Part shown: positions 1 through 64,000 of the stretch, piece after piece
Numbering within the stretch: position 1 is the first letter of the stretch
Layout of the letters: each line of letters begins with the position of its first letter
DNA from: Amphibalanus amphitrite
Taxonomy: Eukaryota > Arthropoda > Thecostraca > Balanomorpha > Balanidae
Length of the DNA stretch: 64,000 nucleotides
Reading direction: 5' to 3'
Assembly (NCBI RefSeq): GCF_019059575.1
Contig: NW_024882983.1
Coordinates: 1-64,000, forward strand
Made by a program: the position numbers and the translations under genes
Notes under the pieces: model-generated
Seen by the model: only the letters and a program-made list of their open reading frames with translations
What the model was told of the DNA's origin: nothing
The model's database searches: none

Positions 1-1398
1 ATCGTAATTCGGAGAATCGTGGGTGATTTGGCCACCGTCTTTTCCCCTCTGCCGACACCTCGCCCTTCCAGTCCATCCAGAAATCCGTCACTGACAGTTA
101 TGCTCACCAAGGACAACATGACTAATGGTATTGACACTATAGTGTCATGGGACTATAGTCCCAGAGCCGCCTTCCGATATATCGTCATCATCGACCAGTG
201 TGAGTGAAAATGAATATACATATTTTGGCCTCTGAGTACCGCCCGTAGCACCAGCCATCACGTCAGCTCACATCATCGTCCTTATTTGGCCACGTTGATT
301 TGTCATCTGTCATCAGCCGACAATCCTGCTGAAGAGCCGTCACCGTTGACGAAACTGGGGAAGTCAGCGGCATTACTGTTTGGCTGAACTGTTTAATATC
401 GAGGGACGGAGGTCCGGTAATGTACCCACTTTGCAGCACAGCGGGTAACACAATGCTCACAGCTCACAGATCTGGACAGCGGTGCTGCGTGCTTTCGTTC
501 TTCGTGAGGCGCAGTGAGGTAATGTTTCTGAGTGGTAACTATAGGCATGTCCCTGATCTACATTCTCAACATATTTTCCGAAACCAGTAACTTTAATGTT
601 TTCAGCCTAATCGATCTCACTCGTTCTTTCAAGTTTGTCTCATCTGTGCCGTGCGTATTTCACTTATGAATGTGCCGCTTATGAACCTCTCATCACGCTT
701 TGTTACTGTTGCTAACAAAGAACGAAATTGAAGCAATGAATTTTGGGCGAATGATGTATTTACTCATATAGCATTGAATTTGGAATTCTGTGTGATCTTT
801 GAACGTGACACCAACCAGTTTCGGTTCATTATGCTTGGAAAATATACCGTGACACGACAGGAGATCAACGGTTTTCGCTCAGTAAGCGACAACGCTCAAG
901 TTGTAGTCGTCGAAATGTATGTCGCTGAACCACTCAGATTTATATCCGCGCTTTTATTGATAATCACTCGAATTGATAATCGCTGAAGCGACAGTCGCTG
1001 AAAATGGTTTTATCAAGTAACGTTCGTTCAACAGGCGAGCTCACTAAAGTCACTCGCACCACTTACATGTATCCTAGCATATCTATGGGTCTGGGATAAC
1101 CAACTGCTTCAGCCTGACATCAGCTGCGGACCAAATCCCTTTTTACAGTGCACCCGATTGTGGCTGAAGGCGGGATTTACTCCCAGCAGATCTTCCCGTG
1201 ATTAGTCAGCGTGAGACGCGCTGCCATTGCGCTGCTATCAGAGATCAGAGCACGATCTTGTTGTTGTGCCGTTGCGCAGTGTCGAGATATCTGGTTCGTT
1301 TATATGGCTCACACCGTGGGGACCGGGAGTTCCAGGAGCAGTGGCGAGGTGACGGCCACACCTCCGACAAGGGTTTTGTCCGGAATGGGACGGTCTCG
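1..1398. other. Unassigned intergenic DNA with two abutting palindromes
   Basis: I recognise no gene or repeat family here; all open frames are shorter than 80 codons. The one clear structure is a pair of perfect 16-bp palindromes lying end to end at 132-147 and 148-163, sharing the core ACTATAGT. A loose repetition of GTCGCTGAA-like words occurs around 880-1005. Confidence 0.6.
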
Positions 1399-1419
1399 CC
1401 TCTCGGGGGTCCACGTCAA

Positions 1420-1615
1420 AACAGCTAGTGACTATTGAGCTAGTGACTTTTGAGCTAGTACAAAAGAGCTAGTGCTTCAAAACAGCTAGTGACAACACAG
1501 CTAGCGCCAAAATAGCTAGTTATGCAAAATAGCTAGTGCATTAAATCAGCTAGTGACTAAACAGCTAGCGTCAATATAGCTAGTAGAGCAAAATAGCTAG
1601 TGCTTCATCATAGCT
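1420..1615 (+). repeat. AGCTAG 15-bp repeat array, left arm
   Basis: About 13 degenerate copies of a word such as AACAGCTAGTGAC follow each other. The array is the reverse complement of the one at 2492-2710 and is subterminal in the fold-back element. Confidence 0.88.
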
Positions 1616-2491
1616 AGTCATAAGCGTAGGAACCATGGGTGCAGTGGGTGCAGTTGCACACACAATAATTCTCCAGTGGGTGCAGACAATGTATTCTGCA
1701 CCCACAATAATCTGGAACAAAAACCCCTTTTCTCATCAACACTACTTCCCATGCAGCACAACAAATTCAGGATATTTTGCCCACTTTCCACCTTTAGAAG
1801 CGTTTGCTACTGTGATGGTCTTCAAAACTTACATTTGCGCTCAAGTAAAAAAGGAAGCAACGGAACACATGTGATTGAACACATACCGATGACCCACTGT
1901 CAAAAGTTTTAGCCCGATACCTATCTTCGAAAATGGCTAAGTTAGCCGCATTTAGGTACTTTTTGCGGTAGTCAATATTGACATTATCAACGCTTCTAAA
2001 TACACTTATCATCGGTAGGTACCTTTTCGACATGGTACACCCTCAAAGCTCACAAGGAGCCTCCGCTCGGGTGCCGCTCCCTACCCCCTCCCCCCCCCCG
2101 GGCTTCACCGGCCATGGCTGGATTTCTGCACCCATGCACCCACAATGTTCCAGCCGTTCCTACGCCCATGTAGCTATAGAAATCGCTAGCGTCGACTAAT
2201 AGCTAATAAGCAAAATAGCTTATTCGTAGAGCAGCTATTATAGATTCTTTCCCGACGAAGAGTCCCCACGGGTAGAAGGAGCAGAAGAGCACCGTAGTTT
2301 GACAAAATTATTTGGAATGCTAGGAGGGCAGAGGACGGGATCCCTAGGACAAACAACAAATTAGAAGCGGGGCACCGGGGAATTAAAGAGATGGCATATC
2401 GCGGGAAATACATGTTTACAGTCATAGATATCTTGCATTTTTGAAGCGAAGTGAATGGGAAGGGAACAGCAGGTCCAACGAAATTGCTACT

Positions 2492-2710
2492 TTGACGATA
2501 GCTATTTCGTCACTAGCTGTCTTGAGGCACTAGCTCTTTATGCTTCACTAGCTACTTTGACGCTAGCTGTTTTGTCACTAGCTGTTTCTAAGCACTAGCT
2601 ATTTTGCGTCACTAGCTATTTTGACGCTAGCTGTTTTGTCACTAGCTGTCTTGAGGCACTAGCTGTTTTGTACTAGTTCAAAAGTCACTAGCTCAAATGT
2701 CACTAGCTAT
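2492..2710 (-). repeat. AGCTAG 15-bp repeat array, right arm
   Basis: This is the inverted partner of the array at 1420-1615. The order of variant words is partly collinear with the left arm when read from the outside in, so the two arms are copies of one array and did not arise independently. Confidence 0.88.
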
Positions 2711-2732
2711 TCTGACGTGCACCCCCTCTCGG

Positions 2733-4156
2733 TGGTCACGGAGAACCGGTGGGAATCGTGACAGGGCTCACAGCGGGCATCGACCGTTAGCCATGGGCTG
2801 GCATGGATATAGCTACATTGCTTGAAGTTTTGTGTGATATACGATGTATAAGTAAGACGTAATAATAACTCATCGCTCTAAATCAAGTTTAAATCAGTAG
2901 TTTGACGACTGATACAGCACATATTACCATGAGCTGACTAGTTAGACCATGACTGCAGCTGTACAAGCTTTGACCCTGAAGGTCCACCACGGGTCCTTAG
3001 ATCCAACTCGACATTTGTCAGCACCAGTCATCCTCCTCAGTATGTCGAATTGCCAGAACGGATGCATTGCTCTCTCGGTAGCACATCCCTTCCGCATTGC
3101 CGCGTCTCCACGCAGCATAATATATCAGCTGATTATCCCTATTGCGGCTCCGGCGTCTGGCCTTCGGCCGTTGCTACTTCCAGTGCCGTTCTGCCACCCG
3201 ACTCCGGACCTTGGCGCTGTTATTGGATTCTGTGCAGTGTCATGAGCAGCCCGACCTGTAGCGGCACCCTCCATCAATGTCAGACCACCTCTGTCACCGT
3301 GACGCGCGTCACGTGCCGCAACAGCATCCACCGATTGGTGGACGCCGACCAGCGGCGCGCGCTGATTGGTATTCGTCTCGGCTGCCGTCTGCAGTCGGGT
3401 CATACGCGCAGCGGACACCGACGGGGTCAGAGGTCAGCTCTCCCGGCCGGCGCCGCTCACCCACTGACGGAAGGCGGAAGGCGAGGTCAGGTGACATGCA
3501 GTCCTCCGCTTCCCAGTGCACGTCCCAGGAACGTTGCAGAAGGCACGGCACGGCCTCCCCGGTCGGTCCAGCGCGGTGTCACCCTGTCCCCGACAGGCAG
3601 CGACCTCGTCACTCGACACCGTGTGGTGTCGGGTCTGATGAGGCTCATCTTTACCCTGCCTGAGAGCCCCATGAACAGACATATATCCGGCTGTCAGTGT
3701 GTCACAGTCAAATGTCCTGCAGGCTGGATCCCTGGCACGGATATGGATAATTGGATGTTTGACAACTGCACGAGATGGATATGAAACTCTATCCAGGCGT
3801 GATTCATCCCAGCATTTACTTACTGAACTTCCTACGGTATTGCATACAGCCGTTTTCGTATACAGCTCCTCTTTGTGAACTATGCGGCAGTGCCGGGCTA
3901 TGTCCAGGCAAACGGTATAGTTTAACTGGGCCGCGCGGTAACAGGTGGCTGGTGACCGAGGTGGGTTGTGTGGCGGCTGACGCCGACATCAGACTTTGAT
4001 GCCCGGCGGCCGGTGCCGTGGCGGCGGCCGGTGTTTTATCCCTTGGTTTACCCTTACCCAGACATGGTGCCTCGAGTTAAGTACATTGTGTGCTTTTGCA
4101 TCATGTCTTATCTGTTTGTTCAACTTTATTTTTGTATGCCTTGATCAATAAACGAA
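2733..4156. other. GC-rich unassigned stretch
   Basis: The part from about 3130 to 3660 is distinctly GC- and CpG-rich and contains ATTGG (inverted CCAAT) words. It could be a CpG-rich promoter or exon. The longest open frame (3050-3784, plus strand, 244 codons) has no motif I recognise and overlaps equally open frames on the other strand, as expected from GC-rich DNA, so I do not call a gene. Confidence 0.4.
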
Positions 4157-4157
4157 G

Positions 4158-4187
4158 TGATGATGATGATGATGATGATGATGATGT
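4158..4187 (+). repeat. TGA trinucleotide microsatellite
   Basis: About ten uninterrupted TGA triplets. Confidence 0.95.
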
Positions 4188-5211
4188 AACCGTCGCTGAG
4201 GTGACCGCGAGTTTCACGGCTTTTGCAAGAGGCCTCTTGCGCCAAAATGTCTGCCCGGGACAGGTGCAATTTACTTATAATCTGTTACTTCGACACCGAG
4301 TTGAAAAACTTTCGGGACAAGTTACCTAGAAATTCTATGTAAATTGTCTCATGCTAATTCCTTTCGTTCGATTGTATCCCGTCATATATTAAGTTATTTA
4401 TTTAGTTATTTATTCATTTATTTACTGAGATCGTCGACTGGATTTCAATTGGAATAAGAAGTCAATATCCTACCGTATCCCGCCATGTAAGTCCGCGCGG
4501 CCCTTAGACGCTGACCTTTCGCAGCCGCTTCCGAACTGTTCTCTGACCCGCCACTCCGCAGTTCCGGAAACGGCTAATTCTTCTGGTGCGACGGCACCGC
4601 TCCCCCGCGTCCATTACTGCAGTTATTCCGTCATTATGACGCTATTTTACGGCAGCTCTGAGCTAACACAGACGCATGGACCGCTCTAACGACTCCAGCG
4701 TCTTACAACTGCGATCGTAACCTTGGTACGGAGAACCGCGCGGAGGTCGTGGCCGGGGGCAACACCCCTCTCGCTGCAGGCACCCTCGGGGAACCGGGAG
4801 GTCAGGAATGCCACTCGTGGCGTCGTCGTCACTACTCGCATGAGGTCAGAGTCGTTCGGAGCTCGTTACAGCCCTGATTCTCACTAACGTAAATACTGCG
4901 TCTGCGAACCACAAGAGCTACGTCACGAAATATGCAGTGAGAGTCGTGAGCAGCCGAATTCGCAGACCAGCGAGGACTGGGTCCTGGAACGATATCCATC
5001 GCTTCATATTATACCTATAGAATTAAAAATATACTGTGCTGGACCATCGTTTTGTATGTGTATTTCGTTAGGGGCGGATTTCGTTAGGGCCTTAATTTTC
5101 AGGCTTCCTTTATGATCATTATTCATTGGTTAAGCGTAATTATCTTTGCTACTGATTGTTCAATGTACATATGAACAAGGTTCACTCCTACCACGAATAT
5201 TCAGGTAGGAA
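4188..5211. other. Unassigned stretch
   Basis: I see no gene, no long open frame and no repeat shared with the rest of the window, apart from a short TTTATTTA-like AT-rich run near 4395-4425. Confidence 0.6.
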
Positions 5212-5867
5212 GGATGGGGCATTCCAGGACGATTCAACAGGTGCATAACACCCGACCCCCTCAGATTTTCTTCAAAATTGCTGTATAGGGTTATTTTGTG
5301 CCCAGAAGCCGAATCTGAGATTTTTAGACTTGTAGGAGCAATGGTTTTTGAGTTATAACATTGGGAAATTTTGGAAAGTTAAAAAACATCATTGTATTTT
5401 AGTAGCTATATCTCTTCGAAAACTTTTATTAAACTATAAAAATTATACATATTTGAACTCGCCACATCACAAGCTTGCTGATGGTATGCAAAATTTTTCA
5501 AAATTTTGAATTTTTAATTTTACGAAAATTGTTCAAAAATTTTTCAAAATTTTGAATTTTTAATTTTACGAAAATTGTTCAAAAATTTCTTTCAAATTTT
5601 TCAAAGTGTGGCCAGTTAAATAAAATTTATTTTTTTAGCTTTTATTAATGCTTAGGGTATTGGGAAACTATATTGTGAAAATTGGAGATAGGTATTTTTT
5701 ATAAATATTTTATTTTATTTTTTTACTTTCTCCATGTAAATATACCATTTTGCTTTGATATGGTGCCGACGGTGCTATCTCGGGAACGGATGATGGTAGC
5801 GCGCCGGACGAGGCGGCAATGGAAAGATCTCAACGAGATGGATCTAGACATTGTCCGAATGTTGTTC

Positions 5868-7050
5868 TTAACCCGCGCCCCACTGGCGGGGGCTATTTAT
5901 AGCCCCCCCTCCCGTTTTTCTGCAATAACTTCCAAACCGCTTGACGAATCGACGCCAAACTTTCAGTACCTTCGGCTGCATCAATTTGACACCTTGTGTC
6001 AAAATTTGAACTTCGTAGCTACCATAGGTCGGCTGGAAATGACGTCAGAGTGACGTCATGTTCGTCCGATTTCGACGCAAAACATTGAACCACGGCAATC
6101 GCTCCCAAGAGCTCAGGTTTTAAGCTAGATCCGATTTCTTTGCATGAAAGGACTCAAAATTGACCGCGCTATCAAACTGCTATCTCGGATTTTCAAAATT
6201 TTGAAAATTTCGAAAATTTTATATAATAATATTCAAAATTTATATTTTTATATTTTTTTCAAAAAGTTTTTGACTTTTCGAAAAAACCGGAATATATGTG
6301 ACAGAACGCATGATTATGACTAACTCTAGCAAGTTTTAGCTAAATATCTTCAAAAATGGCCAAGTTATACGCATTATTGCAAAAAATTCACAATTATTAA
6401 TTTTTCTAATCAATTTTTCAGTACGTATTTGGCATCGTACACCAATATAAATGGCACCATCGTGTTCCTGAGCTCAAACTGCATCCGATAGACACCTTTT
6501 TTTGTTGAAAAATTTCAACTTCAAAATTTGACCTTTTTTGACCTGAAAGTGACCTGACCTAAGCTAATTTCGACTCAAAATGACCTTGAATGACACACAC
6601 GACATCAAATTCGAAATCTATGGCCTAAATGGACCATAAAACATGTGTCACGTGACCGACGCATGATATAATATTTTCGTGACCTGTGGTGACCTGACCC
6701 TGACCTGAAAATCAAAGTACAAGTTTGGTACCCTCAAGGTATCTAGAGCATCTGTTCACGAGTGTGGAAACCAAAAATGAGCCTGATCTGACTTGTAAGA
6801 CGGCGGCCAGAGCCCAAAATGTGAACAAGCCAAAGTGCTAATAACTTTTACTTTGACCTGACCTGTGACGTCATCGGTGACCTCGAGGTCAATGAAATCA
6901 GGTTTCGCTCGACAGTTTTTCCGGGGCTATCAGACGCCGTTTGAATTTTGACGATCGGCCCAGTAGTTTCGGAGTTAGGAGGGGGGGCTATGAATAGCCC
7001 CCCCCCCAGTAGGGCGTGTTATACACAGACCCCAGTGGGGCGCGGGTTAA
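5868..7050. mobile_element. TTAA-flanked piggyBac-like MITE, family 1 copy a
   Basis: The element runs from TTAA-CCCGCGCCCCACTGG to the inverted end and a second TTAA. The opposite arm of the host transposon keeps the empty site (about 8736-8752, one TTAA between TTGTTC and AGGTCACGG), which directly shows a TTAA target duplication. Just inside each end is a G-tract/C-tract hairpin with the family word GGCTATTATAGCC-like. It has no coding capacity and is about 1.18 kb, the same as copy c after its nested insertions are removed. TTAA targets and CCC tips are diagnostic of piggyBac-type elements; assignment to piggyBac proper is inference. Confidence 0.93.
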
Positions 7051-7957
7051 AGGTCACGGGTCAGGTCAAGGTCAGGTCAAAGACCAAAATTCCAGGTTCT
7101 CATTCCCCGGCTGCTCCTGAGGCACTTTCATAATGATGAAGCGATGTGAAAATCGCACAGCATGCGTCCAACATATTTATAAAGGCGGTGAATCAGTAAA
7201 TATGCAATCACAAGGTGAGGTCAAGGTCAAAATCAGGTCACGAAAGGTCATGATGAATAAACAGGGATTAGGGACATGCGACACATGTTTTATGGGTTAT
7301 TTTCCGATTCCAAGTCAATGGTGATGGGCATTTGACCATTCGGGACCAAATCAGGTCAGATTAGGCCAATGCCAAGGTCAATGTGTAAAGTTGCTGTTTC
7401 TATGTCGGCATTAAAATACCTACCTAATAAAATTGTATGATATATGGCTATACTAGAGTAATGAGTGAAATGAAATGAATAATTTTTACATTTGTCTCCG
7501 TTTCCAAATTTTCATTTGGCCCATCCCGAAACCTATCGCTATATCATCTGCGCCTGTGACAGACCAGTCACTGCGAGCTCGGCTCGCTCGAATGAGTCTG
7601 GCGCGGTGACAGACGACGCGCCGGTCCATGCGGTCAAAACAGCACAATAAAATCATCGGGTGCCATAAACGCATAGGGTGACGTTGGTCGCTGGTCACAG
7701 CTGCGCGGGCCAGTTGCGGGATGGGGACTCCAGTCTTCCGAAAGTCACCGCATGCGACAGTGGGTGTGAACCGTTCGTGCTTGGAAATGTCACCACGTGC
7801 AGCAAGAAATTACTGCCAGGATCCGTTTGATTGTCATCATCCGAATCGAGTGCTGAAAGGAGTTCAGAGAGTATCCGCAAGACTAGTGAGTGAAGTGAAT
7901 GACGACAGGGTAGGAACTGGTGCATTTTTATGCGTTTCCTGATCAGATACTTTTCAG

Positions 7958-8413
7958 ACGGCTCAGCAACATAGTACAAAAACCGCTTCAACTTTTCAAA
8001 TATCTGCGCTCACAAAAGTGACTGGGCTAGACTGCGACTGGCAATTTTTTGCCACCTCGCACGGGAAAGGCGCATGTGACGGCGTGGGAGGCACCGTGAA
8101 GAGAGCGACCGCTCTCGAGAGTCTACGTAGGCCCACAAGGGAGCAAATCACAAACGCGACCGAAATGTTTGAGTTTTTAAGTGACAAATTCGAGACTACA
8201 GTGAACTTTGTATTCGTGTCGAGGGTCGAAGTCGAAAAAGCTGCAGAACACCTCAAGGAGCGTTTCAGCAAAGCGGTGGCAGTGAAAGGCACGCAGAGTC
8301 TGCACTGCTTTATTCCGGTCAACCACGAGACACTGCGAGTCTCAAAGTTGTCAGGGGGACCAGGCCGGCTGGTGAAAGTGCACCGCAGTAGGGCACTGAA
8401 AAGACGAAAGTGA
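7958..8413 (+). pseudogene. Transposase-like C-terminal exon with ATSHGKG motif
   Basis: A plus-strand frame is open from a plausible splice acceptor (TTTTCAG ending at 7957) to a TGA at 8411-8413. It has no ATG near its start, so I read it as the last exon of a longer protein. It contains CDWQFFATSHGKGACDGVGG followed by TVKR, then an alpha-helical stretch and a basic C-terminus (RALKRRK). I remember the ATSHGKGxxDGxGGxxKR block from uncharacterised transposon-borne proteins of arthropods and cnidarians, whose upstream parts carry MDF and SDGxxSQFK motifs, possibly a DDE-type catalytic domain. Those upstream motifs are not visible here, so the gene is probably 5'-incomplete. It lies in the unique centre of the 5216-9353 transposon, where a transposase is expected. 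Confidence 0.6.
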
Positions 8414-9357
8414 GCCCGCGTAGACTTGCTAGCACCCCTGCCGTGTGTCTGTATGGTGGCTGTCTGTGCACTGTATTGTTGGTGATATGTGTGCCCAATA
8501 CATTTCAACGAGCTGGTCACCAAAATGTATGTTGTATTTCCTTCGTTGAACAAGGGATTGGTTGACCTGACCGTGACCTGACCTGAACTGACCTGATTTT
8601 GTCCCGAATCGTCAAATGCCCATCACCATTGACTTAGAATTGGAAAATAACCCATAAAACATGTGTCGCATGCACATCATCCCTTTTTATTCATCATGAC
8701 CTTTCGTGACCCGACCTTGACCTGACCCGTGACCTTTAAGAACAACATTCGGACAATGTCTAGATCCATCTTGTTGAGATCTTTCCATTGCCGCCTCGTC
8801 CGGCGCGCTACCATCATCCGTTCCCGAGATAGCACCGTCGGCACCATATCAAAGCAAAATGGTATATTTACATGGAGAAAGTAAAAAATAAAATAAAATA
8901 TTTATAAAAAATACCTATCTCCAATTTTCACAACATAGTTTCCCAATACCCTAAGCATTAATAAAAGCTAAAAAAATAAATTTTATTTAACTGGCCACAC
9001 TTTGAAAAATTTGAAAGAAATTTTTGAACAATTTTTTGAAAATTCAAAATTCAAAATTTTGAAAAATTTTGCATACCATCTGAAAGCTTGTGATGTGACG
9101 AGTTCAAATATGTATAATTTTTATAGTTTAAAAAAGTTTTCGAGTAGATATAGCTACTAAAATACAATGATGTTTTTTAACTTTCCAAAATTTTCCAATG
9201 TTATAACTCAAAAACCGTTGCTCCTACAGGTCTAAAAATCTCAGATTCGGCTTCTGGGCATAAAATAACCCTGTACAGCAATTTTGAAGAAAATCTGAGG
9301 GGGTCGGGTGTTAATTTGCACCCATGAGCTGTTGAATCGTCCTGGAATGCCCCGGAT

Positions 9358-10600
9358 AGCTTAAGCGTTTTTCCACACAAAAAAAAAACAACACTATGAA
9401 ACGCCATCATGTTGTCTGACCTAACCTATAGATTACCGCCCAAGGATGCCTTGACAGGAGCATCGCGCGCTTCTACTTGGGAACTCAATTGGCTCTTAGC
9501 GTGATTTCCAGCTGCCAAGCTGATGTACCAAACTCTAGTGGAAATCGTTCGAATCGGCGCACCACCAATCGCCAAAAATGCAGCGTTTCACAGAGTCGGA
9601 TGTGCAGTGTCGGGAAGTCGCACGGTAAGGGGCGGAGCTGGAACCGTGGCGGGTGTCATCACGATGGTGTTGCAAGAAGAATGATGCGCGTAAAAGAGAG
9701 TTTTCGCGGCATTCATCCTCCTGAAAGACACTTGAAACAGACTTGTACACTGTACAGCGATGGTGTCTCCCAGGAACATTCAGATTCAGGTGGAGATTCA
9801 TATTTATTTGAACGGGCTTCACATTACATATTGGCATTTTGTTCGCTCACGTCAGGTATCGAGAAAAAGGTAGGATGGGGCTGCGCGCACACACATGTTT
9901 GATACATTCCTTAGACAATACTCGTAGACGTGGACCTAAGAGAGCATTTTTTCGCGTCACATCCATTTTAAATGAATTCACAAACTAAAACGTCGTAATG
10001 GGAATTTTTTGATGTCACGTAACTAAATTCGATGCGTTTTAGACCTATCTCTTGTTTAGGGGCTACTTGTTTGGTGGTTACCTACTTTGCTCGAGATACA
10101 GCGCGTCCCAAAAAAGTTTACCCAAACAATTCCCTCGCATTTTTTGGTTTTTACTCTGATGCTTGTAAAAATGCACATGTTTTTAGCCAAAAACATAGTA
10201 AACACGAAACACATACCTATCACTGATAACTCAGGACGTAGAACAGTTTTGGGAAAACGTTCTGCATCAAGACATTCATTTTGGACACATTTCACAGACG
10301 CTTCTCGATATCTGTGCTTCAAACCGGGACTCGATCACCATTGGGACTGATAATGATAACATTCACATTTAAAAGTACTTAAAATCAAAAATCAAGCACA
10401 GGAATAGTTCTTGCATGGCATGGAATTGAGCCACACACCACTCAAAAATACCGCTATATAATAAGGTCCCCATGTGTGAGGCAAGTCAGCTTGAAAAGCC
10501 AGTGTCGACTATGATGCCTTGCTCTCCACCTCATGACCTCATTCCATGCTATTTCTTCACGTAAGAACTCTAAAAAGAGCTGCGCCTGTCATTCTTCTAC
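9358..10600. other. Unassigned stretch
   Basis: I recognise no gene. Several overlapping frames of 60-140 codons exist on both strands (for example 9477-9902 plus and 9535-9837 minus) without any familiar motif. A GTCCCAAAAAAGTTTACCC word near 10107 resembles some mariner tips, but I found no inverted partner. Confidence 0.5.
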
Positions 10601-10619
10601 ACCATAAAACGGGAACACG

Positions 10620-11430
10620 GCTAAACAAAATTTCGGAAACACAGATACAACACGAACACAACACAAGACAGGGGACACAGATGGCACACGTATACATAAC
10701 ACAAACTATGGGGACACGTGTAGCACACAAATGCAAGGCAAGTCAGGAAACACTGATAGCACGCGTATACAACACAAGACAGGACCATATGAAGCACAAG
10801 TACACAGCACAAGCCAAGGTACACAGAGCACAACACAGCACAAGCCGTGGGACACGGCACACTAGACAACATTATTCCGAAAACACACACATAAAACACT
10901 CGTATACAACACAAGACAGGCACACACAGGTAGTACACGAACACAGCACAATACACAACGCAATACCGGGTACACATTAACACTCGTGTCCAACACAAGA
11001 CAGGGACACAGGTAGTACAGGAACACAAAAGAAGCCATGGGATACAGATCATATAATCTACACAGCACAAGCCATGGGACACAGATAGCACACGTACACG
11101 ACACAAGCCAGTGAACACAGATAGCACACGCACACAATACATACAAGACGTGCAACAGCTCACGTAGCCTACGTGTACAGCACAAGCCATGAAACACGGA
11201 TATCACACTATTTACACAACGAAAGACATGAGACACACAGCAAGCATACACAATACAGGACATGGGACATAGATAGCACACTTACCCGGCACAAGACATG
11301 GGGCACAGATAGCACACGCACACAACACATCACAAAGAAGACAGATAGCACACGTTTTCAACACAAGCCATGCAACACCGGCATCAACTTAAGTCTGCAC
11401 AAAAAATGGGACACAGCACACGTTGGCCTA
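10620..11430 (+). repeat. 36-bp minisatellite, first block
   Basis: A degenerate unit of 36 bp (GGGACACAGATAGCACACGT, then ACACAACACAAGCCAT) repeats about 22 times. Because 36 is a multiple of three, the minus strand stays open for 189 codons with a 12-residue period; I read that as a by-product of the repeat. The array resumes at about 12495-12640 and 13318-13440, after two inserted elements. Confidence 0.88.
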
Positions 11431-12490
11431 AGCCGTGCGTTTCCACGCCCCCCCCCCCCTTCAGGGTTTTCGCAAATATGTCAAAAACGGCGGCACGCAG
11501 CGCCGCTGTTTTTGGCACACCTGTCCATACATCCTTTCCGCTCATGTTGTAAAAATCACAGACTCAGGTCGTTCAAGGTCAGGTCACCAGGTCACGTCAA
11601 GTGACCTTACCTCAGAAAAAAAAGTTCAAAGGATCGCGTTAGCTACACCGACTGAACGATCACGTTCTAAACCCTCTCAAACATCGCTTCATAGGTTAAC
11701 ATGATACACTGAACCGGAAAATTGCACCTGTGACCCCTATGTGTGCCCCTGTCCCCTGAGGTCATCTCAGGTCATGAAAGGTCACCAGTAGTTTTTTTTT
11801 ACTACAACTTTTTATAGAGACGTGCATAGAGCGGTGAAAACACGTCAGCTGTGTTCAGCTCGACGAAACGGATCGACTGATTTGTACCATGACCCTTTCC
11901 GGTTAGGTCACGACCTTGACCTGAGGTCAAATTTTCAAAATGACTTTCCAAGTCAACGTATAGTTCAACGTATGGTATAGGTCAACGTATATGTAGATCA
12001 TTCGACGCGTCTCGACATATGGTTCATTCGACGCGTCTGGACGAGAGGAACACGATGCAGGCAGAATTAATGTCAGTGGCTGTCTTGAGTCAAAAGTGAT
12101 TACCGAAGAACATGTTTCGTGGAAACGGCTATTTTTAGAGTTTTTGCCCTCTGGAGGCTAAACCATTGACCATAGGTCAGATCTGAGAACAATGTTCAGA
12201 AAAGTCTGCAAAAGGGCTATCAAGTGCGCTTTTCCGCGGCGCTGTATCTCGATTTGTTCCCGAGTTAGCCGTTCGTTAGGTGTTTCCAAAATTGTTGAAA
12301 TAGACAAAATTTGACCTTTGATGACCTATGGTGACCTGATCTTTGACCTGACCTTAAAAATGACTAAAGTATTTGCGCCGTTATGTCTGACGCTCTTCCG
12401 ATTGCCGCTTACCGCGTGTCGTTACGTGGCCCAGGAGCCGAGTTAGACGGGGATGTGGGCGTGAAAACGCCTTCCCCTCAGCACGACACG
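11430..12490. mobile_element. Degenerate relative of the TTAA MITEs, inserted in the 36-bp minisatellite
   Basis: Inverted ends of the type GCGTTTCCACGCCC / GCGTTTTCACGCCC close a block of about 1.05 kb that splits the minisatellite. The inner left end (GGGTTTTCGCAAATA, then CGGCGGCACGCAGCGCCG) is the reverse complement of the inner right end of the TTAA MITEs. The inner right end (CCGCTTACCGCGTGTCG) matches their inner left end, so this is a reversed relative. The interior is full of GACCTGACCT words. Clear TTAA flanks are no longer visible and the exact boundaries are approximate. Confidence 0.6.
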
Positions 12491-12494
12491 GAAA

Positions 12495-12640
12495 ACTCTA
12501 ACAAAACAACTAACAACACAAAACAGCCAACAGGGGATGCGGATAGCATGCGTATCGCAGCACAAGCCATGATAGCACACGATACACAACGAGAACGCAG
12601 ACAGCACACGCACTCGTACATATACCAGTATAACGCCTTT
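12495..12640 (+). repeat. 36-bp minisatellite, middle block
   Basis: GATAGCATGCGTATC and GATAGCACACGATACAC words continue the array of 10620-11430 between two insertions. Confidence 0.8.
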
Positions 12641-12652
12641 TGGGGCGACTAA

Positions 12653-13314
12653 CGGAGCGAGCGAGAGGGTGAGCCTTGCACGTGCGAAATTTCGAGGGGG
12701 TACCTCCAACTGTCTTGTGCACGGCACCCTACTAACCGGTCTCTAGCGATGTGCCAAATTTGAGCACAATCGGCGCAGCCGTTCTCGAGATCTGGAAGCG
12801 GCACCCTGCACGTGCGCACGTGCAAAATGGGTCCCAACTGACTTGTGCACGGCACCCTACTAACCGGTCCCTAACCATGTACCAAATTTGAGCGCAATCG
12901 GTCCAGCCGTTCTCGAGATCTGGAAACGACCCCTGCACGTGCGCACGTGCAGCAGCACCCCAACTCCGGCATATGGATATGCAGTGCCTAGTGGGTGCCT
13001 ACCTACATGCCAACTTTCAGCGCAATCGGCCAAGTAGTTACCGAGATATTGCAACAATTACAAAACTGACACCTCTTCGTTTTGCGCGTGGCACGTGCAT
13101 AAGGGGTCACCCACATGCATCGGGAATAGTCCAATACTTGGTAGAAGGAATGAAGCTACCCTACAAAAATTACCCCGTGTAAATCGGTCAAGTGGTTGCT
13201 GAGATATAAGCCTCGCAAAAGCGTCCGCACGGCCGGCCGGCCGGCCGGCCGGCCGCTCATACTCAGAAATTTCCGTTAATCTAAGGAAAGACTCCGCTCG
13301 CTTCGCTCGCTCCG
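12653..13314. mobile_element. Small TIR element with TAA target duplication
   Basis: The ends CGGAGCGAGCGAG and, inverted, CGGAGCGAGCGAAGCG are flanked by TAA at 12650-12652 and 13315-13317. The interior is four degenerate units of about 125-150 bp, each with a GTGCACG-type word and the module CAATCGGTCCAGCCGTTCTC. A TAA/TTA 3-bp TSD is typical of PIF/Harbinger elements, but no transposase is present to confirm this. A GGCC palindromic run lies at 13230-13255. Confidence 0.72.
13230..13255. repeat. GGCC tetranucleotide palindromic run
   Basis: About six uninterrupted GGCC units, fully self-complementary, near the right end of the 12653-13314 element. Confidence 0.9.
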
Positions 13315-13317
13315 TAA

Positions 13318-13440
13318 TAACACAAACCATGGAACAAACCACCGACCATAGGGCACCGATACCACAGGTACGTACACGACACAATCCTGGGGACACAGCT
13401 ACCACACGGACTAAAGCAAGGGGACAGACACTACCGATGA
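13318..13440 (+). repeat. 36-bp minisatellite, last block
   Basis: Words such as GGGGACACAGCTACCACACG continue the array of 10620-11430 beyond the second insertion. Confidence 0.75.
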
Positions 13441-14040
13441 CATTCATCTGAGAATAAGGACTGTGGAGTGTGAAGACCCCCATGCCCGACTCACGAGATC
13501 CAGGGACATACAGTCAATGCAGTCAATAAGAACAACAATAGGCACAGAGTTGTAATGTAACAATTATTTCATAAATATGCAAGATATTACAACAAAAATT
13601 ACCCGACGTTTCGTTTATTATAACTTTTTCAAGGGTAATAACTTACCATAAAGACACATAAAGATGATCACAAACTTAGTTATGTAACTAACTGTAAGGT
13701 AGTACCTACTACCTAGTTATGCGTGGGTAAGAGACTCGCCTGCGCACTCAGATAATGATATCTTCGGAACCCCTGCGTACATGTAAATGACATAAAAATA
13801 AATCCTAGTTTTCAGGTGCTGGAATGGAATGAAGAAGGGAAAAAGGATAAGTTTCGGTGCAAGCCTGGACAAACATTCACACTGGCGATTATTGCAGTTG
13901 CTCAGGTTCGATTAACCACGTAAAAAAAATCATGTTTTGAATCGTTTTTGAGCGTGATCATGATTAAGAGCTTTGATTAAGAGCTTAAGAGCTTTTTACT
14001 CATATCCAAAGGAAGCCAAAAACAATCTGACTTTCTTTAG
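13441..14040. other. Unassigned stretch, possible retroelement end motif
   Basis: No gene is seen. At 13600-13645 the sequence reads CCCGACGTTTCG, then an AT-rich segment, then CTTTTTCAAGGG. This resembles the conserved terminal motif often seen in Penelope-like elements. Nothing else of such an element is recognisable, so this is only a hint. Confidence 0.35.
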
Positions 14041-15222
14041 TTAACCCGCGCCCCGTTGGGCTCTGCCGAGCAACGCGCCCGGTTGGGGGGGGGGGCCATT
14101 TTGGCCCCCCCCCCTAAGATCTCGAGAACCACGCAACATAGCGACAAGCGGTAAACGGCGTTGGATAGCCCCAACGGGGAACTACCTTGTGACCCAATTT
14201 TATTGACCTAGGTCAAACCGATGACGTCACAGGTCAGGTCAAAGGTCCAATTTTCACCGTTTACAGGCACTTCAAGAAATGCCGTTGTAAAATCGAGTAA
14301 AATGCATTTCATTGAAAATCATCGATGGGGAAATGTTCTTCAAACACATATTTTGCTATTTGAGGTCACTGATACCAGGTCAGGTCACAGAGGTCAGGTC
14401 ACGGGGGGTCACAATATGAAAGTGTCGTGTGATACATGTTTTATGGTCCATTTTACATGACAAATGCGATTATATGGGTCAGGCAGCCTTTGGGGCCAGC
14501 TTAGATCACGTTTTGGTCAAGGTCAGGTCAAGGTCAGGTCAAGGTCAGGTCAAATTAGGTCAAATTTCAAAGTTAATATTTTTGTATAAAATGGGTATTG
14601 AATCGATGCAGCTCGTCACGGGGAGTTCAATGGTGGTCTTTGTTTTGCCGTACGTGGTCTAGAATTGCTAAAAATTGAGTTCAAAAATTTGACGTCATCA
14701 TTTTTGAACAGTTTTTTCGCTATAACTTGGCCAAAAAACGAGATATCGATCTGAAATTTGGTATGTATATAGAAGAGCACTGGGACTATCACATATATTC
14801 CGTTTTTTTCGAAATTCGAAAAATTTTGGATTTTTTAAAAGTTTTTATAAAAAAATCAATTTTTTGAATTTTTTTGGTCAAAAACAAAAAAATTTGAAAA
14901 TCCGAGATAGCAGTTTTGTAGCGCCGCTTTTTGTCTACTAGACCATATAAAGAACTTTGAAATTGCTTGATAACTGTAGATTTGGTGAGCGTTTCAAGAT
15001 TGCATGTTTTTTGCTCATTTTTGCTCGAACATGACCTCAGTTTGACCTCAATAACTCCTGACCTAAGGTGACCTAAGACTTGAAACTTGGTGTGAAGGTG
15101 TCAAATTGATGCCCGGGAAGGTAATGAAAATTTGGCGGCGCTGCGCGCCGCCGTTTTCTTGCTATTCAGGAAAAACCACAGGGGGGGCCAAAATGGCCTC
15201 CCCCCAACGGGGCGAGGGTTAA
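14041..15222. mobile_element. TTAA-flanked piggyBac-like MITE, family 2
   Basis: It begins TTAA-CCCGCGCCCCGTTGG and ends with the inverted CCAACGGGGCGAGGG-TTAA. The subterminal hairpins carry the family word GGCCATTTTGGCC between G and C tracts at both ends. It is 1182 bp, the same length as family 1, and its interior resembles family 1 in reverse orientation. At 14516-14570 a run of AGGTCA words (DR0 and DR1 spacing) is almost uninterrupted. It has no coding capacity. Confidence 0.92.
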
Positions 15223-15717
15223 CAGCAACGGGCTGTCATTAACCCGCGCCCCACTGGGGGGGGGGGCTATTCATAGCCCCCCTCCCGTTTTTCTGCAATA
15301 ACTTCCAAACTGCTTGACGTATCAACGCAAAACTTGCAGTACCTTCGGCTGCACCAATTTGACACCTTGTGTCAAAATATGAACTTCGTAGCTACCACAG
15401 GTCGGTCGGCCGGAAGGAAATGACGTCAGAGTGACGTCATGTTCGGCCGATTTCGATGCAAAACATTGAACCTCGGCAATCGCTCCCAAATGCTGAGTTT
15501 TTAAGCTAGATCCAATTTCTTTGCATGAGAGGACTCAGAATATGTAGACTGCGCTATCAAACTGCTATCTCTGATTTTGAAAATTACATATACCTAATAA
15601 AACTCAAAATTTATATTTTTATCTTTTTTCAAAAAGTTTTCAACTTAAAAAAAAACAGAATATATGTGATAGAACACATGCTTATGACCTACTCTAGCAA
15701 AGTCTCAGCCAGATATC

Positions 15718-16623
15718 TTAACCCTCACCGGCACAGGCCATTTTGAGTCCTTCGACGGCACAAGGGGGGGGGGGGTTGGTACGACCCCCCCTCGCGTTTG
15801 GCCCCTGATCGAGCTAGAGCTTCGCGGAAAAAAAACGAGCGTGTTGCCCGTCACGAGAGGAAGCCGATGATACCCAATTTTAAGGTCCTAGGTCATCGGG
15901 TGACCTTCCAGGTCAGGTCAATGACCCGAAAACCGGGAAAATCGGGACCTGTTAGAAAGTCGTAAAGTGTGGCTGCTATGTGGTTTTCCGGGGTGCTGAT
16001 CACGAATATCGTGTTAGTTTTGATCAGAGATGATGTCTTTAAGCATTTAGACCAGGTCGGGTCAGGTCAGGTCAGGTCAACCGGTAGGGGTTGTGATGGG
16101 TATTCGTAATACGTGTCAACCGCCTCGGACAGCTTCGTAACATGTTACGAAGGCACCAAAACTACTTCGTAAATGTTCAAATGTGTGCTAAATTCGAATT
16201 CAGCTCCAAAAACTAGCCTAGAAACATGTAAAACTCGAAAAAGTAAACCGAGGTCACCCGAGGTCACCAAAGGTCAATGACCTGACCTGACCTTCAGGTG
16301 ACCTTGACACCCACCCTAATGCATGGGAGCAACATCAAATCACATGTTTGAACGTTTGAAACCACAAAAAGCTTGCAAACGCGCGGCTAATGCGAGCCGA
16401 CATGCGCCGAACCGCGATTTCGGCCAAACATGGTCACAGAAAAGAGGTCACAGGTCAAAGGTCATTGGGGTCAGGGTCATGAAATTTTCAGGGTAGGTGT
16501 AAAATTGATCAATGCGAGGGTACTGAAAGTTTCGTCGCGATCGGCCGCTTTTTACGCGAGTTATTCGCGAAAAACCTTAGGGGGGTTGCATCAACCCCCC
16601 CCCCCTGTGCCGGCGAGGGTTAA
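15718..16623. mobile_element. Nested TTAA MITE, family 3
   Basis: TTAA-CCCTCACCGGCACAGG at the left and the inverted CCTGTGCCGGCGAGGG-TTAA at the right define an element of about 900 bp. Subterminal hairpins have G/C tracts around GGTTGGTACGACC-like (left) and GGTTGCATCAACC (right) words. It is inserted in copy c where copy a reads ATCTTCAAAAATGG. Confidence 0.92.
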
Positions 16624-16789
16624 AAAATGGCCAAGTTTTACGCATTAAAGCAAAAAATTCACAATAACAATTTTTTTTAATCAATTTTTCAGTACGTATT
16701 TGACATCGCACACCAATAAAAAAACTCCATCGTGTTACTGAGCTCAAACTGCATCCGATAGACACCTTTTTTAATGAAAATTTTTCACT

Positions 16790-17824
16790 TTAACCCTCGC
16801 CGGCCGAGGGGGGAGGGGCGGGTGCCGCCCCCCATAGGGTTTTTTTCGCGATAGCTCCGAACACGCTGGCGATAGAGAGCTGAAACTTGGCATACCTGAC
16901 CTCTGATCCAAGCCGCATCTTTTGACACCAACCGCATTTTTGGGTCAGGTCAGGTCACTGACCTATGACGTCATAAGTGAACCTCTGCACGGTCTTCAGA
17001 TGTCGCAACTTCGCAACGCCCTCACTGCCAGAGGAGATGTCACAGGGAAATGAAACTTGCAGGATCTAGTATCTATTATGAGTGTCACAGCTTGTATATC
17101 TCGGATTTTTCCTAAAGGTCATATGAGGTCAGGTCATTTTCGTGACCTCACCATTATAAGTCAATGGGGAAAAATTAAAACTGCTATTCTGGCGCCGGGA
17201 ACGATCTCCAACTATCTCAAGCACACAGAATCGTGATTTGATACACTCCTTGCAAGGTTAGATGCGTCACTTTTGCAATGTTGACTTTCCGTGACGTCAT
17301 TTATGACGTCATCAAGGTCATATTAGTTTTTCGTCAATAACTCCTGATCAAATTGAGCTAGCGAGTCGAGAAAGCCACCAATGGACTCAGGAAGACCTGC
17401 CGGATCGAATGATATGCGACATGACCTCTTTCGACCAACTTCGTGACCTGGGGGTGCTGACCTGACCTTGACCTGAGGTCAACACCCTAAGTTGACCTGA
17501 CCCGAACAAAAAGTACATCATTCGACGCGCCTGAGCGAGGCGAACACGATGCTGCCAAAATCGCGGCTCTGCGGCCGTTTTTTGCAAAGTTATTCACCAA
17601 AAACTGAACCGTACCCTGGGGCACTTGACCTGACCTCAGAGGTCACCGGTTGACCTAGGCCCTTAAAATCGGGTACCAATCTCTGCGTCTCGTAACGGCG
17701 CGCACGCTCGTTTTTTCCGCGACGCGCTAGCTCCACCAGGGGCGAAACGGCGAGGGGGGTCGTACCCGCCCCCCCCCCTCGGCCGGCGCGTATGTAGAAA
17801 ACCAATAGGTCCGGCGAGGGTTAA
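16790..17824. mobile_element. Nested TTAA MITE, family 4
   Basis: Ends TTAA-CCCTCGCCGGCCGAGG and the inverted GGTCCGGCGAGGG-TTAA enclose about 1.03 kb. The hairpin words GGCGGGTGCCGCC (left) and GGTCGTACCCGCC (right) sit between G and C tracts. A piece of about 45 bp just inside the right tip (about 17783-17815) has no counterpart at the left tip. Copy a shows the empty site near 6518-6526. Confidence 0.9.
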
Positions 17825-18200
17825 CATTTGACGCTTTTTTGACCTGAAAGTGGCCTGACCTAAGCTACATTCAACTCCAAATGACCTCGAATGACATAAA
17901 CGACATCGAATTCGAAATATATGGCCTAAGTGGACCATTTAACATGTGCCACGTGACCGATGCATGATATAAGATTTCCGTGACCTGTGATGACCTGACC
18001 CTGACCTCAAAATAAAAGTACAAGTTTGGTACCCTCAGGGTATCTAAAGCATCTATTCACGAGTGTGTATACCAAAAATGAGCCTGATTTGATATGAAGT
18101 CGACGGCCAGAGCCCAAAATGTAAAAAAGCCAAACAGATAATTTTTACTTTGACCTGACCTGTGACGTCATTGGTGACCTTGAGGTCAATGAAATTAAGT

Positions 18201-19209
18201 TTAACCCGCGCACCGACGGGGGTCTGCGCCAACTTCGTACCGACGGGGGGGGCGGATGAAAGCCCCCCCCCCCGAGATCTCGAGAACGAAGCAAGATAGC
18301 GACAAGCGGTAAACGGCATCGGATACGCACGGTCAAGATCTACAATTTTTACTAAGGTCATTTTCAGGTCAGGTCAAAGATGACGTCACAGGGGTCGAAA
18401 AAGTCAAAATGGCGGCGCTGGATATGGAGAGAGTTTTTCTCGAATAACTTTCGAATTAGTCAAGATAGGAACAAACTAAGGGCAGCATCGTGATCCTCTC
18501 GTCAATCCGCATCGAATGATATATATGTTGACTTCGAAAGGTCAAGGTCAAAGGTTGACCTCAGGTCACGTGACCTCGAGGTCATCATATATATCATTCG
18601 ATGCGTCTTGATGAGCTGAACACAATGAGATCATCCACGCGTCTGTATCTTGTTCCTGTACGGAGTTATTGGCCAAAAACCTTTGGTGACCTTTGATGAC
18701 GTCACATGACCTCACAGCTGCCCAACAGCAAAACAGACCTCAAGGTAGTGAAGGTTGATCGTATATGAAGTCATGTATGGTATATGGGGCCATTCCGACC
18801 CGTTTTAGTGGTAAAAACAGGGAGTTGATTTTTCTCCCATTGACTTATAATGGGGAGGTCGCGAAATTGACCTGACCTTAGGTCACTGATATCAAAATTC
18901 CGAGATATACAAATTGTAGCTACTAATGATCTAATAACATCCTGCGACTTTCAAAGGCCTCCGACATCTACTGTAGCTCTGGCACGGTGACAAAGTTGCA
19001 AAAAAGTGACTTGAGGTTGGGTCATTCAAAGTGACCTGGTGACCTGACCTTGAAAGGTAGGAGGTTCAAACTTGCACACCATTTGTAAAATTGATGAGGG
19101 AATAGTCATACCAAATTTCGCGGCGCTACGCGCCGCGGTTTTCCCGCTATTCGCGAAAAACCTCAGGGGGGGGGCGGATATCCGCCCCCCCCGTCGGTGC
19201 GCGGGTTAA
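18201..19209. mobile_element. Nested TTAA MITE, family 5 copy 1
   Basis: The ends are TTAA-CCCGCGCACCGACGG and its inverse, with hairpin word GCGGATATCCGC between G and C tracts at the right end. It is nearly identical to the copy at 55587-56596 (1009 against 1010 bp), so this family moved recently. It contains TGACGTCA sites and many AGGTCA half-sites. It lies about 340 bp from the 3' end of the channel gene. Confidence 0.94.
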
Positions 19210-19494
19210 CACGACAGTTTTTCCGGGGCTATCAAACGCCGTTTGAATTTTGACGATCAGCCCAGTAGTTTCGGAGTTAGGATGGGGGCTATGAAGAGCC
19301 CCCCCCCCCCCCTAGTAGGGCGCGCTATACGGAGACCCCAGTGGGGCGCGGGTTAATTCTGACTCCGTCAGAAAAGGACAAACTCAACCCAACGATATGA
19401 TAAGCATCTACAATGAAATGCATTACAAAGGTAGATAAAAGAAATATAAAGGGAAGCAATTGAAGCTTATAAAAGGCAAAGGAAAGCAGACCAA

Positions 19495-19521
19495 AGATCA
19501 GATCAGATCAGATCAGATCAG
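19495..19521 (+). repeat. GATCA pentanucleotide microsatellite
   Basis: Five to six GATCA units, just past the stop codon of the minus-strand channel gene and so probably in its 3' UTR. Confidence 0.88.
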
Positions 19522-19550
19522 CTCATCAGAAGGCTCAGCACTCAGCAGGT

Positions 19551-21308
19551 TCACTGGGCTGATCGGCCTAGGAACAACTTACGAAAGGAATATTGAGTTA
19601 ATTTTCTACCGACTTTCCACACAAGCGCCTCGCCAGTAGCTACCAGGGTGAACAGGGAGAAGCCGGTCACTATGCCGATCGTGCCTCCTATGTTGGCCAC
19701 CAGAGTCGGCAGGGTGAAGGAGATGGCTTCATTGAGCTCGTCGGCATTCAGGTCAATCATCAACGTCAGCCTGGTGCGGCATAGTCTCTTTGGATCTTTT
19801 AGGCCAGGCTCAGACAGCCACGTTGAGAGGTGGTAAATTGTCCGACGACAAGGAGGTCGACAGTCGCAGCCCTGTATATCAGAAACAAGACTGTTCTCAA
19901 CGATTGTTCCCAGGTCACGTGAAAGTTGGCAGTAATTCCGTGGTTTATCCATATCAAATCCGTCAATTAGAACGGGAAGGGGTTTTGTTGGATTTGGTAA
20001 TCTAGCCCTGAACCGAAATGATCTATTACGTTGTGGGTCTAGCTTGGTAGGTCTGTACCATGACTGACCGTCGGAGTACGCGCAATTCTCGCCATATGAC
20101 AGGCACTGTCGCCAGTTCGTTCTGTATACGTTGTGTTCCAACTGCACGGGTTTTGTGCAGAGCGGCAGGTGGTCGAGCGGTCCGCTCATGTCGGGCAGGT
20201 ACACCCCGGCGCCGACCATGTGCGGCAGCCGGCAGGAGATGTTGGCCGCCAGACGATGCCACAGACACTCCTTCAGACACTGGGTGGCAGAGTAGCCGGG
20301 CTCCTCCCGACACTGCCGGCGCCGCACATTCACCATGTTGAGCATGCTGGTGGTCAGACGCAAAGAGAGGGCATCGTCCCTGGGCAAGTCCACCGAAGCC
20401 GTTCGCCCTAAATCAGCGCCCAGCTCGGTGGGGTCCAGGTCACCTACATTTGGCTCTTCGCTGTCGTGAAAATAGAGTTGGTATGCGAAATTTACTCCAC
20501 TGAATAGCTCCGTCCTCTTCAGGGTGATTCTCAAGGTAATGCCACTTTTGGCACTGTTTCTCAGGTATTCACTCGGCTGTAGAGTAAGACAGCGTTTTGG
20601 AATCAATAGGCCTTCTAGCGGGGACACCTTCAAATAGTATCGCGCGCGCCAACGCCCAAGCTGACTTGAACCTGGAAATGTGAGGTCAGGGTATAGTTCC
20701 GAGAATTTGATACGGGCGTAGTTAATGGAAAACTCCCGACGGGCGTAGCTCCTTAATTCGTTAAGAACCATGTTGATACGGTTGTATCTACCCTTTGTCT
20801 CCAGTAATTCCAATGTTGTCATGTTGTAGAACTGTTCCAGTGTGATTTCGTCTTTAAGGAAACTCTTTTCTGCATCGGAAAGCATGATCGTGTCTCTCAG
20901 TCCCGCAAAGGGACAGATTGTCAGACGCGGGAACGGGGCCTGGCGGCGGAGCACCGAAGAGCTGATGGGCTCCGAACGGTATTCCTGGTACTGTGAGAGC
21001 AGCTGCTGGAAGAGATAAGCCAGCAGCAGGAGATGCACCACCCAGCGGAGCAGGGGTATGATCACCTCAAAAAGCTTTTCTCTGTTTATCTTGGCGCCTG
21101 CGGCTGTCCCGCCCAGCCCGCTTTCGATCCCGCGATTGGAAGCACCACCAGACGATTTGTCTGCGTCATTCGGAATATGCCAGGCTGGCTGGACTTCATT
21201 GGGTCTTCTGGGTGATGATCTAGAAGACAATGCACTACTCCTTGGATGCACTACAACCACTTGGTGTCGGGTGAATTCCGACTCTTCTCGCAAGTCCTTT
21301 GTTGACAT
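19551..21308 (-). CDS. DEG/ENaC (pickpocket-like) sodium channel subunit
   Basis: This 585-residue protein has the layout of degenerin/epithelial sodium channels, trimeric plasma-membrane cation channels that are often amiloride-sensitive. A first membrane helix lies at about residues 81-104 and is followed by the family hallmark FPRLTIC (126-132). A large extracellular domain with many paired cysteines ends in CDCRPPC (481-487). The second helix at about 540-561 contains the GxS selectivity filter as GFS (549-551). The start is supported by an in-frame TAG 18 nt upstream. Length is normal for arthropod pickpocket proteins. The coding region has no intron, unusual for the family and compatible with a retrocopy or a lineage-specific intronless expansion. 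I do not see the N-terminal His-Gly gating motif usually found before the first helix. The ligand or stimulus cannot be inferred. Confidence 0.9.
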   Translation of the reverse strand: MSTKDLREESEFTRHQVVVVHPRSSALSSRSSPRRPNEVQPAWHIPNDADKSSGGASNRGIESGLGGTAAGAKINREKLFEVIIPLLRWVVHLLLLAYLFQQLLSQYQEYRSEPISSSVLRRQAPFPRLTICPFAGLRDTIMLSDAEKSFLKDEITLEQFYNMTTLELLETKGRYNRINMVLNELRSYARREFSINYARIKFSELYPDLTFPGSSQLGRWRARYYLKVSPLEGLLIPKRCLTLQPSEYLRNSAKSGITLRITLKRTELFSGVNFAYQLYFHDSEEPNVGDLDPTELGADLGRTASVDLPRDDALSLRLTTSMLNMVNVRRRQCREEPGYSATQCLKECLWHRLAANISCRLPHMVGAGVYLPDMSGPLDHLPLCTKPVQLEHNVYRTNWRQCLSYGENCAYSDGQSWYRPTKLDPQRNRSFRFRARLPNPTKPLPVLIDGFDMDKPRNYCQLSRDLGTIVENSLVSDIQGCDCRPPCRRTIYHLSTWLSEPGLKDPKRLCRTRLTLMIDLNADELNEAISFTLPTLVANIGGTIGIVTGFSLFTLVATGEALVWKVGRKLTQYSFRKLFLGRSAQ

Positions 21309-21774
21309 GATGTTCTTTGTCTAATCGGTGCTTGAATATGCAACTTGATGACTGGGAGCAGTATCCCTCCTGAAAAGGAAGATATACATTCCCTGTCATG
21401 GAAGTTATCTCGCGCCCTGTCGGGGGGGGGGGGGGGGCGGCGGCGGCATTTTTGCCAATATCATAAAAGGACGTTACGCCAGCAACGTCAATCTTCCAGT
21501 AGCTTATCTATACATCAATTTGAGATACTTCCTAAGTTGAGCGAAAGTCATTTTCGCTCCAAAAAGTGCAAAACTTTAAACGCATCTAGCGTTTTCAGTA
21601 AAAAAAAATGTTGTAAGCCGGTACCATAGGTATACTTTGACCTTTTTGACATTCCTGTGGCGTCAAAGGTCCAAGAAAAATGGTCAAGGATGTTTCTGTA
21701 GGTGCATAAATATGACATGTCTTCATAAAGATTCGAATATTTACTATTTAACATGTCTTTCCTTACGATTCACG
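21309..21774. promoter_or_regulatory. Upstream region of the channel gene with a 16-G run
   Basis: This is the 5' flank of the minus-strand channel gene. It holds an uninterrupted 16-G tract at 21422-21437 followed by CGG repeats, which could form a G-quadruplex. I find no convincing TATA box. Promoter function is inferred from position only. Confidence 0.35.
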
Positions 21775-22047
21775 TACACTGAGAGCTTTTTTGATTCCTT
21801 TTAAGCTTATTAGGGGAATTGGTCTAAAACAACACCCTGATCATTTCTCCGAATATACCCCAAATACACTTTCTTTGAATATCGCTCTAAAATTCTTCTA
21901 ACATACCCTACACTGAAAACCTTTTTGATTCCTTTTAAGCATATTAGGGGTTTTGGTCTAAAACAACACCCTGATCATTTCTTCGAATATACCCAAACTA
22001 TACCCTTGTTCTTTAAATAGCTCCCTTAAATTCTTCTAATATACCCT
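21775..22047 (+). repeat. Left inverted arm with two 134-bp tandem units
   Basis: Two units of about 134 bp start at 21775 and 21909 (CACTGAAAACCTTTTTGATT type), each with GGTCTAAAACAACACCCTGA. A third, very degraded unit lies near 22134-22200. The second unit is the reverse complement of 23458-23513 plus 23787-23835, so the two form long inverted arms around about 1.4 kb. Confidence 0.83.
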
Positions 22048-23457
22048 AGTAAGTACCGAAGAGGAAAGGAATATGATTCCTGTTCTATTCCCTGCCATAC
22101 CCATCAGTACACTCCTTTTAACCTACCAAAATATCCTTACATCGAAACCTCTAGTATTCCTTCTAAGCGTATAAGGGGAATATTTTGCAAACTATACTCG
22201 CATTATACCACTTAACACTCCCGTATTATTCTGTGATTTCCATCACTGATCTCAATGTATTCTTGCGTCAGACCCCACATAAACCCAGAAGGGAAAATAA
22301 TAATGCCCTAGGTATATTCGTCGTAGAACTTGCTCAGAAACTGTCTCATTACTCTCAGCTCCCTCGTCCGATTTCCCTTTATATATCGTAACACATCCAA
22401 AACTCACAGACATTTGGTCTTTTATTATTATTCATGTTTTACATTGGTGGCAACTGGCAACAGCATGGACATATTTCACAGTTTCTCTTCCGATAAGACG
22501 CAACTTGGGATAAGTAAATCTGAGATCATCATGAATGGATATTTAATATCTATTTTGGTTATAAAACACGAAAATCAACGGTGGTTTCAGCTACGCAAAA
22601 ATGGCTTGTGTTAAATAACTGTTCATTAGTCATTACCAAAGAGATGTCATTACAGCATTGCATATTCCTGTCCTGTAACAATTGCTGACTTTCACCTAGC
22701 AGCTTACACGACACATTTTTACAAGACAAAACTTATATGCCGGACCCTATAAAAGGGATAATAGGACCAGATACTGCGCACTGCTCGGGTCCGGGCGCTG
22801 ACCGTAAAATAGTCGTGCAGATCTACACCGGGTGCGGGCAAACACGCCCACCAAGGGTCTCTTGGGTGAATTTTCCGGTTTCCGGCACGCCGAAAAGTCG
22901 TTGTCGTGCAGGTTTCGTCTTTTCTGGGTTCCACAGCTGTGCTTTCGATGTCCTCCACGACGTCCTTTGCTCGAATGATCAATGCACACACTACACACCC
23001 GCTATCACCCGCGCTGAGCACAACCGTCCTCCTCCACTGCACGCTCAAACTCAACTGGCGCGCTCAAACCCTTTGAAAATTGGCGCGCTTTCTGCCCAGC
23101 TGTCTGATCACGTGTCATGTACGTCACTGCCGGCACTGGATTGCAGTATGCTGATTGGGTGGCGGTTGCGAATCGCCTGGCTCAAACGCACTTGCGCCGC
23201 GACTGGTTATAGCTGCCCATACCGCGCGTCAAAACAAGCTTATAGCTGCCTTTTATGTCGTCGCACCGGCCACACGCACTCAGCGAAGACGGCACCGCGT
23301 TTGGTGCTGTATTAGTGGTCAGCAACACGTCCAGGGAGCGACTGCCCGTCCCGCCCGCCCGGCCGGCCAGTCCCGGCCCGCCGACCGGTCACCGCCGGAG
23401 GCGCCGAGCGGCACAGGTACGGTATCTGACAGTAGCGGCAGAGACTGTATGTACACT
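22048..23457. other. Centre of the inverted-repeat element: AT-rich left half, GC-rich right half
   Basis: The left half is AT-rich with nothing recognised. From about 22740 to 23440 the DNA is GC- and CpG-rich. It has a TATA-like CTATAAAAGG at 22747-22756, GGCGCGC words near 23057 and 23084, and a CCAAT-type GATTGG near 23153. That looks promoter-like, but neither the plus frame (22737-23315) nor the minus frame (22719-23054) has a motif I know. It could be captured host DNA carried between the arms. Confidence 0.35.
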
Positions 23458-23835
23458 AGGGTATATTAGAAGAATTCGAGGGAGGTCTTTAAAGAATAGG
23501 GGTATAGTTTGGTTTTTTTTTTTGTTTTTTTTTGCGGCCCTGGTGGCGCAGTCGGTTAGGGCGTCGACCCGCGGTGCGGGCGGTGCCGGATTCGGGTTCG
23601 ATTCCCGGTTCCGCCCGTTCCGCGGGCGTCGTCCCCGGCTGTGTCACCAGGTGTGGGGTAGGCTCCCACTTCAGCCGTAGCCTGGGGGGTGGGGTATGGT
23701 GGCCGGGAGGAGGTGGAGCCCTCCTATAATTGGCACAACATTAGAGCCCGTTGGAGGGAGGCCTGAATAAAAAAAAAAAAAAAATGATCAGGGTGTTGTT
23801 TTAGACCAAAATCCCTGATATGCTTAACAGGAATC
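23458..23835 (-). repeat. Right inverted arm, split by a SINE
   Basis: 23458-23513 and 23787-23835 together are the reverse complement of the unit at about 21930-22047. The break between them is exactly where the tRNA-derived SINE sits. About 14 bp expected at the junction are missing, so the SINE insertion was accompanied by a small loss. Confidence 0.82.
23534..23784 (+). mobile_element. tRNA-derived SINE with poly(A) tail
   Basis: The head has a pol III A box (TGGCGCAGTCGG) and B box (GGTTCGATTCC) at normal tRNA spacing. A tRNA-unrelated body of about 150 bp follows, with a poly(A) tail of about 15 A at its end. A T-rich run (23511-23533) precedes it. The acceptor and anticodon arms do not fold as a clean tRNA, so I do not call a tRNA gene. 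SINEs of this kind depend on a LINE for movement, and the poly(A) tail suggests a different partner from the hairpin-bearing LINE at 29211-34784. Confidence 0.88.
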
Positions 23836-24094
23836 CAGGGGCGCGGGAACTACTTTCTGACTGGGGGGGGGGGGGGCACACCATAATAGAGATTAACCTA
23901 GGGTACCCCCAAATCTAGTTTTCTCACCGGTTTTAGGCCACTTATTTTTCACCTCTCGGCTTTTTCAACAAAAAAGAAAACATTTGCAAAAAAGTGTAGT
24001 ATTCCGTCTCAAAGCTGTGGGGGCACCGCCCCCACGGCCCCAGAGTTGGGAGGGCAAGCTGCCCCCACTGCCCCCCCCGGCTCCCGCGCCTATG
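23836..24094. mobile_element. hAT-type MITE with perfect 8-bp TSD
   Basis: Ends CAGGGGCGCGGGA and, inverted, CATAGGCGCGGGAG enclose 259 bp. CAGGAATC is duplicated exactly on both sides (23828-23835 and 24095-24102). The CAGGG tip with an 8-bp TSD is classic hAT. The interior holds long G and C tracts and no coding sequence. Confidence 0.93.
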
Positions 24095-24189
24095 CAGGAA
24101 TCATTGGAGGAATCATTTTTTTCCCTTTCAAAAACCATGATCAAAGGGAATAGAGAATCGTTTTGGTTGTGAGTGTAAGTGCTTTCTGA

Positions 24190-24556
24190 TTGGTCGAGGC
24201 TGACCTCTGTTGTGACGTCACAGGTGAATCCATTCCATTCAGGTGACTATTCACATGGCAGATCTATGATATGCATCACATCCAGACTCATTTTGGAAAC
24301 CTAATTTTTTTTCTAATGACCGACTTCTCGTCATAGTAAATTGGACTAATCTGACCTTGCTTGACCTCCCTGTGACGTCACAGTTCAAATATCAAGGTCA
24401 TCGATATGTTTCTTGTGCATCTCGATAAGCTCTTTCGAATGCCGTTTGAATATTTCCGATCCGGGTATTGGTTCCGGAGATACGACGGGGGGCCTTTGCC
24501 CCCCCCCCCCCCAACAGGACGTGGAACCTGCTAAACCTCAACAGGACGCGGGTTAA
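24190..24556. mobile_element. Partial TTAA MITE, right end only
   Basis: The right end is present: a G/C-tract hairpin (GGGGGGCCTTTGCCCCCC), then ACAGGACGCGGG-TTAA at 24553-24556. Upstream are two TGACGTCA sites and TGACCT words as in the other TTAA MITEs. No matching left end was found, so the element is 5'-truncated and its left limit is approximate. Confidence 0.6.
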
Positions 24557-24955
24557 ACATTCAAGCAGTTATTCAAATTTAAATGACGTCACGACACACA
24601 ATTTTCTAAAGGCTGAAACAGACTCTTTCCGAAGTCAATACACTGAAAACAATTTCACCCAAAACTGGCGAGTAAACCGGTGCCTCGCGCGGGTACCTAC
24701 CCCTATCCGCAACCATTTTTAAAGGTAGTGTGCCACCTTCCAATGATTTCCCATTTTATTTTTCCTAGGATAAGAAGCTTCTGTTTTTACCTAATATCGC
24801 AAAAAATGGGCCTAAAATAGTGCTTTTTTCGTCTAAAAGTTTATCGGTTTTTCGATATGTATAACAACAGTAGCGGGCTGACCTGCAAACAGGCGTCGGC
24901 AACAATCGCGAATGCGGCGCACATGTGACAATAAGCAAAGGTCATTATAGAGTTA

Positions 24956-26608
24956 GGGGAGAGTGGGGTAAGATGCCCAGGGTGGGAAAGACGCCCCACC
25001 CCCTCTAGCGGCGAAACAAAGAATCGAACCTGGAAATTAATGTTCTTAGCGTGAAGTGGAAGACTGCCTTGTTAAAGGGACCCTCCCACCTTAACATTAG
25101 TTTTGAGTTGAGATAGCCAAATTGGTGGCCATGGCCTGAAAATACCGGTTTGGGCATTCACAACATCGAAAAATGCTTTAATTCGGAGATATGGAATTTC
25201 AAACTTGCAGTTTTCGGATTCTAAGGGGCTAATGCATTGGTATGCCCCCTTAGAATTTGTGACGTCAGCGGAGATCTAACGATTTTTAAATCTTTTACTA
25301 AAACGTTTGGCAGCACGCGGTGGTATATGCTGCTTTGCGCGCAACAAATGCCGCACTTTCAAATAAAGTCGCTAGGAACAGCGGAGATCCCAAAAAGTAA
25401 ACAAAAGTAAAAGTCTAATATCTTGAAAACCGGTGAATATTTTTCGATGAACTTTGGTAGATATTCATTTTTGCTCTTTCTGAACCGAGCGACATCACTT
25501 TCATGCCAATTCATTAACTTTTTTGAAGGTGGGAGGGTCCCTTTAACTGCACAAAAATTTGTGAAGCTCAGTTGGGCAACGGCTGGCTAGTGATTGCATG
25601 TTTTTTATTTGCTTCTTTCGAAAAATATTTTGGTGTCAAAACATTGTAAACATCAAAGAAGGTAAATAATTTTTATGTCTCTTGCAATGGTCGTGATACA
25701 TTAACATGCGTATTGCGTGTACTGTGTCCCAAACAGTTTGTTTCAGGGTATAGTTTTATGGCTAACAAATTGTACTGATTTAATGTTAATTCGGTACCTT
25801 GGGGTAAGATGCCCCCTGCCCTGATGGGGAAAGACGCCCCCCTAAATCCGTAGGCTGGCCTTCAAGCAACCCGTCAAATCATTTATTACATACTTGTGAT
25901 GAGAGACAAAAGCCGATCTGGGACTATTGAGAGTCCAGTACGGTCGGGTGATCCCCATGCCGGTCTCTCGGCCCACACAGCGACTTTTTGGGCGGCATCT
26001 GACTCTGAGAGCCCTCACGACGGCCTCTGTGGGCCCCATTATTGGCTCCAAGGCCCTTCACGACATCCTTTGAGGGCTCCCACGTTGGCTCCACGGGCCG
26101 CGCTGGCATCTGAGGTCCCCACGATGGGCTCGAGGGCCCTCAAGCATCATGAAGACCTACAAGGGGCCCATAGCGGCCTCCGAACACCACCACGGAGGCT
26201 TGTTTGGCCGCGCTGAACTATGATGGCCCTGACGATGACCTCTGAAGCCCCTTACGACTACTTTTGAGGGCCCTTACGATGACGTTTAGTGTCTATTGCA
26301 GGCTCAAAGGGACTACTGATTCGTTCAGGCGATTCACGTGCCCATTTATGTCACTTATAGTGCAGGGGCATCTTCCCCAACGCCAGGGGGCGTCTTTCAC
26401 ACCCTGTGGGGTAAGATGCCCCCTTTCACTTCTTCAGGAAAATGCTTAATAGCCTAAAAGCTATCATATTTCAGGCACGAAAGTGTGCTATTTTTTGGAG
26501 AAAAATGATGTCGACTTCCGTTGAAACTCCAAGTGTTTGCTTTCCGATCGTCATTTTCGAATAATATATGAGATTGTAAAACCCTGGGCATCTTACCCCA
26601 CTCTCCCC
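24956..26608. mobile_element. TA-flanked TIR element, GGGGAGAGTGGGG ends
   Basis: The tips GGGGAGAGTGGGGTAAGATG are inverted at both ends and flanked by TA (24954-24955 and 26609-26610), as for Tc1/mariner-type insertion. A second copy of the same tip, also preceded by TA, starts at 35349. The tip motif GGGGTAAGATGCCCC is repeated internally at 25801-25842 and 26364-26420 with inverted orientations. A degenerate GC-rich minisatellite (GAGGGCCCTCACGA words) fills about 25990-26285. There is no transposase. It hosts the MITE at 25072-25546. Confidence 0.8.
25072..25546. mobile_element. 475-bp TTAA MITE, AGGGACCCTCCCACC ends, copy 1
   Basis: TTAA-AGGGACCCTCCCACCTT and its inverse close a 475-bp element. 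It matches the copy at 47461-47935 in length and over most of its sequence, with a diverged central part. The second copy has a verified empty site. It is nested two levels deep here. Confidence 0.93.
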
Positions 26609-27257
26609 TACGACGTACGGGAATGAGTTATCAGCTGTCTCATCGTAGACAACACAATGTCGAACTTAAACTGTAAGCCTGTATTGGTATTGTTTCTTTG
26701 ATTTGGCTGTCGAACATTAATTTAGGTATGTTTTTGAATTATGATTTTATGTACAATAATTGATATAAAACAGCCGTCTCTTAAGTTATGACCCCATTTC
26801 ACCACACGCAAGTGGCAGAAATGACAATGATCAGCTGACGCATTTTTATTGGCCGAAGTCAGAGCGCGCGGCCCGGCGCACCACCACCGCACCACAAAGT
26901 AAGTAAGCAGCGTATTTGGAAATTCCGACCTCGACGAGCATCAGAAGCCACCTAACAGGCGTGTTCGAAACCGCAGGAGATGATGATGAACGGGTTTATC
27001 GAAACTTGATTGGATGAGCCTATCGGTAATAGCGATTTTAGTGTGTGCATTTATTGTTCATAGTGGTGTGAAATGTGGTTGGGGTACGACCGACAACCCG
27101 TCGGGGCGAATTTCGCACTGGGGTACTCAAAATTTGAAGAATTTAGGTAAGACGTTTCCATGAGTTTTGAAGGTATGGATAAGTTCTAAAAATCCGGTTC
27201 TCCTTATCCGGGTCATTAACTCAATATGGTCCAGGAAAGCTGGCAAACTACCTTTAA

Positions 27258-27663
27258 CCACCCTCCCAGGAGTCAATTTAGGACATAACACTGTCGCAAT
27301 TCACTCTGGAGAGTAGTAACCCTCCACGACTATTCGCGCACCAGTGGCTCGCGAGTCGCGACCCCTCCATCGAAAGGTATTCATCGACGCCTACCTGGCA
27401 GGCGCCCCACAAACCCCTAGGAGAGGGGGTTACCCCCCCACGCCACCCTTCGCCGACCAAGTCACGAGGGCCAAAAAAGCTCCCACGCTCGACCATATTT
27501 GCGGGAAAATATCTATATTATGGCAATCTCACACCTAGAAAACATCGGTGAGAAAGTTTCACATCGGTGGGAAAGGTCAAATCGAATTCCCATAGAAATT
27601 TCGACCTGACTCAGTCACCGGCAGTCATGCAGACCGCCCGAAATCAAGAAGATGTGTCCCCAA
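27258..27663. other. Unassigned stretch
   Basis: Nothing is recognised. A small minus-strand frame (27278-27496, 72 codons) has no known motif. The sequence GGGGTTACCCCCCC near 27425 can form a short hairpin. Confidence 0.5.
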
Positions 27664-27839
27664 TTTGTTTGTTTGTTTTGTTGGGTTAGGCCCTTTCGGT
27701 CTGACAAGACCATTGCTGAGCCGGAAGGATGATAGGAATTAGGGGGAGACATTGGTCTGGGCAGGCACCCTAGTGAGTCGCCGGGGCTGAGCCCGTCCAG
27801 AGGACAGGCCACCCAGCCCCAAGGCACTCACTGCACTCG

Positions 27840-27840
<1 letters not shown>

Positions 27841-27872
<32 letters not shown>
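27841..27872 (+). repeat. TTA trinucleotide run (LINE 3' tail)
   Basis: About ten TTA units form the 3' tail of the minus-strand LINE fragment. Confidence 0.92.
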
Positions 27873-28711
27873 TCATATTCCCACTAACCACCATTCGGCG
27901 GGCATTACAGAGGGAAACACATTGACACACATAAACCGGTGGGCATTACATACATATATACAATACAGGCAGCGCAGTGCCCTGTCATTCATAAGCACGT
28001 ATAACGAAATTAAATGCAGAACAAAAGCGATTTTCTATAACAAAAAGTTTGATGAGACAGCGAAGCCTCATAAGTAACCGGCAATTATTACAATGAACAA
28101 TGTGACATCACGGGAACAACACCACATACATATGCATCATTTTACCGCGTGATTTTCCAAAATATATTTCACAAAATCAGCTTTCGAATAGTTTCGGACA
28201 TGAATGGGCAAGCTATTCCATAGTTTTGCACCACTGTAAGAGAAGGACGCTTTCTTCATTTCAGTCCTAGGTATAACTAGGTCAAGGTTGCCTGATTGCC
28301 TTGTTTGTCGGTCTGACTGTCTCTCTTTAAAGAGAGACACAATTAGTGGCGGCATACATTCAGGGATAAGTAGACATTGACGAACTGTTTTTAATACTGC
28401 GATTTTATGCTGTAAGGCAAGATCTCCACGCCAAGCCAGTCTGTGAGCTTCGCGACCTGCGATACGCTGTGCAAATTTAACTATTTTTCCTATTCTCTTC
28501 CCTTGTGTCACATTACAATTTCCCCAGAGAGCCATGCAAAAGCGAATATGAGGAAGAACAAGGGCATTGACTAGGAGGACAATTACCTTTAAGGGCATCA
28601 CGCGACGAAGTTGGCCCAATCGAATTAGCATACCAGTACACTTTCGAATGACACCGTCAATGTGACTGCTTCACGTAAGACAACTATCCAGCGTTACACC
28701 TAGACTAGTTA
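27841..28711 (-). mobile_element. 5'-truncated CR1/L2-like LINE fragment with TAA tail
   Basis: Frame 28631-28137 encodes the C-terminal part of a non-LTR reverse transcriptase: the thumb-like SHIDGVIRKC region and the C-terminal block FSYSGAKLWNSLP typical of CR1/L2/Rex-type LINEs. The frame continues upstream to about 28705 (LGVTLDSCLT) through one in-frame TGA where the family has Trp. The 3' tail is (TAA)n at 27841-27872. Endonuclease and RT catalytic motifs are absent, so it is dead on arrival. Confidence 0.82.
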
Positions 28712-28883
28712 GTGATGGCTGTAGTGATGGTTACGGGGTGCGCTCCCTCAGGAGCAGCGGTGCCGCTCCAAGGGAGCAGCCCGCATGAGATAAAGTTGCC
28801 TGTCCAGCCCGGAGGGGGGTTGCGGCGTGGAGGAGTAGGATTTCAGTATCCTGAGGATAGAAGCACGGAACGGTGTTCCCATT

Positions 28884-29196
28884 GTTTGTTTGTTTTGTTG
28901 GGTTAGGCTCTTTCGGTCGACAAGACCATTGCAGAGCCGGAAGGATGATAGGAATTAGGGGGAGACATTGGTCTGGGCAGGCACCCTAGTGAGTCGCCGG
29001 GGCTGAGCCCGTCCAGAGGACAGGCCACCCAGCCCCAAGGCACTCACTGCACCCGGCTACGGGGTGCGCTCCCTCAGGAGCAGCGGTGCTGCTCCAAGGG
29101 AGCAGCCCGCATGAGATAAAGTTGCCTGTCCAGCCCGGAGGGGGTTGTGGCGTGGGGGAGAAGGATTTCAGTATCCTGAGGATAGAAGCACGGATA
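28884..29196 (-). mobile_element. SINE-like repeat copy 2, uninterrupted
   Basis: This is a complete 313-bp copy of the repeat also found at 27664-28873. On the minus strand it runs from GTGCTTCTATCC to a CAAA tail. The 33-nt hairpin at 28906-28938 has a 6-bp stem GGCTCT/AGAGCC and an inner stem GGTC/GACC. It has the same length and layout as the hairpin in the 3' UTR of the adjacent LINE, indicating that the LINE machinery mobilises it. Flanks on both sides contain TGGGGACACC or TGGGAACACC. Confidence 0.8.
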
Positions 29197-29300
29197 GGTG
29201 GTGTCCCCATTGATTGATTGATTTTTGAATTTTGGGCATTTCGGCCATACTGACCATTTCATGCCCTTGTTGTCTTATTCTATACTAAACTGTGGATTCT

Positions 29301-32300
29301 TTATAGTCTTGTGAAAAGATCTGTGTTTCGAAGAAAATGGAATAAAAGATCTTGCAAACCGTCTTCTGAGTCTCCAAGAATTGTAGCCAATGTGAATGGT
29401 AAACCGTGCCTGTTGCAATGGTTCCGGAGTTTGTGCCTTTCCCTTTCGTATTTTGGACACTGGATGATTATGTGTTCGACTGTAACCGGGGTTCGGCATA
29501 CATTACATGTTGGTTGAGCATCTTGTTTGTAAATGTAACTGTGTGTGTACCAAGTATGTCCCAAGCGGAGCCGAGCTAATACCTTTTCTTCTTCCCTATT
29601 GTTTCTGTTTGAACTCTGCCATTCAGTAATATCTTTTTTAATACGACGAAGCTGCGTTGCTCGAGTTACCTCCAACCATTGTTTTCTCCAAAGACGAAGT
29701 GTTTTTTGTGTAAGAATTGTTTTAATGCTTTGATATTCAATTGGAATATTTGTGATATGAGTAAGTGCTAGTGCATTTCTGGCGTATTTGTCGGCTTGGA
29801 CATTGCCATGTATGCCGCTGTGCCCAGGGATCCAAATAAACTTGATTTGTACACCGTTCGTTGATAATGTTTGATGTAAGTTATATATGTGTATGTGCAA
29901 TGGCGATGACGGATGCTTACTTTGTAAAGATTGAATAACCGATCGGGAGTCGGTGCATATTACTACTTTGTTCCATTGTTTGTTTTGTGTGAGTTTCAGT
30001 GCTTCAAGCACCGCGTGCTGTTCTGCGGTGAATATACTTGTTTCATTTTGTAAGCGGATTTGAGATACTATTTGTTCATCACCATTGTAGAAAATTGCAT
30101 TGGACGTGCGATGACCACTCTTCGAACCATCTGTGTAGATGAAGTGGAAGTCCTGGAATTGCTCACGTACTTGGTAAAATTGTTGCTGTACTTCTTCTAT
30201 TGTCATATGTTTTTTCGAGCAATCAAAAAGGAATAAAACTTCCCTGTCTTTTCTACGCCATGGTACTATGTTAAGCTTCGGAAGTGGTAAAATGTTTGGT
30301 TGGATGTAGTTTAAGTAAGTAGAAAATTTTCTAGCTCGAGAAGCAATCGTGAGGCCGGATCTTCTCTCTGCCGGACCTAAGTAATTGTGATGTATGAAGG
30401 GTAACACACGAAGAGATGGGTGTGTGCTGTGATATGGATGATATGAAAGTTTTGCTATAAAGCGTAATGATTGTTCCATTCTTCGAATTTGCAGGGGAGG
30501 TACGACCGCTTCAACCTGAAGAGATGGAATTGGAGTGGTCTTCATGGCGCCAATGGCGATACGAATAAAGGTGTTCTGTATGGTGTCTAATTTTTTAAGT
30601 GTATTTTCACTGGCCCCTGAATAAATAACTCCTCCATATTCTATGATGGGCAAAACTATGGCCTTGTACAACCGAAGCATGGTTTTCCTATCCGCTCCAA
30701 ACTCCGTGCCTGCTATGCACCTGAATAAATTCAGACGCTTGGAGCATTTTGCTTTAACATGTTGTACGTGTTTTACCATGCTAAGTCGAGAATCCAAAAC
30801 TATTCCAAGGAACTTAAATGAAGCTACACGTGGAATAATGTTGCCAGAAAGCCGAAGATGGGATGTATCACGCATATGAGTATTTTTCGTAAATGTCATG
30901 ACAGCTGATTTGGCTGGTGAGAAAACGAAACCATTTTTTCGAGACCATCCATCTATGTTATTCAAAGCTATCTGTAATCTAGGAATGGAGTGTTCAGAAT
31001 CAGAATCTGTACACCAGATAGCACAATCGTCTGCGAATAAAGAGTAGCTAATACCTTGAGGAACTGTGTCGAAGAGATCGTTAATCATTATATTAAACAA
31101 AATTGGAGACAAACAGCTTCCTTGCGGCAAACCATTTTCAAGTGAATAGATATTGGAGTGCAGGGAGCGACACCGTAATCGAAAGTGGCGCATACCAGAA
31201 AGAAATCCTACTAGATAATGAGCCAGGTGTCCTCGTAAGCCAAGACGATGTAGTTTCCAAATCAGTGCAGGTCTATATACCATGTCATATGCTCTGGATA
31301 TGTCTAAAAATACTGCAGTTGTGTGTCTTTTGTGTTTAAATGCCTTCCTGATGTCTGTTTCTAATCGTACAATATGGTCATATGTGGAATGATTTTTTCG
31401 AAAACCACTCTGAAATTTTGAAAGTAAATTATTTGTCTCTAAAAACCATTCAAGTCTTTTGCCCACCATCCGTTCAAATATTTTTCCGAAACAGCTAGTC
31501 AACGATATCGGACGATAATTCTCGGGATTTCTCCTATCTTTCCCAGGTTTTGGCAAAGGGATAACATTTGCCGATCGCCAGTCTTCTGGAAAAATACATC
31601 TTGTCCACAACTCGTTCAAAGTAAATAGCATGAAATTCAAAGTATTGTCGGGTAAGTGTCGGAAGAAAGAGTAGTGTAGCTTATCTGGCCCTATTGATGT
31701 GTTTCCGGTGGAGGAGATCGCATCAAGTAGTTCCGATAAGGAGAAAGCGTCGTTATAAGTTTCTGTGTTGTTGGACCTAAATGCATTCGGAGGTAGAGTA
31801 GACGTTCTTCTGAATTCTTCAATAAATCCCGCTCTATAATTCGTAGTCGAACTGTAGCGAGAAAATGTCTCTGCTATTGTATTTACTACTTGTTGTGGGT
31901 CCGTAATGGTTGCATTATTTATGTGAAGTATTGGAAGGCTGGAAAATGTCCGTTTCCCGGAAAGCGATCGAACCAGTGACCATATTTTGCTAAGTGGCGT
32001 CTGTGTGTTGAATTGTGATAAAAAGGATCGCCAAGATGCCTTTTTTGCTTCTCTGATGATTCTTCTGCATTTTGCTCTTTCTCTGTTACGTAAAATTAAA
32101 CTTTCCTCGTCGCGGAGCCGCAGGTATCTTCGAAAAGCCCTTTTCCGTTTGGCCAACGCCCTAGCTACTTCCGAAGACCACCATGGAACTCGTTTCCTTC
32201 CTGGTGGCGTCGTGGTTGGAATCGAGTTGTTTGCGGCTGACAAAATTGTGTTTGTTAAAAAGGTGATCCCTTGTTCTGGAGAATGAAACTGTTCGTGGTC

Positions 32301-33116
32301 AACCGCACAAAACTCTTGAAACTTAGCCCAGTCTGCCTTCTTCAAATTCCACCGAGGAATAAAAGCGGAAGTAGCATCGTCATCAGATCGGAAAGTTGTA
32401 CAAAGCTTGATTAGATAGTGATCACTGTGGTGAACATCTGTATCCACTATCCAATCAAAAAGGGCAGCGATTTGTGGAGAACATATCGAAAGATCGATTG
32501 CAGATTCACTGTTGTGTGCTAAAGAAAAATGTGTGTTTTCTCCTGTGTTAAGGAGAACCAGGTGATTCGTGTCGAGAAAGCGTTCAACTATTTCACCGCG
32601 ATCATCGGGTACTCTAATGTTACGGCCCCACATCGGACTGTGGGCATTAAAGTCTCCGAGTAAGAGAAATGGATGTCGGAACTGTGCTATTAGACGGTTG
32701 AGATTTCTTTCAAGTGTGTGGTTATCTGTGTTCGGAGGAATGTAGATGGAGCAAATGTCTAAATTCCGTCCGTGCAAACGGATAGTGCAAGCCACCGCTT
32801 GCAATGGAGTGTTGAGCGTTATCAAATCATGTACGTAGTCATTGCTGATGTATAAAGCGGAGCCGCCGTGGCGCCGCTCTCCTTCAGTCTCATCGTATCG
32901 ATATAACGAATAGTTGAACAGCGAAAAGTTATATGGATCGGTTGGAAGTAACCATGTTTCTTGTAGCGCTATTACTATGGGTGCTAGTAGAAGAAAGATC
33001 ATTTTGCTTTCGGCCCAGTTCGAAACTAGGCCTCTGCAGTTCCACTGGAGTATGCTGTTTATTGTTGTTCTAAGAGAGAGTACCTGTTTGTTACACCACG
33101 ACGGGGCGAAGCCCAA
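29301..33116 (-). CDS. LINE ORF2: endonuclease, reverse transcriptase, RNase H
   Basis: This 1271-residue polyprotein nicks target DNA and copies the LINE RNA into the break. The N-terminal apurinic-type endonuclease shows WNCRG (from about residue 25), LQETW with catalytic Glu53, LLGDFNAHS and SDHYLI. The central reverse transcriptase has PENYRPISL, FLDISRAYD (motif A), GLPQGSCLSP (motif B) and FADD (motif C). The RNase H domain shows YTDGS, the Glu of TAEQHAVLEAL, TDSRS and HSGIHGNVQADKYA, so its acidic residues are intact. A C-terminal CxxC-x7-H-x4-C knuckle (CNVC...HIIIQC) follows. The start overlaps the end of ORF1 by 58 bp in another frame, so ORF2 is probably reached by reinitiation. 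No internal stop or frameshift is seen. Confidence 0.94.
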   Translation of the reverse strand: MGFAPSWCNKQVLSLRTTINSILQWNCRGLVSNWAESKMIFLLLAPIVIALQETWLLPTDPYNFSLFNYSLYRYDETEGERRHGGSALYISNDYVHDLITLNTPLQAVACTIRLHGRNLDICSIYIPPNTDNHTLERNLNRLIAQFRHPFLLLGDFNAHSPMWGRNIRVPDDRGEIVERFLDTNHLVLLNTGENTHFSLAHNSESAIDLSICSPQIAALFDWIVDTDVHHSDHYLIKLCTTFRSDDDATSAFIPRWNLKKADWAKFQEFCAVDHEQFHSPEQGITFLTNTILSAANNSIPTTTPPGRKRVPWWSSEVARALAKRKRAFRRYLRLRDEESLILRNRERAKCRRIIREAKKASWRSFLSQFNTQTPLSKIWSLVRSLSGKRTFSSLPILHINNATITDPQQVVNTIAETFSRYSSTTNYRAGFIEEFRRTSTLPPNAFRSNNTETYNDAFSLSELLDAISSTGNTSIGPDKLHYSFFRHLPDNTLNFMLFTLNELWTRCIFPEDWRSANVIPLPKPGKDRRNPENYRPISLTSCFGKIFERMVGKRLEWFLETNNLLSKFQSGFRKNHSTYDHIVRLETDIRKAFKHKRHTTAVFLDISRAYDMVYRPALIWKLHRLGLRGHLAHYLVGFLSGMRHFRLRCRSLHSNIYSLENGLPQGSCLSPILFNIMINDLFDTVPQGISYSLFADDCAIWCTDSDSEHSIPRLQIALNNIDGWSRKNGFVFSPAKSAVMTFTKNTHMRDTSHLRLSGNIIPRVASFKFLGIVLDSRLSMVKHVQHVKAKCSKRLNLFRCIAGTEFGADRKTMLRLYKAIVLPIIEYGGVIYSGASENTLKKLDTIQNTFIRIAIGAMKTTPIPSLQVEAVVPPLQIRRMEQSLRFIAKLSYHPYHSTHPSLRVLPFIHHNYLGPAERRSGLTIASRARKFSTYLNYIQPNILPLPKLNIVPWRRKDREVLFLFDCSKKHMTIEEVQQQFYQVREQFQDFHFIYTDGSKSGHRTSNAIFYNGDEQIVSQIRLQNETSIFTAEQHAVLEALKLTQNKQWNKVVICTDSRSVIQSLQSKHPSSPLHIHIYNLHQTLSTNGVQIKFIWIPGHSGIHGNVQADKYARNALALTHITNIPIEYQSIKTILTQKTLRLWRKQWLEVTRATQLRRIKKDITEWQSSNRNNREEEKVLARLRLGHTWYTHSYIYKQDAQPTCNVCRTPVTVEHIIIQCPKYERERHKLRNHCNRHGLPFTLATILGDSEDGLQDLLFHFLRNTDLFTRL

Positions 33117-34627
33117 CTAGACGCACGGTTGTGGCCCATTGCTACTCGGATAGGTGGACGTGACGTGCGTGTGCCTGAGGACTGTCTATCCTCTGATGGA
33201 GGCTGGGGGCGGGGTCCTTTCGTGCGCTGGACCCTCATCCATCCTGCAGTGGAGCGACCAGCTCCGGTGGAGGGCTTTGGCTGCTGACCGATCTCCTGTG
33301 AGACCTCGGGCTGTGAGTCGGGAGGGGAGGAAGGCATTGGGTCACCAAAAATGGTCTCGGTTGCGGCGTTGGTGTTCGTAGATGTGGTCGTAGAGGCAGT
33401 CAGGGGTTTCAGACACTGAAGAGGGGGGAGTGCTGAGATCGGGTCAGTCTGAGTACTGCATGAGGTGGTCTCTGTACGGGCGGCCTTGGCATAAGACCGA
33501 CCAGGAGCCGGAGTGGCTGTTTCGGCTTCCACACGGCGACGAGCGTCGGGGTAGGAGCAGCCGGACTGAGCTTTGATCTCGCAGATGCGCTTTTCCTTCT
33601 TCCACGTGGGGCACTGAGAGGAAGAGACTGAATGTTCCGAGCTACCACAGCTGAGACAAGTAACTGGTTTGGTGCAAGCAGAGTCCGCATGAGGGGCTTC
33701 ACCACACTTCTGACAGCGGGCAGCCTGACGGCAAGTGGCACTGCCGTGACCGAATCGCTGACACTTGAAACAGCGGAGCGGATTGGGAATGAAAACGCGG
33801 ACGTCTTTCTTGAGCCAGCCGATGGCGATCTTCTCGGGCAGGGTGGTGGAGTCGAAAGTCAGAACGAGCAAACTAGTGTCCCGTCGCTGACCATCGCGGA
33901 AGGTAGTCAGCCGTCTGACGTGTGTTACTCCCTCTCCTCTCAGGTCTGACTGGATCTCATCCTCGGTCATGTGGCGGATCTCGGGGGCAAAAATCGTGCC
34001 TTTGCAAGAGTTGCGACTCTGGTGGAGAGAGATTGTCACCTGTTTGCCACAGAACATGGTTGTCTTCAGGAGTGCTTTTGTGTCCCTTCGGTTGTGAGTT
34101 TTGATCACGAGAGTGCCGTTAGCTGGAGCTTCGATATCGGGGCCATGCTGACCACAGATAGCAGCGATCTGCTTCTGAGGCCAAAAAACGTTGATCTTCC
34201 GGAAAGAGAAGTCACTATCGCTAGCCTTCACTACCAGATAAGAGCCGTCGAGAGCCAAGTACGGTTCGAGTGGAGAGCGATCGACAGAAGCACAGGCAGG
34301 TGCGTTGGCCAAGTTCGTGCGCGGGTCAGAGCTCCGGGAGTGGTCGGTGGACGGGCGAGGGTCATGGCTCCGGGCGAGGTCGGTAGACGAGCGAGGGTCA
34401 GAGTGCCGGGCGGGGTCAGAGGTCAGGTCAGCGGTCAGGGCGTGGTCAGTGGACGAGCGAGGGTCGGTACCGGGTAGATCAGTCGAAGGGTGGGTAGAGG
34501 AGGGAGGGTTGACGGTCGGGCGGGAGTCGGTGTCCATGGCAGGGGGAGGAGTCGGATTTAGAGGGGAATCAGAGTCGGATTCGGAATAGGAGTCGGATAG
34601 CGGGCGCTGACGGCGCCGCTTCCCCAT
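33059..34627 (-). CDS. LINE ORF1: nucleic-acid-binding protein with CCHC knuckles
   Basis: A 522-residue protein expected to coat LINE RNA. The N-terminus is basic then Ser/Asp/Pro-rich, with an internally repeated DPRSSTDHAL-like segment that corresponds to a short tandem repeat at about 34320-34480. In the second half lie three zinc knuckles in a row: CFKCQRFGHGSATC, CQKCGEAPHADSAC and CLSCGSSEHSVSSSQC; the third has two extra residues before its last Cys. A Thr/Pro-rich C-terminus follows. Length and layout fit ORF1 of I/Jockey-type LINEs. The start is the first ATG after the 5' UTR (MGKRRRQRP). Confidence 0.92.
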   Translation of the reverse strand: MGKRRRQRPLSDSYSESDSDSPLNPTPPPAMDTDSRPTVNPPSSTHPSTDLPGTDPRSSTDHALTADLTSDPARHSDPRSSTDLARSHDPRPSTDHSRSSDPRTNLANAPACASVDRSPLEPYLALDGSYLVVKASDSDFSFRKINVFWPQKQIAAICGQHGPDIEAPANGTLVIKTHNRRDTKALLKTTMFCGKQVTISLHQSRNSCKGTIFAPEIRHMTEDEIQSDLRGEGVTHVRRLTTFRDGQRRDTSLLVLTFDSTTLPEKIAIGWLKKDVRVFIPNPLRCFKCQRFGHGSATCRQAARCQKCGEAPHADSACTKPVTCLSCGSSEHSVSSSQCPTWKKEKRICEIKAQSGCSYPDARRRVEAETATPAPGRSYAKAARTETTSCSTQTDPISALPPLQCLKPLTASTTTSTNTNAATETIFGDPMPSSPPDSQPEVSQEIGQQPKPSTGAGRSTAGWMRVQRTKGPRPQPPSEDRQSSGTRTSRPPIRVAMGHNRASSWASPRRGVTNRYSLLEQQ

Positions 34628-34795
34628 CGTGGGGCAACTGGATGCGGTTGTGGGCAGTGAGGGGGGTTGAGTTGGAACAAGCGGTAAAAGGTTGGATGTG
34701 AGGGATGGGACGCGCGTAGGAGAGCTCTCAAAACAAACCCGTGAAATGCCAACTGCCGAAGCAAGTTAACGATCACCTTAGCCTGTGGTGTCCCC

Positions 34796-35346
34796 AATGC
34801 TTTCGTGACCTATATAAGAATCAAAATGGTTTCACTTGGTAGTTTCGGAAGAAAAAGCGTTGCCAATCGTCCCGTGATGAATATTGCAGAGGTTTTAAAG
34901 ATGCACCCTAACAATTGTACTTTCGCCCCCACTTGAAAACCGCCAAACAATGTGCCAATGTATCATTGGTTCAAAAAAAAAGTTAAAAAATTGTAATTCA
35001 AAACTGTATGAGACAGCGCCATCTACTTGTAACAGTAGATCCAACTCCTTCAGGGCAGGTTATGTAAAGGTTCGCCATCCACGGATACGCGTTTACGATA
35101 CCTCGAGTAGTTCCAACTCTTTCAGTGAGGGCTGTGCCAATGACTCGACACCCGCGGGGACAATATCCGGTGCTGGGTAGCTACCTTACTGCAGACTGTG
35201 GGTACAGTGCATATTTACGAGTAATAAGGCAGGCAAGTCTGCTTACCCTCTTGCTACAATCTGGACATGGCGAGTTAATACACATATACCACCCGCAGAG
35301 CAACGCTTAATTCGCCAGCTTCGGGTGGAATTGTTTGCAGTGTAAG
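34796..35346. other. Unassigned stretch
   Basis: I recognise no gene or repeat; open frames are all under 80 codons. Confidence 0.55.
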
Positions 35347-35348
35347 TA

Positions 35349-35611
35349 GGGGAGAGTGGGGTAATTTGGCCGGTGGTGTAAATTGGCCGCCCCCACCTGT
35401 ACGATGTCTAATAAAAGTGAGTGAAATAACTCTAGTCTCTATTCATTTTTTATGGGTAGAAATAACTGGAGGACAAATGTCAAAACTTTGCCCCTCGTAG
35501 TTTTATTCAAAATTAATAAAACGTTAATTTCATTAGAAAATGGTAACTTTTACTTCTGTTTACAAAGTTGTATAACATGTAGTATTTGGGCTAAAAACGA
35601 ATTAAGACATT
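35349..35611. mobile_element. Truncated copy of the GGGGAGAGTGGGG TIR element
   Basis: TA precedes the tip GGGGAGAGTGGGGTAA at 35349, the same end as at 24956. The rest is AT-rich and is cut off at about 35611 by the macrosatellite. No right end is present. Confidence 0.65.
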
Positions 35612-36993
35612 ACTAGAGGTACAGGTTTACGCGATAACTATATGTTTTGATTTATGTTATGTTACGGGTGCATTAGTTTGGGTGATTGACTTGTATTTTT
35701 ATCTGTATTATTTGGGTAGATTTGGGTAGCTGTTTTTAATTAAACTGTAAGGCGGGCCCGGGCAGCGCTTGTCGAACAGCACTGCGGATCCGAAGGTTGG
35801 GACTTGAATTGTGAAAAACCGCCCGCCGCCGCAAAACGCAAACACCGCAAAACGCGCAAAACGCCAACGCAAACTTCGCAAAAAAAGAAACAATCGCCCG
35901 CCCGTCGAAAACCGCAGAAAAAACGCAAAAAAGCCGCAAAAAAAACGCCCGTCCGCCGCAAAACGCAAACACCGCAAAAAAACGCAAACACCGCTACCGC
36001 AAAAAAGCGCGCATCGCCCGCCGCCAACCGCGAAACGCCGCAAAAAACGGCCGCCCGCCGCAAACCGCAACACCGCAAATAACGGCCGGCCGCCGGCAAC
36101 CGCAAAACGCCGCAAAAAAAACGGCCGCCCGCCGCCAAACGCAGACACCGCAAAAACACCCGCAACGCCCGCCCGCCCGCCGCCAATTGCCAAACACAAA
36201 CACCGCAAAAAACGCAAATACCGCCGCAAAAAACGCCCGCAGTGCACGCCCGCCCGCCTACCCTACTCTACCCTACTCCTAGTCTACCCTACTCCTACTC
36301 TACCCTACCCTACCCCTACTCTACCCTACTCCTACTCTACCCTACTCATACACTACCCTACACTACACTACACTACACTACCCTACCCTACCCTACCCTA
36401 CCCTACCCTACCCTACACTACACTACACTACCACCGACAGTCCAAGTTTCAGCTAAATCGGCCCAGAAACGGCTGAGATGTTGCAAAAATAAATTAATTG
36501 TATTTTCTGGTGAATCCCCTTGGCCAGCGGTGCCTTGTGTCGGCCTTCGTTGTCAAAGGTCAATGACCTGCCGGCTCTAATGCTTTTCACTCAGTTTTTC
36601 AAGCGAACAACTGAGCCTAAAGCACGTGCCCTCTGCTCGGCGCCGGTCGCGGCCCCACCACGTGCACACCGCTGAACCCGCACTCTCGAAAAGTTGATAC
36701 GACAAATGGGTGCACGCATCCGACTTTCCGTGAAAATTTCACCCCCGTAGCCCTTACCGTTCCCGAGCAATAGCGTGTTTTTGCCAATTCTAATGTTAAC
36801 CCTATGGGCGCGCGAGCACGCGCCGCGGGCGCACCCCTGGCCGCATCATGTCCAAAATTTAATACGACCTACGAGTAAAGATGGCCCACATTTCTGTAAA
36901 ATTTCACGGCCGTAGGTCAACGGACGCCGCCGCAATAAGCGCTACAAAGTGACTACGTCGCACACGGCGGATTATTTAGGATTTATAATATAG
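35612..36993 (+). repeat. Macrosatellite unit 1 (1382 bp)
   Basis: Begins ACTAGAGGTACAGGTTTACG and ends in GGATTTATAATATAG. Inside, in order: a 150-bp head; a CG-rich degenerate minisatellite of CGCAAAACGCAAACACCGC type (35818-36235); a TACCC/TACTC array (36246-36431); a conserved tail with CAGCTAAATCGGCCCAGAAA; and three copies of the shared 45-bp module. Long lysine/arginine/proline frames across the CG-rich part are by-products of the repeat. Confidence 0.88.
36246..36431 (+). repeat. TACCC-type pentamer array, unit 1
   Basis: Mixed CCCTA, CTCTA and ACACTA pentamers and hexamers. Confidence 0.9.
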
Positions 36994-37684
36994 ACTAGAG
37001 GTACAGGTTTACGCGATAACTGTATGTTTTGATTTATGTTATGTTACGGGTGCATTAGTTTGGGTGATTGACTTGTATTTTTATCTGTATTATTTGGGTA
37101 GATTTGGGTAGCTGTTTTTAATTAAACTGTAAGGCGGGCCCGGGCAGCGCTTGTCGAACAGCACTGCGGATCCGAAGGTTGGGACTTGAATTGTGAAAAA
37201 CCGCCCGCCCGCCGCAAAACGCAAACACCGCAAAACGCGCAAAACGCCAACGCAAACTTCGCAAAAAAGAAACAATCGCCCGCCCGTCGAAAACCGCAGA
37301 AAAACGCAAAAAAGCCGCAAAAAACGCCCGTCCGCTGCAAAACGCAAACACCGCAAAAAACGCAAACACCGCCGCCGCAAAAAAAGCCCGCATCGCCCGC
37401 CGCCAACCGCGAAACGCCGCAAAAAACGGCCGCCCGCCGCAAACCGCAACACCGCAAATAACGGCCGGCCGCCGGCAACCGCAAAACGCCGCAAAAAAAC
37501 GGCCGCCCGCCGCAAACCGCAAAAACGGCCGCCCGCCGCAAACCGCCGCAAAAAACGGCCGTCCGCCGCCAAACGCAGCCACCGCAAAAACACCCGCAAC
37601 GCCCGCCCGCCCGCCGCCAAACACAAACACCGCAAAAAACGCAAATACCGCCGCAAAAAAAAAACGCCCGCAACGCACGCCCGC

Positions 37685-37973
37685 CCGCCTACCCTACTCT
37701 ACCCTACTCTACCCTACTCCTACTCTACCCTACCCCTACTCTACCCTACTCCTACTCTACCCTACTCCTACACTACCCCTACTCCTACACTACCCCTCCT
37801 CCTACACTACCCCTACTCCTACACTACCCCTTCTCCTACACTACCCTACTCCTACACTACACTACACTACACTACACTACACTACACTACACTACACTAC
37901 ACTACCCTACCCTACCCTACCCTACCCTACCCTACCCTACCCTACCCTACCCTACCCTACACTACACTACCAC
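37685..37973 (+). repeat. TACCC-type pentamer array, unit 2
   Basis: Blocks of CCCTACTCCTA, then ACACTA, then pure CCCTA repeats. Confidence 0.9.
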
Positions 37974-38375
37974 CGACAGTCCAAGTTTCAGCTAAATCGG
38001 CCCAGAAACGGCTGAGATACTGCAAAAACAAATTAATAGTATTTACTGGCGAATCCCCTTGGCGAGCGGTGCCTTGTGTCGGCCTTCGTTGTCAAAAGTT
38101 AATGACCTGCCGGCTCTAATGCTTTTCACTAAGTTTTTTAAGCGAACAACTGAGCCTAAAGCACGTGCCCTCTGCTCGGCGCCGGTCGCGGCCCCACCAC
38201 GTGCACACCGCTGAACCCGCACCCTCGAAAATTTAATACGACAAATGAGTGCACGCGTCCGACTTGCAGTGAAAATTTCACCCCCGTAGCCCCTACCGTT
38301 CTCGAGCAATAGCGTGTTTTTGCCGATTCTAATGTTAACCCTATGGGCACGCGAGCACGCGCCGCGGGCGCACCC

Positions 38376-40110
38376 TAGAGGTCTGCACCGGCCGGCTGCA
38401 GCCGCGGCTGGCTGCAGCCCCACGGCTGTGGGCCGGGGCGGCTGCAAATATCTCCAAGAACACGGCTACGGCTGTGGCCACGGCTGTGAGATTTCAAGCT
38501 CAATCTTAAGTACTCAAATATAAAATTTTAAATCCTTAATCTTACATTCTTATAAGCAGTCTAGCCTGTAAAAATCATGCAAAGGATGCCCAGCAACATT
38601 GAAAGTGGTGAAGCCTTTGAAAACCTGTAATGGTTTTACCATTTGCTGTAGGGGAGTTTGCACTCTGGTACAGAATACTAATTATAGGTACCAAATGTTC
38701 CTTCATCACCAAGACTTTACAGTTTCAGAAAATGCAACATGTTGCATTGTCACATCCCTCTCAAATCAATCTCACCTGGTCATTAGGAGAGCACCTTACA
38801 GCTATTGAAGACGAGCGTTCAATGATTCTTTCAGGTAATAAAAAAAGAAATCACGCCTAGGTAAGGGCAGGTAAAGGCTTCATAAAATATTATCTAAAAT
38901 AACTCTTAGATGTAAGATGTATTTCTGGATTTTCGGCAAGTCCAATTACATAATATAAAACTGGTGCTTTATGTTCTAACTGGTGTGTGAGTGACCGCTA
39001 ACAGAAAATGCTGATCAACGAAGCCAATGAAATTAGATAATAAGTGAGCATGAACCTTACTTACGGCTAATTTACATGATGGTGAAAACCCTGAACACGT
39101 AATTCACATGACGGTGAAAACCCTGAACACAATATTTCTTACGCGAGCTGTTGACTTTACTAATACAATGACGTCTTCTTCTGAAAATGTTAAAATTTGA
39201 TAATTTATCTTTGTTTGAGAGCGAGTTTTTAACTGTACAGCATTATTATTTATTAGTTATAATTTTTATGGCTGTTTATAGTGACACAAAACAATTTATT
39301 GCCACTTCTTTGCTATTGACGTCATTAAAAACTCAAGTAAAATTTTTAATTGAAAGAGGCAATTGTGGCGCGCACGTCCTTGGGGATTTGAGCGAAGATC
39401 ATTATTTGGAAAAATCAAAATAGATGAATGTGGTTCTTTCTTGGATGCTCACTAGTGTTTTGATGCCTTGCATATCAAATTAGTTTGAGACTTGCTCAGA
39501 AGGCTGCTTCAAGCCTGGCATATCACACCCCAGAAAAAATGCAAGGTAAGAAAGAAGCAAGAGTTTTGACCAGACAATCACTGTTTGACAGTCCATCAAC
39601 TTCAGTTCAAGTTTCATTTTCCATACCTAACATTGATCATGAAAAGCATCAGAGTCTGTTGTTCTGTCCCACAACCATGCTTCAGGATTTGGCATTAGAT
39701 GTCTACACTGCTAGTGCTTCTATTCTGGTTCGTTGTTTGTTTTCTGTTGATGTAGGTATACCTACCTACCTACCCATCTTTCTTAACCCCTTGCAAGGGC
39801 TTGTGTACCTAGGTACCTATGCGATGCGCATCAGGCTTCAGGCCTTCAGCCTAAAGCCAGATACACAACCACTTAACCTATGATGCTTCATGAGCTTGAG
39901 AATCTGTAGCCCATTGCAATGTGCTTTTAGCTAAATGTTTCAACTAAAAACAACTTATTTTGTACTATTTGGTTGCATTTCATTGAAAGTATCCACGGCC
40001 GGCTGACGGCTGGCTGCCCACAGTTTGCCACGGCTGTGGGCGGCTGTGGCTGTGGAGCCACGGCTGCGGGGCGGCTAGGCTGTGGAAAATTGCAGCCGTG
40101 CAGAACTCTA
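38376..40110. mobile_element. hAT element, 8-bp TSD, decayed transposase
   Basis: Ends TAGAGGTCTGCACCGGC and, inverted, TAGAGTTCTGCACGGC. GCGCACCC is duplicated at 38368-38375 and 40111-40118. Both subterminal regions are dense in GGCTG/CAGCC words (38392-38485 and 39990-40100), plausible transposase-binding sites. The element is 1735 bp and retains a recognisable C-terminal dimerisation segment of hAT transposase at 39485-39883, but not a whole gene. Confidence 0.92.
39485..39883 (+). pseudogene. hAT transposase C-terminal remnant
   Basis: In this 132-codon frame the segment LALDVYTASASILVRCLFSV matches the hAT C-terminal dimerisation signature (LA.DVL..PASSA..ERLFS), with several family-invariant positions altered: the usual Pro-Ala-Ser-Ser and Glu-Arg are changed. 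Everything N-terminal, including the catalytic DDE core, is missing or unrecognisable. Confidence 0.65.
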
Positions 40111-40478
40111 GCGCACCCCCGGCCGCATCATGTCCAAAATTTAATACGACCTACGTGTAAAGGTGGCCCACATCGCTGTAAAATTTCACGGCCGTAGGTC
40201 AACAGACGCCGCCGCAATAAGCGCTACAAAGTGACTACGTCGCACACGGCGGATTATTTAGGATTTATAATATAGACTAGAGGTACAGGTTTACGCGATA
40301 ACTGTATGTTTTGATATGTATGATAAACGGATGCATTAGTTTGGGTGTAGAAACTTGCATTTTTATTGGTATTATTTGTGTAGAACTGGGTAACTGCTTT
40401 TAATTGAACTATAAAGTATGATGGTGATGCATGCGAGTTGTTCGAGCCCTTAATAAGTTAGGATGTTACTCAATTCAA

Positions 40479-41165
40479 CCCTACCCTACCCTACCCTACC
40501 CCTACCCCTAACCTACCCTACCCTACCCTACCCCTACCCTACCCCTACCCTACCCTACCCTACCCTACCCTACCCCTACCCTACCCCTACCCTACCCTGC
40601 CCCTACCTCTACCCCTACACTACCCTACCTTACCATACCATACCCCACCCTACCCTACCCTACCCTTACACTACCCTACCCTACCCTACCCTACCCTACC
40701 CTACCCTACCCCTACCCCTACCCTACTGTACCCTACCCTACCCTACCCTACCCCTACACTACCCTACCCTACCCTACCCTACACTACCCTACCCTACCCT
40801 ACCCTACCCTACCCTACCCTACCCTACCCTTACACTACCCTACCCTACCCTTACCCTACCCTACCCTACCCCTACCCTACACTACCCTAACCTACCCTAC
40901 CCTACCCTACCCTACCCCACCCTATAACTACCCTACCCTACCCTACCCTACCCTACCCTACCCTACCCTACCCTACCCTACCCCTACCCTACAATTCCCT
41001 ACCCTACCCTACCCTACCCTACCCTACAATCCCCTACCCAACCCTACCCTACAATTCCCTACCCTACCTTACCCTACCCTACCCTACAATCCCCTACCCA
41101 ACCCTACCCTACCCTACCCTACCCTACCCTACCCTACCCTACCCTACCCTACCCTACCCTACACT
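40479..41165 (+). repeat. TACCC pentamer array, unit 3
   Basis: About 690 bp of CCCTA with occasional CCCCTA, ACACTA and CAATCCCCTA variants. The minus strand is (TAGGG)n, which has G-quadruplex potential. Confidence 0.94.
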
Positions 41166-42592
41166 ACCACCGACAGTCCAAGTTTCAGCTAAATCGGCCC
41201 AGAAACGGCTGAGATATTGCAAAAACAAATTAATTGTATTTACTGGCGAATCCTCTTGGCGAGCGGTGCCTTGTGTCGGCCTTCGTTGTCAAAGGTCAAT
41301 GACCTGCCGGCCCACTCAGTTTTTTAAGCGAACAACTGTGCCTAAAGCACGTGCCCTCTGCTCGGCGCCGGTCGCGGCCCCACCACGTGCACACCGCTGA
41401 ACCAACCCCCTCGAAAATTTAATACGACAAATGAGTGCACGCGTCCGACTTGCAGTGAAAATTTCACCCCCGTAGCCCTTACCGTTCCCGAGCAATAGCG
41501 TGTTTTTGCCGATTCTAATGTTAACCCTATGGGCACGCGAGCACGCGCCGCGGGCGCACCCTCGGCCGCATCATGTCCAAAATTTAATACGACCTACGTG
41601 TAAAGGTGGCCCACATCGCTGTAAAATTTCACGGCCGTAGGCAGGGTTGTATACCAATCAAGTCGATTGAATTGATTGATTTGATTCAACGCGTATTTTG
41701 AGTTGATTGGATTGAGTCGATTGACTTTTCGAGATGACTGGTTGACTGACTCGTTTGACTTTAGCGACTGGTTGACTGATTTGATTCCCGAAAATTAGAG
41801 TGACTCGTATGATTGAGTCCATTGAATGGAAAGTTGAAATAAGTTTTAGTTGACGAAAAATAATGACACCAATTGATGACATCAAAGATCACAAAACTAC
41901 ACTGAAAACTGCTTGTCATCACAACTGCAATATGGGGTAGATGGCCAAATAAAGAACAGGGCCTAAACATGAACAGCCAACTTTGACTTTCAACTGCAAT
42001 AACTGCTCCAATCCTGTGATAGAACCTGGCGATGCACCTACCTACCTTTCTGCACTCAGCAGGAAACTTTTTTTTTAATCCAGATGATAAAGTGCAAGGC
42101 CCTATATACTAAAAAAGTGTGATTAATTACTAATTCACATCTCCACATCTCCTCAGAAACAACCCACTGAACTCTATAAATATCTTGATAAATATCTGAA
42201 ACCCCTACAAAAATAACTGAAACAAAAGCGCCGTTTTCGTCTCGCTAATTACGTTTACATTAATAGCTAATTTGCTGCATTGTTTAATTTGCAGCAGAAC
42301 GTTTGTTGATCCTTTTCTCCTGAGAGCCTAGGCATAACATATTTAATATATTTCATTTTCCTTAAAATATTTTACCGAATATTATTAAGTGGTTTTATTT
42401 CAAATGAAATAATAATTAAAACGAAATTGGTGTTGTACAACCGATTTATTTTATGATGATCTACCATACTACATGATAATCAATGACGTCATCTTACCAA
42501 AAAATCAAAAGACGTAGAATAAGGATTTATAAAAGCTTAGCATACTTCTTGGCAAAACGTTTTCTTTGTTTTTTTTTTCGCAGTCGCACCAA

Positions 42593-44822
42593 CTTACTTA
42601 CTTACTTACTTACGAAGTACAGAATTTGGATAGGCCAGACTAGGCCTTTAGAAACCTTTCTAGTCGAGCTCCTCGTGCGTCTGACTATTCATCTGCGTGA
42701 GGGATGTCGTGTGCATGGTGTGCCCAGTGAGCGTCAAGCCGGTTTTTGAATTGGTTCAGGGTGTCGGATGCGACGACCACTGACGGTAGGCTGTTCCAGT
42801 CGTTAATGACTCGGATGGAGAACGCGTTGCGCCGAATCCTGGAGACCGCTCGCGGCTTGGCTAGTCTCCATTGGTGTCCTCTTGTAGCAGGATTTCTGTC
42901 GGCTGCCATCTCGAAGAAGTTGCGAGGGTCCATGTCAAGTCCACCGCGGAGCAGCTGATAAACCGCGATCATATCTCCACGCCTCCGTCTGTAGTACAGC
43001 GTTGGTAGCTGCAGCACTTTCAGACGCTCTCGATACGGGAGGTGTCGAAGATCGGGAACCAGCTTGGTCGCCCGCCTCTGCACCCGCTCTACCAGCCGCT
43101 GGTCCGCCCGGTTGAAGGGACCCCACACTAGGTTCCCGTACTCAAGGTGGGGTCGGACAAGGGCCTTGAGGAGCAGGGGGAGGGTTGATTTGTCAAGAAG
43201 GTGGAAGGACCGACGAATCACTGCCATCACTTGTGTTGCCTTCCTTACGGCCGCAGCAGCCTGCTTCCGGAATTTGAGCTGGGTATCCATGAGGACGCCA
43301 AGGTCTCTCTCGACATCCGACTCCGCGACTGTAGTTCCCCCCATCCGGTATGTGTGGTGCTGGTTGCCTCCGCCGATGTGGAGCACCTTGCACTTTCCAG
43401 GGTTGAATGCCAGCTGCCACCTGTCTGCCCAGTGAAGTGCCGCGTTCAGGTCCTCCTGAAGGGATGCCGAGTCGGACGGAGAGCAGATAGGTCTATAGAG
43501 TTTGCTGTCGTCGGCGAATATCTTTATCCCGCAGCTTAGCGGCTCCGGCAGGTCGTTCACGTACAGCGTGAAGAGCAGTGGAGCAAGGACTGAACCCTGT
43601 GGAACACCGCTTGGTACAGGAGCCCAGTCTGACTTGCTGCTCCCAACAGTGACTCGCTGCTTCCGTCCTTCCAAGAATGCGCCGATCCATCTCAGAATCT
43701 TGCCTCCGATGCCGTGAGCTTCAACTTTCCTCAGCAGTCGTCTAGGTGGGACTGTGTTGAACGCCTTGGCCAGGTCTAGGTATATGACGTCGACAGGTCG
43801 GTTGCCCTCAATCATGCTGCTCCAATCTTCTATCGTTAGCAACAGCTGAGTAGAGCAGGACCTCCCTGGACGGAATCCGTGTTGGGCGTCATTGATCAGG
43901 TTCTCTGACTTAAGGTGTGCCATAAGCCGGTCGCGGATGATCGACTCCAAGAGCTTGCACGGAACAGACGTCAAACTGACTGGCCTGTAGTTCCCTGGTT
44001 CATCTTTACTTCCTTTCTTGTAGATTGGAACCACATCTGCCAGTTTCCAGTCCTGCGGCAGGGTCCCCGTGTCCAATGACGATCGGTAGATGGAGGTAAG
44101 CGTGCTTGCTAACGAGTCGGCTGTTTCCTTGATGATCCGTGGGTGCACTCCATCTGGGCCCGCGGCGGAAAAAGGTCGTAGGGCAGCCATCTTCTTTCTC
44201 ACGAGTTCCACGGTGAGATCGATGTCAGTGACAGCTGGACCGTGGTAGGTGTTGTTCGGCTCTGGGATTTCTCCGGGGGGTTCCATGACGCAGACTGAAT
44301 TAAAAAAGTCGTTCAGTGTCGTCGCTTTCTCGCAGTCGTTCGTAGTTAGGGTGCCGTCCGCAGAGCGTAAGTTCTCAACTCCGCTTGTAGTCTTCATCCT
44401 GGAGCCAGCGTATCGCCAAAAACCCTTGGGATTTTCTTTCAGGTTGGAGGCCAGTCTCCTTTCGAAGTCTTTGCGCAGGTTTCGGGTGAGTCGCCTGAGG
44501 TCGTTTTTGCAGCGAACGTACCTTGCATGACTGATGTCGTCCATTTCTCGAGTGTAAGCGGCCCAGAGCTTCTTTTTCCTGTTCTTTAGCCTCAAGGCTT
44601 CCCTGTTTATGTAGATGCTTCTGTTTTTCCTTGGACACGCTTTGGGGACGCATGCGTTCACCAGGTGGGCTAACTCGGTCTTGAAGGTGTCGTAGCGTTC
44701 TTGCATATCCATATGCATTTCATCACGCCACTGTCTCCGTCTGATCAGGTTGTTAAGCCGTAGATAGTTGCCCTTGTTTAAGTTGAGTCGTCCCTCCTTC
44801 ACTACCTCAGGCTGCATGTATT
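42593..44822 (-). mobile_element. 5'-truncated CR1-like LINE with TAAG tail
   Basis: The reverse transcriptase frame 44817-42685 is complete at its 3' side and is followed by a short 3' UTR and a (TAAG)n tail at 42593-42613 (plus-strand CTTAC words). Upstream of 44817 stops follow at once, and no endonuclease is present, so the copy was truncated at insertion. ACCAAC occurs at both junctions and may be a short TSD. Confidence 0.87.
42685..44817 (-). CDS. CR1-like LINE reverse transcriptase (endonuclease missing)
   Basis: A 710-codon uninterrupted frame. It begins in the linker after the endonuclease, then covers the whole reverse transcriptase: ADVVPIYKKG, GNYRPVSLTSV, YLDLAKAFNTV (motif A with its catalytic Asp), GVPQGSVLAPLLF (motif B), FADDSKLY (motif C) and a thumb region. 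The C-terminal block is VRPHLEYGNLVW and later NSLPSVVV. Typical CR1/L2-type proteins carry about 230 more residues of endonuclease at the N-terminus, absent here. Without it the copy should be unable to jump, although the RT catalytic residues are intact; that argues for a fairly recent insertion. Confidence 0.92.
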   Translation of the reverse strand: MQPEVVKEGRLNLNKGNYLRLNNLIRRRQWRDEMHMDMQERYDTFKTELAHLVNACVPKACPRKNRSIYINREALRLKNRKKKLWAAYTREMDDISHARYVRCKNDLRRLTRNLRKDFERRLASNLKENPKGFWRYAGSRMKTTSGVENLRSADGTLTTNDCEKATTLNDFFNSVCVMEPPGEIPEPNNTYHGPAVTDIDLTVELVRKKMAALRPFSAAGPDGVHPRIIKETADSLASTLTSIYRSSLDTGTLPQDWKLADVVPIYKKGSKDEPGNYRPVSLTSVPCKLLESIIRDRLMAHLKSENLINDAQHGFRPGRSCSTQLLLTIEDWSSMIEGNRPVDVIYLDLAKAFNTVPPRRLLRKVEAHGIGGKILRWIGAFLEGRKQRVTVGSSKSDWAPVPSGVPQGSVLAPLLFTLYVNDLPEPLSCGIKIFADDSKLYRPICSPSDSASLQEDLNAALHWADRWQLAFNPGKCKVLHIGGGNQHHTYRMGGTTVAESDVERDLGVLMDTQLKFRKQAAAAVRKATQVMAVIRRSFHLLDKSTLPLLLKALVRPHLEYGNLVWGPFNRADQRLVERVQRRATKLVPDLRHLPYRERLKVLQLPTLYYRRRRGDMIAVYQLLRGGLDMDPRNFFEMAADRNPATRGHQWRLAKPRAVSRIRRNAFSIRVINDWNSLPSVVVASDTLNQFKNRLDAHWAHHAHDIPHADE

Positions 44823-45526
44823 TTTACTACCAACGGCATTTAATTTTCCTTGTTCTTCTTCCTCCTTTGTCCTTAACTTTTCCTGTGGTTCCAGAGTCCC
44901 TGTCCTTTCCATTTCCTTTTAAATATATTTTTAATGCTCATCCCTATCCCCCAGTCCTAACAGTTTCAAATTGTATTGCAATAAAATGTTTTGAATTCTT
45001 CACATATAACCTATCTACCTTCGTTGGTACTGTTGGTAGCCAGTGACACATCTAGGCAGGTAAGTAGGTACCTACCTGCTTTCCTGCTGTCTTCATAAAG
45101 TATACCTAATGAAGTTGTCAAATTTGTAGCACATTTTCAACACTTTCATATCAATATGGTGTCAGTGTGGCATGTAACCTAGCTAGGTTCATTATGTTCA
45201 GGGTTCAATTCAGAAGAGCTCCGCATAACTCACATAAGAGACAGACTTTACATGGGGTAGATGGCCTGATGACTTAGCTGGAATATGGCCAAAATTAAAT
45301 TTACAACTTTTAGGTGAAAGGTGGTGATTTGGGTTAAGGGGCGTTTGTTGAAGTCAACTACTGGGTTATTTTGCACCCATTAAATGAAACTTCTGCTCCA
45401 ATTCTACCCATTGAACCTCAATATCATGATCCACCTGTCCATCACTAGGTATCCTTCCTTATTACAAAGAAACTTTGAATGGCATGGCAATTTATAATTT
45501 TAAATGACAATATTTTTGTTTCTTCT

Positions 45527-45550
45527 GTAGGTAGGTAGGTAGGTAGGTAC
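45527..45550 (+). repeat. GTAG tetranucleotide microsatellite
   Basis: Six GTAG units inside the right flank of the 41642-45769 hAT element. Confidence 0.9.
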
Positions 45551-45863
45551 ACCAGACTGCTATGGACACTTTTCCAAGTTGGTGGCGCAAAAAACCTAAT
45601 GTATATCTTGGTTTGAGTCGTTTGATTGAGTTGATTGATTCCTTTCATTGTCGCGTTTGAGTCGATTGAATCAATTCCCGAAAACTGCTCTGACTTGATT
45701 GATTTGATTGGTTTCCCAAATTTGTCGTGATTGAATTGATTGCTATTGATTGAGTCGTATACAACCCTGGCCGTAGGTCAACGGACGCCGCCGCAATAAG
45801 CGCTACAAAGTGACTACGTCGCACACGGCGGCGGCGGCGGATTATTTAGGATTTATAATATAG

Positions 45864-47297
45864 ACTAGAGGTACAGGTTTACGCGATAACTGTATGTTTT
45901 GATTTATGTTATGTTACGGATGCATTAGTTTGGGTGATTAACTTGTATTCTGAGCTGTATTATTTGGGTAGATTTGGGTAGCTGTTTTTAATTGAACTGT
46001 AAGGGATGGTGATAGTTGCGGGGTGTTCAAGTGTTTTGTATGTTAGGCCCTTTTTGAACTCAACCCTACCCCTACCCTACCCCTACTTTACCCCTGCCCT
46101 ATCCTACCCTACCCCCTACCCTACCCTACCCTACCCTACCCTACCCTAACCTACTACCCTACCCTACCCTACACTACCCTAACCTACCATACCCTACCCT
46201 ACCCCTACCCTACCCTACCCTACCCTACTACCCTACCCTACTCTACCCTACCCTACCCTACCCTACCCTTCTACCCTAATCTACCCTACTACCCTACCCT
46301 ACCCTACCCTACCCTACCATACCCTACCTAACTCTACCCTACCTACCTCTACCCTACCCTACCATACCCTACCCTACTACCCTACCATACCCTACCCTAC
46401 CCTACCCTACCCTACCTTACCCTACCCTACCCTAGTCCCTATACCCTACCCTACCCTACTACCCTACCCTACCCTACCCTACCTTACCACTACCCTACCC
46501 TACCCTACCTACCCTACCCTACCCTACCCTAACCTACCCTACCTACCCTACCCTACCCTACCCTACTCCTACCCTACCCTACCCTACCCCACCCTACCTT
46601 ACCCTACCCTTACCCTACCCTACCCTACTCCTACCCTACCCTACCCTACCCTACCATACCCTACCCTACCCTACCTTTACACTACCCTACCCTACCCTAC
46701 CCTACCCTACCCTACCCTACCCTTACACTACCCTACCCTACCCTACCCTACCCTACCATACCCTACCCTTACACTACCCTACCCTACCCTACCCTACCCT
46801 ACCCTACCCTACCCTACCCTACCCTACTCCTACCCTACTCCTACACTAACCTACCCTACCCTACCATACCATACCCTATCCTACCCTTACACTACCCTAC
46901 CCTATCCTACCCTACCCTACCCTACCCTACCCTACCCTACCATACCCTACCCTTACACTATACCCTACCCTACCCCACCTTATCCTACCCTACCCTACCC
47001 TACCCTACCTAACTCTACCCTACCTAACTCTACCCTACCCTACCCTACCCTACCCTACCCTACAATCCCCTACAATCCCCTACCCTACCCTACCCTACCC
47101 TACAATCCCCTACCCTACCCTACACTACACTACCACCGACAGTCCAAGTTTCAGCTAAATCGGCCCAGAAACGGCTGAGATATTGCAAAAAGAAATTAAT
47201 TGTTTTTACTAGCGAATCCCCTTGGCGAGCGGTGCCTTGTGTCGGCTTTCGTTGGCTCTGATGCTTTTCACTCAGTTTTCTAAGCGAACAACTGAGC
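45864..47297 (+). repeat. Macrosatellite unit 4, truncated
   Basis: Head as in unit 3, then a TACCC array of more than 1 kb (46062-47133), then a shortened tail that stops at GAACAACTGAGCC near 47297, just before the giant palindrome. The last part of the unit seen in units 1-3 is missing. Confidence 0.87.
46062..47133 (+). repeat. TACCC pentamer array, unit 4
   Basis: About 1070 bp of CCCTA with interruptions such as CTACTA, CCATA and CTTACA. It is the longest of the four arrays. Confidence 0.94.
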
Positions 47298-47325
47298 CAG
47301 GCTGGCACGGTCCCCTACCCCTACA

Positions 47326-48340
47326 ACGTGCATATAGTTGCATCATATTCACATTCAGATTCGCGTGCACATTCGCGGACCCCTTCGATTTGGCTGAAAA
47401 TTGCACAGCAGATAGACCATGAGCTCCTAAGTGCAAAAATCATCTTTTTATTTACCGACATTAAAGGGACCCTCCCACCTTAACATTAGTTTTGAGTTGA
47501 GATAGCCAAGTTTGCGGCCAGGCTCAGAAACCACCATTTATCCTGGTCGCAACCCCCGCAGCTTTATGGTGTTCAAGAAATTTCTTCCCTTTACTTGCAG
47601 GGTGGGACCAGCTTGGTCCCTATCTCTTAACCATTACGGGAATCTGATGACGTCATCAGGCTTTCGAACGTCCGTTTAATGTTTGACTAAAACGTTTTGT
47701 AGCACGCGGTGGTATATGCTGCTTTGCGCGCAACAAATGCCGCACTTTCAAATAAAGTCGCTAGGAACAGCGGAGATCCCAAAAAGTAAACAAAAGTAAA
47801 AGTCTAATATCTTGAAAACCGGTGAATATTTTTCGATGGAATTTGGTAGATATTCGTTTTTGCTCTTTCTGAACCGAGCGACATCACTTTCATGCCAATT
47901 CATTAACTTTTTTGAAGGTGGGAGGGTCCCTTTAAGTATTTTCCAAGTTATTCACGTTTGTTTTACTAGTACAATATTCTCGTTAGTAAACTTCCCGGAA
48001 AAATCGGACCTCATCAAATTTCAAGAAAATTTACGAAATGATTAAGACTCAGTAGTTCTTTACAAAAAACTAATTTGCTTTAAACGCGGTCGCATAGTTT
48101 TCTCAGGAGAAGTCTCTAAAGTTCAAGGTCGTTCAAGGTCATGCAATTTTTCTCACTTTTTGGAGTCGTTTTACACGTGACAGCTTCGTATTTATGAAGG
48201 ACATTAGCTATACATACTGCAATAACAATATACTTAAGCACCAGAGGCATTGTTAGACCAAAGGGCGAAAAACAGTCGATAAACCTATTGAGCAAAGAAA
48301 AGAGGCAAATACAAGTGATATTCAGATTTCTCGTCCTAAA
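47326..48340 (+). repeat. Outer left arm of the palindrome
   Basis: This is the reverse complement of 61885-62437 once the MITE at 47461-47935 is removed. The inner 250 bp differ from the right arm by about one indel; the outer part has a few more differences. The tip is itself a diverged copy of the 154-bp unit (CGGACCCCTTCGATTTGGCT). Confidence 0.92.
47461..47935. mobile_element. 475-bp TTAA MITE, AGGGACCCTCCCACC ends, copy 2
   Basis: Same family as 25072-25546. The right palindrome arm keeps the empty site near 62295 (AAATACTTAATGTCGG, one TTAA), which proves the TTAA duplication and shows that the insertion came after the palindrome formed. Confidence 0.95.
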
Positions 48341-51300
48341 GTGAACTTGCCGGACCCCTCCGATTTCGTTCAAAGTAACAGGAATGATGCTCCTTGACCT
48401 CCTGAACACGAAAATAGTGCTCCTTTTGACCGACATCAAAGACTTTTCCAGATATACGCATGCGTGCACATTCAAATTGCATATGTTGCATATGGCACGT
48501 TGGGCGGACCCCTTCGATTTCGTTTAAAATCACAGGAATGATGATCCTTGACCTCCTGAACACGAAAGTAGTGCTCCTTTTGACCGACATCAAAGACTTT
48601 TCCAGATATACGCATGCGTGCACATTCAAATTGCATATGTTGCATATGGCACGTTGGGCGGACCCCTTCGATTTCGCTCAAAATCACAGGAATGATGCTC
48701 CTTGACCTCCTGAACACGAAAACAGTGGTACTTTTGACCGATATCAAAGACTTTTCCAGATATACGCATGCGTGCACATTCAAATTGCATATGTTGCATA
48801 TGGCACGTTGGGCGGACCCCTTCGATTTCGTTCAAAATCACAGGAATGATGCTCCTTGACCTGAACACGAAAACAGTGCTACTTTTGACCGACATCAAAG
48901 ACTTTTCCAGATATACGCATCCGTGCACATTCAAATTGCATATGTTGCATATGGCACGTTGGGCGGACCCCTTCGATTTCGTTTAAAATCACAGGAATGA
49001 TGATCCTTGACCTCCTGAACACGAAAGTAGTGCTCCTTTTGACCGACATCAAAGACTTTTCCAGATATACGCATGCGTGCACATTCAAATTGCATATGTT
49101 GCATATGGCACGTTGGGCGGACCCCTTCGATTTCGCTCAAAATCACAGGAATGATGCTCCTTGACCTCCTGAACACGAAAACAGTGGTACTTTTGACCGA
49201 CATCAAAGACTTTTCCAGATATACGCATGCGTGCACATTCAAATTGCATATGTTGCATATGGCACGTTGGGCGGACCCCTTCGATTTCGTTCAAAATCAC
49301 AGGAATGATGCTCCTTGACCTCCTGAACACGAAAACAGTGCTACTTTTGACCGACATCAAAGACTTTTCCAGATATACGCATCCGTGCACATTCAAATTG
49401 CATATGTTGCATATGGCACGTTGGGCGGACCCCTTCGATTTCGTTCAAAATCACAGGAATGATGCTCCTTGACCTCCTGAACACGAAAACAGTGGTACTT
49501 TTGACCGACATCAAAGACTTTTCCAGATATACGCATGCGTGCACATTCAAATTGCATATGTTGCATATGGCACGTTGGGCGGACCCCTTCGATTTGGCTC
49601 AAAATCACAGGAATGATGCTCCTTGACCTCCTGAACACGAAAACAGTGGTACTTTTGACCGACATCAAAGACTTTTCCAGATATACGCATGCGTGCACAT
49701 TCAAATTGCATATGTTGCATATGGCACGTTGGGCGGACCCCTTCGATTTCGTTCAAAATCACAGGAATGATGCTCCTTGACCTCCTGAACACGAAAATAG
49801 TGCTCCTTTTGACCGACATCAAAGACTTTTCCAGATATACGCATGCGTGCACATTCAAATTGCATATGTTGCATATGGCACGTTGGGCGGACCCCTTCGA
49901 TTTCGCTCAAAATCACAGGAATGATGCTCCTTGACCTACTGAACACGAAAACAGTGCTACTTTTGACCGACATCAAAGACTTTTCCAGATATACGCATGC
50001 GTGCACATTCAAATTGCATATGTTGCATATGGCACGTTGGGCGGACCCCTTCGATTTCGTTCAAAATCACAGGAGTGATGCTCCTTAACCTCCTGAACAC
50101 GAAAACAGTGCTACTTTTGACCGACATCAAAGACTTTTCCAGATATACGCATGCGTGCACATTCAAATTGCATATGTTGCATATGGCACGTTGGGCGACC
50201 CCTTCGATTTCGTTCAAAATCACAGGAATGATGCTCCTTGACCTCCTGAACACGAAAGTAGTGCTCCTTTTGACCGACATCAAAGACTTTTCCAGATATA
50301 CGCATGCGTGCACATTCAAATTGCATATGTTGCATATGGCACGTTGGGCGGACCCCTTCGATTTCGTTCAAAATCACAGGAATGATGCTCCTTGACCTCT
50401 TGAACACGAAAACAGTGCTACTTTTGACCGACATCAAAGACTTTTCCAGATATACGCATGCGTGCACTTTCAAATTGCATATGTCGCATATGGCACGTTG
50501 GGCGGACCCCTTCGATTTCGTTCAAAATCACAGGAATGATGCTCCTTGACCTCCTGAACACGAAAGTAGTGCTCCTTTTGACCGACATCAAAGACTTTTC
50601 CAGATATACGCATGCGTGCACATTCAAATTGCATATGTTGCATATGGCACGTTGGGCGGACCCCTTCGATTTCGCTCAAAATCACAGGAATGATGCTCCT
50701 TGACCTCCTGAACACGAAAACAGTCCTACTTTTGACCGACATCAAAGACTTTTCCAGATATACGCATGCGTGCACATTCAAATTGCATATGTTGCATATG
50801 GCACGTTGGGCGGACCTCTTCGATTTCGCTAAAAATCACAGGAATGATGCTCCTTGACCTCCTGAACACGAAAATAGTGCTCCTTTTGACCGACATCAAA
50901 GACTTTTCCAGATATACGCATCCGTGCACATTCAAATTGCATATGTTGCATATGGCACGTTGGGCGGACCCCTTCGATTTCGTTCAAAATCACAGGAATG
51001 ATGCTCCTTGACCTCCTGAACACGAAAGTAGTGCTCCTTTTGACCGACATCAAAGACTTTTCCAGATATACGCATGCGTGCACATTCAAATTGCATATGT
51101 TGCATATGGCACGTTGGGCGGACCCCTTCGATTTCGCTCAAAATCACAGGAATGATGCTCCTTGACCTCCTGAACACGAAAACAGTGGTACTTTTGACCG
51201 ACATCAAAGACTTTTCCTGATATACGCATGCGTGCACATTCAAATTGCATATGTTACATATGGGACGTTGGGCGGACCCCTTCGATTTCGTTCAAAATCA

Positions 51301-52163
51301 CAGGAATGATGCTCCTTGACCTCCTGAACACGAAAACAGTGCTACTTTTGACCGACATCAAAGACTTTTCCAGATATACGCATTCGTGCACATTCAACTT
51401 GCATATGTTGCATATGGCACGTTGGGCGGACCCCTTCGATTTCGTTCAAAATCACAGGAATGATGCTCCTTGACCTCCTGAACACGAAAATAGTGCTCCT
51501 TCTGACCGACATCAAAGACTTTTCCAGATATACGCATGCGTGCACATTCAAATTGCATATGTTGCATATGGCACGTTGGGCGGACCCCTTCGATTTCGCT
51601 CAAAATCACAGGAATGATGCTCCTTGACCTCCTGAACACGAAAACAGTGGTACTTTTGACCGACATCAAAGACTTTTCCAGATATACGCATGCGTGCACA
51701 TTCAAATTGCATATGTTGCATATGGCACGTTGGGCGGACCCCTTCGATTTCGTTCAAAATCACAGGAATGATGCTCCTTGACCTCCTGAACACGAAAACA
51801 GTGCTACTTTTGACCGACATCAAAGACCTTTCCAGATATACGCATGCGTGCACATTCAAATTGCATATTTTGCATATGGCACGTTGGGCGGACCCCTTCG
51901 ATTTTGTTCAAAATCACAGGAATGATGCTCCTTGACCTCCTGAACACGAAAATAGTGCTCCTTTTGACTGACATCAAAGACTTTTCCAGATATACGCATG
52001 CGTGCACATTCAAATTGCATATGTTGCATATGGCACGTTGGGCGGCCCCCTTCGATTTCGCTCAAAATCACAGGAATGATGCTCCTTGACCTCCTGAACA
52101 CGAAAATAGTGCTCCTTTTGACCGACATCAAAGACTTTTCCAGATATACGCATGCGTGCACAT
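48340..52163 (+). repeat. 154-bp tandem array, left (about 25 units)
   Basis: Units of 154 bp share CATATGTTGCATATGGCACG and CTTTTCCAGATATACGCATG. Variants are marked by the words after ACGAAA (ATAGTGCTCC, GTAGTGCTCC, ACAGTGGTAC, ACAGTGCTAC). A three-unit block is duplicated: the private variant GTTTAAAATC...GATGATCC recurs with an offset of 459 bp (48522 and 48981). Since 154 is one more than a multiple of three and stops are rare, overlapping frames appear on both strands in every unit; they are not genes. Confidence 0.96.
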
Positions 52164-52169
52164 AGTCGT

Positions 52170-52740
52170 TGTGAGTCTAGAAGCTTCTAAAGAGGCCAAT
52201 GTTTGGCTATACACCCCGTAAGTGGTCTTTAGGCATACGAGTCAATGCAGAGGTCAACTTAACGGTCTCTCCTGCCTAAACTAAGAAAGATACAGAAACC
52301 CGGTTACCACCATTCGATAGTCCTTGAATGTATCTACAATACATAGGAAATTCAAGGTTTTGACGTTTTTGGTCTGGCCGCCAGATGACGCCAAAGTTGA
52401 CATATATTTGCGCCACCTGGTGGGCAGTTGTAGAAGCTCGACGAAAATGCGGTTCTAATATGTTGTAGCCACATCCATTCTGCATCGACTGACACTAGAA
52501 ACTTGAAGATCGGTGTAGTCGTATTGAATGTAGAAGCTTCTAAAGAGATCTATGTTTGTCTATGCACCCCTTAAGTGGTCTTTAGGCATGCGAGTCAATT
52601 CAGAGGTCAACTTAACGGTCTCTCCTGCCTAAACTAAGAAAGATACAGAAATCCGGTTACCACCATTCGATAGTCCTTGAATGTATCTATAACATATAGG
52701 AAATTCAAGGTCTTGACGTTTTTGACGTTACCAAGCGAAT
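52170..52740 (-). repeat. 353-bp array, left (about 1.6 units, inverted)
   Basis: Minus-strand copies of the unit found in plus orientation at 53470-58365. Each starts at a TAGAAGCTTCTA word. The pair of CTCF-like motifs lies at 52378-52423. Confidence 0.92.
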
Positions 52741-52744
52741 AACA

Positions 52745-53462
52745 AAGCTAAGGTCTCCAACGATTCCCCGATTCACGGACTACCTTCGCCAAGGTTCGTG
52801 ACCTACAAGGTCATGACCTTCCAGGTCAATATCAAGGTCAAACGACGGGAACCGCTCTGCGCGCCGAAGTTAGCGACCGATTTCCAAAGTTAAGGTGTCA
52901 AACGATTCCCCGATTCACGGACTACATTCACCGAGGTTTATGACCCTCAAAGTCATGACCTTCCAGGTCAGCACCAAGGTCAAATCACAGAAAGCGCCCT
53001 ACACGCCAAACTTAACGACCGATTACCAAAGTTAAGGTCTCAAACGGTCTCAAACGATTCCCCGATTCACAGACTACCTCCACCGAGGTTCATGACCTCC
53101 AAGGTCGTGACCTTCCAGGTCAACATCAAGGTCAAACGACGGAAACCGCTCTGCACGACAAAATTAGCGACCGATTACTAAAGTTAAGGTCTCAAACGAT
53201 TCCACAGTTCACGAACTACCTTCTCCAACGTTCATGACCTCATCCAGGTCAACACCAAGGTAAAATGACAGAAAGCGCCCTACACGCCAAAGTTACCGGC
53301 CGATTACCAAAGTTAAGGTCTCAAACGAATCCCCGATTCACAGAATACCTTCACCAAGATTCGTGACCTCCAGAGTCATGACCCTCCAGGTCAACATCAG
53401 GCCAAACGACGGAAAACGCTCTGCAAGCCAAAGGTAGCGAACGATTCCCAAAGGTAAGGTCT
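52745..53462 (+). repeat. 142-bp array in the palindrome centre (5 units)
   Basis: Units begin near 52761, 52903, 53055, 53198 and 53326 with AACGATTCCCCGATTCAC. Most contain an AGGTCA/TGACCT inverted pair (for example AGGTCATGACCT at 52808-52819) followed by further AGGTCA half-sites. Spacings of 142, 152, 143 and 128 reflect small indels. Confidence 0.9.
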
Positions 53463-53469
53463 CCTGACT

Positions 53470-56400
53470 AGTCTCGTATGCCTAAAGACCACTTAAGGGG
53501 TGCATAGCCAAACATTGGTCTCTTTAGAAGCTTCTAGACTCAAAACGACTGAACCGATCTTCAAGTTTCTAGTGTCAGTCGATGCAGAATTGATGTGGCT
53601 ACAAACATGTTAGATCCGCATTTTCGTCGAGCTTCTACAACTGCCCACTAGTAGGCGCAAATATATGTCATTTTTGGCGCCATCTGGTGGCCAGACCAAA
53701 AACGTCAAGACCTTGAATTTCCCATATGTTGTAGATAGATTCAAGGACTATCGAATGGTGGTAACCGGGTTTCTGTATCTTTCTTAGTTTAGGCAGGAAA
53801 GACCGTTAAGTTGACCTCTGTATTGACTCGTATGCCTAAAAACCACTTAAGGGATGTATAGACAAACATTGGTCTCTTAAGAAGCTTCTAGACTCAAACG
53901 ACTGAACCGATATTCAAGTTTCTAGTGTCAGTCGATGCAGAATTGATGTGGCTACAACATGTTAGAACTGCATTTTCTTTGAATTTCTACAACTGCCCAC
54001 CAGGTGGCGCAAATATATGTCAAATTTGGCACCATCTGGCGGCCAGACCAAAAACGTTCAAACCTTGAATTTCCTATATGTTGTAGATACATTCAAGGAC
54101 TATCAAATGGCGGTAACCGGGTTTCTGTATCTTTCTTAGTTTAGGCAGGAGAGATCGTTAAGTTGACCTCTGTATTGACTCGTATGCCTAAAGACCACTT
54201 AAGGGGTGTATAGCCAAACATTGGTCTCTTTAGAAGCTTTTAGACTCAAAACGACTGAATTGATCTTCAAGTTTCTAGTGTCATTCGATGCAGAATTGAT
54301 GTGGCTACAACATGTTAGAACCGCATTTTCGTCGAACTTCTACAACTGCCCACCAGGTGGCGCGAATATATGTCAAATTTGGCGCCATCTGGCGGCCAGA
54401 CCAAAAACGTCAAGGCCTTGAATTTCCTATGTGTTGTAGATACATTCAAGTACTATCGAATAGTGGTAATCGAGTTTCTGTATCTTTCTCATTTTAGGCA
54501 GGAGAGACCGTTAAGTTGACCTCTGCATTGACTCGTATGCCTAAAGACCACTTACGGGGTGTATAGCCAAACATTGGTCTCTTTAGAAGCTTCTAGACTC
54601 AAAACGACTGAATTGATCTTCAAGTTTCTAGTGTCAGTCGATGCAGAATTGACGTGGCTACAACATGTTAGATCCGCATTTTCGTCAAACTTCTACAACT
54701 GCCCACCAGGTGGCGCAAATATATGTCAAATTTAGCGCCATCTGGCGGCCAGACCAAAAACGTCAAGACCTTGAATTTCCTATATGTTATAGATACATTC
54801 AAGGACTATCGAATGGTGGTAACCAGATTTCTGTATCTTTCTTAGTTTAGGCAGGAGAGACCGTTAAGTTGACCTCTGAATTGACTGGCATGCCTAAAGA
54901 CCACCTAAGGGGTGCATAGACAAACATAGCTCTCTTTAGAAGCTTCTACATTCAATACGACTACACCGATCTTCAAGTTTCTAGTGTCAGTCGATGCAGA
55001 ATGGATGTGGCTACAACATATTAGAACCGCATTTTCGTCGAGCTTCTACAACTGCCCACCAGGTGGCGCAAATATATGTCAATTTTGGCGTCATCTGGCG
55101 GCCAGACCAAAAACGTCAAGACCTTGAATTTCCTATGTGTTGTAGATACATTCAAGGACTATCGAATGGTGGTAATCGAGTTTCTGAATCTTTCTTAGTT
55201 TAGGCAGGAGAGACCGTTAAGTTGACCTCTGCATTGACTCGTATGCCTAAAGACCACTTACGGGGTGTATAGCCAAACATTGGCCTCTTTAGAAGCTTCT
55301 AGACTCAAAACGACTGAATTGATCTTCAAGTTTCTAGTGTCAGTCGATGCAGAATTGACGTGGCTACAACATGTTAGAACCGCATTTTCGTCAAGCTTCT
55401 AGAAATGCCCACCAGGTGGCGGAAATATATGTCAAGCTTGGTGCCATCTGGCCGCCAGACCAAAAACGTCAAGACCTTGAATTTCCTCTAAGTTGTAGAT
55501 ACATTCAAGGACTATCGAATGGCGGTAACAGGGTTTCTGTATCTTTCTTAGTTTAGGCAGGAGAGACCGTTAAGTTGACCTCTGTATTAACCCGCGCACC
55601 GACGGGGGTCTGCGCCAACTTCGCACCGACGGGGGGGGGGGCGGATGACCGCCCCCCCCCCTGAGATCTCGAGAACGAAGCAAGATAGCGACAAGCGGTA
55701 AACGGCATCGGATACGCACGGCCAAGATCTACAATTTTTACTCAGGTCATTTTCAGGTCAGGTCAAAGATGACGTCACAGGGGTCGAAAAAGTCAAAATG
55801 GCGGCGCTAGATATGGAGAGAGTTTTTCTCGAATAACTTTCGAATTAGTCAAGATAGGAACAAACTAAGGGCATCATCGTGATCCTCTCGTCAATCCGCA
55901 TCGAATGATATATATGTTGACCTCGAAAGGTCAAGGTCAAAGGTTGACCTCAGGTCACGTGACCTCGAGGTCATCATGCATATCATTCAATGCGTCTTGA
56001 CGAGCTGAACACAATGAGACCATCCACGCGTCTGTATCTTGTTCCTGTACGGAGTTATTGGCCAAAAACCTTTGGTGACCTTTGATGACGTCACATGACC
56101 TCACAGCCGCCCAACAGCAAAACAGACCTCAAGGTAGCGAAGGTTGATCGTATATGAAGTCATGTATGGTATATGGGGCCATTCCGACCCGTTTTAGTGG
56201 TAAAAACAGGGAGTTGATTTTTCCCCCATTGACTTATAATGGGGAGGTCGCGAAATTGACCTGACCTTAGGTCACCGATATCAAAATTCCGAGATACACA
56301 AAATGTAGCTACTAATGACCTAATAATATCCTGCGACTTTCAAAGGCCTCCGACATCTACTGTAGCTCTGGCACGGTGACAAAGTTGCAAAAAAGTGACT

Positions 56401-58365
56401 TGAGGTTGGGTCATTCAAAGTGACCTGGTGACCTGACCTTAAAAGGTAGGAGGTTCAAACTTGCACACCATGTGTAAAATTGATGAGGTTATAGTCATAC
56501 CAAATTTCGCGGCGCTACGCGCCGCGGTTTTCCCGCTATTCGCGAAAAACCTCAGGGGGGGCGGATATCCGCCCCCCCCGTCGGTGCGCGGGTTAACTCG
56601 TATGCCTAAAGACCACTAAAGGGGTGTATAGACAAACATTGGTCTCTTAAGAAGCTTCTAGACTCAAAACGACTGAACTGATCTTCAAGTTTCTAGTGTC
56701 AGTCGATGCAGAATTGATGTGGCTACAACATGTTAGAACCGCATTTTTGTCGAACTTCTACAACTGCCCACCAGGTGGCGCAAATATATGTCAACTTTGC
56801 CTGAACAAACATAGGTTTCTTTAGAAGCTTCTACATTCAATACGACTACACCGATCTTCAAGTTTCTAGTGTCAGTCGATGCAGAATGGATGTGGCTACA
56901 ACATATTAGAACCGCATTTTCGTCGAGCTTCTACAACCGCCCACCAGGTGGCGCAAATATTTGTCAACTTTGGCGTCATCTGGTGGCCAGACCAAAAACG
57001 TCAAGACCTTGAATTTCCTATGTATTGTAGATACATTCAAGGACTATCGAATGGTGGTAACCGGGTTTCTGTATCTTTCTTAGTTTAGGCAGGAGAGACC
57101 GTTAAGTTGACCTCTGCATTGACTCGTATGCCTAAAGACCACTTACGGGGTGTATAGCCAAACATTAGCCTCTTTAGAAGCTTCTAGACTCGAAACGACT
57201 GAATTGATCTTCAAGTTTCTAGTGTCAGTCGATGCAGAATTGATGTGGCTACAACATGTTAGAACCGCATTTTCGTCGAACTTCTACAACTGCCCACCAG
57301 GTGGCGCAAATGAATGTCAAATCTGGTGGCCAGACCAAAAACGTCAAGACCTTGAATTTCCTATGTGTTTTAGATACATTCAAGGACTATCGAATGCTGG
57401 TAACCGGGTTTCTGTATCTTTCTTAGTTTAGGCAGTAGAGACCGTTAAATTGACCTCTGCATTGACTCGTATGCCTAAAGACCACTTACGGGGTGTATAG
57501 CCAAACAATGGTCTCTTTAGAAGCTTCTAGACTCAAAACGACTGAATTGATCTTCAAGTTTCTAGTGTCAGTCGATGTAGAATTGACGTGGCTACAACAT
57601 GTTAGAACCGCATTTTCGTCGAATTTCTACAACTGCCCACCAGGTGGCGCAAATATATGTCAAGCTTGGTGCCATCTGGCGGCCAGACTAAGAACGTTCA
57701 GACCTTGAATTTCCTCTAAGTTGTAGATACATTCAAGGACTATCGAATGGCGGTAACAGGGTTTCTGTATCTTTCTTAGTTTAGGCAGGAGAGACCGTTA
57801 AGTTGACCTCTGTATTGACTCGTATGCCTAAAGACCACTAAAGGGGTGTATAGACAAACATTGGTCTCTTAAGAAGCTTCTAGACTCAAAACGACTGAAC
57901 CGATCTTCAAGTTTCTAGTGTCAGTCGATGCAGAATTAATGTGGCTACAACATGTTAGAACGGCATTTTCGTCGAACTTCTACAACTGCCCACCAGGTGG
58001 CGCAAATAAATGTCAACTTTGGCGCCATCTGGCGGCCAGACCAAAAACGTCAAGACCTTGAATTTCCTATGTGTTGTAGATACATTCAAGGTCTATCGAA
58101 TGGTGGTAGCCGGGTTTCTGTATCTTTCTTAGTTTAGGCAGGAGAGACCGTTAAGTTGACCTCTGCATTGACTCGTATGCCTAAAGACCACTTACGGGGT
58201 GTATAGCCAAACATTGGCCTCTTTAGAAGCTTCTAGACTCAAAACGACTGAATTGATCATCAAGTTTCTAGTGTCAGTCGATGCAAAATTGATGTGGCTA
58301 CAACATGTTAGAAGCGCATTTTCATCGAGCTTCTAGAACTGCCCACCAGAAGCTTCTAGACTCAA
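53470..58365 (+). repeat. 353-bp array, right (about 12 units)
   Basis: CGTATGCCTAAAGACCAC starts units at 53474, 53829, 54181, 54534, about 54887 and 55240; after the inserted MITE (55587-56596) the array resumes and runs through starts near 57127, 57472, 57824 and 58177. One unit near 56800 carries a deletion. Each full unit contains CCACCAGGTGGCGC followed, 18 bp on, by GCGCCATCTGGCGG or a near variant. The right junction to the 154-bp array (AAAACGACTATGTGCACG) mirrors the left junction. Confidence 0.94.
55587..56596. mobile_element. TTAA MITE family 5 copy 2, nested in the 353-bp array
   Basis: TTAA-CCCGCGCACCGACGG and its inverse, 1010 bp, nearly identical to 18201-19209. Other 353-bp units read TATTGACTCGTATG at this point; here the element sits between TGTA and CTCGTATG with TTAA at each side, so the occupied unit carried TTAA instead of TTGA. 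Confidence 0.95.
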
Positions 58366-61300
58366 AACGACTATGTGCACGCATGCGTACCTATATCTGG
58401 AAAAGTCTTTGATGTCGGTCAAAAGGAGCACTATTTTCGTGTTCAGGAAATCAAGGAGCATCATTCCTGTGATTTTGAGCGAAATCGAAAGGGTCCGCCC
58501 AACGTGCCATATGCAACATATGCAATTTGAATGTGCACGCATGCGTATATCTGGAAGTCTTTGATGTCGGTCAAAAGTAACACTGTTTTCGTGTTCAGGA
58601 GGTCAAGGAGCATCATTCCTGTGATTTTGAGCGAAATCGAAGGGGTCCGCCCAACGTGCCATATGCAACATATGTAATTCGAATGTGCACGCATGCGTAT
58701 ATCTGGAAAAGTCTTTGATGTCGGTCAAAAGGAGCACTATTTTCGTGTTCAGGAGGTCAAGGAGCATCATTCCTGTGATTTTGAACGAAATCGAAGGGGT
58801 CCGCCCAACGTGCCATATGCAACATATGCGATTTGAATGTGCACGGATGCGTATATCTGGAAAAGTCTTTGATGTCGGTCAAAAGTAGCACTGTTTTCGT
58901 GTTCAGGAGGTCAAGGAGCATCATTCCTGTGATTTTGAACGAAATCGAAGGGGTCCGCCCAACGTGCCATATGCAACATATGCAATTTGAATGTGCACGC
59001 ATGCGTATATCTGGAAAAGTCTTTGATGTCGGTCAAAAGTAGCACTGTTTTCGTGTTCAGGAGGTCAAGGAGCATCATTCCTGTGATTTTGAGCGAAATC
59101 GAAGGGGTCCGCCCAACGTGCCATATGCAACATATGCAATTTGAATGTGCACGCATGCGGATATCTGGAAAAGTCTTTGATGTCGGTCAAAAGGAGCACT
59201 ACTTTCGTGTTCAGGAGGTCAAGGAGCATCAATCCTGTGATTTTGAACGAAATCGAAGGGGTCCGCCCAACGTGCCATATGCAACATATGCAATTTGAAT
59301 GTGCACGCATGCGTATATCTGGAAAATCTTTGATGTCGGTCAAAAGGAGCACTGTTTTCGTGTTCAGGAGGTTAAGGAGCATCATTCCTGTGATTTTGAA
59401 CGAAATCGAAGGGGTCCGCCCAAGGTGCCATATGCAACATATGCAATTTGAATGTGCACGGATGCGTATATCTGGAAAAGTCTTTGATGTCGGTCAAAAG
59501 GAGCACTATTTTCGTGTTCAGGAGGTCAAGGAGCATCATTCCTGTGATTTTGAACGAAATCGAAGGGGTCCGCCCAAGGTGCCATATGCAACATATGCAA
59601 TTTGAATGTGCACGCATGCGTATATCTGGAAAAGTCTTTGATGTCGGTCAAAAGTAGCACTATTTTCGTGTTCAGGAGGTCAAGGAGCATCATTCCTGTG
59701 ATTTTGAACGAAATCGAAGGGGTCCGCCCAACGTGCCATATGCAACATATGCAATTTGAATGTGCACGCATGCGTATATCTGGAAAAGTCTTTGATGTCG
59801 GTCAAAAGTAGCACTGTTTTCGTGTTCAGGAGGTCAAGGAGCATCATTCCTGTGATTTTGAACGAAATCGAAGGGGTCCGCCCAACGTGCCATATGCAAC
59901 ATATGCAATTTGAATGTGCACGCATGCGTATATCTGGAAAAGTCTTTGATGTCGGTCAAAAGGAGCACTACTTTCGTGTTCAGGAGGTCAAGGAGCATCA
60001 TTCCTGTGATTTTGAACGAAATCGAAGGGGTCCGCCCAACGTGCCATATGCAACATATGCAATTTGAATGTGCACGCATGCGTATATCTGGAAAAGTCTT
60101 TGATGTCGGTCAAAAGTAGCACTGTTTTCGTGTTCAGGAGGTTAAGGAGCATCATTCCTGTGATTTTGAGCGAAATCGAAGGGGTCTGCCCAACGTGCCA
60201 TATGCAACATATGCAATTTGAATGTGCACGGATGCGTATATCTGGAAAAGTCTTTGATGTCGGTCAAAAGGAGCACTATTTTCGTGTTCAGGAGGTCAAG
60301 GTGCATCATTCCTGTGATTTTGAGCGAAATCGAAGGGGTCTGCCCAACGTGCCATATGCAACATATGCAATTTGAATGTGCACGCATGCGTATATCTGGA
60401 AAAGTCTTTGATGTCGGTCAAAAGGAGCACTATTTTCGTGTTCAGGAGGTCAAGGAGCATCATTCCTGTGATTTTGAGCGAAATCGAAGGGGTCCGCCCA
60501 ACGTGCCATATACAACATATGCAATTTGAATGTACACGCATGCGTATATCTGGAAAAGTCTTTGATGTCGGTCAAAAGTAGCACTGTTTTCGTGTTCAGG
60601 AGGTCAAGGAGCATCATTCCTGTGATTTTGAGCGAAATCGAAGGGGTCCGCCCAACGTGCCATATGCAACATATGCAATTTGAATGTGCACGCATGCGTA
60701 TATCTGGAAAAGTCTTTGATGTCGGTCAAAAGGAGCACTATTTTTGTGTTCAGGAGGTCAAGGAGCATCATTCCTGTGATTTTGAACGAAATCGAAGGGG
60801 TCCGCCCAACGTGCCATATGCAACATATGCAATTTGAATGTGCACGCATGCGTATATCTGGAAAAGTCTTTGATGTCGGTCAAAAGTAGCACTGTTTTCG
60901 TGTTCAGGAGGTCAAGGAGCATCATTCCTGTGATTTTGAGCGAAATCGAAGGGGTCCGCCCAACGTGCCATATGCAACATATGCAATTTGAATGTGCACG
61001 CATGCGTATATCTGGAAAAGTCTTTGATGTCGGTCAAAAGGAGCACTACTTTCGTGTTCAGGAGGTCAAGGAGCATCATTCCTGTGATTTTGAGCGAAAT
61101 CGAAGGGGTCCGCCCAACGTGCCATATGCAACATATGCAATTTGAATGTGCACGCATGCGTATATCTGGAAAAGTCTTTGATGTCGGTCAGAGGGAGCAC
61201 TATTTTCGTGTTCAGGAGGTCAAGGAGCATCATTCCTGTGATTTTGAACGAAATCGAAGGGGTCCGCCCAACGTGCCATATGCAACATATGCAATTTGAA

Positions 61301-61885
61301 TGTGCACGCATGCGTATATCTGGAAAAGTCTTTGATGTCGGTCAAAAGGAGCACTATTTTCGTGTTCAGGAGGTCAAGGAGCATCATTCCTGTGATTTTG
61401 AACGAAATCGAAGGGGTCCGCCCAAGGTGCCATATGCAACATATGCAATTTGAATGTGCACGCATGCGTGTATCTGGAAAAGTCTTTGATGTCGGTCAAA
61501 AGTACCACTGTTTTCGTGTTCAGGAGGTCAAGGAGCATCATTCCTGTGATTTTGAGCGAAATCGAAGGGGTCCGCCCAACGTGCCATATGCAACATATGC
61601 AATTTGAATGTGCACGCATGCGTATATCTGGAAAAGTCTTTGATGTCGGTCAAAAGGAGCACTACTTTCGTGTTCAGGAGGTCAAGGAGCATCATTCCTG
61701 TGATTTTAAACGAAATCGAAGGGGTCCGCCCAACGTGCCATATGCAACATATGCAATTTGAATGTGCACGCATGCGTATATCTGGAAAAGTCTTTGATGT
61801 CGGTCAAAAGGAGCACTATTTTCGTGTTCAGGAGGTCAAGGAGCATCATTCCTGTGACTTTGAACGAAATCGGAGGGGTCCGGCA
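58366..61885 (-). repeat. 154-bp tandem array, right (about 23 units, inverted)
   Basis: Same unit as 48340-52163 in the opposite orientation. Counting from the outer edge inward, the first three unit variants (ATAG, GTAG, GGTAC types) match the left arm in order, and the private GTTTAAAATC variant is in the second unit of both arms. Deeper units differ in order, so the arms started as copies and have since turned over internally. Confidence 0.96.
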
Positions 61886-62437
61886 AGTTCACTTTAGGAC
61901 GAGAAATCTGAATATCACTTGTATTTGCCTCTTTTCTTTGCTCAATAGGTTTATCGACTGTTTTTCGCCCTTTGGTCTAACAATGCCTCTGGTGCTTAAG
62001 ATATTGTTATTGCAGTATGTATAGCTAATGTCCTTCATAAATACGAAGCTGTCACGTGTAAAACGACTCCAAAAAGTGAGAAAAATTGCATGACCTTGAA
62101 CGACCTTGAACTTTAGAGACTTCTCCTGAGAAAACTATGCGACCACGTTTGATGCAAGTTAGTTTTTTGTAAAGAACTACTGAGTCTTAATTATTTCTGA
62201 AATTTTCTTGAAATTTGATGAGGTCCGATTTTTCCGGGAAGTTTACTAACCAGAATATTGTACTAGTAAAACAAACTTGAATAACTTGGAAAATACTTAA
62301 TGTCGGTAAATCAAAAGATGATTTTTGCACTTAGGTGCTCATGGTCTATCTGCTGTGCGATTTTCAGCCAAATCGAAGGGGTCCGCGAATGTGCACGCGA
62401 ATCTGAATGTGAATATGATGCAACTATATGCACGTCC
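61885..62437 (-). repeat. Outer right arm of the palindrome
   Basis: Inverted partner of 47326-48340. It lacks the MITE and so preserves that element's empty target site near 62295. Confidence 0.93.
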
Positions 62438-64000
62438 GCCATCAAAACAGCATATTTACGTCTGGACAACGAGTTGCGGGGAAAAGTGCTGATTGTGTTG
62501 CAGTTTTAGGAGCCGGTGATTAGGCTGGATTTTTGGGTTACTTTTTCGTTCCGATTCATGTATTTCATAGTGTTTGGCTTTTGAATATTTTAGTTCTTTC
62601 AGATAAATATTACTTGCCTTACAACTTTTGTAAAAACGTTTCATTTTTTTATAAGCCGACGTTCAGAGTCCTAAAAATACATCAGCACTACAATCATTGT
62701 AAACAAACAAATGGAGCACCACTTGGCTCTGTTCCAAGGCCATTTTTTAGTTTATCTGGTGGTTTTCTTGCTCTTGTACGTCGTTTTGTTGGATGTTTTG
62801 AATCCCTTAAGATTGACTTATATCATATTTAAGAAGCATGTTGACTGAAAACAATCTGAAGTATCCAGGAGGCTGACAGAGGTCCTGACTACTGAGTGAT
62901 ATCAATATCAAGTTGAACAAGTTATGAAATTTTGGTTGATAAACGCAAGTTGATCGGGCTCATATATCAGCAAGAAAAAGTAAAATTAAAAGAGCTTATT
63001 GTCCAAAAACAAGCTAAAATTTTGCAGACCTTGGAGCAATACTGAAGAGCATGCTGAGCAGGATCATGCCAGAAAATGTTGACTGACGAGCACATATTGA
63101 TGTATTGGTATGAATATTGAATGATAACTTACAACAGCAAGATAAATTAGTGCTAACTATTAAGTAAAATCTAGAATGAATGGACTTGGGCAGTTTTACT
63201 ATGCTTAGATGCTATGCAGATTGTAATGTCCATCAGATACTCAGTGTCTGGCAAATGAAACATGCGATCATTCCATTGCTACTGGAGGAGACAGCTTGGA
63301 TCACTAAATCAACTTTATGTTGATTTTGATGTTAATCATCATCACTGTATTCCTTGAAAAAAGGATTGTAGTAAAATTGTAAATGTGACAATCCATGCAA
63401 CGATGTGATCATATTATGTGTTCATAGTCATTCGTGATAGTCATTATTGGTCCAATATACAATGGCAAAGATCTCAGTCTCAGCGTTTCTTCCTGTGGAT
63501 GGCCAGCAGTGACTCAGAGCTTAGAAGTATTAGTTTTCTTCACAGGGCTGGGATAAAAAGTACTGAGGGTAATCTTCCACCAAGGAACTCTACTTTGACA
63601 TGGTATGAGATGTAGGCACAAGTAGGTAGGTGCTCAGTTCCTATAGTCAGTAGTTGTGTATGTTTAGTCGGGCTAGCTTAGATCAGATTGTTAGTTTTTT
63701 AATTTGCCAAATGTCCATAAAAATGTGACCTGAGCAATGAGCATACCTGAACCTGACTAACCTGACAGCTGACCTAACCTCAATCATCACACATATTTGC
63801 AGCCTACCCAAGACCTGCATGGCAGTAGCACCCAGTTATAGGTAGGTACTCACCCTAACTCAATCTTACCTGCTAACCTTCAACTTGCCAAAAGTTAGCT
63901 CACATTGCCAAGCTGTGTCCAGGGAAACAGTCAACTGAGAACTGGCTCATTGGGTGGCTGGTGTGAGTCTGTGCATTTAAAGTGTTTCTTCTCTGAAGCT
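62438..64000. other. Unassigned stretch
   Basis: AT-rich DNA with no gene, no long frame and no repeat shared with the rest of the window. A 99-codon frame at 62533-62832 has no motif I know. Confidence 0.55.

Follow-up and report, generated by a model that had tools for sequence, protein, structure and literature searches.

What is the 15-kb palindrome in a 64,000-nucleotide stretch of the barnacle Amphibalanus amphitrite genome (positions 1 to 64,000 of contig NW_024882983.1, hereafter the window): one transposable unit, a group of independent satellites, or a local inverted duplication? The evidence reported here makes it very probable that it is a copy of a recently mobile, non-autonomous family of fold-back DNA transposons whose transposase is encoded elsewhere.

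Anatomy of the palindrome

Self-BLAST of the window and tandem-repeat analysis (TRF) agreed with the arm-array-core order that a first-pass annotation had proposed, with 47932-51855 aligning inverted to 62300-58373 at 97.56% identity. The right end was corrected from 62437 to 62435, and the element, a family A copy on contig C1486 (47326..62435, unstranded, ends ACGTGCATATAG...CTATATGCACGT), is therefore 15,110 bp long. With unit counts given as assembled, the exact copy numbers not being secured, the plus-strand features are a left unique arm (47326..48350, about 553 bp plus a 471-bp insert), a left 154-bp array (48351..52163, 24.8 units), a left 353-bp array (52164..52735, 1.6 units) and a 142-bp array forming the unpaired centre (52736..53472, about 5 units, 5.2 by TRF); these are followed on the minus strand by a right 353-bp array (53473..58372), a right 154-bp array (58373..61882, 22.8 units) and a right unique arm (61883..62435). 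The right 353-bp array is inverted, as previously described, but holds about 11 units instead of about 12 and is interrupted by a TTAA-ended passenger insert of about 1,010 bp (55587..56597, unstranded), a 97% copy of window positions 18201-19210. The 471-bp insert, a feature absent from the earlier annotation, is flanked by TTAA and has inverted ends GGGACCCTCCCACCTT (47461..47935, unstranded); it occurs in the left arm only, being missing from the right arm of the window element and from the otherwise near-identical left arm of a copy on contig C785.

The 154/353 junction does fall at the identical base on either side, at 52163/52164 on the left and at 58373/58372 on the right. A terminal CGGACCCCTYCGATTT box (47376..47391 at the left end, plus strand) recurs through the element: the left half holds every one of its 23 forward copies and the right half its 21 reverse ones (the last at 62385), and the window is otherwise free of it. 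Collinearity of the 154-bp units between arms, from the outside inward, is favoured but not strongly supported, because the mean number of differences per unit was 3.5 for pairing in the same register (n=22) and 3.38-5.7 for the remaining registers examined, where the sole value below 3.5 (3.38, shift -16) came from 8 units.

The description of the stretch as protein-free also holds. Open reading frames of at least 90 amino acids overlap it 31 times, 29 of them in the 154-bp arrays, where they recur with the unit; the other two lie mainly in the arm (48116-48475) and in the 353-bp array (57150-57431). A Pfam scan of five of these 31 frames returned no match at E<=0.1, and an Rfam search over 47000-62800 returned none at the gathering score.

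Dispersed copies and recent mobility

At least 40 matches to the arm at 95-100% identity, the window's own included, were found among 40 scored of 155 candidates. Termini with three mismatches or fewer numbered 141, against none for a reversed-pattern control, and the 100 of these ends that were listed form at least 21 convergent subfamily-A pairs, including that of the window, 4.3-26 kb apart. The junctions 154/353, 353/142 and 142/353 recur in 13, 14 and 13 contigs, respectively, among those searched. A perfect 9-bp target-site duplication (TSD) flanks 13 of the 15 loci at which both ends were read, whereas comparing ends across loci gave 0 matches in 210; the two loci without a TSD are C72 and the window copy. 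The long inverted repeats containing tandem repeats are those of a fold-back DNA transposon, and the combination of fixed ends and TSD is found in the dispersed copies of the family but not in the window copy or C72. Several independent loci thus carry the same order and a consistent TSD, which supports the earlier proposal of one fold-back-type unit.

An inverted segmental duplication of satellite arrays at this single locus, which the first-pass annotation had named as the outcome that would overturn its reading, fits the position of the window copy, without TSD and between two interspersed repeats, but it is extremely improbable given the same-end pairs elsewhere, their differing flanks where read, the TSDs and an uninterrupted target described below. 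Long palindromes are prone to misassembly, and the C235 palindrome (13 kb, 99.5% identity, almost no spacer) could be such a product; an assembly or hairpin-read artefact is nevertheless highly improbable as the origin of the element, since the arms differ by about 2%, the identity of left and right is kept between the window and C785, the two sides are unequal in length, and TSDs and common junctions are present. Independent satellites were rejected together with these two explanations.

The reading as a mobile fold-back family is reinforced by signs of recent movement. The target of the C233 copy is uninterrupted at C1374, with 100% identity over 220 bp and a single copy of the TSD, and a search with the 1.5-kb left flank of C233, in which 40 of 3,108 candidates were scored, gave C1374 as the sole full-length match besides C233 itself; the 13.3-kb C233 copy is therefore probably heterozygous, present on one chromosome copy and missing from the other. 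Paralogous uninterrupted targets were found for C1009, C277, C447 and C3, the last with 39 matches across the junction at 95-97%, while none was found for C785, C519, C92 or C403 among 40 scored of 2,171 candidates.

Comparison of the C785 and window copies gave identities of 99.94 and 99.97% for two stretches of the centre that overlap (3.6 and 3.7 kb), and of 99.27% for 2.05 kb of the right end; their flanks differ. To judge from this likeness within unlike flanks, the element is one that moves as a unit. Offsets that stay constant across the passenger insert indicate indirectly that C785 also carries this insert of about 1,010 bp. Between the two copies the left arms differ by 0.18% and the right arms by 0.0%, whereas left and right arms within either copy differ by 2.0-2.2%, a comparison that gives no support to homogenisation acting evenly on both arms of a copy. 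Same-side arms of C233, C519 and C92, which have three different TSDs, are likewise 0-0.18% apart in the pairs compared.

Termini, array units and candidate transposases

The 154-bp unit resembles the terminal module of the element itself (70% over 94 bp by BLAST, in an alignment spanning about 150 bp), and subfamily B has CGCCGTCAAG at the place of CGACATYAA of subfamily A in terminus and unit alike. This likeness and the parallel change suggest that the arrays consist of putative transposase-docking modules, binding being deduced from the resemblance; shared descent with no binding role may also account for it. A third family, built of 135-bp units, has its end motif in common with family A.

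The transposase was sought with two models. By eye, none of 111 PF10551 (MULE) matches (150 of 204 candidates scored) and none of 21 PF12762 (IS1595/Merlin) matches lay between the listed paired ends (100 of 141 and 100 of 183), which is weak evidence because two models were covered; no MULE end resembling the ACGT end of family A was seen. A MULE at C1243 that has a FLYWCH domain and whose inverted ends consist of repeats of about 15 bp was rejected as partner as no family-A ends were seen at its locus, and another at C49 as it has no long terminal inverted repeat (TIR) within 4.5 kb. Tracing an autonomous copy through the centre of C20 led to the whole spacer in C20 and C19 only.

The Mutator superfamily has TSDs of 8-11 bp and includes Rehavkus, a tandem-repeat group. 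The TSD is 9 bp, the size usual for this superfamily, at all 13 loci bearing one, unlike the 7-8 bp of Galileo and the P superfamily, and our best guess is that a Mutator-type (MULE) enzyme moves family A in trans. An enzyme from a superfamily beyond the two models, or not yet described, would suit the lack of a coding partner with family-A ends among the listed ends, and to our knowledge the end motif ACGT...CACATTC..GGACCCC matches no recognised transposon end. Such an origin is nonetheless rather unlikely, the lack of a partner weighing little when two models were covered and 9-bp TSDs with a fold-back design being usual in the Mutator superfamily (PMC3169594, PMC4079207).

Mobilisation by a Merlin-type (IS1595-like) transposase has its basis in the 142-bp core, which has near-full-length matches at 79-87% identity in the loci of another fold-back family. 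That family, which looks Merlin-like, has GG at its ends and TSDs of 8 bp (GTCAGAAC at C137 and CTTCATAG at C939, read by eye), and in its C899 copy an ORF piece between inverted 142-bp arrays matches the NCBIfam IS1595 transposase (E=4.3e-4) at 20.2 bits, far under the 75-bit cut-off; two C899 ORF pieces gave no Pfam match at E<=10. According to one report (PMC8101967), some Merlins resemble family A in having internal tandem repeats, and Merlin TSDs are 8 or 9 bp; Merlin ends are GG, whereas family A starts with ACGT at the TSD boundary. With those ends, a TSD of 9 bp at every locus having one, and short copies of subfamily A (C20, 4.3 kb) and subfamily B (C331) that lack the 142-bp array, a Merlin enzyme seems an unlikely mobiliser of family A.

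Proposed mechanism and known fold-back elements

A transposase from another locus, most likely a Mutator-type MULE, would pair both ACGT... ends and insert the element by a 9-bp staggered cut. Tandem amplification of the terminal module would have produced the 154-bp arrays, which, as the unit resembles that module, probably offer dozens of extra putative transposase-binding sites. The sequence between the arms, namely the 353-bp array and the 142-bp array from a Merlin-like element, may be a later acquisition, and the 154-353 order may have been copied across from one arm to its counterpart, which would explain the identical mirrored junctions. Array length varies widely among copies: six arms spanned by one locus have 1.8, 8.8, 2.8, 1.8, 1.8 and 8.8 units of 154 bp, whereas the two arms of the window element have 24.8 and 22.8. 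A bolder reading, offered only tentatively, is a still active lineage of fold-back elements of about 1 to 26 kb, with their own end as array unit, so that each would serve as a giant docking array for its transposase. Such elements would grow and contract, transfer new sequence between their arms, take up arrays from unrelated transposons and spread finished satellites through the genome, their enzyme perhaps coming from an undescribed superfamily.

Drosophila FB elements share with family A the fold-back design, internally repetitive TIRs and a 9-bp TSD; unlike family A, they are smaller, with short repeats and a known MULE-type partner, NOF. Together with Galileo, Tetris and Tm1 they are precedents for the design, while the size and the three array classes are unusual. 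The earlier statement that relatives in design are small needs qualifying: one Galileo copy reaches 9,021 bp, and its TIRs of 4.2 and 4.7 kb contain tandem repeats of about 140 bp (PMC4168063). Galileo copy 112 of D. willistoni (P superfamily) resembles family A in its tandem-repeat TIRs, its missing transposase and the fragments of other transposons within its TIRs; it is a single such copy with a TSD of 7-8 bp, against 9 bp, tens of copies, three array classes and 4.3-26 kb in family A. Tetris of D. virilis (PMC4079207) is also a non-autonomous fold-back element, with a TSD of 8-10 bp and a role as seed of satellite DNA, and a stretch of 37 bp is common to its outer TIR and the tandem repeats in the TIR; it has three structurally complete copies, whereas family A has a terminus-unit alignment of about 150 bp and two further inner array classes. 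Tm1 of Meloidogyne (Mutator/Foldback) has composite TIRs with variable tandem repeats, a mostly 9-bp TSD and non-autonomous forms, as in family A, but its elements are short, with repeats of about 14 bp, and a MULE-encoding member is known (PMC3169594), whereas no such member is linked to family A.

Family A offers a recent, apparently polymorphic and genome-wide case of satellite arrays moving as 10-26-kb transposons, and its sister subfamilies show parallel change in terminus and array unit. It makes testable why fold-back elements carry tandem repeats, as extra transposase sites or through mere slippage, and how mirrored arms acquire identical new sequence.

The larger copies were also considered as gene carriers, and rejected as such. 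A 600-bp sample of C142 was not recognisable as any known sequence; part of the additional sequence in C1130 is a nested palindrome of about 8 kb made of 135-bp units, and 700 bp sampled from the centre of C133 proved to be a further subfamily-B arm.

Structure of the window element and its setting

The palindrome and array order that the first-pass annotation placed at 47326..62437 were borne out by self-comparison and TRF, and the exact bounds of the element are 47326-62435 in contig C1486 (contigs are numbered within an assembly of 807.5 Mb in 2,644 contigs, and element copies are named after them). Two TTAA-ended inserts set the sides apart, one of 471 bp in the left arm and one of ~1,010 bp within the 353-bp array of the right side (55587-56597); otherwise the difference is mainly one of array length, the left side having 24.8 units of 154 bp and 1.6 of 353 bp, the right side 22.8 and ~11. 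The larger insert has a 97% copy at window 18201-19210, both with ends TTAACCCGCGCACCGACGGGGG, and a third, partial copy (92%) is found where the C49 locus ends. The window also contains LINE-type reverse transcriptases and, on the minus strand (19551-21320), a 589-aa open frame resembling a DEG/ENaC (ASC) channel, a content that suggests an animal genome. A second, small fold-back element (window 1417-2708) has inverted ends with 15-17-bp tandem repeats (CAAAACAGCTAGTGA) and a 40-bp match to the repeat-built inverted ends of a FLYWCH-domain MULE (Mutator-type transposase) element in C1243.

The same architecture recurs in the assembly. With at most 4 mismatches, the 154|353 array junction was found in 13 contigs (C403, C3, C1119, C407, C1410, C447, C1486, C785, C974, C1417, C162, C302 and C72), on both sides in C1486 and C447, while the 353|142 and 142|353 junctions occur in 14 and 13 contigs, respectively; these loci are only partly read, and absence elsewhere means little. 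In the short copies of C20 (family A, that of the window element; 4.3 kb) and C331 (sister subfamily B; 3.3 kb), each arm is followed inwards by a 154/155-bp array, and the two inverted arrays are separated by a spacer of ~155 or ~110 bp. This looks like the minimal form, to which the 353- and 142-bp arrays would be additions. For the six arms each covered by a single locus, the length of the 154-bp array varies between 1.8 and 8.8 units, vs 24.8 and 22.8 in the window, and the end-to-end span reaches 23.4 kb in C1417 and 26.2 kb in C1130, which contains a nested element of ~8 kb. In the literature consulted, which was largely open-access, the longest comparable element is a 9-kb copy of Galileo (PMC4168063), and a hierarchy of three array classes was not seen described there.

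Dispersal and target sites of family A

The arm as query gave at least 40 matches (95-100%; best 40 of 155 candidates), one of them the window itself. When up to 3 mismatches are allowed, the 33-bp terminus has 141 matches in the assembly, and a reversed-pattern control has 0. Among the 100 of these matches listed, 51 belong to subfamily B; of the 49 from subfamily A, 47 are exact and 2 have a single mismatch. The listed A ends form 21 convergent pairs spaced by 4.3 to 26.2 kb (C3, C19, C20, C46, C72, C92, C162, C233, C277, C302, C403, C447, C519, C737, C785, C974, C1009, C1119, C1130, C1417 and C1486) and leave seven ends partnerless among the matches listed (C26, C76, C161, C407, C1410 and two in C736). 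Since C407 and C1410 have a common flank in opposite orientation, the assembly seems to contain haplotype duplicates, and distinct A insertions may be fewer than counted.

A perfect 9-bp target-site duplication (TSD) flush with the ends was present at 13 of the 15 loci with both ends read (14 A, 1 B), and none of 210 cross-locus pairs matched. At the right end of C1130 (C1130:191059) the terminal 14 bp are tandemly duplicated just inside the TSD, which was allowed for in scoring this locus. The uninterrupted target of the C233 copy was found in C1374 (220/220 bp, 100%) with one TSD copy, and C1374 is the only other full-length match to the 1.5-kb left flank of C233 (best 40 of 3,108 candidates). 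Read most simply, the sequenced individual is heterozygous for this 13.3-kb insertion; a very recent segmental duplicate is a less likely alternative. Paralogous empty targets exist for C1009, C277, C447 and C3, the last with 39 matches spanning the junction at 95-97%, and none was found for C785, C519, C92 and C403 (best 40 of 2,171 candidates). The family A element transposes.

The two loci of the 15 without a TSD are the window copy and C72. To the left of the window element, an (ACCCT)n repeat family ends 27 bp before it; to the right, a high-copy, interspersed repeat begins ~12 bp past it (window 62450-63900) and recurs in at least 39 other places at 96-100% (best 40 of 1,067 candidates). 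Near its left end, C72 seems to have a 21-bp stretch of this same right-flank repeat, as read by eye. The lack of a TSD could stem from exchange between copies or from later insertions or deletions at the flanks.

Arms, arrays and the putative transposase

The element moves as one unit. The window and C785 copies, which have different flanks, are 99.94 and 99.97% identical over two overlapping stretches of the centre; at the right end, 2.05 kb are 99.27% identical. Because the offset between the two copies stays the same, to within 3 bp, from one side of the 353-bp array to the other, C785 also seems to have the 1-kb passenger insert; its left arm is without the 471-bp insert. Same-side arms of the two copies are 0.18% (left) and 0.0% (right) apart, and left and right arms inside either copy 2.0-2.2%. 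C233, C519 and C92, whose TSDs all differ, make up a second close set, with distances of 0-0.18% between same-side arms in the pairs listed; the mean arm distance between different A copies is 1.82% (615 pairs). When both arms were compared in 15 copies (C331 being the sole B copy), a foreign arm was closer than the partner for both arms in eight (C1486, C785, C233, C519, C92, C403, C3 and C1417), the partner in four (C1009, C447, C20 and C331), with mixed results in C72 and C277 and a tie in C1130. By these distances, the arms mostly stay unchanged through transposition. Steady homogenisation of the arms inside a copy is unsupported, foreign arms being closer for both arms in 8/15, and for this reason we infer arm-to-arm copying only for the mirrored 154|353 junction, which would have arisen in that way.

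The terminus resembles the 154-bp unit (BLAST, 70% over 94 bp), and a multiple alignment pairs them over ~150 bp, weakly in the outer 50 bp. In subfamily B, CGCCGTCAAG replaces the CGACATYAA of A in terminus and unit alike, and the box reads CTCGGATTT in the terminus vs CTCCGATTT in the unit, unlike each other. Of the A-type box CGGACCCCTYCGATTT, the left half of the element has 23 forward copies and the right half 21 reverse copies; the rest of the window has none. Tandem repeats in Galileo TIRs are reported to contain extra transposase-binding sites (cited in PMC4079207). Here too the 154-bp array probably multiplies a docking site for the transposase, although terminus and unit would also be alike through common descent alone. 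As to the enzyme, the assembly has at least 111 MULE domain matches (best 150 of 204 candidates) and 21 of IS1595 (Merlin-type) domains, and by eye none of them lies between the paired ends listed. A MULE is somewhat favoured as the mobilising enzyme, because of the 9-bp TSD and the fold-back design (PMC3169594, PMC4079207).

Related fold-back families

The element nested in the 353-bp array of C1130, sole copy read through of a family with 135-bp units (F135), has head-to-head 135-bp arrays of 29.8 and 29.4 units without spacer, ends ACGTCTGTCAAGACAG...CACATTCGGACCCC and a duplicated flank CCCGTAAGTG of 8-10 bp depending on end placement. The F135-end pattern has 183 matches in the assembly (reversed-pattern control, 0); among the 100 listed, 95 are of F135 type, of which 13 are single and the others make 41 convergent pairs with spacings of 0.97 to 24 kb.

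In the F142 family (loci C899, C137, C939 and C235), inverted 142-bp arrays lie between ~100-bp inverted ends like GGTATTAGTAAGCCTGG, the two C235 sides belonging to one larger palindrome and so not being independent. That 13-kb palindrome (C235:389049-402093, read as L067 and L068; 99.5%) has almost no spacer, covers several unrelated repeats, and is either a recent inverted duplication or a hairpin-read assembly artefact. At C137 and C939, inspection by eye showed 8-bp TSDs. Between its 142-bp arrays, C899 has an IS1595-like ORF piece (E=4.3e-4, below cut-off; no Pfam match), from which a 21-bp minisatellite of 30 units continues in frame (positions 8196-8800 of L060, the stretch read), directly after what we take to be the second catalytic region. 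The centre of the window element is itself an F142-type 142-bp array, found over its full 737 bp at 97-100% in 13 A-type loci.
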